Shown: piece after piece, positions 1-36,518 of the stretch | Layout: every line of letters starts with the position of its first letter | Numbering within the stretch: the stretch's first letter is position 1 | NCBI GenBank assembly: GCA_016787995.1 | Contig: JAEUTB010000172.1 | Location: 1 to 36,518 of the forward strand | Length of the DNA: 36,518 nt | Direction: 5' to 3' | DNA from: Flavobacteriales bacterium | GTDB taxonomy: Bacteria > Bacteroidota > Bacteroidia > Flavobacteriales_F > PHOS-HE28 | The notes under the pieces: model-generated | The model's database searches: none | The model's input: only the letters and a program-made list of their open reading frames with translations | What the model was told of the DNA's origin: nothing | Translations under genes and position numbers: made by a program

Positions 1-1
1 C

Positions 2-1717
2 CGCAAAGCACTGAAAGCCTTGGGCGCGTTGGGTGCAGGGTTGACCTTTGGTCCTACACTGGCCATGGGTGCGATGAGCGATCCCGTGCGACGGAATGAG
101 CTGATCGGCTCCACCGCGGTGGCCCAGGGCAAGGCGCAGAAGTTCTCGCTGCTCTTCACCAGCGACATCCACGCGCAACTGCACACGCACGACGAGTTCT
201 TCCTCGAAGGCGGCAAGCCCGTGTACAAGAAGCGCGGCGGTTACGGCGTGCTGAAGACGATGATCGATACGCTGCGCGCGGAGGATCCGGCCAACACCCT
301 GGTGATCGACGGCGGTGATTGTTTCCAAGGCGGCGGTGTGGCGGCCATGAGCGAAGGGCGGGCCATCGTGCCGCTGATGAACCGCATCGGCTACGACCTG
401 ATCCTGCCCGGCAACTGGGAAGTGGTGTACGGCAAGGAAATGATGCTGAAGGACCTCGGTGGCTACCGCGCGGCGAAGATCTGCGCCAACATGTGGCACG
501 AGAAGCAGGCCGAGTACTGCGGTGGCAAGCAGGATCCGAACGCCGACCTCGTGGGCGAGATGATCTTCCAGCCCTACTGGACGCGCATGATCGCCGGAGT
601 GAAGATCGGCTTCATCGGCTACAACGATCCGCTCACACCCAAGCGGCAATCACCGGCGTACAGCTGCGGCATCAAGTTCACGAAGCCTGAAGTGAACGTG
701 GCGAAGTACATCCGCATTCTGCGCGATTATGAGCAGTGCGTCATGGTCTTCCTCGTCACGCACATGGGCTTGGCGCAGCAGGTGGATCTGGCGAACAAAC
801 CGGAGGTGGAAGGCGCGGACCTGATCCTCGGCGCCGATACTCACGAGCGCGTGCGCAAGCCCATCGAAGGCAAGTACAGCAAGGTAACGGAGCCTGGCGC
901 TTTCGGATCGTTCGTGGCGCGCTTGGACGTGGTGGTGGAGAACGGCAAGGTGAAGGACAGTCATTACGAACTGCTCGACGTGGACCCTGAGCGATACCCG
1001 GCGGACAAGAACATGCTGGCGCTGGTGGATGAGGTGAGCGCGCCCTACACGGAGGAGTTGAGCAAGGTGGTCGGTAGCACCAAGAACACGTTGGTGCGCT
1101 ACTACGTCATCGAGAATCCGATGGACAATCTCATCACCGATGCGCTGATGTGGAAGTTGAAACCCGACATCGCGATCAGCAACGGCTTCCGCTTCTGCCC
1201 GCCGATCGTGGCCGATGACAAGACACCCACACCGATCACCAACGACCACCTATGGAGCATGATCCCCGTGGACAGCGATGCCAAATACGGCGAGGCGACC
1301 GGACAGCAGATCTGGGATTGGTTGGAGAAGGAATTGCACAACGTCTTTGCCAAGGACCCCGCGAAACGTTTCGGTGGCTGGGTGGTACGCTTCAAAGGCA
1401 TGACCGCCAACTTCACCATGCACAATGAGATGGGCAAAAGGGTGAATTGGATCAAGGTCGGTGGCAAACCGATCGACCTGGACCGGTACTATACCATCGC
1501 AGCGTGCGAGCGTGAAGGGGATCCGGACCACACCTTATGCCGATTGGAACATGTGCGCAACCCACGATTGGCAGGAGTGACCATGCACACCATCCTCCGC
1601 GACTACTTCGCGAAGTTCAGTCCGGTGGCACCGAAGGTCGAAGGCCGCATCACCGCCACGGATGCTCCACAGGATATCCTGAGCCAATTGGAGGGGTATG
1701 AGTATGAGTTCCGGTGA
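2..1717 (+). CDS. soxB: SoxB-like thiosulfohydrolase / 5'-nucleotidase family protein, 5' end outside window
   Basis: A calcineurin-like metallophosphoesterase domain is followed by a 5'-nucleotidase C-terminal domain. The reading frame is open to the window edge and begins with RKALKALGALGAGLTFGP, which looks like the end of a Tat signal peptide, so the true start lies upstream and the TTG at 20 is not the start. Numbering from that TTG, metal-binding motifs are SDIH (D49, H51), GGDCFQGG (D100), GNWE (N132), THMG (H248) and GADTHE (271-276). The layout and length fit SoxB, a periplasmic enzyme that hydrolyses sulfate from the sulfur carrier SoxYZ. The C-terminal half (ENPMDNLITDAL, then GGWVVRF and GGKPIDLDRYYTIA) also fits SoxB better than UshA. 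The motif that is usually GHTH reads ADTH, so a His ligand appears replaced by Asp273. No soxYZ or soxAX is visible. A DsrE-like gene and a porin follow. The alternative is a generic 5'-nucleotidase. Confidence 0.75.
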   Translation, partial: RKALKALGALGAGLTFGPTLAMGAMSDPVRRNELIGSTAVAQGKAQKFSLLFTSDIHAQLHTHDEFFLEGGKPVYKKRGGYGVLKTMIDTLRAEDPANTLVIDGGDCFQGGGVAAMSEGRAIVPLMNRIGYDLILPGNWEVVYGKEMMLKDLGGYRAAKICANMWHEKQAEYCGGKQDPNADLVGEMIFQPYWTRMIAGVKIGFIGYNDPLTPKRQSPAYSCGIKFTKPEVNVAKYIRILRDYEQCVMVFLVTHMGLAQQVDLANKPEVEGADLILGADTHERVRKPIEGKYSKVTEPGAFGSFVARLDVVVENGKVKDSHYELLDVDPERYPADKNMLALVDEVSAPYTEELSKVVGSTKNTLVRYYVIENPMDNLITDALMWKLKPDIAISNGFRFCPPIVADDKTPTPITNDHLWSMIPVDSDAKYGEATGQQIWDWLEKELHNVFAKDPAKRFGGWVVRFKGMTANFTMHNEMGKRVNWIKVGGKPIDLDRYYTIAACEREGDPDHTLCRLEHVRNPRLAGVTMHTILRDYFAKFSPVAPKVEGRITATDAPQDILSQLEGYEYEFR

Positions 1718-1722
1718 GCTTG

Positions 1723-1738
1723 TGTGAGTCACGTCACT
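1723..1738 (+). promoter_or_regulatory. Crp/Fnr-type dyad upstream of the dsrE-like gene
   Basis: TGTGA-N6-TCACT. The GTGA-N6-TCAC core is that of Crp-family sites. Its centre (1730.5) is 29.5 bases upstream of the first base of the candidate -7 box GACCTTTG at 1760-1767, the same distance seen at 3619-3634 and 8562-8577. The regulator itself is not in the window. Confidence 0.6.
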
Positions 1739-1759
1739 GACCAGCAAGACCGGAGCGCG

Positions 1760-1767
1760 GACCTTTG
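1760..1767 (+). promoter_or_regulatory. candidate -7 box of the dsrE-like promoter
   Basis: GACCTTTG matches the Bacteroidota -7 consensus TAnnTTTG at all but the first base and ends four bases before the ATG at 1772. No TTG is seen at the -33 position, as might be expected for an activator-dependent promoter. The transcript would be nearly leaderless. Confidence 0.4.
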
Positions 1768-1771
1768 CCCC

Positions 1772-2185
1772 ATGAAGCAGTTGATTCTCCTCGTCGCATT
1801 GCTCATCGGCACAGGATCCATCGCGCAGGGTGGCGCACGGCAGCACCGCATCATCATGCAGCTCACCAGCGGCGATACACTGGTTCAGAAAGGACTCATG
1901 CGGCAGTTGAAGAACATGAAGGAGGCCGCACCCGGCATGCAACTCGAAGTGGTCTGCCACGGCCCCGGCATGGACCTGCTTATGAGCGACCGCAGCATCG
2001 TTCAACCGAAGATCACCGAGTTCGCCAGTAATGGCATCGTGTTCCTAGCCTGTGAGAACACCATCAAGGAAAGGAACTTGGATCGCACCAAGGTGATCGC
2101 TGAAGCGGGGTATGTGAAGGCGGGGATCATCCACATCGTGGAACGCCAGGAGGACGGCTGGAGCTATATCAAAGCCGGTTTTTAG
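1772..2185 (+). CDS. exported DsrE/DsrF-like protein
   Basis: A 137-residue protein. The start is set at MKQLILLVALLIGTGSIAQG, a normal signal peptide; the frame is open further upstream but that extension is charged and would bury the signal. After the signal comes a compact alpha/beta domain (HRIIMQLTSGDTLVQKGLMR ... LEVVCHGPGMDLL ... GIVFLACENTIKER ... GIIHIVERQEDGWSYIKAGF) that resembles the DsrE/DsrF-like family of small sulfur-relay proteins. The Cys in FLACENT is at the place where DsrE-type proteins carry their persulfide-forming Cys, and there is a second Cys in VVCHGPG. A periplasmic role in sulfane-sulfur carriage is inferred from the family and from the SoxB-like gene just upstream. 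It sits three bases before the porin gene, so the two are probably co-transcribed. Confidence 0.75.
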   Translation: MKQLILLVALLIGTGSIAQGGARQHRIIMQLTSGDTLVQKGLMRQLKNMKEAAPGMQLEVVCHGPGMDLLMSDRSIVQPKITEFASNGIVFLACENTIKERNLDRTKVIAEAGYVKAGIIHIVERQEDGWSYIKAGF

Positions 2186-2188
2186 GTC

Positions 2189-3616
2189 ATGCGGAATACA
2201 CGCAAGCGCTGGTCGGTCATCGGCCGGTATGGGGTGGGGCTTGCCTTAGTGATGGGGCTGTCAGGGAACGCGTGCGCGCAGCACAGCGAGCAGGACATCC
2301 CGAGCAACGATAGCCTTCGCGGCGAGAGCCACTTGTACGATATCATGAAGCAGGGCGAGCTCGAGGGCCGCTTCCGGCAATACAACATGCTCACTGTCAA
2401 CAACGGGGCACCGTCCGACTATCATGCGGTGGCCTTTGGTGGAACACTGGGCTTCGCCTCGCAACGTTGGCATGGCGCACGTTTCAAGTTGAGCGGCGGG
2501 TACACGTTCGATCTGGCGACGAGCGATCTGACGCGTTTGGATCCGGTCACGGGTGCGGCGAACCGGTACGAGATCGGTTTGTATGATGTGAATGATCCTC
2601 GGCGCACCAACGACCTGGCTTACTTACACGAGTTCCAGATAGACTGGCTCTCGAAGAGCAAGGGCACGCAAGTGGTCATCGGGAAACAGGAAGTGAATTC
2701 GCCCTTTCTCAACCCGCAGGATGGCCGCATGCACCCCAGTCTATTCGAAGGGGTATGGGCGAAACACAAGACCGGAAAGGGCACTGCGCTGCAAGCCGGA
2801 TGGTTCTACCGGGTGGCGCCACGAGGGGCGAGTGAATGGTACCTCGTGGATGAGAGCATGTCCGTTTTCCCCGTTGGGCGCAACGTTTACGGCGAAGGTG
2901 CCAAGCATAGTGAACACCTCCATAGTGCGGGCATCTTCGCAGCCAGCATCAACCGATCGGTACACAAGAAGGTGGATGTTTCCATTTGGAATGTGTACAC
3001 CGAGAACGTCTTCAACAGTGCCTTGGTGCAAGTGGATGCCGGCGGTCGCGATGCGAAATGGAGCGTGTCCGGAATGGCGATCAAGCAGGATGCCGCACAC
3101 TACCGCGGTGGCACCAACGACTCCCTGCTCTTCATGCCGCAAAGCGAGTCTTCCTGGGCTTTCAGTGGCCGCATCCGCAATGTGCTGGGGAAGTTCCGCT
3201 GGCAGTTGAACTATACGCGGATCACCGCACACGGTCGTTACCTGATGCCGCGCGAGTGGGGTCGTGACCCCTTCTTCACCTTCCTGCCCCGCGAACGCAA
3301 CGAGGGCGCCGGTGATGTGCATGCGGCTTCGTTGAACCTGATCTGGAAGGCCAAGAACGGCTGGCGGATCCAGGTGGATGGTGGACTTTACCGCGTGCCT
3401 GAGCTTGCGGACGCACGGTTGAACAAGTACGCGATGCCCTCCTACACGCAGTTCGATGTGAACGCGCAATACCAGTTCGATGGAGGCTGGAAAGGCCTGG
3501 CCATGCAACTGCTGGTCTTGACCAAATTGCCCATGGATCCTGACCTGACCGACCGTCAATCCATCCACAAAGTGGATATGTTGCACGCCGACCTGATCAT
3601 CAATTACGTGTTCTGA
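2189..3616 (+). CDS. outer-membrane porin-like beta-barrel protein
   Basis: A 475-residue protein starting three bases after the dsrE-like stop. An N-terminal signal peptide ends near ACAQ at about residue 31. The mature part alternates polar and aromatic residues in amphipathic strands, typical of a barrel, and ends in NYVF with a C-terminal Phe. The LYDIMKQGELEGRFRQYNM opening and conserved VVIGKQEVNSPFLN stretch recall OprD-type porins of Bacteroidota and Proteobacteria, which pass small anions or organic acids. The substrate cannot be read from sequence. Its place next to SoxB-like and DsrE-like genes suggests entry of a sulfur oxyanion or similar solute, but that is inference only. Confidence 0.7.
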   Translation: MRNTRKRWSVIGRYGVGLALVMGLSGNACAQHSEQDIPSNDSLRGESHLYDIMKQGELEGRFRQYNMLTVNNGAPSDYHAVAFGGTLGFASQRWHGARFKLSGGYTFDLATSDLTRLDPVTGAANRYEIGLYDVNDPRRTNDLAYLHEFQIDWLSKSKGTQVVIGKQEVNSPFLNPQDGRMHPSLFEGVWAKHKTGKGTALQAGWFYRVAPRGASEWYLVDESMSVFPVGRNVYGEGAKHSEHLHSAGIFAASINRSVHKKVDVSIWNVYTENVFNSALVQVDAGGRDAKWSVSGMAIKQDAAHYRGGTNDSLLFMPQSESSWAFSGRIRNVLGKFRWQLNYTRITAHGRYLMPREWGRDPFFTFLPRERNEGAGDVHAASLNLIWKAKNGWRIQVDGGLYRVPELADARLNKYAMPSYTQFDVNAQYQFDGGWKGLAMQLLVLTKLPMDPDLTDRQSIHKVDMLHADLIINYVF

Positions 3617-3618
3617 TC

Positions 3619-3634
3619 GGTGACCTCCCTCACA
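3619..3634 (+). promoter_or_regulatory. Crp/Fnr-type dyad upstream of the first rhodanese
   Basis: GGTGA-N6-TCACA, beginning three bases after the porin stop. Its centre (3626.5) is 29.5 bases before the first base of CACCTTTG at 3656-3663. This position was predicted from the other two sites before looking here, which makes chance less likely. Confidence 0.6.
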
Positions 3635-3655
3635 GACCGGCGTCGCTGGTCTCCT

Positions 3656-3663
3656 CACCTTTG
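3656..3663 (+). promoter_or_regulatory. candidate -7 box of the rhodanese promoter
   Basis: CACCTTTG is a near match to TAnnTTTG, 26 bases before the ATG at 3690. No TTG is present at -33; the Crp-type dyad at 3619-3634 takes that role. Confidence 0.4.
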
Positions 3664-3689
3664 TACCGCACAAGCACAACAGCAATACC

Positions 3690-3992
3690 ATGTTCAAGAC
3701 ATTGTTCGGCATTGGCGGCCCCAAGGTGGACCTCCGCGAGAAGATCAACCAAGGTGCCACCATCGTGGATGTGCGCACACCACAGGAGTTCCAAGGTGGA
3801 CATGTGGCCGGTTCCATCAACATTCCCTTGGATCGCCTCCAAGACCAGTTGAAGAGGATCAACAAGGCCAAGCCGGTGATCACCTGCTGCCGCAGTGGCG
3901 CGCGCAGTGGCATGGCAGCCGACATGCTGAAGTCCCAAGGCTTCGAGGTGTACAACGGTGGCCCGTGGACCAGCGTGAACAACTTGATGTGA
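3690..3992 (+). CDS. single-domain rhodanese, cytoplasmic
   Basis: A 100-residue rhodanese (sulfurtransferase) domain with no signal peptide. It has the DVRTPQEFQGGHVAGSINIPL core (the CDC25/rhodanese CH2 region) and the active-site loop CRSGARS, with catalytic Cys67 preceded by Cys66. Such proteins carry a sulfane sulfur on the catalytic Cys and pass it to thiols or cyanide. It is shorter than typical PspE-type proteins but has both ends of the fold, ending after GGPWTSV. Its promoter carries the shared Crp-type dyad, and a strong terminator follows, so it is likely transcribed alone. Confidence 0.9.
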   Translation: MFKTLFGIGGPKVDLREKINQGATIVDVRTPQEFQGGHVAGSINIPLDRLQDQLKRINKAKPVITCCRSGARSGMAADMLKSQGFEVYNGGPWTSVNNLM

Positions 3993-4009
3993 TCCGAACC
4001 ACGATGAGC

Positions 4010-4042
4010 GATAGGACCGTACGCAGGCACGGTCCTATCTTT
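4010..4042 (+). terminator. intrinsic terminator after the first rhodanese
   Basis: A perfect 11-bp stem (GATAGGACCGT at 4010-4020, ACGGTCCTATC at 4029-4039) with an 8-base loop is followed by TTT. It ends transcription from the rhodanese and separates it from the lipoprotein rhodanese downstream. Confidence 0.75.
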
Positions 4043-4060
4043 CGTCACCAGAACAGAACC

Positions 4061-4438
4061 ATGCGTCAACTCCTCCTCCTTCTAGCGGTCTTCGTTCTTT
4101 CTTGCACCGTCCCCGGACAGGGCAAAGGCACTGTCGACCCAGCGGGCTTTGAAGCGCGCATCGGTGAAATGGATGTTCAGCTGCTCGATGTCCGTACGGC
4201 GGGCGAATTCCAAGGTGGCCACCTTGCCGAAGCCCGGAATTTCGATTGGACCAACGGCGACTTGAAAGCGGCTGTGCCCAAGCTGGACAAGACCAAGCCT
4301 GTGTTGCTCTATTGTGCCTCGGGGCGCCGCAGTGCCGCTGCGCGTGAGTACCTGCTTGAACAGGGCTTCACCGATGTGGTGGACCTCGCAGGTGGCATCG
4401 GTGCGTGGACGAACGCCGGGAAGCCGGTGGTCCACTAG
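4061..4438 (+). CDS. rhodanese lipoprotein
   Basis: A 125-residue protein. The start at 4061 gives MRQLLLLLAVFVLSC, a lipoprotein signal with lipobox VLSC (Cys15); the open frame upstream reads through the preceding gene and terminator and is not used. The rhodanese domain spans about residues 25-122 with LLDVRTAGEFQGGHL and the active loop CASGRRS (Cys85). It should be anchored on the periplasmic side of a membrane, which separates it from the cytoplasmic rhodanese just upstream. Together with the SoxB-like and DsrE-like proteins it suggests periplasmic sulfane-sulfur chemistry. Confidence 0.88.
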   Translation: MRQLLLLLAVFVLSCTVPGQGKGTVDPAGFEARIGEMDVQLLDVRTAGEFQGGHLAEARNFDWTNGDLKAAVPKLDKTKPVLLYCASGRRSAAAREYLLEQGFTDVVDLAGGIGAWTNAGKPVVH

Positions 4439-4456
4439 TTCAAACGGAAAGAGCGG

Positions 4457-5161
4457 ATGGGGCACCAGTGGATCGTATCGATGGTGATGGCCCTTATGGC
4501 TTACTTGCCCCTCCTGGCACAGAAAGGGCCCGTGCGGGCGACGGGCGCCATGCGCAACACCATGTTCAACGGGCAGCTCGCCGGGCTCATCGATCTGGAT
4601 AGTCTGGCTCTGCCGGGCACCTTCGGGATCGGCCCGCTCGAATACCTGCGCGGCGAAGTGCTCGTGTTGGATGGAGAAGTGTGCACCTCCGCGGTGAACA
4701 ACAGCGGCTCCATGTTGGTGACCCGGGATCAAGCGATGAAGGCACCTTTCTTCGTGCATCAAGCGGTGAAGCAGTGGAAGGAAGTGCAGCTCCCGGATAG
4801 TGTTATGGACCTCGCCGGGTTGGACCGCTTCCTGACTGCCCGCTATGCCGGTCTGAACGAGCCCTTCGCCTTCCGGTTGTCTGGACCATTCGAGCGCGTG
4901 GAAGTCCACATCGTGGATGTCCCCTTGGGAACCGTGATCAACGGGCCGGACGATGCACATCGCGACAACAAGCACTTCCAGCGCTCGGGTGTCGAGGCCG
5001 AAGCGCTCGGCTTCTTCTCCACCGCACACAAGGCCGTTTTCACCCACCATGATACCAACATCCATGTCCACGCCATTACTGTGGACCGCGACTGGATGGG
5101 ACATGTGGAGGCCTTGAGCTTCATTGCCAAGCGCATGAGCCTTCAGGTGGCACTGCCCTGA
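4457..5161 (+). CDS. exported acetolactate-decarboxylase-like protein, copy 1
   Basis: A 234-residue protein with a signal peptide (about residues 1-21, ending LLAQ). The rest matches the acetolactate decarboxylase (BudA/AlsD) fold: EYLRGEVLVLDGEV, APFFVHQ, and GFFSTAHKAVFTHHDTNIHVHAI. The zinc triad H-x-H-x10-H is intact as His203, His205 and His216. The known enzyme converts acetolactate to acetoin in the cytoplasm. This one is exported, and where the family has a catalytic Arg in the FxxVxVR strand it has His151 (VEVHIVDVP). Classic activity is therefore doubtful. A clear paralogue lies at 17062-17781. It follows the rhodanese lipoprotein by 18 bases and may share its transcript. Confidence 0.75.
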   Translation: MGHQWIVSMVMALMAYLPLLAQKGPVRATGAMRNTMFNGQLAGLIDLDSLALPGTFGIGPLEYLRGEVLVLDGEVCTSAVNNSGSMLVTRDQAMKAPFFVHQAVKQWKEVQLPDSVMDLAGLDRFLTARYAGLNEPFAFRLSGPFERVEVHIVDVPLGTVINGPDDAHRDNKHFQRSGVEAEALGFFSTAHKAVFTHHDTNIHVHAITVDRDWMGHVEALSFIAKRMSLQVALP

Positions 5162-5189
5162 GACCGTCAGCCATCCAAGAATGTTCTTC

Positions 5190-5205
5190 ATCGGCATGTG
5201 CCGAT
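5190..5205 (+). promoter_or_regulatory. ArsR operator O1 of arsR1
   Basis: ATCGGCATGTGCCGAT has perfect 7-bp arms around a 2-bp centre. It covers the -33 position of the arsR1 promoter and shares the ATCG-N8-CGAT frame with O2 (5216-5231) and with the arsR2 site (8595-8610). O1 and O2 centres are 26 bp apart. Confidence 0.55.
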
Positions 5206-5227
5206 AGATCGGTATATCGTAATATTG
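5198..5227 (+). promoter_or_regulatory. arsR1 promoter
   Basis: GTG at 5198-5200 and TAATATTG at 5220-5227 with a 19-base spacer fit the Bacteroidota TTG-N19-TAnnTTTG layout with one mismatch in each box. The start codon of arsR1 is 15 bases downstream. Both ArsR dyads overlap the promoter boxes, as expected for repression. Confidence 0.55.
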
Positions 5228-5231
5228 CGAT
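5216..5231 (+). promoter_or_regulatory. ArsR operator O2 of arsR1
   Basis: ATCGTAATATTGCGAT is palindromic except for one base pair. The -7 box TAATATTG forms its whole centre, so a bound repressor would cover the promoter core. Confidence 0.6.
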
Positions 5232-5242
5232 CATTAAGAACC

Positions 5243-5572
5243 ATGGGTATCACGAAGACCGACCTTTTCACCCCTCAGCAGAACCAGCTGGCGCAATGGG
5301 CCAAGGTGTTGGGGCATCCGGCGCGCATCGCCATCCTTCAATACCTGCTGAAACAGAATACCTGCGTCTGTGGCAGCTTGGTGGAGGAACTCGGGCTGGC
5401 TCAGGCTACCATCAGCCAGCATTTGCGCGAACTGAAGGAAGCTGGACTGATCTCCGGAACCGTGGAAGGCACCAGCGTGTGCTACTGCATCGAACCCAAG
5501 GCCTGGGCCAAGGCGCAGGCCGCTTTCGCGAAGCTCTTCGCCGCTTACAAACCCATCGATACCTGCTGCTAA
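5243..5572 (+). CDS. arsR: ArsR-family arsenite-responsive repressor 1
   Basis: A 109-residue winged-helix repressor. The start at ATG 5243 (MGITKTDLF) is preferred over a GTG at 5198 because the latter would place the promoter and operator inside the gene. The DNA-binding helix is LAQATISQHLRELKEAGLI. Candidate As(III)-binding cysteines are the C-x-C pair at 41 and 43 (TCVCGSL, resembling the ELCVCDL site of classical ArsR), with Cys80 and Cys82, and a terminal CC (108, 109). In the family, As(III) binding releases the repressor from DNA. It heads arsR-arsM-arsC-like-acr3. Confidence 0.93.
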   Translation: MGITKTDLFTPQQNQLAQWAKVLGHPARIAILQYLLKQNTCVCGSLVEELGLAQATISQHLRELKEAGLISGTVEGTSVCYCIEPKAWAKAQAAFAKLFAAYKPIDTCC

Positions 5573-5582
5573 TACAAACGCG

Positions 5583-5603
5583 ACTCCGGGTCAAGCCCGG
5601 AGT
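5583..5603. repeat. perfect hairpin between arsR1 and arsM
   Basis: ACTCCGGG-TCAAG-CCCGGAGT: 8-bp arms, 5-base loop, no T tract. It fills most of the 39-base gap between arsR1 and arsM. It could be a dispersed palindrome, a weak attenuator or an mRNA-stability element. Confidence 0.6.
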
Positions 5604-5611
5604 GACAAGCC

Positions 5612-6496
5612 ATGAACAACGCCCAAGACACCAAGGACATGGTCCGCGCCAAGTACGCGGAGATCGCACAACAAGACCAGGCCACCAACGCCAGCAGCTG
5701 CTGCGGCGCCGGAGGATGCAGCAATGAGGTGTACAACATCATGACCGATGATTACAGCCAGGTGGAAGGCTACAAGGCCGAGGCCGATCTGGGTCTGGGC
5801 TGCGGCCTGCCCACGCAATTCGCGGGCATCAAGCCGGGGGATACCGTGCTCGACCTGGGCAGCGGCGCAGGCAACGACTGCTTCGTGGCACGCCACGAGA
5901 CCGGCGAGGACGGCCGGGTGATCGGCGTGGACTTCACCCCGGAAATGGTGGCCAAGGCGAAGGCGAACGCTGCGAAGCTCGGCTACCAGAACGTGGAGTT
6001 CCGCCAAGGCGACATCGAGACGCTGCCGCTCACGAGCAACATCGTGGACGTGGTGGTGAGCAATTGCGTGCTGAACCTGGTGCCCGACAAGCGTAAGGCG
6101 TTCAGCGAAGTACTGCGCGTACTGAAACCCGGTGGCCATTTCAGCATCAGCGATGTAGTGCTGCGCGGGGCCATCCCCGACACCTTGCGTGCCAGCGCGG
6201 AGATGTACGCCGGCTGCGTGAGCGGGGCGCTTCAGGAAAGTGAATACCTCGGCATCATCCACGACCTGGGTTTCGAGCAGGTGAGCGTGCAGAAGCGCAA
6301 ACCCATCATCGTGCCGGACGACATCCTCTCCCGGCACTTGAGCGCGGAGGAGATCGACGCCTACAAGGCCAGCGGCACGGGAATCTTCAGCATCACGGTA
6401 TCGGCCACGAAACCGACCAACGTCACGGGCCAAGCTCCCGCTGACAAGTCAATCTTGAAGGCCGCCTGCTGCGGTACGGACAGCAACTGCTGCTGA
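5612..6496 (+). CDS. arsM: arsenite S-adenosylmethionine methyltransferase ArsM
   Basis: A 294-residue class I methyltransferase. The SAM-binding motif is DLGSGAG (81-87), with GVDFTPEM as the acidic strand-2 motif. The three As(III)-binding cysteines of the ArsM family appear at Cys64 (GLGCGLPT), Cys152 (SNCVLNL) and Cys202 (AGCVSGA). Extra cysteines lie near the N-terminus (SSCCGAGGC) and in a C-terminal tail ending CCGTDSNCC. The enzyme methylates arsenite to mono- and dimethyl arsenicals. The ArsP-like permease encoded at 9674 would be the matching exporter. Confidence 0.95.
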   Translation: MNNAQDTKDMVRAKYAEIAQQDQATNASSCCGAGGCSNEVYNIMTDDYSQVEGYKAEADLGLGCGLPTQFAGIKPGDTVLDLGSGAGNDCFVARHETGEDGRVIGVDFTPEMVAKAKANAAKLGYQNVEFRQGDIETLPLTSNIVDVVVSNCVLNLVPDKRKAFSEVLRVLKPGGHFSISDVVLRGAIPDTLRASAEMYAGCVSGALQESEYLGIIHDLGFEQVSVQKRKPIIVPDDILSRHLSAEEIDAYKASGTGIFSITVSATKPTNVTGQAPADKSILKAACCGTDSNCC

Positions 6497-6568
6497 ATAC
6501 CCCACACCACCATGACCCCACTGCTCCTGCTGCCGATCATTCTTTTTCATCCCGTAGAGACCAGTCCC

Positions 6569-7198
6569 ATGGACCGCACCCTTCATCCCGAACTGCAGCG
6601 CTACGTGAACGAACGTGTGCTCCCCGCAGTAAACGACATTCCCGCCGAACGCAAGGAGAGCCTCGACCTTATCGCTGCTTTCGTCAAGGAGCGCAAGGCC
6701 GCCGGATCCACGGCAGACCTCACCTTCATCTGCACGCACAACAGCCGGCGCAGTCACCTGAGTCAACTGTGGGCGGCCACCGCGGCTTGGTCGTTCGCCT
6801 TGGATCATGTGCGCACATACAGCGGCGGCACCGAAGCCACAGCCTTCAACCCGCGTGCCGTGGCTGCCGTGGAACGAGCCGGTTTCCAAGTGTTGAAGTC
6901 CGAGGGCAAGAACCCGATCTACGAGGTGTCCTTCACCAAGGACCACGCAGCCGAAAGCTGTTGGAGCAAGAAATACGACGACGCAGCCAATCCGCAGAAG
7001 GATTTCTGTGCGGTGATGACCTGTTCGGAAGCGGACAAGAATTGCCCGATCGTGTTCGGTGCGCTCGATCGGATCAGCCTACCCTACAACGATCCGAAGG
7101 AGGCCGATGGCACACCCGAGGAAGCCGCGCGCTACGATGAGCGGTGCCTGCAGATCGCAGCGGAACTGTGGTATGTGATGCAGCAGGCCAGCAAGTGA
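6569..7198 (+). CDS. arsenate-reductase-like low-molecular-weight phosphatase
   Basis: A 209-residue protein of the low-molecular-weight tyrosine-phosphatase/ArsC superfamily. The P-loop CTHNSRRS is C-x5-R-S (Cys55, Arg61, Ser62), after an N-terminal helical extension of about 50 residues. Other cysteines include FCAVMTC and KNCPIVFG, which could serve in the disulfide relay used by thioredoxin-coupled arsenate reductases, and Asp in LPYNDP is the likely general acid. Position between arsM and acr3 supports reduction of arsenate to arsenite. An earlier ATG at 6512 would add a hydrophobic 19-residue leader (MTPLLLLPIILFHPVETSP); the later start fits a cytoplasmic enzyme, but the choice is not certain. 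Confidence 0.85.
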   Translation: MDRTLHPELQRYVNERVLPAVNDIPAERKESLDLIAAFVKERKAAGSTADLTFICTHNSRRSHLSQLWAATAAWSFALDHVRTYSGGTEATAFNPRAVAAVERAGFQVLKSEGKNPIYEVSFTKDHAAESCWSKKYDDAANPQKDFCAVMTCSEADKNCPIVFGALDRISLPYNDPKEADGTPEEAARYDERCLQIAAELWYVMQQASK

Positions 7199-7207
7199 AT
7201 ACAAGTG

Positions 7208-7346
7208 AACCGTGAATCAACGGGCATGAACGGCAATGAAATGTAGCAAGCGATGCGCCCAGGTATGTTGGTAGCGATCAATGACCCAATTGTCGAGCAT
7301 GTTTGCAAGGGATCCTATTCACGTTCATCCACGTCCATTCACGGTT
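7208..7346. repeat. imperfect 24-bp inverted repeat in the acr3 leader
   Basis: Arms at 7208-7231 and 7323-7346 pair at 20 of 24 positions, with AACCGTGAAT/ATTCACGGTT perfect, flanking 91 bases. The right arm also contains a 10-base period (CACGTTCATC, CACGTCCATT, CACGGTTG). The gap between the arsC-like gene and acr3 holds no gene. The role is unknown. Confidence 0.5.
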
Positions 7347-7358
7347 GAACACACTCCC

Positions 7359-8393
7359 ATGACCGAGACGACTCCTTCCATCGGCTTCTTCGAGAAGTAC
7401 CTCACCGCCTGGGTGCTGCTCTGCATCGCCGCAGGCATCGCGCTGGGCAAGATCGCCGGCAGCGGCATGCAGGTCCTCGCCGACCTGGAGATCAACACGG
7501 TGAACATCCCGGTGGCCATCCTCATCTGGTTGATGATCTACCCCATGATGGTGCAGGTGGACTTCGACAGCGTGCGCAGGATCGGACCACAGTTGAAAGG
7601 ACTTGGCCTCACCGTGGTGGTCAACTGGCTGATCAAGCCCTTCACCATGGCCTTCTTCGCGTGGGTCTTCTTCACTAAGCTCTACGCGGCCTGGATCACG
7701 CCCGAGCTGGCGAACGAGTACATCGCCGGGGCCATACTCCTGGGTGCTGCACCCTGTACGGCCATGGTCTTCGTGTGGAGCTACCTCAGCGGCGGCGACC
7801 CCAACTACACGTTGGTGCAGGTGAGTGTGAACGACCTGCTCCTGCTGGTGCTCTTCATCCCCATCGTGCAACTGCTGCTGGGCATCACGGGCATCGCCAT
7901 CCCCTGGGGCGTGCTCAGCACCTCGGTCATCGTGTTCGTGGTGATACCGCTTGTGGCGGGCTACCTCACGCACCGCTGGCTGATGCGCAGCAAGGGCGAA
8001 GCCTGGTTCAAGACGCACTTCCTGCCTGCATTGAAGCCGATCTCCGTCACCGCGCTGCTCGCCACGCTGGTGCTGCTCTTCGCCTTCCAAGGACAGCGCA
8101 TCCTGGACAAACCCATCGACATCCTGCTAATCGCCATCCCGCTCGCGCTGCAGACCTACTTCATCTTCTTCCTCACATGGAAGGGCGGTCGGTTGCTGGG
8201 TCTTAACTACCGCACCTGCGCACCGGCCAGCATGATCGGTGCCAGCAACTTCTTCGAGCTGTCCGTGGCGGTGGCCATTGCGCTCTTCGGCCTGAACAGC
8301 GGCGCGGCGCTGGCCACCGTGGTGGGGGTGCTGATCGAAGTGCCCATCATGCTGCATCTGGTGCGGATCGCGAAGCGATGGAGATACCAATAG
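7359..8393 (+). CDS. arsB: ACR3-family arsenite efflux permease
   Basis: A 344-residue integral membrane protein with about ten hydrophobic segments. It matches the ACR3 type, not the unrelated ArsB type: GAAPCTAMVFVWSYLSGG carries the conserved Cys (Cys133) in the fourth membrane segment, and the late SNFFELSVAVAIALFG segment is also characteristic. ACR3 exports arsenite driven by the proton motive force. The start MTETTPSIGF at 7359 is preferred to an ATG at 7281 whose extra 26 residues are not hydrophobic and lie in the repeat-bearing leader. It is the last gene of the arsR1 unit. Confidence 0.95.
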   Translation: MTETTPSIGFFEKYLTAWVLLCIAAGIALGKIAGSGMQVLADLEINTVNIPVAILIWLMIYPMMVQVDFDSVRRIGPQLKGLGLTVVVNWLIKPFTMAFFAWVFFTKLYAAWITPELANEYIAGAILLGAAPCTAMVFVWSYLSGGDPNYTLVQVSVNDLLLLVLFIPIVQLLLGITGIAIPWGVLSTSVIVFVVIPLVAGYLTHRWLMRSKGEAWFKTHFLPALKPISVTALLATLVLLFAFQGQRILDKPIDILLIAIPLALQTYFIFFLTWKGGRLLGLNYRTCAPASMIGASNFFELSVAVAIALFGLNSGAALATVVGVLIEVPIMLHLVRIAKRWRYQ

Positions 8394-8394
8394 T

Positions 8395-8412
8395 CCAAGG
8401 CCATCACCTTGG
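8395..8412 (+). terminator. possible weak terminator after acr3
   Basis: CCAAGG-CCATCA-CCTTGG, a 6-bp stem one base after the acr3 stop, with no T tract. The rest of the 237-base gap holds the arsR2 control region. Confidence 0.25.
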
Positions 8413-8561
8413 CGCAAGGCTCTCGCACGTCGGCGAGCGCATGCCCCACGGATGCGGGCTTCAGGCCTATCTGCAAATGACGTGGGTGAGCCACCTGAAA
8501 CGGACCAGGCGCAGCGATGCGCCGTGGATCCGGCGGTTCACTCCGATGCCCCATCTCGATC

Positions 8562-8577
8562 AGTGACCAATGTCACT
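8562..8577 (+). promoter_or_regulatory. Crp/Fnr-type dyad upstream of arsR2
   Basis: AGTGA-N6-TCACT, extended to CAGTGAC-CAAT-GTCACTG (7-bp perfect arms). The centre (8569.5) is 29.5 bases before the first base of TCCATTTG at 8599-8606, identical to the other two sites. Confidence 0.65.
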
Positions 8578-8594
8578 GTCGGAGAGCCCCGATC

Positions 8595-8610
8595 ATCGTC
8601 CATTTGCGAT
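8595..8610 (+). promoter_or_regulatory. ArsR operator of arsR2 with embedded -7 box
   Basis: ATCGTCCATTTGCGAT has the same ATCGT...TTGCGAT ends as operator O2 of arsR1. The -7 box TCCATTTG (8599-8606) sits in the same register within the dyad as in arsR1. It ends 20 bases before the arsR2 start. Confidence 0.6.
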
Positions 8611-8630
8611 GAACTAAGTCCCAACCCTGG

Positions 8631-8936
8631 ATGCTCCGCACCGCCATCGACATCGACTACACCGCGCAGGAAGAGACGGCGGCGCGCTACGCCAAGGCCC
8701 TGGGCCACCCGGTGCGCATCCGCATCCTGAAACTGCTGGCCGACCGTGCCTGCTGCTACAACGGCGACCTCACCGAGGAGATCCCCATGGCGCAGAGCAC
8801 CATCAGCCAGCACCTGAAGGCATTGAAGGAAGCCGGCCTGATCCAGGGCGAGATCATGCCGCCTCGCGTGAAGTACTGCATCAACAAAGCCAACTGGCAG
8901 GAAGCGAGAATCCTGTTCCGAGACCTGCTGAAATGA
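8631..8936 (+). CDS. arsR: ArsR-family repressor 2
   Basis: A 101-residue winged-helix protein, clearly related to ArsR1 (shared LGHP-RI-IL and STISQHLKALKEAGLI recognition helix) but with a different cysteine set: Cys41-Cys42 (ACCYNGDL) and Cys83 (VKYCINK). The metalloid-binding site is likely built from these three. It is the first gene of a long plus-strand operon in which gaps are 37 bases or less through to 17781. Its promoter has both an ArsR-type operator and a Crp-type dyad, so it is probably repressed by itself or ArsR1 and activated by a second signal. Confidence 0.92.
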   Translation: MLRTAIDIDYTAQEETAARYAKALGHPVRIRILKLLADRACCYNGDLTEEIPMAQSTISQHLKALKEAGLIQGEIMPPRVKYCINKANWQEARILFRDLLK

Positions 8937-8973
8937 ACCCACAACGCCTTCGCCGGGCCACGGCGCTCAACAC

Positions 8974-9210
8974 ATGAAACACATCAAGATCCTGGGCACC
9001 GGCTGTGCCAAATGCAAGAAGACCGAGGAGGTGGTGCGCGAGGTGATCAGCAAACAGCATATCGAGGCCACTGTGGAGAAAGTGGAGGACATCCAGGCCA
9101 TCATGGCCTACAACGTGCTCACCACGCCCGTGCTGGTGATCGATGAGCAGGTGACCATCAAAGGCCGCGTGCCCAGCGCGGAGGAAGTGCGCACCCTGTT
9201 GATGAACTGA
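8974..9210 (+). CDS. small CxxC thioredoxin-like redox protein
   Basis: A 78-residue minimal thioredoxin fold with CAKC at Cys11-Cys14 and the cis-proline TTPVLVIDEQV. It matches the small redox-active disulfide protein type (MTH895-like) that is frequent in arsenic and permease operons. No signal peptide, so cytoplasmic. Likely roles are reductant for the arsenate reductase or handling of As-thiol adducts; this is inference from context with ArsP and ArsR2. Confidence 0.9.
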   Translation: MKHIKILGTGCAKCKKTEEVVREVISKQHIEATVEKVEDIQAIMAYNVLTTPVLVIDEQVTIKGRVPSAEEVRTLLMN

Positions 9211-9229
9211 ACCCCAACAGGACAAGACC

Positions 9230-9670
9230 ATGGTAACGAACACCCTTCCAAAAGCGCTGGAGATCTGCCCCACCACCACGCAACAGTGGGTGGCCAACGG
9301 CGCCCTGCTGGTGGACGTGCGCGAACGCGACGAGGTGGCCGAGGCCGCCTATGATGTACCGAACATCATGAACATCCCGCTCAGCGAGTTCGAGGAGCGT
9401 TGGCAGGAGGTGCCGCGCGACCGCGATGTGGTGATGGTGTGCCGCGGCGGTGGACGCAGCTTGAAGGCCACCTATTTCCTGATGAACCATGGCTACACGC
9501 GCGTGGTGAACATGAGCAAGGGTATCCTGCGCTGGCAGGAAAAGGGCTTCCCGATGAAAGGACGCATTCCTGTGGAACAGCCCGCGAACAGTGGCTGCTG
9601 TGGATTCACCGCATCCGCGAAGACGAGCTGCTGCGACAGCCCCAACAGCGACGGATCAGCCTGCTGCTAA
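9230..9670 (+). CDS. rhodanese with di-cysteine C-terminal tail
   Basis: A 146-residue protein. The rhodanese domain (about 5-108) has LLVDVRERDEVAEAAY and an active loop CRGGGRS with Cys71. The last 25 residues form a tail with three CC pairs at 123/124, 134/135 and 145/146, each separated by exactly nine residues. This tail is not part of the rhodanese fold and looks like a soft-metal or As(III) binding extension. It lies 19 bases after the thioredoxin and three bases before arsP. Confidence 0.9.
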   Translation: MVTNTLPKALEICPTTTQQWVANGALLVDVRERDEVAEAAYDVPNIMNIPLSEFEERWQEVPRDRDVVMVCRGGGRSLKATYFLMNHGYTRVVNMSKGILRWQEKGFPMKGRIPVEQPANSGCCGFTASAKTSCCDSPNSDGSACC

Positions 9671-9673
9671 GCC

Positions 9674-10648
9674 ATGTTCGACTGGCTCGATTCCCTCGTG
9701 GCCTGGCTGGTGTATGACACCATCGGGCTCGACGCAAGCACCCATGGGGGGCAGGCGCTGCACTTCTTCTTCTACGACTCGATCAAGATCCTGATCCTGC
9801 TCTTCGCGATCACCTTCCTCATGGGGATCGTGAACGCCTACTTCCCCATCGACCGCATCCGCAATTTCCTCTCCCGCAACAAGCTGTATGGTGGTGAATA
9901 CCTGCTGGCAAGCACTTTCGGCGCCATCACGCCATTCTGCTCGTGCAGCTCGGTGCCGCTGTTCATCGGCTTCGTGAAGGGCGGCATCCCCATGGGCGTC
10001 ACGCTCGCCTTCCTCATCACCTCGCCACTGGTGAACGAGGTGGCCATCGCCATCTTCATCGGCCTGTTCGGCCTGAAGACCACCGTGATCTACGCGGTCA
10101 GCGGCATCCTCCTGGGCACCATCGGCGGGTATGTGCTGGGCCGCTTCAACCTGGAGCGCTTCCTCACACCCTGGGTGCAGGGCGTGATCCAGCAGGCGCA
10201 AAGGGAAGAAGCCTACGAGGGTGAACGGCTCACCTTCGTGCAACGTCTGCCGGGCGTGGCGCGCGAAGCTTGGGGGATCGTGAAGAGCGTGATCCTCTAC
10301 GTGCTCATCGGCATCGGTATCGGCGCGCTCATGCACGGCTTCGTGCCCACGGGCTTCTTCGAGCGCTACATCAGCGAGGACAACCCCTTCGCCGTTCCGC
10401 TGGCGGTGGTGCTCGGCGTGCCCATGTACGCCAATGCCGCCGGCGTGCTGCCCGTGATCCAGGTGCTGGTGCAGAAAGGCGTGCCGCTGGGCACCGCCAT
10501 CGCCTTCATGATGGCCGTGATCGGCCTTTCGCTTCCCGAGGCCACCTTGCTCAAGAAGGTGATGACCATGAAACTGATCGCCATATTCTTCGGCACGGTG
10601 GCCTTCTTCATCATCCTCAGCGGCTACCTCTTCAACGCGATCCTATGA
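9674..10648 (+). CDS. arsP: ArsP-like permease (organoarsenical efflux family)
   Basis: A 324-residue membrane protein of the permease family that includes ArsP, which exports trivalent methyl- and aryl-arsenicals. The hallmark is TPFCSCSSVPLF with Cys89 and Cys91, followed by the GFVKGGIPMGVTLAFLITSPLVNEVA segment. Hydrophobic segments are arranged in two halves with a central charged loop (QQAQREEAYEGERLTF). With ArsM encoded 3 kb upstream the natural substrate would be methylarsenite. Related family members move other soft metals, so the substrate is inferred. Confidence 0.88.
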   Translation: MFDWLDSLVAWLVYDTIGLDASTHGGQALHFFFYDSIKILILLFAITFLMGIVNAYFPIDRIRNFLSRNKLYGGEYLLASTFGAITPFCSCSSVPLFIGFVKGGIPMGVTLAFLITSPLVNEVAIAIFIGLFGLKTTVIYAVSGILLGTIGGYVLGRFNLERFLTPWVQGVIQQAQREEAYEGERLTFVQRLPGVAREAWGIVKSVILYVLIGIGIGALMHGFVPTGFFERYISEDNPFAVPLAVVLGVPMYANAAGVLPVIQVLVQKGVPLGTAIAFMMAVIGLSLPEATLLKKVMTMKLIAIFFGTVAFFIILSGYLFNAIL

Positions 10649-11331
10649 AGTGGATGGTGGTCATCGCGGCGGCATTGGCTTCATGCAACGGGGCGATGGA
10701 ACACCCATCCGAGCATGACGCATCCGCAGCCCACGTGGAACCGCAGTGGCGCGTAGTGGATACCGAGTTCAGCAAGGGGCGGCTCGGTCATGAACAGACC
10801 GTGACCTTCCAGGACCTGATCACGTTCCACGGGCATTGGTGCGACGGCCTTGTGGTGGGCGCCCTCGGACTGGGTGAAGCGTTGACGCCGCTGTTCCCGA
10901 ACGCGCCCATTGACCGCACCGACCTGCGCATCATCAGCCGGTCATCGCCCTGCCTCACCGATGTAGCCGTGATGCTCACCGGTGGCCGCGCGCAGTTCGG
11001 CACCTTCCAGGTGAGCGACACCCTCGCCGGGCTCTACATCGTGCAGCGCATCAGCGACGGCAAGGCGTACCGCGTCCGGCTCAACCCCGGCATCAAGCCC
11101 GCGGCCATCGACAGCCTGACGCCGCTCGCCATAGCACGCACGCTGTCGCCGTGCGGCCTGGATTCCCTGCAGGCCATCGAGCAACGCTTCGGCGATGCGC
11201 TGCTCGCCATGGATCCGAAGGCGGCGTTCACCATCAGCGAACTGGCCGACTTCCACTGGCCGGAAGCCACGGGACCCGTGCACACCAAGACCGACATCCT
11301 CAACAAGCTCGCGCCGCGTTGCGCGCACTGA
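10645..11331 (+). CDS. FmdE-domain lipoprotein
   Basis: A 228-residue protein whose ATG overlaps the arsP stop (ATGA). The start MKWMVVIAAALASC gives a lipoprotein signal with lipobox LASC (Cys14). The domain resembles FmdE (formylmethanofuran dehydrogenase subunit E-like): FHGHWCDGLVVGALGLGEAL (His62, His64, Cys66), where the family usually reads HGHxCPG. Further cysteines lie in SSPCLTD, SPCGLDS and APRCAH. Such domains bind a metal in the cases known. No methanofuran pathway is expected here, so a periplasmic metal- or arsenical-binding role is more likely; function is not established. Confidence 0.75.
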   Translation: MKWMVVIAAALASCNGAMEHPSEHDASAAHVEPQWRVVDTEFSKGRLGHEQTVTFQDLITFHGHWCDGLVVGALGLGEALTPLFPNAPIDRTDLRIISRSSPCLTDVAVMLTGGRAQFGTFQVSDTLAGLYIVQRISDGKAYRVRLNPGIKPAAIDSLTPLAIARTLSPCGLDSLQAIEQRFGDALLAMDPKAAFTISELADFHWPEATGPVHTKTDILNKLAPRCAH

Positions 11332-11341
11332 ACACCACACC

Positions 11342-11773
11342 ATGAAACACCTCTTCACCCTTACGCTCCTTGCTCTGATCGGGCTCCTCACGGCCTGCGA
11401 AAGCCGGGCCCAGCAACCCGGCAAGGCCCAAGCTTCAGCCACCGCCACCCGCATCGATGTGATCGACTTTCACACCGACCACCGGTGCAAGACCTGTCTC
11501 ACCATCGAGGGGCTCACCAAGGAGGTGCTCAACAGCACCTTCGCCCCGCAGATGAAGAGTGGTGCCATCACATTCCGCTTGGTGAACGTGGACGACAAGG
11601 CCAACGCCACCGTCGCCGAAGAGTTCGGCGCCTACGGCACCGCGCTCTTCCTGCACGTGCACAAGAACGGCAAGGCCGAGAAGATCGACCTCACCGAATG
11701 GGCCTTCATGAAGGCGGGCGATGCGGCAGCGTTCAAGGCCGAACTGACCAAGCGCATTCAAGCACTGCTCTGA
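11342..11773 (+). CDS. thioredoxin-like lipoprotein
   Basis: A 143-residue protein with signal MKHLFTLTLLALIGLLTAC (lipobox LTAC, Cys19). The rest is a thioredoxin-like fold with IDFHTDHRCKTCLTIE: Cys49-x2-Cys52. The cis-proline loop of true thioredoxins is replaced by GAYGTALFLHV, so it is a divergent member. It lies one base before the CcdA/ArsG-like transporter, which in the CcdA family passes electrons to periplasmic thioredoxins. A redox pair across the inner membrane is inferred. Confidence 0.8.
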   Translation: MKHLFTLTLLALIGLLTACESRAQQPGKAQASATATRIDVIDFHTDHRCKTCLTIEGLTKEVLNSTFAPQMKSGAITFRLVNVDDKANATVAEEFGAYGTALFLHVHKNGKAEKIDLTEWAFMKAGDAAAFKAELTKRIQALL

Positions 11774-11774
11774 C

Positions 11775-12479
11775 ATGGAGTGGTTGCGCGAACTGGCCAT
11801 GGGCCGCGAGGCGCCCGCGCTGGCGGCCTTCGCCTTGGGCCTGCTCACCGCCGTGGCTCCCTGCCCGCTGGCCACCAACATCAGCGCCACCGCTTACATC
11901 GGCCGGGAGCTGAAGCACCCGCGGGCCGTGCTGCTCAGCGGTCTGCTCTACACGCTCGGCCGCGCGTTCAGCTACACGGTCATCGGCCTGGCCCTGTTCT
12001 GGGGCGCGAGCAAGTTCCACGTGGCGCGCTTCTTCCAGGGAAATGGCGAGCTCTACCTCGGCCCCATCCTCATCGGCATCGGCCTGGTGCTGCTGGGTGT
12101 GATCCGCATCGGCGGCAAGGGCAGCGGTCTGCTAGACAAGCTCGGCGACCGCTTCAAGGACAAGGGCTACCTCGGCGCCTTCATGCTGGGGCTGCTCTTC
12201 GCGCTGGCCTTCTGCCCTTACAGCGGGGCACTCTACTTCGGTTCGCTCATCCCCATGACGCTGGCCCCCACCGGCGGACTGCACCTGCCTGTGATCTTCG
12301 CCATCGGTACCGGCCTGCCCGTGCTGGGCTTCGCGGCCGTGATGGCCTATAGCGCCAACCGCATCGGGCAGGTGTTCAAGGCGGTGCAGCAGGTGGAGAA
12401 GGTGATGCGTTATGTGGCGGGCGTGGTGTTCATCTTAACCGGCATCTACTACATCGGCATCTTCGCGGGGTGGTGGTAA
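11775..12479 (+). CDS. CcdA/ArsG-like membrane transporter
   Basis: A 234-residue membrane protein with six hydrophobic segments. Two matching motifs, LTAVAPCPLATNIS (Cys30) and FALAFCPYSGALYF (Cys147), sit in the first and fourth segments like the reactive Cys pair of CcdA/DsbD. The family includes proteins annotated as ArsG-type aromatic arsenical permeases. Electron transfer to the adjacent thioredoxin-like lipoprotein and arsenical efflux are both possible; the Cys pair and neighbour favour a redox role. Confidence 0.78.
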   Translation: MEWLRELAMGREAPALAAFALGLLTAVAPCPLATNISATAYIGRELKHPRAVLLSGLLYTLGRAFSYTVIGLALFWGASKFHVARFFQGNGELYLGPILIGIGLVLLGVIRIGGKGSGLLDKLGDRFKDKGYLGAFMLGLLFALAFCPYSGALYFGSLIPMTLAPTGGLHLPVIFAIGTGLPVLGFAAVMAYSANRIGQVFKAVQQVEKVMRYVAGVVFILTGIYYIGIFAGWW

Positions 12480-12488
12480 TTTCATCGC

Positions 12489-12950
12489 ATGGAACCCCGC
12501 ACCGCCTCGCTCCTCGACCTCTTCACCGAAGGCCGCACACGCTTCACCAAGGTGCTCGACACGCTCACCGCGGTCGACCTGCCGAAGAAGCTCGCGCCTT
12601 CGCCCAACAGCGCCGGCTTCCTGATCCGCCACATCGGCGACGTGGAGCTGCTCTTCGCCAAGAACGTGTTCGGCCTGCAGGGCGTGAGCGTTCATGCAAG
12701 CACCGTGGCCAAGGGGCACGATACCGGCGAATGGACCGACCTCGATGCGCTGAAGTCCTATGTGCAGGAAAGCGCCGATACCCTGCGCCGCGCCATCGAG
12801 GCCACACCCGAGGCCGACTGGGAAACGGTGATCGAGACGAAGGAGTTCGGGCGGAAGACCAAGGCCGAAGCCCTGGGCCGCATCGTGACGCACACGGCCT
12901 ACCACGCCGGGCAACTGGCGATGGTGGTGAAATACGGGACCACTACATGA
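12489..12950 (+). CDS. DinB-family protein
   Basis: A 153-residue four-helix-bundle protein of the DinB/YfiT type. The metal-binding triad appears as His48 (LIRHIGDVE) and His135 and His139 (HTAYHAGQ). Some relatives are thiol-dependent transferases (bacillithiol, mycothiol), others have no known function. In this thiol-rich arsenic operon a thiol S-transferase role is conceivable. It starts nine bases after the transporter stop and overlaps the DoxX start (ATGA). Confidence 0.82.
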   Translation: MEPRTASLLDLFTEGRTRFTKVLDTLTAVDLPKKLAPSPNSAGFLIRHIGDVELLFAKNVFGLQGVSVHASTVAKGHDTGEWTDLDALKSYVQESADTLRRAIEATPEADWETVIETKEFGRKTKAEALGRIVTHTAYHAGQLAMVVKYGTTT

Positions 12951-13384
12951 CCCGACCAGGTATGTTGCAACGCATCGTCCGCACCAGCGACCGCGCCACC
13001 CTCCTGCTCATCCGCCTGATGGTGGGCGCCGTGTTCCTTTCTGAAGGTATCCAGAAGTTCCTGTTCCCTGCCCTCCGTGGCGCGGGCCGTTTCGAGAAGA
13101 TCGGATTGCCCAACCCGGAGTTCCTCGGGTCCTTCGTGGGCTTCTTCGAGATCCTCTCCGGGGCGTTGATCCTGCTCGGCCTCTTCACGCGTCTGGCCGC
13201 CGTGCCCACGCTCATCATCATGCTCGTGGCCATCGTCACCACCAAGGGCGAAGTGCTCGCCAATGAAGGCTTCTGGCCCATGATGCACGGCAGCCGCACG
13301 GACTGGGCCATGCTGCTGGGCAGCATCTACTTGATCATCGAAGGTGGCGGACGCTTGTCCATCGACCGAAAGCTGATGCGATGA
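12947..13384 (+). CDS. DoxX-family membrane protein
   Basis: A 145-residue protein with four hydrophobic segments. Typical DoxX features are LLLIRLMVGAVFLSEGIQKFLFP near the N-terminus and VGFFEILSGALILLGLFTRLAA. DoxX relatives are linked to terminal quinol oxidase or to thiosulfate:quinone oxidoreductase (DoxDA), which is of interest given the sulfur genes, but most family members have no defined reaction. The start ATG overlaps the DinB stop and its stop overlaps the chrA start, so the three are translationally coupled. Confidence 0.82.
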   Translation: MTRPGMLQRIVRTSDRATLLLIRLMVGAVFLSEGIQKFLFPALRGAGRFEKIGLPNPEFLGSFVGFFEILSGALILLGLFTRLAAVPTLIIMLVAIVTTKGEVLANEGFWPMMHGSRTDWAMLLGSIYLIIEGGGRLSIDRKLMR

Positions 13385-14496
13385 ACAGCGAGCTGCGACA
13401 GGTGGCGGCGCTCTTCCTGAAGCTCGGGGTCATCGGCTTCGGGGGGCCTGCCGCGCACATCGCGATGATGGAGGACGAGCTGGTGCGCCGCCGCAAGTGG
13501 ATGACGCACGAGCGCTTCCTGGACCTGATCGGCGCCACCAACCTGATCCCGGGGCCGAACAGCACCGAGATGACCATGCACTGCGGCCACGAGCGCGCCG
13601 GTTGGCCGGGGCTCATCGTGGCGGGCGTCTGCTTCATCGCGCCGGCGGTGCTCATCACCGGGGCGCTGGCCTGGGCCTACCAACGCTATGGCCAACTGCC
13701 GGAGGTGAAGCCCTTCATATACGGCATCCAGCCCGCAGTGATCGCCATCATCATCGGTGCTGTGTACACACTGGCGCTCAAGGCCATCAAGAGCGCATGG
13801 CTGGGGGTGCTTGCGGTGGCCGCATTGGTGGCCTGCCTATCGGGCGTCAGCGAACTGCTCGCTCTCTTCGCCTGCGGCGCCATCGGCATCGCAGTGGCCC
13901 TGTCGCGCAGCGGGAAGCTCACCAGCCTCGTTCCGCTCGCAGCGTTCGGATCCGGCACTTCCATCCTCTCCCTCTCCACCGCCAGCATCTTCTGGACCTT
14001 CCTCAAGATCGGCTCCATCCTCTACGGCAGCGGCTACGTGCTCTTCGCCTTCCTGGAGGATGAGCTTGTGAGCAAGGGACTGCTCTCCGTTCAAGCGCTC
14101 AACGATGCCATCGCCGTGGGGCAGTTCACCCCCGGACCGGTCTTCTCGTCCGCCACCTTCATCGGTTACCAGATGAACGGCTGGTCAGGTGCGATGGCCG
14201 CCACGGCCGGCATCTTCCTGCCCTCCTTCGTGTTCGTGGCGCTGTTGAACCCACTTATCCCCAAGCTGCGTGCATCACGCGCCATGAGCGGCTTCCTCGA
14301 TGCGGTGAACGCGGCGTCCGTGGCCGTGATCCTCGCCGTGTGCATCACCATGGTGCAGGCCACCGTCACCGACTGGCGCGCCATCACCATCGGACTGCTC
14401 TCGCTGCTGGTCACCTTCGCCTGGGAGCGCTTGAACAGTGCGTGGATCGTGCTGGGTGGTGCCTTGCTAGGCTATGCGCTACATCTGATCCCTTGA
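13381..14496 (+). CDS. chrA: ChrA-family chromate transporter
   Basis: A 371-residue protein with two homologous halves, the long form of the chromate ion transporter family. Half one has LGVIGFGGPAAHIAMMEDELV and LIPGPNSTEM; half two has IGSILYGSGYVLFAFLEDELV and VGQFTPGPVFSSATFIGY, the repeated FGG and PGP motifs of the family. It exports chromate, a sulfate analogue, driven by the proton motive force. It begins with an ATGA overlap with doxX. No chrB or chromate reductase is visible, and the operon is under ArsR-type control, so other oxyanions cannot be excluded. Confidence 0.92.
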   Translation: MNSELRQVAALFLKLGVIGFGGPAAHIAMMEDELVRRRKWMTHERFLDLIGATNLIPGPNSTEMTMHCGHERAGWPGLIVAGVCFIAPAVLITGALAWAYQRYGQLPEVKPFIYGIQPAVIAIIIGAVYTLALKAIKSAWLGVLAVAALVACLSGVSELLALFACGAIGIAVALSRSGKLTSLVPLAAFGSGTSILSLSTASIFWTFLKIGSILYGSGYVLFAFLEDELVSKGLLSVQALNDAIAVGQFTPGPVFSSATFIGYQMNGWSGAMAATAGIFLPSFVFVALLNPLIPKLRASRAMSGFLDAVNAASVAVILAVCITMVQATVTDWRAITIGLLSLLVTFAWERLNSAWIVLGGALLGYALHLIP

Positions 14497-14515
14497 CCTG
14501 CACAACCCCATCCAC

Positions 14516-15004
14516 ATGAAGAACACGACCTTCCTGCTCCTGATGATCGCATTGGTCATGAACGGCTGCACATCCAGCGACTCGAGAACGGTGGCGCTGG
14601 AACAGCAAGTGGTGGCGCTGGAGCAAAGAGTGAACGACCAGTTCGTGCCCGGCTTCGGTGAGTTCATGTCCACTTTACAGGTACACCACGCCAAGCTCTG
14701 GTTCGCCGGGGAAGCGGGCAACTGGCCGCTTGCGGAGTTCGAGGTGCATGAGCTCGGGGAAGCACTGGACGACATCAAGAAATACCAGACCGAACGCAAG
14801 GAGTCGGAACTGGTGGTGATGTTGGACCCCGCGTTGGACAGCGTACGTGCTGCCATCCAGAAGGCCGACCCGGTCCTGTTCCGGTCCAGCTACACGCTGT
14901 TGACCAACACGTGCAACACCTGTCATCAGGCGACCAACTTCGCGTTCAACGTGGTGAAGGTCCCAGACACACCGCCGTTCAGCAACCAGGTGTTCAAGCC
15001 TTGA
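14516..15004 (+). CDS. monohaem c-type cytochrome lipoprotein
   Basis: A 162-residue protein with lipoprotein signal MKNTTFLLLMIALVMNGC (Cys18). A short heptad-like stretch (VALEQQVVALEQRVND) follows. A single haem c motif CNTCH lies at 133-137 (TLLTNTCNTCHQATNFAF), and the helical middle resembles cytochrome c' type bundles. It would be anchored in the periplasm as an electron carrier. Placed between chrA and a PAP2 phosphatase in a metal operon; its partner is unknown. Confidence 0.75.
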   Translation: MKNTTFLLLMIALVMNGCTSSDSRTVALEQQVVALEQRVNDQFVPGFGEFMSTLQVHHAKLWFAGEAGNWPLAEFEVHELGEALDDIKKYQTERKESELVVMLDPALDSVRAAIQKADPVLFRSSYTLLTNTCNTCHQATNFAFNVVKVPDTPPFSNQVFKP

Positions 15005-15018
15005 GCATCAAGCCGAGC

Positions 15019-15570
15019 ATGGGCATCGAGACAGACCTCCTTCACGCCTTGAACAACTCCTTCGCCATTAAGGAGCAACAAGCACTTCGCGTGATCTCGG
15101 ATTCCGCCGCCATCGTTGCGTACGGGTCGTCGGCCATGCTCCTGCTGATCGGCTTCTGGAAGAAGCGGCCTCGGCTGAGGCGCATGGCGATAGTGGTCCT
15201 GGCCGCCACGCTCGGCACCGCGTTGATCGTGAACGTGCTGAAGCACACCATTGACCGGGAGCGGCCCTTCGAGACGCTGGATGCAGTGACCAAGTTGGAT
15301 GTAGGTGGCGGCGGCTCGTTCCCATCCGGCCACACCGGCGATGCCTTCGCCGCAGCCATGATCTTCTCGCTGCTCGTGCGGCGCTGGTGGGTGGCCACGC
15401 CGCTCTTCATCTGGGCATGTGCAGTGGGTTGGACACGCATGGCCCTGGGCGTACATTATCCGAGCGATGTGCTGGCAGGTGCATTCATCGGGGTATCCTT
15501 CGCGCTCCTCACGCACTGGCTATCGTGGGTTCGTAGGCGGAACATTCAAATCACCGATATAACAAGTTGA
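15019..15570 (+). CDS. PAP2-family membrane phosphatase
   Basis: A 183-residue membrane protein with the three phosphatase motifs of the PAP2 family: K-x6-RP (KHTIDRERP, Lys75-Pro83), PSGH (102-105) and the TRMALGVHYPSD motif with the catalytic His. Family members remove phosphate from lipid phosphates such as undecaprenyl diphosphate or phosphatidate. The start MGIETDLLH is chosen because the frame upstream overlaps the cytochrome gene. Its place in the operon has no obvious arsenic link. Confidence 0.88.
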   Translation: MGIETDLLHALNNSFAIKEQQALRVISDSAAIVAYGSSAMLLLIGFWKKRPRLRRMAIVVLAATLGTALIVNVLKHTIDRERPFETLDAVTKLDVGGGGSFPSGHTGDAFAAAMIFSLLVRRWWVATPLFIWACAVGWTRMALGVHYPSDVLAGAFIGVSFALLTHWLSWVRRRNIQITDITS

Positions 15571-15580
15571 CGATCGCGCC

Positions 15581-17065
15581 ATGACCACCACCCTCGGCCT
15601 CCGCGCCAACTGGAAGCAATTCACCCTGCTCGTCATCCTCAACGCCTTCGTTGGCGGCATGGTGGGCATTGAACGCACGGTGCTGCCCGTGCTCGCCGAG
15701 CTGGAGTTCGGCATCGCCTCGCACGCCGCCGCGCTCAGCTTCATCATGGCCTTCGGCATCAGCAAGGCGCTGGCCAACTACTTCACCGGAAGGCTCGCCG
15801 CGCGCTACGGACGCAAGGCGTTGCTTGTCACCGGCTGGGCATTGGCGCTGCCCGTTCCGTTCATGCTCATCTACGCGGATGCGTGGGCGTGGATCGTCGC
15901 GGCGAACATCCTGCTGGGCATCCACCAGGGCTTCGCCTGGAGCAGCACGGTGGTGATGAAGATGGACCTCGTGGGCGAGAAGGATCGCGGGCTCGCGATG
16001 GGCCTCAACGAGTTCGCGGGCTACCTCGCCGTGGGTGGCATGGCCTTCCTCACCGGCTACCTCGCCGCGCAGTACGGACCTCGTCCTGTGCCATTCCAAG
16101 TAGGCATCGCCATCGCCTTGGTGGGGTTGCTGCTCACGTTGCTGTGGGTGAAGGACACCATGCACCATGTGGCGGCGGAGAGCGCCAAAAGCGCGATACC
16201 GAAGTTGAAGCGCGTGTTCGCCGAGACCAGTCTCACCCACCCTACGCTGGGCAGCGTCACGCAGGCCGGCATGGTGAACAACTTGAACGACGGCATGATA
16301 TGGGGCCTGCTGCCCGTGCTGCTGCTCAATGAAGGGCTCGGACAGGAACGGATCGGCCTCATCGCGGCCGTGTATCCCGCCGTGTGGGGCCTCGGCCAGC
16401 TCTTCACGGGCAAGCTCGCCGACCATGTGAACCGCCGTTCGCTCCTTGTCATCGGCATGCTGTTGCAAGGCGCAGCCATCCTCGGTCTGCCTTTCATGCA
16501 TGAACAGGGCATGTACATCGCGTTGAGCGCCGCGCTCGGGTTGGGTACGGCGCTGGTGTACCCCACCTTCCTTGCTGTGATCGCCGCGCACACGCATCCG
16601 CAGCAACGCAGCGAAGCGGTGGGCGTGTTCCGCTTGTGGCGTGACCTGGGTTATGCCATCGGCGCACTGCTCACTGGCCTCATCGCCGACCGCTTCGGCA
16701 TCACGGCTTCGATCCTCGCCATCGGTGCGGTAACGGTGCTGAGCGGCGTGGTGGTGTGGCTGCGTATGCCCAGCGAGCGGAAGTGCTTGGAGCCGGAAGA
16801 CCTGAAGCCCTTGCTAAAGCGTGCCGATGTGCGCGTGGTGGATGTGCGCAGCCCGGAGGAGTTCGCGAGCGGACATCTGCCGGAGGCCGTCAACATCCCG
16901 CTGGACCGCTTGCTGGAGCAAGCGCGCGGCTGGTCGAAGCGGCAGCGCATCGTAACGGTCTGCGCGAAAGGCGGCGGACGCAGCGCGCAGGCGGCACAGG
17001 TGCTGCGCGATATGGGTTTTGGGAGGACGTGGTGGTTGTGCGGGGGAACCTTTGGTTGGTCATGA
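15581..17065 (+). CDS. MFS transporter fused to a C-terminal rhodanese domain
   Basis: A 494-residue protein. Residues 1 to about 395 are a twelve-segment major facilitator with ARYGRKALLVTGW as the loop 2-3 motif. From about 400 a rhodanese domain follows in the same frame: VRVVDVRSPEEFASGHLPEAV with active loop CAKGGGRSAQ. It ends in GGTFGWS. The transported substrate is unknown. A cytoplasmic sulfurtransferase on a permease could load sulfur onto, or remove it from, the cargo. The stop overlaps the next gene (ATGA). Confidence 0.88.
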   Translation: MTTTLGLRANWKQFTLLVILNAFVGGMVGIERTVLPVLAELEFGIASHAAALSFIMAFGISKALANYFTGRLAARYGRKALLVTGWALALPVPFMLIYADAWAWIVAANILLGIHQGFAWSSTVVMKMDLVGEKDRGLAMGLNEFAGYLAVGGMAFLTGYLAAQYGPRPVPFQVGIAIALVGLLLTLLWVKDTMHHVAAESAKSAIPKLKRVFAETSLTHPTLGSVTQAGMVNNLNDGMIWGLLPVLLLNEGLGQERIGLIAAVYPAVWGLGQLFTGKLADHVNRRSLLVIGMLLQGAAILGLPFMHEQGMYIALSAALGLGTALVYPTFLAVIAAHTHPQQRSEAVGVFRLWRDLGYAIGALLTGLIADRFGITASILAIGAVTVLSGVVVWLRMPSERKCLEPEDLKPLLKRADVRVVDVRSPEEFASGHLPEAVNIPLDRLLEQARGWSKRQRIVTVCAKGGGRSAQAAQVLRDMGFGRTWWLCGGTFGWS

Positions 17066-17781
17066 GCACCTTTGCCCTGATGCTTCGCTTGCCAATGTTC
17101 AGCGCGCTCCTCTTCTCGACGATCGCGTGCTCCGCCCAGAACGGACCGGTGATCGCAACCGGCGCCATGCGCAACACCATGTTCAATGGGCAGTTGGCGG
17201 GGCTTATCCAACTCGACAGCATCGCGAAGCCAGGTACCTACGGCATCGGTCCGATGGAATACCTGCGCGGGGAAGTCCTGCTCCTCGATGGGGTCGTATT
17301 CGTGTCTGAAGTGGAGAAGGAACTCGGCATGCAGGTGGTACAACGGACCGAAGTGCGCGCGCCCTTCTTCGTTCATCAGCGTGTTACGGAGTGGACCACC
17401 GTGCAAATTCCGGACAGTGTGGTGGACCTCCCAACGCTCGATGGCTTCCTCACGGCACGGTTCGCACAAAGCGGCGAGCCCTTCGCATTCCGGATCGGCG
17501 GCGTCATCCCCTCGGTGGATGTCCACATCGTGGATGTACCAATGGGATCAGAGGTGAACGGTCCGGACGATGCCCACCAGCACAACAAGGACTACCATCT
17601 GGAAGATCGCACCATGGACCTCGTCGGCTTCTTCTCCACGAAGCACAAGGCCGTATTCACGCACCACGACACGAACATCCATGTGCACGCGATCACTGCG
17701 GAGGGCGACTGGATGGGACATGTGGAGCAAGTGCGGTTCAGTCCGTCATCGGTGCAGCTCCAGATTGCCACGATCCGGTAA
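17062..17781 (+). CDS. exported acetolactate-decarboxylase-like protein, copy 2
   Basis: A 239-residue paralogue of the protein at 4457-5161, closely similar through most of its length. The start is the ATGA overlap with the MFS-rhodanese stop. A signal peptide ends near TIACSAQ; the Cys gives a poor lipobox, so lipidation is uncertain. The zinc triad is retained at His207, His209 and His220 (NIHVHAI ... MGHVE), and the family's Arg is again a His (VDVHIVDVPMG). It is the last gene of the arsR2 operon. A role outside acetoin synthesis is likely, but none can be named. Confidence 0.75.
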   Translation: MSTFALMLRLPMFSALLFSTIACSAQNGPVIATGAMRNTMFNGQLAGLIQLDSIAKPGTYGIGPMEYLRGEVLLLDGVVFVSEVEKELGMQVVQRTEVRAPFFVHQRVTEWTTVQIPDSVVDLPTLDGFLTARFAQSGEPFAFRIGGVIPSVDVHIVDVPMGSEVNGPDDAHQHNKDYHLEDRTMDLVGFFSTKHKAVFTHHDTNIHVHAITAEGDWMGHVEQVRFSPSSVQLQIATIR

Positions 17782-17814
17782 GGCTCCAGTGCAGCGGCGG
17801 CGACCTACCGGCGT

Positions 17815-18279
17815 TCAGTATTCTCCACGTTGGTCCTCCTCCTGTTCTATCGGCATGTTCGCGTTGAACCAGGTCGCCAGCGTGTTGCGCTGGGAAGCAT
17901 CCAGCCGCGCCTCGCCGTGTATCCAAGTGTAGCTGTCGATCGGCATCTCCCCTTCTTGGACCTCTTCGCCGGCTTCGTGCGCGTGCTTCTGTGAGGCAGA
18001 CATGTTCCAGTGGGAGAAATTCATCTTCTCACGGCCTTCGTTGATGTGGTCTTGCAACCAGAAGTTCATTGGCGTTACATGGCTGTACCACGGGTATGTT
18101 GTGTTGTAGCTATGGCAGTCATAGCAAGCGCCTTGCACCAGTGTTCTGATGTCATCAGGGGCCTCGGTCATCACGAGCATGTCGTTGGCGGGATCGATCG
18201 GCGGTACGCCACGATGGGGTTGGAAGAATTGGGCCACCAACACGATGGCGAGAAGGATGTACAGGATGCGCCTTTTCAT
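17815..18279 (-). CDS. haem-binding-domain protein with CxxCH
   Basis: A 154-residue protein with an N-terminal membrane segment (ILYILLAIVLVAQFF) and one haem c motif CYDCH (Cys52-His56) in GACYDCHSYNTTYPWYSHV, the signature of the haem-binding domain family common in Bacteroidota. The start MKRRILYILL is preferred over an upstream frame extension. It follows the efflux adaptor by 50 bases on the same strand and is likely the last gene of that operon. Its electron partner is unknown. Confidence 0.8.
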   Translation of the reverse strand: MKRRILYILLAIVLVAQFFQPHRGVPPIDPANDMLVMTEAPDDIRTLVQGACYDCHSYNTTYPWYSHVTPMNFWLQDHINEGREKMNFSHWNMSASQKHAHEAGEEVQEGEMPIDSYTWIHGEARLDASQRNTLATWFNANMPIEQEEDQRGEY

Positions 18280-18329
18280 GATCGTTCTTGTTGGGTTCGT
18301 GCCGTTCTGATAGGCTTCTTTCGGAAGCC

Positions 18330-19514
18330 TCATTCCTCCCCGCTGTTCTTCAGCGTGGAGAGCAGGGTGTATGCGCCCTTCACCACCAAGGGGCGCTGTT
18401 GCAGTTCCGCGGAAGGTCGCGTCAATTCGACCATGCCGTACTCGGTGGCGCCGGTGGTCACGGGCACCAGGGTATAACTACTGTCGGCGTTCACGGTGAA
18501 GACGGCCATGCCCTCTCCGGTTCGCACCACGGCTTCCTCCGGCACACACCACACGGTATCGGTCTGGATCTCCAACGTGGCGCTCATCGCCATGCCGGGC
18601 ACCAGATCCTTGTGTGTCTTGGTGAAGTGACAATGCACCACCGTGCTGCGGTCGGCATCCAGGCTGCGTCCCACTAGGATCACCTCCGCCGTGTATTCAT
18701 CGTCGGGATGTGCGGTGGGCCTCGCGTGTACTTCCTGGCCTACGCGTACATGCGGCAGGTCCTTCTCGAAGACGGTCAACGCGAGATGGATGTCCTTCGG
18801 GTCCACCAGCTCGAAGAGTACATCGGTGGGTTGGACGTAGCGGCCGATGTTCACGTTCACCTTCGCCACCCAGCCGTGGATGGGCGAACGCAAGGCCACG
18901 CTGCGCGAGATGCCCTCCGCAGTGAGTCCCGCTGGATCCACCCCGATCAGGCGGAGCTGCTCGCCCAGTGAACGCAAGGTGACCTTTTGGGTGTTGAGTT
19001 CGGCGGTCGCTTCCTGGAACACCTTGTCGCTCGTGGTCTTTGATGCGTTCAAGGCCTTCTGGCGTTCGTAGTCCTGCGCAAGCATCCTCAACCTGCCCTC
19101 GGACACCAGGTAATCCTGCTGTAGTTGGATGAAGCGCGGATCCTCAAGCACGGCGAGCGTTTGCCCTTTCTGCACTTCCATGCCAGGAAGCAGGTCCGTG
19201 GAGCGCAAGTAACCACCGAGCGGCGCACTGATGCTCACGAGGTTCTGCGGTGGTACGTCCACCACGCCTTGCACGGGCATGAGCACGCCGAGTGAACGGC
19301 GTTCGGCCTTGCCCACTACGATACCTGCGTTCGCGAGTTGTTCCGGTGTGAGCGTGACCGATGTGGCTGATGCAGCATTCGGTGCGGTTTCGGCAGGAGG
19401 GTCAGTCGTGGTGCAGGATGAGAGCGTTAGCAGGATGGCGCAGGTGCTGCTGATCAGCACCTGTAGCGTCGACCCACTGGGTCGACCAACGATCTTTGAA
19501 AGGGAAGGACGCAT
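18330..19514 (-). CDS. CusB/CzcB-type membrane fusion lipoprotein
   Basis: A 394-residue periplasmic adaptor of an RND metal pump. The start MRPSLSKIVG leads to lipobox LSSC (Cys34). The order is the usual one: barrel-sandwich strands (VSISAPLGGYLRSTDLLPGMEVQKGQTLAVL), a coiled hairpin (about 145-195), returning lipoyl strand (VALRSPIHGWVAKVNVNIGRYV), a beta-barrel domain, and a membrane-proximal domain near VPEEAVVRTGEG. It joins the inner-membrane pump to the outer channel. It lies 14 bases after the pump gene. Confidence 0.92.
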   Translation of the reverse strand: MRPSLSKIVGRPSGSTLQVLISSTCAILLTLSSCTTTDPPAETAPNAASATSVTLTPEQLANAGIVVGKAERRSLGVLMPVQGVVDVPPQNLVSISAPLGGYLRSTDLLPGMEVQKGQTLAVLEDPRFIQLQQDYLVSEGRLRMLAQDYERQKALNASKTTSDKVFQEATAELNTQKVTLRSLGEQLRLIGVDPAGLTAEGISRSVALRSPIHGWVAKVNVNIGRYVQPTDVLFELVDPKDIHLALTVFEKDLPHVRVGQEVHARPTAHPDDEYTAEVILVGRSLDADRSTVVHCHFTKTHKDLVPGMAMSATLEIQTDTVWCVPEEAVVRTGEGMAVFTVNADSSYTLVPVTTGATEYGMVELTRPSAELQQRPLVVKGAYTLLSTLKNSGEE

Positions 19515-19528
19515 GTGCTGCGGGGGTA

Positions 19529-22500
19529 TTATTGTTCGTTGAAAGCATTCAGTTCGAAAGCGGCGCGGCCCAATTCGCGCAGGGCATCCAGGTATTCCAT
19601 GGAGAGTGCGATGGACTGCCCGGTGAGAAGGCTCCATTCCAGGCGATCGATCTGGCCGTTCAGGTAAGCTTCTTCCGTGGAACGACGCAATTGTTCGGCT
19701 TCCTGTTGCGCACCTTGTTCGAAGGCTTCGACGCGGGCCAGTTGTGCGGTATACCGTTGCTGCGCTTGGAGCAGTTGAGCGCGTACCTCTTGTGTGAGGG
19801 CGAGCGTTTCGTTCGAGGCACGTTCCGTATCGATCCGAGCGGCTTTGGTGCGCGCGTGCTGTGCGCCGAAGAAGAGCGGTATCCCGACACCCGCGCGCAC
19901 CATGTTGAAGCGTTGATCGCGCCCATAGATCACCGACCCATCAGGAACGGAAGGCGACTGGTACAAGGTCATGCTCGCCGCACCCAGGTTGAACCCAGGC
20001 AGCATGTACGCGCGTTCCATCCGCCAGCGTGCATCGGCGGCCGACTCCTGTTCATTGGCCGAACGCACCACGGGATGCTTCACCACCGCGCTTTCATCGG
20101 GCAGGAGTGGCACGCTCTGTTTCAACGGGATCGGAAGGAGCGACCAGTCACCTGGGCTGTTCATCAATTGGCTGAGGCGCGTGCGGGCCTGATCCAGTTC
20201 TGCTTGCACCTGTTGCACCCGCGAACGCATCAACATGGATTGCGTGCGTGCTGTGGCACGTTGTAGCACATTGCTGGATCCAAGATCGAAGCGCTGCTCT
20301 TCACCGGTAACGGCTATGATGTAGATGCTGTCCGCTTCCTGCAACAGCCGAAGCTGTTCGCCGAGGATGAGCACGGCGTGGTAGGTCTGGCGCACCTGCA
20401 CGCGCACTTCGCGTTGGCGCATCGCTTGCTCCCATCGAACGCCGGCGGCACCATGCCTCAACATTCTCTTGCGCTGCGAATAGACCGTCGGAAAGGCTAA
20501 GCTCTGCGAGATGCTCAGCCGGTCATCGTTCACGTTCGTGTTGATCTGTCCGTACTCGACATCCACGTTCGTGCGCGGAAGGTCCCACGCGCTGCCGACC
20601 AGTGCCTCTTCCACTTCACCGCGCAAAGCGGCGCTCTTCAGGTAGAGGTTGTTGCGCATGGCGCTGTCCACCGCTTGTTCCATGGTGAGGGAATGCGCGG
20701 TCGATTGAGCACGTGCACCATCAGGCGCCAAACTCAGGAGGAGGACCAACGCAGCAGACACGGCCACGCGCTGTGCACCGCCATCGGACGAGCGCTTGCG
20801 GTGTACCAGCATGTACAAGGCGGGTAGCACGAAGAGGGTGAGAAAGGTGGCGGTGATCAGTCCGCCGATCACCACCGTGGCCAGAGGCCGTTGCACTTCG
20901 GCACCAGCGCCGTTACTGAGCGCCATGGGCAGGAAACCGAGCGAAGCCACGCTGGCGGTCATCAACACCGGACCAAGACGGTTCGCCGTGCCGGTGCGTA
21001 TGCGATCGCGGATATCGTTCACGCCTTCCTTCATCAAGTGCTCGAACTCGCTGATGAGCACGATGCCGTTGAGCACCGCCACCCCGAACAAAGCGATGAA
21101 GCCCACGCCGGCCGAGATGCTGAAGGGCATGCCCCGCCCCACGAGGGCGAATACGCCACCGATCGCGGAGAGCGGCACCGCGCTGAAGACGAGCAGGCTC
21201 AACTTCAACGAACCGAAGGCGAAGTAGAGCAGCAGTAGGATGAGCAGCAGTGCAAGTGGAACGACAACACTTAGACGCTTCTTAGCGTCCATCAGGTTCT
21301 CGAAGGTGCCGCCGTAGGTGGTGTAGTAGCCCACAGGCAAACCCAGTTGCGCATCCACCTTGGTTCGCAGTTCCTCCACGATGCTCTGCACGTCGCGGCC
21401 GCGCACGTTGAAGCCCACGGTGATGCGGCGTTTCGCATCCTCGCGCTGCACCTGGTTCGGTCCATCCTCGATGCGCACATCGGCGAGCAATGAGAGCGGC
21501 ACCGGTTTTCCCATCGGCGTCGGCACCAACAGCCGCTGCACATCGGTGAGGTCCGTGCGGCTTTGGTCACGAGCGCGTACCACCAGATCGAAACGACGTT
21601 CGCCCTCGAAGACCTGGCCTGCGACACTTCCCGCGAAGGCCGTGCGCACCACGTCGTTCACCGCATCCACATCCAGTCCGTAGCGGGCGAGCGCGCCGCG
21701 ATCGTGCGTCACCACGATCTGCGGCAATCCGCCCACACTTTCCACATAGAGGTCCTTGGCTCCTTCCACCGTGTTCACCAGCTCGCCCAGCTTGTGTGCG
21801 TATTTGGCCAGAGAGTCGAGGTCTTCGCCGTAGATCTTGCACACCACATCCTGGCGTGCGCCGGTCATCAGTTCGTTGAATCGCATCTGCACGGGGTATT
21901 GGAAACCGAACGTGGCGCCGGGCAGTGCACTCAAGGTGTTGCCCATCTTCTCGGCCAGTTCATCGAAGCTCTTCGCGCTGGTCCATTCCTTCTTGGGTTT
22001 CAGGATCACCATCATGTCTGCGGCTTCAATGGGCATGGGGTCCGTGGGGATCTCGCCGCTGCCGATCTTGGCCACCACCTTCTCCACTTCGGGATACCCG
22101 GCCTTGAGGAGACCCGCCGCCTTCTGACAAGTCTCAACAGTGTTCGTGAGCGAGCTGCCGGTGAGCAGGCGCGTGTCGATGGCGAAGTCGCCTTCCTCCA
22201 GTTCTGGGATGAACTCGCCCCCCATCGCGGCCATGATCCCACCGGCCACCACAAGGAGGACGACCGAGGCAACGACCAGTCGAGCCGGTTTCAGAATGGC
22301 CTTGTCCAACCATCTGCGATAGAACTTCCCGAGGCGTTCCATCATGCGGTCGGTCCAGGTCGCTGGCGGGTTCAGCTTCTTGCTCAGGACCATCGCGCTC
22401 ATCATCGGCACATAGGTGAGTGAGAGGATCGCAGCGCCCAGAACTGCGAAGGCCACCGTCTGCGCCATGGGCTTGAACATCTTGCCTTCGATGCCTTGCA

Positions 22501-23899
22501 GCGAGAGGATCGGCAGGTACACGATGAGGATGATCACCTGCCCGAACATGGCCGAATTCATCATGCGGCTGGCGGAGCTGCGCACGGTCTCATCCATGCG
22601 TTGTTGATCCAAGCGCGCGAGACCGCCAACACCTTTCGCATGGTGCAGTCGGTGCAGCACGGCTTCCACGATGATCACTGCACCATCTACGATCAGGCCG
22701 AAATCCAGGGCCCCCAAACTCATCAGGTTCCCGCTCACGCCGAAGAGGTTCATCATGATCACCGCGAACAGCATGGCCAATGGGATCACCGAAGCCACGA
22801 CCAGACCGGCGCGCAGGTTGGCCAGGAAGAAGACCAGGATCAACACCACGATCAGCGCACCTTCCATCAAGTTCGTTTCCACGGTGGCGATGGCGTTGTT
22901 CACCATCTTGGTGCGATCGAGGAAGGGTTCGATCGTCACACCTTCTGGCAAGGTTTTTTCGATCTGTGCGATGCGCTCCTTCACGTTCTTGATCACTTCG
23001 CTCGAGTTGGCACCCTTCAGCATCATCACGACGGCGCCGGCCGTTTCGCCTTCGTCGTTGTACACCATGGCCCCATAACGGGTAGCGGTACCGAGGCGCA
23101 CTTCGGCCACATCATGCAGCAGCACGGGCGTATGGTCGGGCAATACCTTCACCTGGATGGTTCGGATGGCCTCCATGTCCGCGATCAATCCTTCGGTGCG
23201 GATGAACAGCATCGATGGTCCTGTTTCGATATAGGCCCCGCCGGTATTGGCGTTGTTGCGTTCCACGGCGGTGAAAACATCCGCGATGGTGATGCCCATG
23301 GCGCCGAGCCGTTCTGGATCCACAGCGATCTCGTACTGCTTCAGCTTGCCGCCGAAGCTGCTCACATCGGCCACGCCTTCCGTGCCGATCAATTGCCGCC
23401 GCACGATCCAGTCCTGGATGGTGCGCAGTTCCGAAGCATCGTACTTGCCTTCGTAGCCGGGCTTGGGTTTCACGACATACTGGAAGATCTCGCCGAGGCC
23501 ACTGGAAACCGGCCCCAGTTCCGGCTTTCCGAGCGACTCCGGAATGGTGATCTGCGCCAGCCGTTCGGTGACCTGTTGACGCGCCCAGTACACATCGGTG
23601 GCATCGTCGAACACGATGGTGACGAGCGAAAGCCCGAAGCGACTGAAGCTGCGTTGCTCGATGATACCCGGCACGTTGCGCGTGGCCTGCTCGATGGGGA
23701 AGGTGATGAGGCGTTCGATGTCGCCAGCGCCCAGCGCTGGGCTCACGGTGATCACCTGTACCTGGTTGTTGGTGATGTCGGGTACGGCGTCGATCGGCAG
23801 CTGGGTGACGTTGTAGACGCCAACGCCGATGAGGCCGAGGACGAGAAGCCCGATGATGAGCTTCTGTTGTATGGAGAATGCGATGATCCTGTCCAGCAT
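19529..23899 (-). CDS. CusA/CzcA heavy-metal RND pump fused to a TolC-type outer-membrane channel
   Basis: A 1456-residue fusion. Residues 1 to about 1035 are a complete HME-type RND pump: opening MLDRIIAFSIQQKLI, the proton-relay segment DFGLIVDGAVIIVEAV, two large periplasmic loops and a final membrane segment ending FVLPALYMLVHRKR. A second hydrophobic stretch (VAVSAALVLLLSLAPDGARA, about 1045-1064) resembles an internal signal peptide, and about 1065-1456 is a TolC/CzcC-type domain with two long helical pairs. The start at 23899 follows the pump family's usual first residues. Metal specificity (Cu/Ag or Co/Zn/Cd) cannot be fixed by eye. Similar fusions are known in Bacteroidota. Confidence 0.92.
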   Translation of the reverse strand: MLDRIIAFSIQQKLIIGLLVLGLIGVGVYNVTQLPIDAVPDITNNQVQVITVSPALGAGDIERLITFPIEQATRNVPGIIEQRSFSRFGLSLVTIVFDDATDVYWARQQVTERLAQITIPESLGKPELGPVSSGLGEIFQYVVKPKPGYEGKYDASELRTIQDWIVRRQLIGTEGVADVSSFGGKLKQYEIAVDPERLGAMGITIADVFTAVERNNANTGGAYIETGPSMLFIRTEGLIADMEAIRTIQVKVLPDHTPVLLHDVAEVRLGTATRYGAMVYNDEGETAGAVVMMLKGANSSEVIKNVKERIAQIEKTLPEGVTIEPFLDRTKMVNNAIATVETNLMEGALIVVLILVFFLANLRAGLVVASVIPLAMLFAVIMMNLFGVSGNLMSLGALDFGLIVDGAVIIVEAVLHRLHHAKGVGGLARLDQQRMDETVRSSASRMMNSAMFGQVIILIVYLPILSLQGIEGKMFKPMAQTVAFAVLGAAILSLTYVPMMSAMVLSKKLNPPATWTDRMMERLGKFYRRWLDKAILKPARLVVASVVLLVVAGGIMAAMGGEFIPELEEGDFAIDTRLLTGSSLTNTVETCQKAAGLLKAGYPEVEKVVAKIGSGEIPTDPMPIEAADMMVILKPKKEWTSAKSFDELAEKMGNTLSALPGATFGFQYPVQMRFNELMTGARQDVVCKIYGEDLDSLAKYAHKLGELVNTVEGAKDLYVESVGGLPQIVVTHDRGALARYGLDVDAVNDVVRTAFAGSVAGQVFEGERRFDLVVRARDQSRTDLTDVQRLLVPTPMGKPVPLSLLADVRIEDGPNQVQREDAKRRITVGFNVRGRDVQSIVEELRTKVDAQLGLPVGYYTTYGGTFENLMDAKKRLSVVVPLALLLILLLLYFAFGSLKLSLLVFSAVPLSAIGGVFALVGRGMPFSISAGVGFIALFGVAVLNGIVLISEFEHLMKEGVNDIRDRIRTGTANRLGPVLMTASVASLGFLPMALSNGAGAEVQRPLATVVIGGLITATFLTLFVLPALYMLVHRKRSSDGGAQRVAVSAALVLLLSLAPDGARAQSTAHSLTMEQAVDSAMRNNLYLKSAALRGEVEEALVGSAWDLPRTNVDVEYGQINTNVNDDRLSISQSLAFPTVYSQRKRMLRHGAAGVRWEQAMRQREVRVQVRQTYHAVLILGEQLRLLQEADSIYIIAVTGEEQRFDLGSSNVLQRATARTQSMLMRSRVQQVQAELDQARTRLSQLMNSPGDWSLLPIPLKQSVPLLPDESAVVKHPVVRSANEQESAADARWRMERAYMLPGFNLGAASMTLYQSPSVPDGSVIYGRDQRFNMVRAGVGIPLFFGAQHARTKAARIDTERASNETLALTQEVRAQLLQAQQRYTAQLARVEAFEQGAQQEAEQLRRSTEEAYLNGQIDRLEWSLLTGQSIALSMEYLDALRELGRAAFELNAFNEQ

Positions 23900-23996
23900 G
23901 GGATGTTCCGGTGAATGATGGGAATGCACCGCAGACCGCGCGCGGCGCGTCAACGGTTCGACCGGAACAGGAAGGAATGCTTTGACCGGCCTGGAC

Positions 23997-24389
23997 CTAG
24001 GCCCGGGTTCGGGGTGGGCGCAGAAGCTCCGCTTGATGCCCGGCTAGCAAGTCATCATCCAGGGGGAGGGCTGTCGCAACGCGTGCGGTCAGCTCAGGGA
24101 AGCTCACAGGTCGCATCGGTTCCGAACCGAGCACCTTGGTCGCATGCTGATCAATGGTCGCACCATGGTGATGGTGCAAGGGGAGGTTCTCATGCCCGTC
24201 GTGGTCAGCTTCCTGGTGCGCGTCGTTCGCATAGTGCAGCGCCAGGAAAGCGGAGAGGTCAAGGTCTTCAGCCGTTGCTCGGTGCTCTAGAAAGTGCGCG
24301 AAGAGCATGGGCACCTTCATCAGGTCCGGACTTACCAGGAACCCTTGGACCCAGAGGATCGGTAGGAGGGACCACAGGCGGAAATTCAC
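23997..24389 (-). CDS. His-rich small protein heading the efflux operon
   Basis: A 130-residue protein of unknown function. A hydrophobic N-terminus (FRLWSLLPILWVQGFLV) is followed by an acidic middle and a His-rich stretch (about 52-83, including LHHHHG) that could bind metal ions. Small His-rich proteins often precede CusA-type genes in Bacteroidota. The start is set at GTG 24389, four bases after the -7 box of a good promoter. An ATG at 24437 would lie upstream of that promoter. Confidence 0.6.
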   Translation of the reverse strand: MNFRLWSLLPILWVQGFLVSPDLMKVPMLFAHFLEHRATAEDLDLSAFLALHYANDAHQEADHDGHENLPLHHHHGATIDQHATKVLGSEPMRPVSFPELTARVATALPLDDDLLAGHQAELLRPPRTRA

Positions 24390-24393
24390 GCTG

Positions 24394-24423
24394 CGAAGGT
24401 AGAAGGCGGAGCCATACGGCCAA
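24394..24423 (-). promoter_or_regulatory. promoter of the metal-efflux operon
   Basis: On the minus strand, TTG (24423-24421), 19 bases, then TACCTTCG (24401-24394): seven of eight matches to TAnnTTTG at the standard Bacteroidota spacing. The GTG start of the His-rich protein lies four bases further, so the mRNA would be leaderless or nearly so. Confidence 0.6.
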
Positions 24424-24498
24424 CTGAGCTTTGTCATTTCGCGTTCGTCGGATCCTTCAGTGGACACCGGTTACCCGATACACAAGGACGTTGTCGAC

Positions 24499-26163
24499 TT
24501 ATGGAGAAGATGAGAATTCCATGGAAAAGATGGAGCCATTGCTATCCGATGAACGCAATAGGATATCCCCTCCCATGGCGCGCATCATCTCCCGCGCGAT
24601 GGAGAGCCCGAGGCCTGTGCCGGAAGTGGAGTGTGGCGTGAACCGTTCGAAGAGATGCGACTGCTGTTCTGCTGGGATACCAGGGCCACTGTCAGCAACG
24701 GTGATCGTCTTTCGATCCCCGTCGACTCCGGCGCGCACAGTGACGGTGCTTCGTGCAGGGGCGTGACGTAGTGCATTGCTGAGCAGATTGATCAATGCCC
24801 ACGTGGCTTTTTCCCCGTCCGCTGCCACAAGCAACTCCCCATCTGGATAGCTCACCTCGAGGGAGATGTCTTCCTTTCTCGCGCTGCTGGAAACTGCTTC
24901 AACGGCCGCTTGGACCAGGTCCTTCAGAAGAACCTCCCTGACCTCGAGCCGCATCCGGCCTGATTCCACCTGGGCCATATCGAGCAACTCGCTGACGATG
25001 CGTACCAATCGCTTGTGGTCTTTCCGAAGGTCGTCGAGGATGCCCTGCATTTCCGGTTTCATCGGCTGCCGTTCCAGAAGCGAGAGTCCAAGATCCGTGC
25101 TCGCCAGGGGTGTCTTCAGTTCATGGCTGATGGTCGCGAGGAACATGGTCTTATTCTGGTCGCGTTCCTGGAAGAGGGTGATGTTGTGCATGAGATGCAC
25201 GATGCCGATCACCTCATTCCCATTATTGATCGGCGTATGGCTGGCCGCAAAGAACTGCTCCTTGCCATCCACGATGGCTTTGAAAGGCTTGTTCTGGTTG
25301 CCGGTGATCACCAGTCGCATCAAGTCATTGCGATGGACCAGGTCATGCACGGATGCTCCGATGAGTTCAGTTGCTTCCATGCCAATTAGTTCAACGCCCT
25401 TGCGATTGACGAAGAGGACACAGCCTGCATGGTCCACACCGAATGCTGCATCTTGCAGGCTGTTCAAGACGGCTTCGACACGCGCTTTCTCGTCCATGAT
25501 GCGCGCGAGATTGCTGCTTTCCCAGCGTTGCAGCTCGCTTGCCATGGCGTTGAACCGATCGGCCATATGCCCGAATTCATCGTTGCGAGCAAGCTCCACA
25601 CGTTCTCGGTAGTCTCCTCCGGCCACGCGATCGATCCCCTCGGTGAGCTTGCGGATGGGTTCCGCGATGTGCTCGGGTATGCTGAAGAGCATGGATAGGG
25701 CGATCAACGCGCAGAACGTACCGGTGAGGCCGATCCAAACGAGTGCGTTCTCGCCCTTGCTTTCCGCCGCTGCCACTCTGTGCACGATGGCCTCCTTGTT
25801 CAGGTCCACGATGCGGGCGATCCGCTGGCGCAATAGGGCGGTGGAAAGGGAGTCCCCGTCGGTCCTTGTCCACGCGTCAACGGCAATCGCGAGCTCGGCG
25901 GTGGCCTGGTCCTCGCCCATCTCGGTGATGTTGGCCTGCTGCTTCGCGAGCAGTGCATGCAGACTGGCAGCCGCCGCAGGACCCTGCCCATCGATGGCGG
26001 CGACCATGCCCTGCATGTACTCGATGCTCGTGTAATTGGCCTGCAGCAGCCCCCGGCCTTCGCCACGCAACGACCAGATGGTAGCGAAACTGACCGCAGC
26101 CAGGACGAAGACGAGCAGTGCCAACGCACCGAGCGCCAAGGTCAATCGCACTTTGGTCTTCAT
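24499..26163 (-). CDS. membrane histidine kinase of the kdp cluster (HAMP-PAS-HisKA-HATPase)
   Basis: A 554-residue sensor kinase. Membrane segments at about 9-30 and 141-162 enclose a periplasmic helical domain. These are followed by HAMP (about 160-215), PAS (about 228-330), HisKA with HELKTPL (His347) and HATPase with NLLSNALRHA, DSGPGIP and GTGLGLSIA. ATGA overlap joins it to the KdpD half encoded just upstream, so the two probably work as a split KdpD. The PAS and HAMP arrangement differs from the four-segment membrane domain of classical KdpD. The likely partner is the sigma-54-type regulator at 33230-34552. It is the last gene of the cluster. Confidence 0.9.
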   Translation of the reverse strand: MKTKVRLTLALGALALLVFVLAAVSFATIWSLRGEGRGLLQANYTSIEYMQGMVAAIDGQGPAAAASLHALLAKQQANITEMGEDQATAELAIAVDAWTRTDGDSLSTALLRQRIARIVDLNKEAIVHRVAAAESKGENALVWIGLTGTFCALIALSMLFSIPEHIAEPIRKLTEGIDRVAGGDYRERVELARNDEFGHMADRFNAMASELQRWESSNLARIMDEKARVEAVLNSLQDAAFGVDHAGCVLFVNRKGVELIGMEATELIGASVHDLVHRNDLMRLVITGNQNKPFKAIVDGKEQFFAASHTPINNGNEVIGIVHLMHNITLFQERDQNKTMFLATISHELKTPLASTDLGLSLLERQPMKPEMQGILDDLRKDHKRLVRIVSELLDMAQVESGRMRLEVREVLLKDLVQAAVEAVSSSARKEDISLEVSYPDGELLVAADGEKATWALINLLSNALRHAPARSTVTVRAGVDGDRKTITVADSGPGIPAEQQSHLFERFTPHSTSGTGLGLSIAREMMRAMGGDILLRSSDSNGSIFSMEFSSSP

Positions 26164-27332
26164 GACAGGATCACCAGGTCGACGTCATTCGCGCTCAAGG
26201 CGGTGAGCAGGCGGTTGAAGGTATTGGTGCGCAGGATCACCTGCCAAATGCTGATGTGCGGCTTGCCGATGCACAAGGTGGTCACCTGCTTGTCCTTCAC
26301 CACTTGAAGTATCGCTTCGGTGATGTCCGCACGTTCCAGGTTGAGGATCCTCGCCGGAAGGAAGCCGATGCCGTGTTTTTGCGCGGCGGCCTGGGCCTGG
26401 ATCACATCGCCACCGAGCTCGGTGGCCAGCTTGAAGTTGTTGATCAGGTGGCGCTGTTTGTCCAGCGGGATCCGGTCCACGGTCTCGTTCGGCGTCTGCA
26501 CATAAAGCACGCTCCAATCGCTATGGTAGTAGTTGGCGAGCCGTGCGGTCTTGCGGATGATCTTGGCCGCCACCTGGTGGTTGCTGCTGATGAGCGCGAG
26601 GAAGTGCTCGTGCCGCAACTGCTTCGGCTTCTCCACTTCCTGCTCCACCTTCCGCTCCACCTGCCCGGCCACTTCCTTCAGCGCCAGCTCCCGCAGCTGT
26701 AGGATCTTGTCCGGCTGGAAGAAGTTGCGCAAGGCCGTCTCCACTTTGGTGCTGTCGTAGATCTTGCCTTCGCGCAGGCGCGCGATCAGCTCGTCGGCGG
26801 TGAGGTCGATGTTCACCACCTCGTCGGCGCGCTGCAGGAAGCTGTCCGGTATGCGCTCGGTGATGGCCACGCCCGCGATGCGTTCCACTTCGGCGTTGAT
26901 GCTCTCGATGTGCTGGATGTTCACCGCCGTGATCACGTCGATGCCGTTGTCCAGCAGGTCGAGCACGTCCAGGTAGCGTTTGGCGTGTTTGCTGCCGGGT
27001 ACGTTGGTGTGCGCGAGCTCGTCCACGATCACCTTGGCCGGGTGCAATAGCAACGTGGCGTTCAGGTCGAATTCCTCCAGCCGCTTGCCCTTGTAGTACA
27101 CCTCGCGTCGCGGGATCACGGGCAAGCCTGCGAGCAGGGCATGTGTCTCCGCCCGGTTGTGCGTTTCCACGAAGCCTACCTGGATGTTCACGCCCTTGGC
27201 CAGCAGCTCGTGCGCCTCCTCCAGCATGCGATAAGTCTTGCCCACACCGGCGCTCATGCCGATATAGACCTTCAGCCGGCCACGTTGGGAGACCGGCCGA
27301 AGCAGGGGATTGGTGCCGTCCGAGGCGATCAC
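26160..27332 (-). CDS. kdpD: KdpD N-terminal sensor protein, without kinase domain
   Basis: A 390-residue protein equal to the cytoplasmic N-terminal half of KdpD. The KdpD domain has a Walker A loop GMSAGVGKT (25-33), VETHNRAET and VDELAHTNVPGSKHAKR; a universal-stress-type domain follows (about 250-385). No membrane segments, HisKA or HATPase are present; these are encoded separately at 24499-26163. In KdpD this half senses intracellular potassium and nucleotides. The start is GTG, overlapping the porin stop (GTGA). Confidence 0.92.
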   Translation of the reverse strand: MIASDGTNPLLRPVSQRGRLKVYIGMSAGVGKTYRMLEEAHELLAKGVNIQVGFVETHNRAETHALLAGLPVIPRREVYYKGKRLEEFDLNATLLLHPAKVIVDELAHTNVPGSKHAKRYLDVLDLLDNGIDVITAVNIQHIESINAEVERIAGVAITERIPDSFLQRADEVVNIDLTADELIARLREGKIYDSTKVETALRNFFQPDKILQLRELALKEVAGQVERKVEQEVEKPKQLRHEHFLALISSNHQVAAKIIRKTARLANYYHSDWSVLYVQTPNETVDRIPLDKQRHLINNFKLATELGGDVIQAQAAAQKHGIGFLPARILNLERADITEAILQVVKDKQVTTLCIGKPHISIWQVILRTNTFNRLLTALSANDVDLVILS

Positions 27333-28423
27333 GGTAGTGCGATGGCGAGACTGGTCGTGAAGAAGGTATTGGAGGTCGTGGCCTTTCCGTCAGCGTCCGC
27401 GAAGACCTTGTCCTCGCTTTGCAGCATCCGCGCTTCCACACGCCACAGTACGTTCGTTGATACCCAACGGTCGAAGTTGAGCGAGTAGCCCATGGTGTTG
27501 AAACCATTGGGCGTTCCCGTGGCGATGATCACGCCGTCCTTGTCCTGGTACAATTCCCAACGGGCAGCCACATAGGTCTTGTCGTTGATCTTGAACCGCG
27601 GGATCACGATCGGCGTGATGAAGGTGTTGGTACCTGCCTGTCCGGTAGGCAGGCTGTCACCGCTGGCTGCTTCTTCCATGCCGATGTCGCAACCCAGGAT
27701 CAATCCCAGACGCTTCGTCACTTGGAACTGTGCGTACAGGTTGTTGAAGATGCGCATCTGGCTCACACTGTCCGGCTTGTCATTGCCGATGAAGGTGCTC
27801 CAGTTAATCGTCGTGGTGCTGTTCGGTTTGTAGGTGAGCTGTGTGCCGAAGGCGGGCGTGTTGTTGCCATCCACCCGGGTGATGCGCTGCCAGCCGTTGA
27901 GCAACAGGCCGCTTGCGTACCACTTCTCGTTCTTGCTGGTGTAGCTCACGCGCGCACCGGCTTCGTAGTATGGTGTATTGTCAGCGAGCAGGCTACGGGT
28001 CAGGTTCCAGCAGTCTTTGCCAATGGCGCTCTCGAAGCCGATGTGGCTGGGCATGATGCCCGCGTCGAGCCACAGGTTCCGGGTCTTGCTCAGCTTCACG
28101 CCAGCATTCGCCTCGAACACGCTGCGCAGCAGTTCGGGCTCGGCGGCCAGATTGTACTGCGGATAGGTCCCTGCCATCAGCGCGATGTTGCCGCGCACGT
28201 TGTTCTTCGCGTAGTTGAGCTTCACCATGCCGAGGTTCAGGTTCACCTCGTTGTGGCGGTTATAGCTGTAGACGAAGCCCGGGCGCAGGTGGTTCTCCGG
28301 TTCCGCCAGGTCGAAGCTGTAGTACATCTCGGCATACGCGCTCAGGGTGATCGCGCTGTCGAGCTGTTGTGCGGAAGTGGAAAGGACGATGCCCAGGAGA
28401 GGCAGGAAAAGCAGGCGTTTCAT
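27329..28423 (-). CDS. outer-membrane porin of the kdp operon
   Basis: A 364-residue beta-barrel protein with signal peptide MKRLLFLPLLGIVLSTSAQ. The sequence AYAEMYYSFDLAEPENHLRPGFVYSYNRHNEVNLNLGMVKLNY is typical of the Bacteroidota outer-membrane beta-barrel porin family found in kdp operons. It probably allows K+ across the outer membrane, which is inference from location. An in-frame palindromic insert (27633-27653, protein LPTGQAG) lies in one loop. It overlaps kdpC by ATGA. Confidence 0.82.
   Translation of the reverse strand: MKRLLFLPLLGIVLSTSAQQLDSAITLSAYAEMYYSFDLAEPENHLRPGFVYSYNRHNEVNLNLGMVKLNYAKNNVRGNIALMAGTYPQYNLAAEPELLRSVFEANAGVKLSKTRNLWLDAGIMPSHIGFESAIGKDCWNLTRSLLADNTPYYEAGARVSYTSKNEKWYASGLLLNGWQRITRVDGNNTPAFGTQLTYKPNSTTTINWSTFIGNDKPDSVSQMRIFNNLYAQFQVTKRLGLILGCDIGMEEAASGDSLPTGQAGTNTFITPIVIPRFKINDKTYVAARWELYQDKDGVIIATGTPNGFNTMGYSLNFDRWVSTNVLWRVEARMLQSEDKVFADADGKATTSNTFFTTSLAIALP
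27633..27653. repeat. palindromic element inserted in the porin gene
   Basis: CCTGCCT-GTCCGGT-AGGCAGG: 7-bp perfect arms; with two G-T pairs the whole 21 bases can fold. It is in frame and encodes LPTGQAG in a predicted loop. It resembles the CCTGCCGGTAGGCAGG-type dispersed palindromes that occur within genes in some Bacteroidota. Confidence 0.6.
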
Positions 28424-28989
28424 TTCGTTGCGGCGTCGAGCGCCAGGTTCAGTTCAAGTACGTTGATGGTGGCCGTACCGAACAGGCCCAGCAAAGGTCC
28501 GTCGGTATGCGCATCGATCAGTTGTTGCACGGCCGCTTCGCTCAGGCCGCGCGCGGTAGCGATCCGCTTCACCTGCACCCGTGCGGCTTGTGCGCTCAGG
28601 TGCGGGTCCAGGCCGCTGCCGCTGGCCGTGACCAGTTCGCTGGGGATCTCGTTCTTCGCCACGCCCGGGTTGTGTACCAGGAAGGTGTCGATCCGGGCCT
28701 GCACGGTAGCCAGGTGGTCCGGGTTGCTGGGGCCCTTGTTGCTGCCGCTGCTGCCTTGTGCGTTGTAGTCGATGGCGCTGGGGCGGCTTTGGAAGTAACC
28801 GTCGCTGGTGAAGAGCTGGCCCACGAGCGCGGCGCCGACGGGCTTGCCATCACGGCTCACCAGTTCGGCCTCACCGCCTTGTGGCCCAGTGATACCGGCG
28901 AAGCCCCAGACGATCAAGGTGTAGAAGCCGCAGCAGAGGACCAGCATCACGGCGGTCATGCGCAGGGCAGGGATCAGGTTCGTTCTCAT
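28420..28989 (-). CDS. kdpC: K+-transporting ATPase subunit C
   Basis: A 189-residue protein of normal KdpC length with one N-terminal membrane segment and the family stretches GQLFTSDGYFQSRPSAIDYNAQGSSGSN, SELVTASGSGLDPHLS and LLGLFGTATINVLELNLAL. KdpC stabilises the KdpFAB complex. It starts three bases after the kdpB stop and overlaps the porin start by four bases (ATGA). Confidence 0.96.
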   Translation of the reverse strand: MRTNLIPALRMTAVMLVLCCGFYTLIVWGFAGITGPQGGEAELVSRDGKPVGAALVGQLFTSDGYFQSRPSAIDYNAQGSSGSNKGPSNPDHLATVQARIDTFLVHNPGVAKNEIPSELVTASGSGLDPHLSAQAARVQVKRIATARGLSEAAVQQLIDAHTDGPLLGLFGTATINVLELNLALDAATK

Positions 28990-28992
28990 GGC

Positions 28993-31026
28993 TTAGAAGA
29001 AGGGGGTGATGACCAGGTCGATGAGCTTGATGCCGATGAAGGGCACGATGACGCCACCGATGCCGTACAGCAGCAGGTTGCGGCGCAGGATGGCGCTGGC
29101 ACCGATGGGCCGGTACTTCACACCGCGCAAGGCCAACGGGATCAGCATCGGGATGATGATCGCATTGAAGATCACCGCGCTGAGGATGGCGCTCTCGGCG
29201 CTGTGCAGCTTCATGATGTTGAGCGCGCCTAGGGCGGGCATGCTCACCATGAAGAGCGCGGGCACGATGGCGAAGTACTTGGCCACGTCATTGGCGATGC
29301 TGAAGGTGGTGAGCGTGCCGCGCGTCATCAGCAGCTGCTTGCCGATCTCCACCACCTCGATGAGCTTGGTGGGGTCGTTGTCGAGGTCCACCATGTTACC
29401 GGCCTCCTTGGCGGCCTGGGTGCCGCTGTTCATGGCCACGCCCACATCGGCCTGGGCGAGCGCGGGCGCGTCGTTGGTGCCGTCGCCCATCATGGCCACG
29501 AGCTTGCCGCCCTGTTGTTCCTTCTTGATGTAGGCCATCTTGTCCTCCGGCGTGGCCTCGGCGATGAAGTCGTCCACACCGGCCTTGGTGGCGATGTATT
29601 TCGCCGTAAGCGGGTTGTCACCGGTGACCATCACTGTCTTCACGCCCATCTTCCGCAGGCGCTCGAAACGCTCCTGGATGCCGGGCTTGATGATGTCCTG
29701 CAATTCGATGCAACCGATCACGCGCTCGTTCTCGGCCACCACCAGCGGGGTGCCACCGTTCTGCGCGATACGCTTCACTTCGGTTTCCACATCGGTCGGG
29801 AAAATGTTCCCAGCGCTTTCGGTGAGCTTGCGAATAGCGTCCTGGGCCCCTTTGCGGATGCGCAGGCCCGTGCCGAAGTCCACACCGCTGGTGCGCGTCT
29901 GCGCGGTGAACTTGATCAGCTCGGCGCCTTCCATGGAGATAGTGCGGGTGACATCGGTGCCCGCCAGTTCCACGATGCTCTTGCCCTCGGGCGTGTCGTC
30001 GGCCATGGAACTGAGCGCACAGGCCTTGATGAAGTGCGCGCGATCAACACCGTTCGCTACGTGGAAGCCGGTGGCCTTGCGGTTGCCGATGGTGATGGTG
30101 CCGGTCTTGTCCAGCAGCAGCACATCCACATCACCGGCGGTCTCCACCGCGCGGCCGCTCTTGGTGATCACGTTCGCCTGAAGCGCGCGGTCCATGCCCG
30201 CGATGCCGATGGCGCTGAGCAGCCCGCCGATGGTGGTGGGGATCAGGCACACGAAGAGGCTGATGAAGCTGGCAATGGTGATGGTGGTGTTCGCGTAGTC
30301 GGCGAAGGGCTTCAGCGTTACGCACACGATCAGGAACACCAGCGTGAAGCCCGCGAGGAGGATGGTAAGGGCGATCTCGTTCGGCGTCTTCTGCCGGCTC
30401 GCGCCTTCCACCAAGGAGATCATGCGGTCCAGGAAGCTGGTGCCCGGCTCGCCGGTGACCTCCACGGTGATGCGGTCGCTGAGCACGCGGGTGCCGCCGG
30501 TCACGCTGCTGCGGTCGCCGCCGGCCTCGCGGATCACCGGAGCGCTTTCGCCTGTGATCGCGCTCTCGTCGATGGTGGCCAGGCCCTGCACGATCTCGCC
30601 GTCCGTGGGGATGGTGTCACCAGCTTCGCAGAAGAACACATCGCCCTTGCGCAGGTCGCTGCTGCGGATGGTCTTCAGACTGCCGTCGGCCTGCTTCAGT
30701 TTCGCGGGGGTGTCCTCGCGCAGTTTCCGCAGCGAAGCGGCCTGGGCTTTGCCGCGCGCCTCGGCGATGGCCTCGGCGAAGTTGGCGAAGAGCAGGGTGA
30801 CGAAGAGGATCAGCAGCACCGTGAGGTTGTACCCGAAGGAACCCTGCGAGCCGTCGCCGCTGAACGCGGTGTACAGCGTGACCAGCAGCATGATGAAGGT
30901 GCCGATCTCCACGGTGAACATCACCGGGTTGCGCAGCATGGTGCGGGGCGAGAGCTTCACGAAGCTCTGCACGAGCGCCTCGCGGACCTGCTCGGCGGGA
31001 AAGAGGGAAGTGGTCTTGTTGGTCAT
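28993..31026 (-). CDS. kdpB: K+-transporting P-type ATPase subunit B
   Basis: A 677-residue P-type ATPase. Key motifs: TGES ([11 protein letters not shown]), the phosphorylation site DKTGTI in [13 protein letters not shown], the nucleotide-binding KGAQDAI, and [16 protein letters not shown]. It hydrolyses ATP to drive K+ through KdpA. The start [13 protein letters not shown] is used; the frame runs further upstream through a repeat-rich spacer (31027-31130) but that peptide ([12 protein letters not shown]) is not conserved-looking. Confidence 0.97.
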
Positions 31027-31056
31027 TGCGATCAGAGGTTCCGGGAGTGCGAGAGT

Positions 31057-31115
31057 GCAAGAGTGAGAGGGTGTGAAGGACCAGTGGATGCACTCGCTCA
31101 CCCTCTCACTCTTGC
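31057..31115. repeat. 17-bp perfect inverted repeat in the kdpA-kdpB spacer
   Basis: GCAAGAGTGAGAGGGTG at 31057-31073 and its exact complement at 31099-31115, with a 25-base loop; weaker pairing extends outwards. The 104-base spacer is otherwise empty and the rest of the operon has almost none. It may be a mobile palindrome or an mRNA hairpin adjusting kdpB expression. Confidence 0.75.
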
Positions 31116-31130
31116 GCTCTTTCACTGCGT

Positions 31131-32846
31131 TCATGGCATGCTGAAGTATTCGGCCAGGGGACCGAGGGCCAGCGCGGGGAAGAAGCTGAGCGCGGCCAGG
31201 ATGAAGATCAAGGCGAAGGTGAGCGCGCCGAAGGTGGGCGTGTCGGTGCTCAGCGTGCCGCCGCCGGCCGGCACCACCTTCTTGGCGGCGAGGAGCCCGG
31301 CGATGGCCAGCGGACCGATGATGGGCAGGTAGCGACCCAGGATCAGCACCAGGCCGGTGAGGAAGTTCCAGAAGAAATTGTTGTCGCCCAGGCCCTCGAA
31401 GCCGCTGCCGTTGTTGGCCGCCGCGCTCGTGTTCTCATACAGCATCTCGCTGAAGCCGTGTGGACCGGGGTTGTTGAGCCAGTTGGCCGGGGCGACCGTC
31501 CACGCGGCGTCGCCGTGGTGGGTGTTCGTGTAGCTGGCGATGGCCGTGGCCACCAGGATCAGGAAGGGGTGCAGCAAGGCGATGAGCGTGGCGATCTTCA
31601 CTTCACGCGCCTCCACCTTGCGGCCCAGCAGTTCCGGCGTGCGGCCCACCATGAGCCCGGCGATGAACACGCCGATGATGATGAAGATGTAGTAGTTGAG
31701 GAAGCCCACGCCCACGCCGCCGTAAAAGGCGTTGATCATCATGTCCAGCATCTGCAGGGCGCCGCTCAGCGGGGTCATGCTGTCGTGCATGGCATTCACG
31801 CTGCCGTTGCTGGTGGCGGTGGTGGCGATGCCCCAGAAGGCCGAGGCCTCCGCACCGAAGCGCACCTCCTTGCCCTCCATGCTGCCCATCGGCTGTTCGA
31901 TGCCCATGGCGGCGATGGCCGGGTTGCCGGCGCGTTCGGCCAGGATGGAGCCCGCGCTGAAGAGCACGAAACCGGTGGTCATCACGCCGAAGACCGTCCA
32001 TGAAAGTCTACGGTTGTTCAGGTAGAAGCCCAAGGCGAAGACCAGCGCAATGGGGATGAGGATGATGCTGATCGTCTCCACCATGTTGGTGAGGTAGTCG
32101 GGGTTCTCCAACGGATGGGAGCTGTTCACGCCGAAGAAGCCGCCGCCGTTGGTGCCCAGCTGCTTGATGGCGATCATCGCCGCAGCGGGGCCTTGCGTGA
32201 TCTGCTGTTCCGCGCCTTCCAGCGTGGTCACCGTGCTGCGGCCATCGAAGGTCATGGGCGTGCCGCGCACCACCAGGATACAGGCCAGCACCAGCGAGAG
32301 CGGCAGGAGAATGCGCGTGATGCTGCGCGTGAAGTACATCCAGAAGTTGCCAAGCGCGGTGGTGGTGCGCTGCTGCATCGCCTTGAACAGAGCGGCCAAC
32401 GCGGCCATGCCCGTGGCGGCGCTCACGAACTGGAAGAACATCACCACGAAGAGCTGGGTGAAGTAGGTGAGGCCGCTCTCGCCGCTGTAGTGCTGCAGGT
32501 TGCAGTTCACCACGAAGCTGATCACGGTGTTGAAGGCGAGGTCGGGCGTCTGGCCCGCGTTGCCGTCGGGGTTCAATGGCAGCTTGTCCTGGAAGATCAG
32601 GGCGAAGAAGCCGTAGACGAACCAGATCAGGTTGATGGTGAGCAGCGCTTTCAAATGCTGCTTCCAGGTCATCTCCTGGGTCGCATCCACCCCGGCGAGG
32701 CGGTAGATGCCACGTTCAACGGGAAGCAGGAAGTCGCTCCAGTGCTTCTCGCCCCTGTAAACGCGGGCGATGTAACGCCCTAGGGGGATGGCCAGCACCA
32801 GGGTGAGGCCGTACATGGCGATGACGCCAAGCAGTTCAGTATTCAT
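31131..32846 (-). CDS. kdpA: K+-transporting ATPase subunit A
   Basis: A 571-residue membrane protein of the potassium-channel-like KdpA family, of normal length. Selectivity-filter regions are visible as [47 protein letters not shown] and NNGSGFEGL. It forms the K+ translocation path of KdpFABC, a high-affinity scavenging system induced at low K+. It lies 44 bases after kdpF. Confidence 0.97.
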
Positions 32847-32890
32847 TGGTCGTGGTCCATTGAGTTGTCACGCTGAGTGCTGTCGAAGCG

Positions 32891-32971
32891 TCAGTATTTC
32901 TCGGGTTTCAGCAGCACATGCAGCAGGTAGCCGAACACGGCGACGCAGATGAGGAGGAGGGCGGTGAACAT
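32891..32971 (-). CDS. kdpF: K+-transporting ATPase subunit F
   Basis: A 26-residue single-span peptide, MFTALLLICVAVFGYLLHVL followed by LKPEKY. The pattern YLxxxLLxPExY/F and position just before kdpA are those of KdpF, the lipid-like stabilising subunit. It begins four bases after the stop of the 31-residue peptide. Confidence 0.88.
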   Translation of the reverse strand: MFTALLLICVAVFGYLLHVLLKPEKY

Positions 32972-32975
32972 GGTG

Positions 32976-33071
32976 TCAGATCTTTTCGAACCACTTGGTC
33001 GCCTTGAAGAAGGACCAGAAGCACACCAGACCGGTGGCAAGCAGGAGGAGGGTGATCAGGGTGGCGCTCAT
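32976..33071 (-). CDS. small single-span membrane peptide before kdpF
   Basis: A 31-residue peptide: one hydrophobic segment (LITLLLLATGLVCFWSF) followed by basic and aromatic residues FKATKWFEKI. It has an ATG start and lies four bases before kdpF on the same strand, within the presumed kdp transcript. It resembles KdpF in size and topology but lacks the YLxxxLLxPE tail. Function unknown; an extra regulatory or structural peptide of the Kdp complex is possible. Confidence 0.6.
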   Translation of the reverse strand: MSATLITLLLLATGLVCFWSFFKATKWFEKI

Positions 33072-33167
33072 GGCGTTCCGGGGTTGCGGAACGCACCTGA
33101 CGAAGCCGATGCCAGGATCGGATCGGATCGCTGAAGGTGTTGCTGGATCTGAGTTTCCAGCATTGGG

Positions 33168-33183
33168 GCCGACCAACTGCCAA
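33168..33183 (-). promoter_or_regulatory. possible sigma-54 promoter of the kdp genes
   Basis: Minus strand TTGGCAG...GGC: a good -24 half (TTGGCA) and GG-N10-GC spacing, but a poor -12 half (CGGCC in place of TTGCA). It lies about 97 bases before the small peptide start, which suits a cluster whose regulator is a sigma-54 activator. The match is partial. Confidence 0.3.
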
Positions 33184-33187
33184 CCTA

Positions 33188-33212
33188 GCACCCTACCGAA
33201 ATGGAAGGGTGC
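33188..33212. repeat. dyad upstream of the kdp promoter region
   Basis: GCACCCT (33188-33194) and AGGGTGC (33206-33212) are perfect inverted arms separated by 11 bases, in the gap between the regulator stop and the small peptide. It may be a binding site for the NtrC-type regulator or a transcript hairpin after that gene; no T tract is present. Confidence 0.5.
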
Positions 33213-33229
33213 ATTTCAGGAATGGAAGA

Positions 33230-34552
33230 CTACAGGTCGTACTTCTTCACCTTCGCGTACAACGTGGTGAGGCCGATCCCCAGGAGTTCGGCGGCCAGCG
33301 TTTTGTTGCCACCAGTGTGGTGCAGCACGCGGCGGATATGCTCCTGTTCCACGCGCTCCAGTTCGTAGATCGATCCGAGCTTCTGCTCCGGCTCACCTTG
33401 CAACTCCAGCGGCAGTGAAGCGAGGTCCAGCATCGGCCCATCACACAGGATGCACGCGCGCTCGATGACGTTACGCAGCTCACGTACATGGCCCGGCCAA
33501 GTGTGCGCCAACAGCCGGTCCTTCACACTATCGTCCATGCCGGTGATGGACTTCTTCAACTTGAAAGCGAACCGCTCGATGAAGACCTGTGCCAACAGGG
33601 GAATGTCGGCCTTACGTTCAACGAGCGCGGGAATGCGCAGGGCAAAGGCCGCGAGACGGAAATAGAGATCCTGCCGGAAGCGGCCCTCGGCACCCTCGCG
33701 CTGGAGATCGCGATGCGTGGCCGCGATGATGCGCACATCTGCTTTCTGCGGCACGGTATCGCCCACGCGCAGGAAGTCGCCGGTCTCCAATACCCGCAGC
33801 AACTTGGCTTGCATGGCGGGACTGAGTTCGCCCACTTCGTCGAGGAAGAGCGTACCGCCTTTCGCCGCCTCGATCAGTCCCTTCTTGTCCTTTATGGCCC
33901 CCGTGAACGCACCGGCCACATGACCGAAGAGCTCGCTTTCGAGCAGGTCGTTGCTGAAGGCGCTGCAGTTCAGTGCGAGCATGGGCTTGGCGGAGCGCGC
34001 ACTCGAAGCGTGGATCGCGTTCGCGAAGACCTCCTTTCCGGTGCCCGTCGCACCGGTAAGCAGTACCACGGCATCGGTGGGCGCCACTTTGCGCGCTAAC
34101 GCCACCACCTGCTGGATCGCGGGCGTTCGACCGGTCACCGTCCCGAACGGATCGTCGCGCTGGGGTTCCACATGGCGCTGGGCAAGGGCTTTCTCCAACG
34201 CTTTGCTTACCGTGGGGATCAGCTTGTCATTGTCATCGCCCTTTACCAGGTAGTGGAAGGCGCCGTTCTGCACCGCCTGCACGGCATCGTGTATCGTCCC
34301 GAACGCCGTGAACACGATCACCTCAGCATCGGGCTGCTGGCTTTTGATCGCTTTGGTCAACTCCACCCCGTTCGCGTCAGGGAGCTTCACGTCACAGAGC
34401 ACCACATGGAAGTGATGTGCCTTCAGCTGCTGCATGGCGTGTGCTCCGGTCTCGGCCGTGGACACCGCATAACCCTCGCTCACGAAGAGCCGATGCAGCA
34501 TATTGCGCAGCTGGGGTTCATCGTCGATGATGAGGAGTGAAGGGAGCTTCAT
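33230..34552 (-). CDS. sigma-54-dependent response regulator of the kdp cluster
   Basis: A 440-residue NtrC-type regulator. Receiver domain (1-120) with acidic pair Asp10-Asp11 and phospho-acceptor Asp54 (VVLCDVKLPD). AAA+ domain with Walker A TGATGTGKE, the sigma-54 contact loop GAFTGA and Walker B GGTLFLDEVGEL. A Fis-type helix-turn-helix at the C-terminus (GGNKTLAAELLGIGLTTLYAKV). The start MKLPSLLIIDDE is the natural receiver start. It replaces the OmpR-type KdpE usually found with KdpD, and lies directly upstream of the kdp genes on the same strand. Confidence 0.93.
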   Translation of the reverse strand: MKLPSLLIIDDEPQLRNMLHRLFVSEGYAVSTAETGAHAMQQLKAHHFHVVLCDVKLPDANGVELTKAIKSQQPDAEVIVFTAFGTIHDAVQAVQNGAFHYLVKGDDNDKLIPTVSKALEKALAQRHVEPQRDDPFGTVTGRTPAIQQVVALARKVAPTDAVVLLTGATGTGKEVFANAIHASSARSAKPMLALNCSAFSNDLLESELFGHVAGAFTGAIKDKKGLIEAAKGGTLFLDEVGELSPAMQAKLLRVLETGDFLRVGDTVPQKADVRIIAATHRDLQREGAEGRFRQDLYFRLAAFALRIPALVERKADIPLLAQVFIERFAFKLKKSITGMDDSVKDRLLAHTWPGHVRELRNVIERACILCDGPMLDLASLPLELQGEPEQKLGSIYELERVEQEHIRRVLHHTGGNKTLAAELLGIGLTTLYAKVKKYDL

Positions 34553-34559
34553 CAGGGTA

Positions 34560-34567
34560 CAAAGTTC
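34560..34567 (-). promoter_or_regulatory. candidate -7 box of the response regulator gene
   Basis: Minus strand GAACTTTG, seven bases before the ATG at 34552, with ATG in place of TTG 19 bases upstream. It is a weak match to TTG-N19-TAnnTTTG. No Crp-type dyad lies at the spacing seen at the sulfur promoters. Confidence 0.3.
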
Positions 34568-34677
34568 AGGGAATGATCCATGCACCCATCCGGAACGCAT
34601 CCGAAAGTCGCTTCATGATGGCGCTCTAAGCCTTATAAAGCCTTCGCGCCATCTGTTCGATCAACGGGGCCTTGGGA

Positions 34678-35025
34678 TCAGCTGCCCGTATGGTCTACCA
34701 CGGCCGGCCCTGTGATCGGTGATGGACCAACTGGATAGTACTGGTTCAATTGCCGACGTAGCGTCATGTAGCGATAGATCCCGAACAGGATGAAGATGAC
34801 GCTCAAGCACAATGCCGTGTAGCCAGCCCAACGGATACGACCGAAGTCTTCCATCTGGAGCAATGCCAAGCCTCCCACGAGCAGGTACAAGGTGGAGCGG
34901 ATGTAACTGAGCAGCGTGCGTTCGTTGGCCAGGCGCGTGCGGATCAGCGCCAGGTGGTCGCGGAGGATCAACTCCTCTTTCAATTCATAGTCCCGATCTA
35001 CCGGGATCATCGAAATGCGCCGCAT
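34678..35025 (-). CDS. DUF202 membrane protein
   Basis: A 115-residue protein with the family motif LANERTLLSYIRSTLYLLVGGLALL and two membrane segments (about 45-62 and 67-85). Function of the family in bacteria is unknown. The first ATG at 35025 is used; a second at 35010 (MIPVDRDYELKEE) is also possible. It is on the same strand as the kdp cluster but 125 bases upstream of the regulator start, and may be independent. Confidence 0.8.
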   Translation of the reverse strand: MRRISMIPVDRDYELKEELILRDHLALIRTRLANERTLLSYIRSTLYLLVGGLALLQMEDFGRIRWAGYTALCLSVIFILFGIYRYMTLRRQLNQYYPVGPSPITGPAVVDHTGS

Positions 35026-35131
35026 GGTATCAGGTTCGACTGAGTGCGCAAGTTACCCATCGACAGGGCTTCCCGCGAAAGGGGATCCTGATCCGTTCAC
35101 ACATGGCATATACATTCCCTAAGGCATCAAC

Positions 35132-35160
35132 GAAAAGGACCCGACCGAAGCCGGGTCCTT
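35132..35160 (-). terminator. intrinsic terminator after the MBL-rhodanese gene
   Basis: Minus strand: AAGGACCCG, 8-base loop, CGGGTCCTT then further T bases (TTTTCG read through the stem end). A perfect 9-bp stem 20 bases after the stop at 35180. Confidence 0.7.
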
Positions 35161-35179
35161 CCATGCGTTCGATGTCCGA

Positions 35180-36517
35180 TCACAACAAGGTCGTCGGACA
35201 CACGTACTCCGTCACTTTCACGCCGGTCTTCTTGATGCCGTTGAAGCCGCTCTCCACATCCACGAAGTCGTCCCAACCGCGGGCCTTCAAGATGCTCGCA
35301 GCGATCATGCTGCGGTAGCCACCGGCGCAGTGGAGGATGAAGGGCTTGTCCCTCGGGAACTCCGCGAGGTGATCGTTGATCCGGTTGAGCGGCACGTTGA
35401 TGGCGCCTTCCACATGCTCGCTGTCGAACTCGCTCTTCTTGCGCACATCGAAGACAAGGGGCTTGCTGGAGAACCGTGCCGCGAATTCCTCCGCGCTGAT
35501 CCGTGCGACGCTATCCACCTCCTTGCCGGCGCTTTTCCATGTCTCGAACCCGCCTTCCAAGTGGCCGATCGTGTTATCATAACCCACACGGCTCAACCGG
35601 ATGATGCTCTCTTCTTCTTTGCCTGGCTCGGTCACGAGCAATATCGCCTGTTTGATATCGGTGATCATCTCGCCCACCCACATGGCGAAGTTGCTGTCCA
35701 GGCCGATGTTGATGCTGTTTGGGATGAACCCTTGAGCGAACACCGTGGCTGGTCGCGTATCCAGGATGAGCGGACGTTCTTCATTGGCCACCACCTCGAA
35801 GTCGTTCGCGTTGAGCGCCCGTTTGCCGCGTACCATCACGGTATCCAGGCTTTCGTAGCCCTGGATGTTCATCAGCACGTTCTTCGGGAAGTAGCCCGGA
35901 GGCGGTGTGAGTCCGGTGAGCAGTGCCTTCTTGAACTCATCCTTCGTGAGCTTCGGATCCAACGCGTAGTTGGTGCGCTTCTGGTTGCCCAGGGTATCCG
36001 TGGTCTCCTTGCTCATCATCTTGCCGCACGCACTGCCGGCCCCGTGGTTCGGGTACACGATCAGGTCATCGCTCAACGGCATGATCTTGTTGCGCAGCGA
36101 ATCGAACAGGTACCCGGCGAGCTTGTCCTCCGTGAGGTCCGCGATCACGTGCTGTGCCAAGTCGGGGCGACCGACATCACCGATGAAGAGGGTGTCGCCG
36201 GTGATGATGCCGTGCTCCTTGCCGTTCTCATCGATCACCAGGTAGGTGGTGCTTTCCATGGTATGGCCGGGCGTATGGATCGCCTTCACCTTCGCCTTGC
36301 CCACGTTGAAGACTTCCCCATCCGTGGCCACGTGCGCGGTGAATCCGGGCTTCGCCGTGGGGCCGTAAACGATGGTCGCTCCGGTCTTCTTCGCCAGGTC
36401 CAGGTGACCGCTCACGAAGTCGGCGTGGAAGTGTGTTTCGAAGACGTACTTGATCCGGGCGTGGTCCGCCTCGGCGCGGTCGATGTAGGGCTGTACTTCG
36501 CGCAGTGGGTCGAAGAT
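35180..36517 (-). CDS. metallo-beta-lactamase / double rhodanese protein, 5' end outside window
   Basis: The frame is open to the window edge (IFDPLREVQPYIDRAEADHA...), so the GTG at 36415 is not the true start. The metallo-hydrolase part has ETHFHADFVSGH, HTPGHTMES and TGDTLFIGDVGRPDL, the ETHE1/glyoxalase-II-like set. Two rhodanese domains follow: the first (LDTRPATVFAQGFIP) lacks a catalytic Cys at LLVTEPGKEEE; the second has CAGGYRS and ends VTEYVCPTTLL. Such fusions are persulfide dioxygenase-like or polysulfide-handling proteins: they oxidise glutathione-type persulfides to sulfite and pass sulfane sulfur. This fits the sulfur genes at the other end of the window. Confidence 0.88.
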   Translation of the reverse strand: MFDPLREVQPYIDRAEADHARIKYVFETHFHADFVSGHLDLAKKTGATIVYGPTAKPGFTAHVATDGEVFNVGKAKVKAIHTPGHTMESTTYLVIDENGKEHGIITGDTLFIGDVGRPDLAQHVIADLTEDKLAGYLFDSLRNKIMPLSDDLIVYPNHGAGSACGKMMSKETTDTLGNQKRTNYALDPKLTKDEFKKALLTGLTPPPGYFPKNVLMNIQGYESLDTVMVRGKRALNANDFEVVANEERPLILDTRPATVFAQGFIPNSINIGLDSNFAMWVGEMITDIKQAILLVTEPGKEEESIIRLSRVGYDNTIGHLEGGFETWKSAGKEVDSVARISAEEFAARFSSKPLVFDVRKKSEFDSEHVEGAINVPLNRINDHLAEFPRDKPFILHCAGGYRSMIAASILKARGWDDFVDVESGFNGIKKTGVKVTEYVCPTTLL

Positions 36518-36518
36518 G

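Follow-up and report, generated by a model that had tools for sequence, protein, structure and literature searches.

What does an exported relative of acetolactate decarboxylase (ALDC) do when the catalytic arginine has gone from its active site and its gene lies among sulfur and arsenic genes? The question is raised by P0001, and by its paralogue P0002, both encoded in the 36,518-nucleotide stretch of Flavobacteriales DNA analysed here (the window; Table 1). P0001 matches the ALDC family PF03306 with 73.8 bits, above the Pfam gathering score of 25, and is 62% identical to P0002 in a full-length alignment. A PF03306 scan of the source assembly, which is 74% complete, gave 73.5 and 70.2 bits for the two paralogues and no third place. 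The N termini of both proteins are hydrophobic and signal-like as judged by eye, in agreement with the signal peptides of the original prediction. Across 96 relatives, a home-made rule assigned a lipobox to 48 and another hydrophobic N terminus to 38; among the remaining 10, several show a lipobox but have no upstream ATG. Both P0001 and P0002 are predicted to be exported, either as periplasmic or as lipid-anchored proteins.

Table 1 Features of the window, in order of position (P0001 and P0002 are the two paralogues)
Feature	Position	Strand	Evidence or remark
Exported rhodanese	4061..4438	+	PF00581; 18-nt gap before P0001
P0001, exported ALDC-fold protein	4457..5161	+	234 aa
Codon E67 of P0001, counterpart of ALDC Glu65	4655..4657	+	phmmer alignment; 96/96 conserved
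Codon H151 of P0001, at the ALDC Arg145 place	4907..4909	+	three alignment methods
His-rich loop of P0001, S188...H191...T196-H197-H198	5018..5050	+	two-residue insertion relative to ALDC
H203-x-H205-x10-H216 of P0001, the ALDC zinc triad	5063..5104	+	alignment and conservation
arsR, arsM, arsC-like and acr3, downstream of P0001	5243..8393	+	arsR begins 81 nt after P0001
ArsP_1 permease	9674..10648	+	relative adjoins an ALDC-like::FmdE fusion in another genome
Exported FmdE-like protein	10645..11331	+	PF02663; in genome G248 its relative forms a fusion with an ALDC-like domain
MFS transporter fused to rhodanese, coupled to P0002	15581..17065	+	domain scan
P0002, paralogue of P0001	17062..17781	+	239 aa; later start at 17080 possible
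Codon H155 of P0002, at the ALDC Arg145 place	17524..17526	+	alignment
CusB-like and CusA-like genes, the latter with a C-terminal efflux-protein part	18330..23953	-	named by eye

The active site was compared with that of Brevibacillus ALDC (chain 4bt2_A), in which we take Arg145, Glu65 and Glu253 to be the catalytic residues. As originally predicted, the zinc motif H-x-H-x10-H is kept in both paralogues (H203/H205/H216 in P0001 and H207/H209/H220 in P0002), and both read VHIVDVP in the strand that holds the arginine in ALDC. A phmmer alignment pairs E67 of P0001 with Glu65, H151 with Arg145, and the triad with H194/H196/H207. A profile search and a profile–profile alignment (probability 99.5) agree on all these pairings for Brevibacillus and Bacteroidota ALDCs; in the Klebsiella/Enterobacter (Enterobacterales) rows of the profile search, a gap introduced by the aligner shifts H151 onto a neighbouring histidine.

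Conservation was counted in 96 subfamily and 21 ordinary sequences, reduced from 122 and 31 open reading frames (ORFs) by dropping truncated or broken members (L013, L133 and L136) and near-copies with identical last 150 residues; the ordinary loci L024 and L035 had been missed by ORF extraction, and the ordinary rows L017, L018, L020, L026 and L028 were excluded from alignment A4. Among the 96 distinct subfamily sequences, E67, H151, H203, H205 and H216 are each invariant, H191, H197 and H198 are each present in 94, H168 is present in 85, and the first eight of these residues occur together in 93. Because it is invariant in all 96 relatives, the exchange of arginine for histidine, with the changes that accompany it, is not due to chance. 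In the ordinary Bacteroidota ALDCs, the H151 column holds R in 17 of 21, G in 3 and A in 1, and the H197 column is a gap in all 21. Thr58 of ALDC is replaced by proline in 88 of the 96 subfamily sequences. The predicted loss of the catalytic arginine therefore stands for both paralogues and can be refined: an invariant histidine takes its place, and a His-rich loop is added.

At the C terminus, only 15–25 residues follow the third zinc histidine in 95 of the 96 relatives (the remaining one is a fusion), so the tail that bears Glu253 in ALDC has no counterpart in the subfamily. This agrees with the suspected absence of the C-terminal glutamate, and the structural alignment described below stops at 4bt2 residue 223. 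The corresponding length is 43–51 residues in 15 of 21 ordinary Bacteroidota ALDCs; the other six have tails of at most 32 residues, one of them cut by a contig end. Absence of the arginine, taken as a mark of the family, is not diagnostic on its own, as it is missing from 4 of the 21 ordinary Bacteroidota ALDC-like proteins too. These four (L025, L031, L032 and L033) score as ordinary ALDCs yet are without both Arg145 and the C-terminal glutamate, and the three that were scanned (L025, L031 and L032) pass or just pass the cut-off of the NCBI equivalog model for ALDC, TIGR01252.

To compare folds, an AlphaFold2 model of P0001 was used (72 sequences; mean pLDDT 90.9, pTM 0.85), the core of which is weakest at the His-rich loop (mean pLDDT 69 for residues 191–200). 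Foldseek placed 14 ALDC chains at the top (E 2.4e-15) and human C11orf54 next. VIA-align gave Z 23.2–24.5 and rmsd 2.2–2.5 for ALDCs (Z 24.3 and rmsd 2.2 over 202 residues for 4bt2), Z 15.2 for C11orf54 and Z 6–8 for PPC/AF0104 proteins, confirming the ALDC fold at Z 23–24.5 on a predicted model. The subfamily thus shares with ALDC (BudA/AlsD) the fold, Glu65 and the zinc triad, and differs from it in the histidine at Arg145, the missing Glu253 tail, the THH insertion and H191. The PPC/AF0104 proteins (PF03479) share part of the fold, with a weak PF03479 match in 2 of 72 members, but they are smaller and their matches span about half of the P0001 model. C11orf54 (PTD012; DUF1907; 1xcr) has a related fold with a three-histidine zinc site, although it is only 13% identical to the P0001 model over 205 residues. 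No DUF1907 (PF08925) match was found in the 72 members at E ≤ 0.001; a DUF1907 sequence query matched 0 of 247 genomes, but its controls were equally silent. According to a 2025 PNAS commentary (PMC12435205), C11orf54 is a 3-dehydro-L-gulonate decarboxylase with a three-histidine zinc site and is kin to ALDC, and on that report the ALDC fold already hosts two decarboxylations.

In a sample of 395 genomes of the phylum, PF03306 matches 42. An ordinary ALDC group, at 23 places, scores 192–294 bits (in one case the gene is split, with 65 bits for its second fragment), whereas the subfamily of P0001 and P0002 scores 25–76 bits. The subfamily profile reverses this order, with 120–362 bits for the subfamily and at most 53 bits for ordinary ALDCs. 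Split by the latter score, the subfamily is present in 20 of the 395 genomes, the source genome included; it is also present in 9 of 34 other genomes of the source genus. A scan of genome contigs returned 103 relatives, of which 80 were retained, by record titles all Bacteroidota except for one Ignavibacteriae record, with search patterns that were the subfamily's own conserved stretches and so say little on spread outside Bacteroidota and Ignavibacteriota. All 72 scanned members match PF03306 at E ≤ 0.001. Under TIGR01252, by contrast, P0001 and P0002 reach 50.4 and 46.1 bits, far below the cut-off of 180.65; among 10 ordinary Bacteroidota controls, 8 exceed 190 bits and the other two reach 181.5 and 171.2. 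P0001 and P0002 are very probably not ALDC equivalogs. A tree made by a quick method, without bootstrap, in which a number of long terminal branches were flagged, has one branch (SH-aLRT 100) that parts the 75 subfamily rows from the 16 rows of ordinary ALDCs. The idea of a separate exported family is borne out by this clade, by the reciprocal gap in profile scores and by the invariant signature; the subfamily forms its own branch of the ALDC fold, found mostly in Bacteroidota, in which the arginine is always histidine. Among titles and abstract openings in the literature, no description of the subfamily or of its link to metals was found.

The window itself is a metal and sulfur island. The first ATG of P0002 overlaps the TGA stop codon of the MFS–rhodanese gene, and the CusB-like and CusA-like genes lie beyond a haem-binding gene that adjoins P0002. 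In profile scans, arsM (367.7 bits against a cut-off of 263) and acr3 (394.8 against 282.8) exceed their thresholds, whereas the arsC-like gene is below its own. The island further holds an OprD-type porin, a weak DsrE, rhodaneses, DsbD and a chromate transporter. At one end, a SoxB-like protein (20–1717) scores 252.7 bits with TIGR04486, below the SoxB cut-off of 550; its gene heads a dsrE/porin/rhodanese cluster conserved throughout the genus, and no other Sox genes were recognised by eye in the window. The CusA-like RND pump (19529–23953, minus strand) appears by eye to continue, within a single frame of 1474 aa, as an outer-membrane efflux protein. In a kdp-like potassium system identified by eye at 24499–34600, the KdpD N-terminal part and the histidine kinase are two separate genes. 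A rhodanese-bearing gene lies within short flanks of the ALDC-like gene in 9 of 9 same-genus loci (L003–L010 and L012), often in the opposite orientation.

Several distant members are encoded within metal-export operons, in which gaps and overlaps were calculated after adding the stop codon to the gene ends given by the script. In two lineages the gene is coupled to cusA/copA. At L172 the genes run cusA, outer-membrane efflux protein (OEP), ALDC-like, copA and cusB; the ALDC-like stop overlaps the copA start by 4 nt, copA carries an HMA domain and two heavy-metal-binding domains (HMBDs), and cusB carries an HMBD. In L177, the ALDC-like gene sits between cusA and OEP with 4-nt overlaps on both sides, and in L165 a copA with HMBD begins 10 nt downstream of it. 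In the Hydrotalea locus L047, the ALDC-like gene is the last of arsR-arsM-acr3-arsC-[ALDC-like], with successive gaps of 25, 15, 4 and 11 nt, and in one marine clade a CDF exporter (Cation_efflux) lies 28 nt downstream of it. An N-terminal HMBD is fused to the ALDC-like domain in L081 and L013. A fusion to FmdE lies next to ArsP in genome G248 (L042, 865–2178, and L176, 7720–9015, both minus strand); the FmdE part and the ArsP of L176 are 50% and 66% identical to the separate neighbouring FmdE and ArsP of the window. The FmdE-fused ALDC-like copy has lost H191 and H198. A SASA carbohydrate-esterase domain is fused to the ALDC-like domain in L162 (9989–11509, minus strand). In the tree, the Cus-operon members and the FmdE fusion rank with the most divergent sequences and are not close kin of P0001 and P0002. 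Most subfamily members stand alone.

The surroundings of 20 genome-sampled loci were compared with 60 random 20-kb regions of the same genomes. Because the list of metal queries was drawn up after some loci had been inspected, the resulting p-values are too favourable and descriptive rather than a test: copA and HMBD are each near 3 of 20 loci and 0 of 60 controls (p 0.014 each), cusA is near 2 of 20 and 0 of 60 (p 0.06), any copper or heavy-metal item is near 3 of 20 and 1 of 60 (p 0.046), and a same-strand metal gene lies within 300 nt of 4 of 20 members and 3 of 1158 control genes (Fisher 2e-6). No enrichment of arsenic or sulfur genes was found in the genome sample (1/20 versus 1/60 and 1/20 versus 0/60, respectively). 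A metal gene occurs within 10 kb at 4 of 20 genome-sampled loci, at 20 of 80 named loci (a set with numerous near-copies and short contigs) and at 0 of 20 ordinary ALDC loci; by the metal queries, none occurs within that distance at 16 of the 20 and 60 of the 80. The proposed tie to sulfur and arsenic genes is thus a local instance of a broader but patchy link: neighbours of either the metal or the sulfur kind are absent for the majority of the family, and some distant members are coupled instead to copper or arsenic exporters. The sulfur tie is confined to the source genus and a few other loci.

The subfamily is a distinct, exported variant of the ALDC fold whose active site has been rebuilt. 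These observations suggest, tentatively, that it acts in metal(loid) stress outside the cytoplasm, with a pocket remade around histidines. Gene context makes a role in metal(loid) stress about an even call, and a second metal site is a little less likely than that. In such a protein, the His-rich loop would close over the metal site, and the pocket that grips the acid substrate through its arginine in ALDC would therefore be lined instead by several extra histidines. The rebuilt pocket might hold a second metal ion or a metal complex, and the protein might help, outside the cytoplasm, to export or detoxify metal(loid)s. The metals concerned would be copper and arsenic in the operon-bearing lineages, and arsenic and perhaps sulfur in the source genome. 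Periplasmic Cus, Cop and Ars accessory proteins (for example, CusF, or proteins with HMBD or HMA domains) share an operon location or an HMBD fusion with some lineages of the subfamily, although we take the CusF fold to be unrelated to the ALDC-like fold. A bolder version, which we regard as doubtful, is that a decarboxylase fold has become an exported multi-metal centre, in which a metal-binding histidine replaced the arginine and a His-rich lid was added, and which Bacteroidota operons for copper and arsenic export have repeatedly recruited as a partner in capture, transfer or redox chemistry.

The main rival, itself rather unlikely, is an exported zinc lyase that uses an ALDC-like mechanism on another small keto or hydroxy acid and has no direct role in metal handling. 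A metal-bound hydroxy-ketone would be processed with Glu67 as the proton shuttle and His151 as an acid or anion contact. The invariant catalytic glutamate and triad favour such an enzyme, as does the next nearest fold, C11orf54 (Z 15.2), which is reported to be a decarboxylase with three-histidine zinc (PMC12435205). The esterase fusion in L162 also suits an enzyme better, and most members stand alone. However, the anion-binding arginine and the second glutamate are missing, the extra invariant histidine pattern is left unexplained, and the recurrent coupling to metal exporters speaks against it.

Readings closer to ALDC itself fare worse. Copper and other soft metals damage the Fe–S clusters of dehydratases, and a clean-up decarboxylase for branched-chain precursors (acetolactate or acetohydroxybutyrate) that leak when the Fe–S dehydratases of the pathway are broken would join the ALDC fold to the metal operons. 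We consider this improbable, since the active site departs from ALDC at Arg145 and Glu253, and no branched-chain pathway gene was recognised beside members when the neighbour lists were read by eye. A genuine ALDC with histidine in place of arginine is equally improbable: the PF03306 match in every scanned member and the passing of the NCBI cut-off by some proteins that lack the arginine are outweighed by the low TIGR01252 scores of the two paralogues, the separate clade and the missing tail. The loss of two classical residues might also mark a dead ALDC relative kept for a structural or lipoprotein role, which we think very improbable given that eight potential ligand or catalytic residues are kept together in 93 of 96 relatives. 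The distant members that recur in copper and arsenic export operons hint at metal stress rather than acetoin making.

Other explanations of the locus were rejected. A phage origin was rejected, as searches of 50,697 phage records and two scans of viral contigs returned no relative. FmdE is not a general partner; at a threshold of E < 1e-50, FmdE-like proteins are present in 4 of 395 genomes, the source genome included, and two of the four (G107 and G409) have no ALDC-like gene by the subfamily profile. A family-wide conserved operon was rejected as well, with no neighbour cluster exceeding 10 of 80 loci and the commonest reflecting Pontibacter synteny.

The strict signature of the subfamily, the histidine at the Arg145 place together with the THH loop, matters for annotation. 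The PF03306 match makes members liable to be named acetolactate decarboxylase, as has happened on an Acinetobacter plasmid, and operons for metal resistance would then seem to contain an acetoin enzyme. Should metal binding or a metal phenotype be found, the subfamily would be a new component of Bacteroidota Cus, Cop and Ars systems; if a new decarboxylation proves true, it would be the third activity for the fold, after those of ALDC and C11orf54. The Acinetobacter record (27% identity) was the only one on a plasmid, and two other queries returned nothing more of full length; a plasmid-borne family was rejected. This divergent relative (L153, 7902–8654) lies beside nitrogen genes and transposases and, by eye, keeps the histidine at the arginine place.
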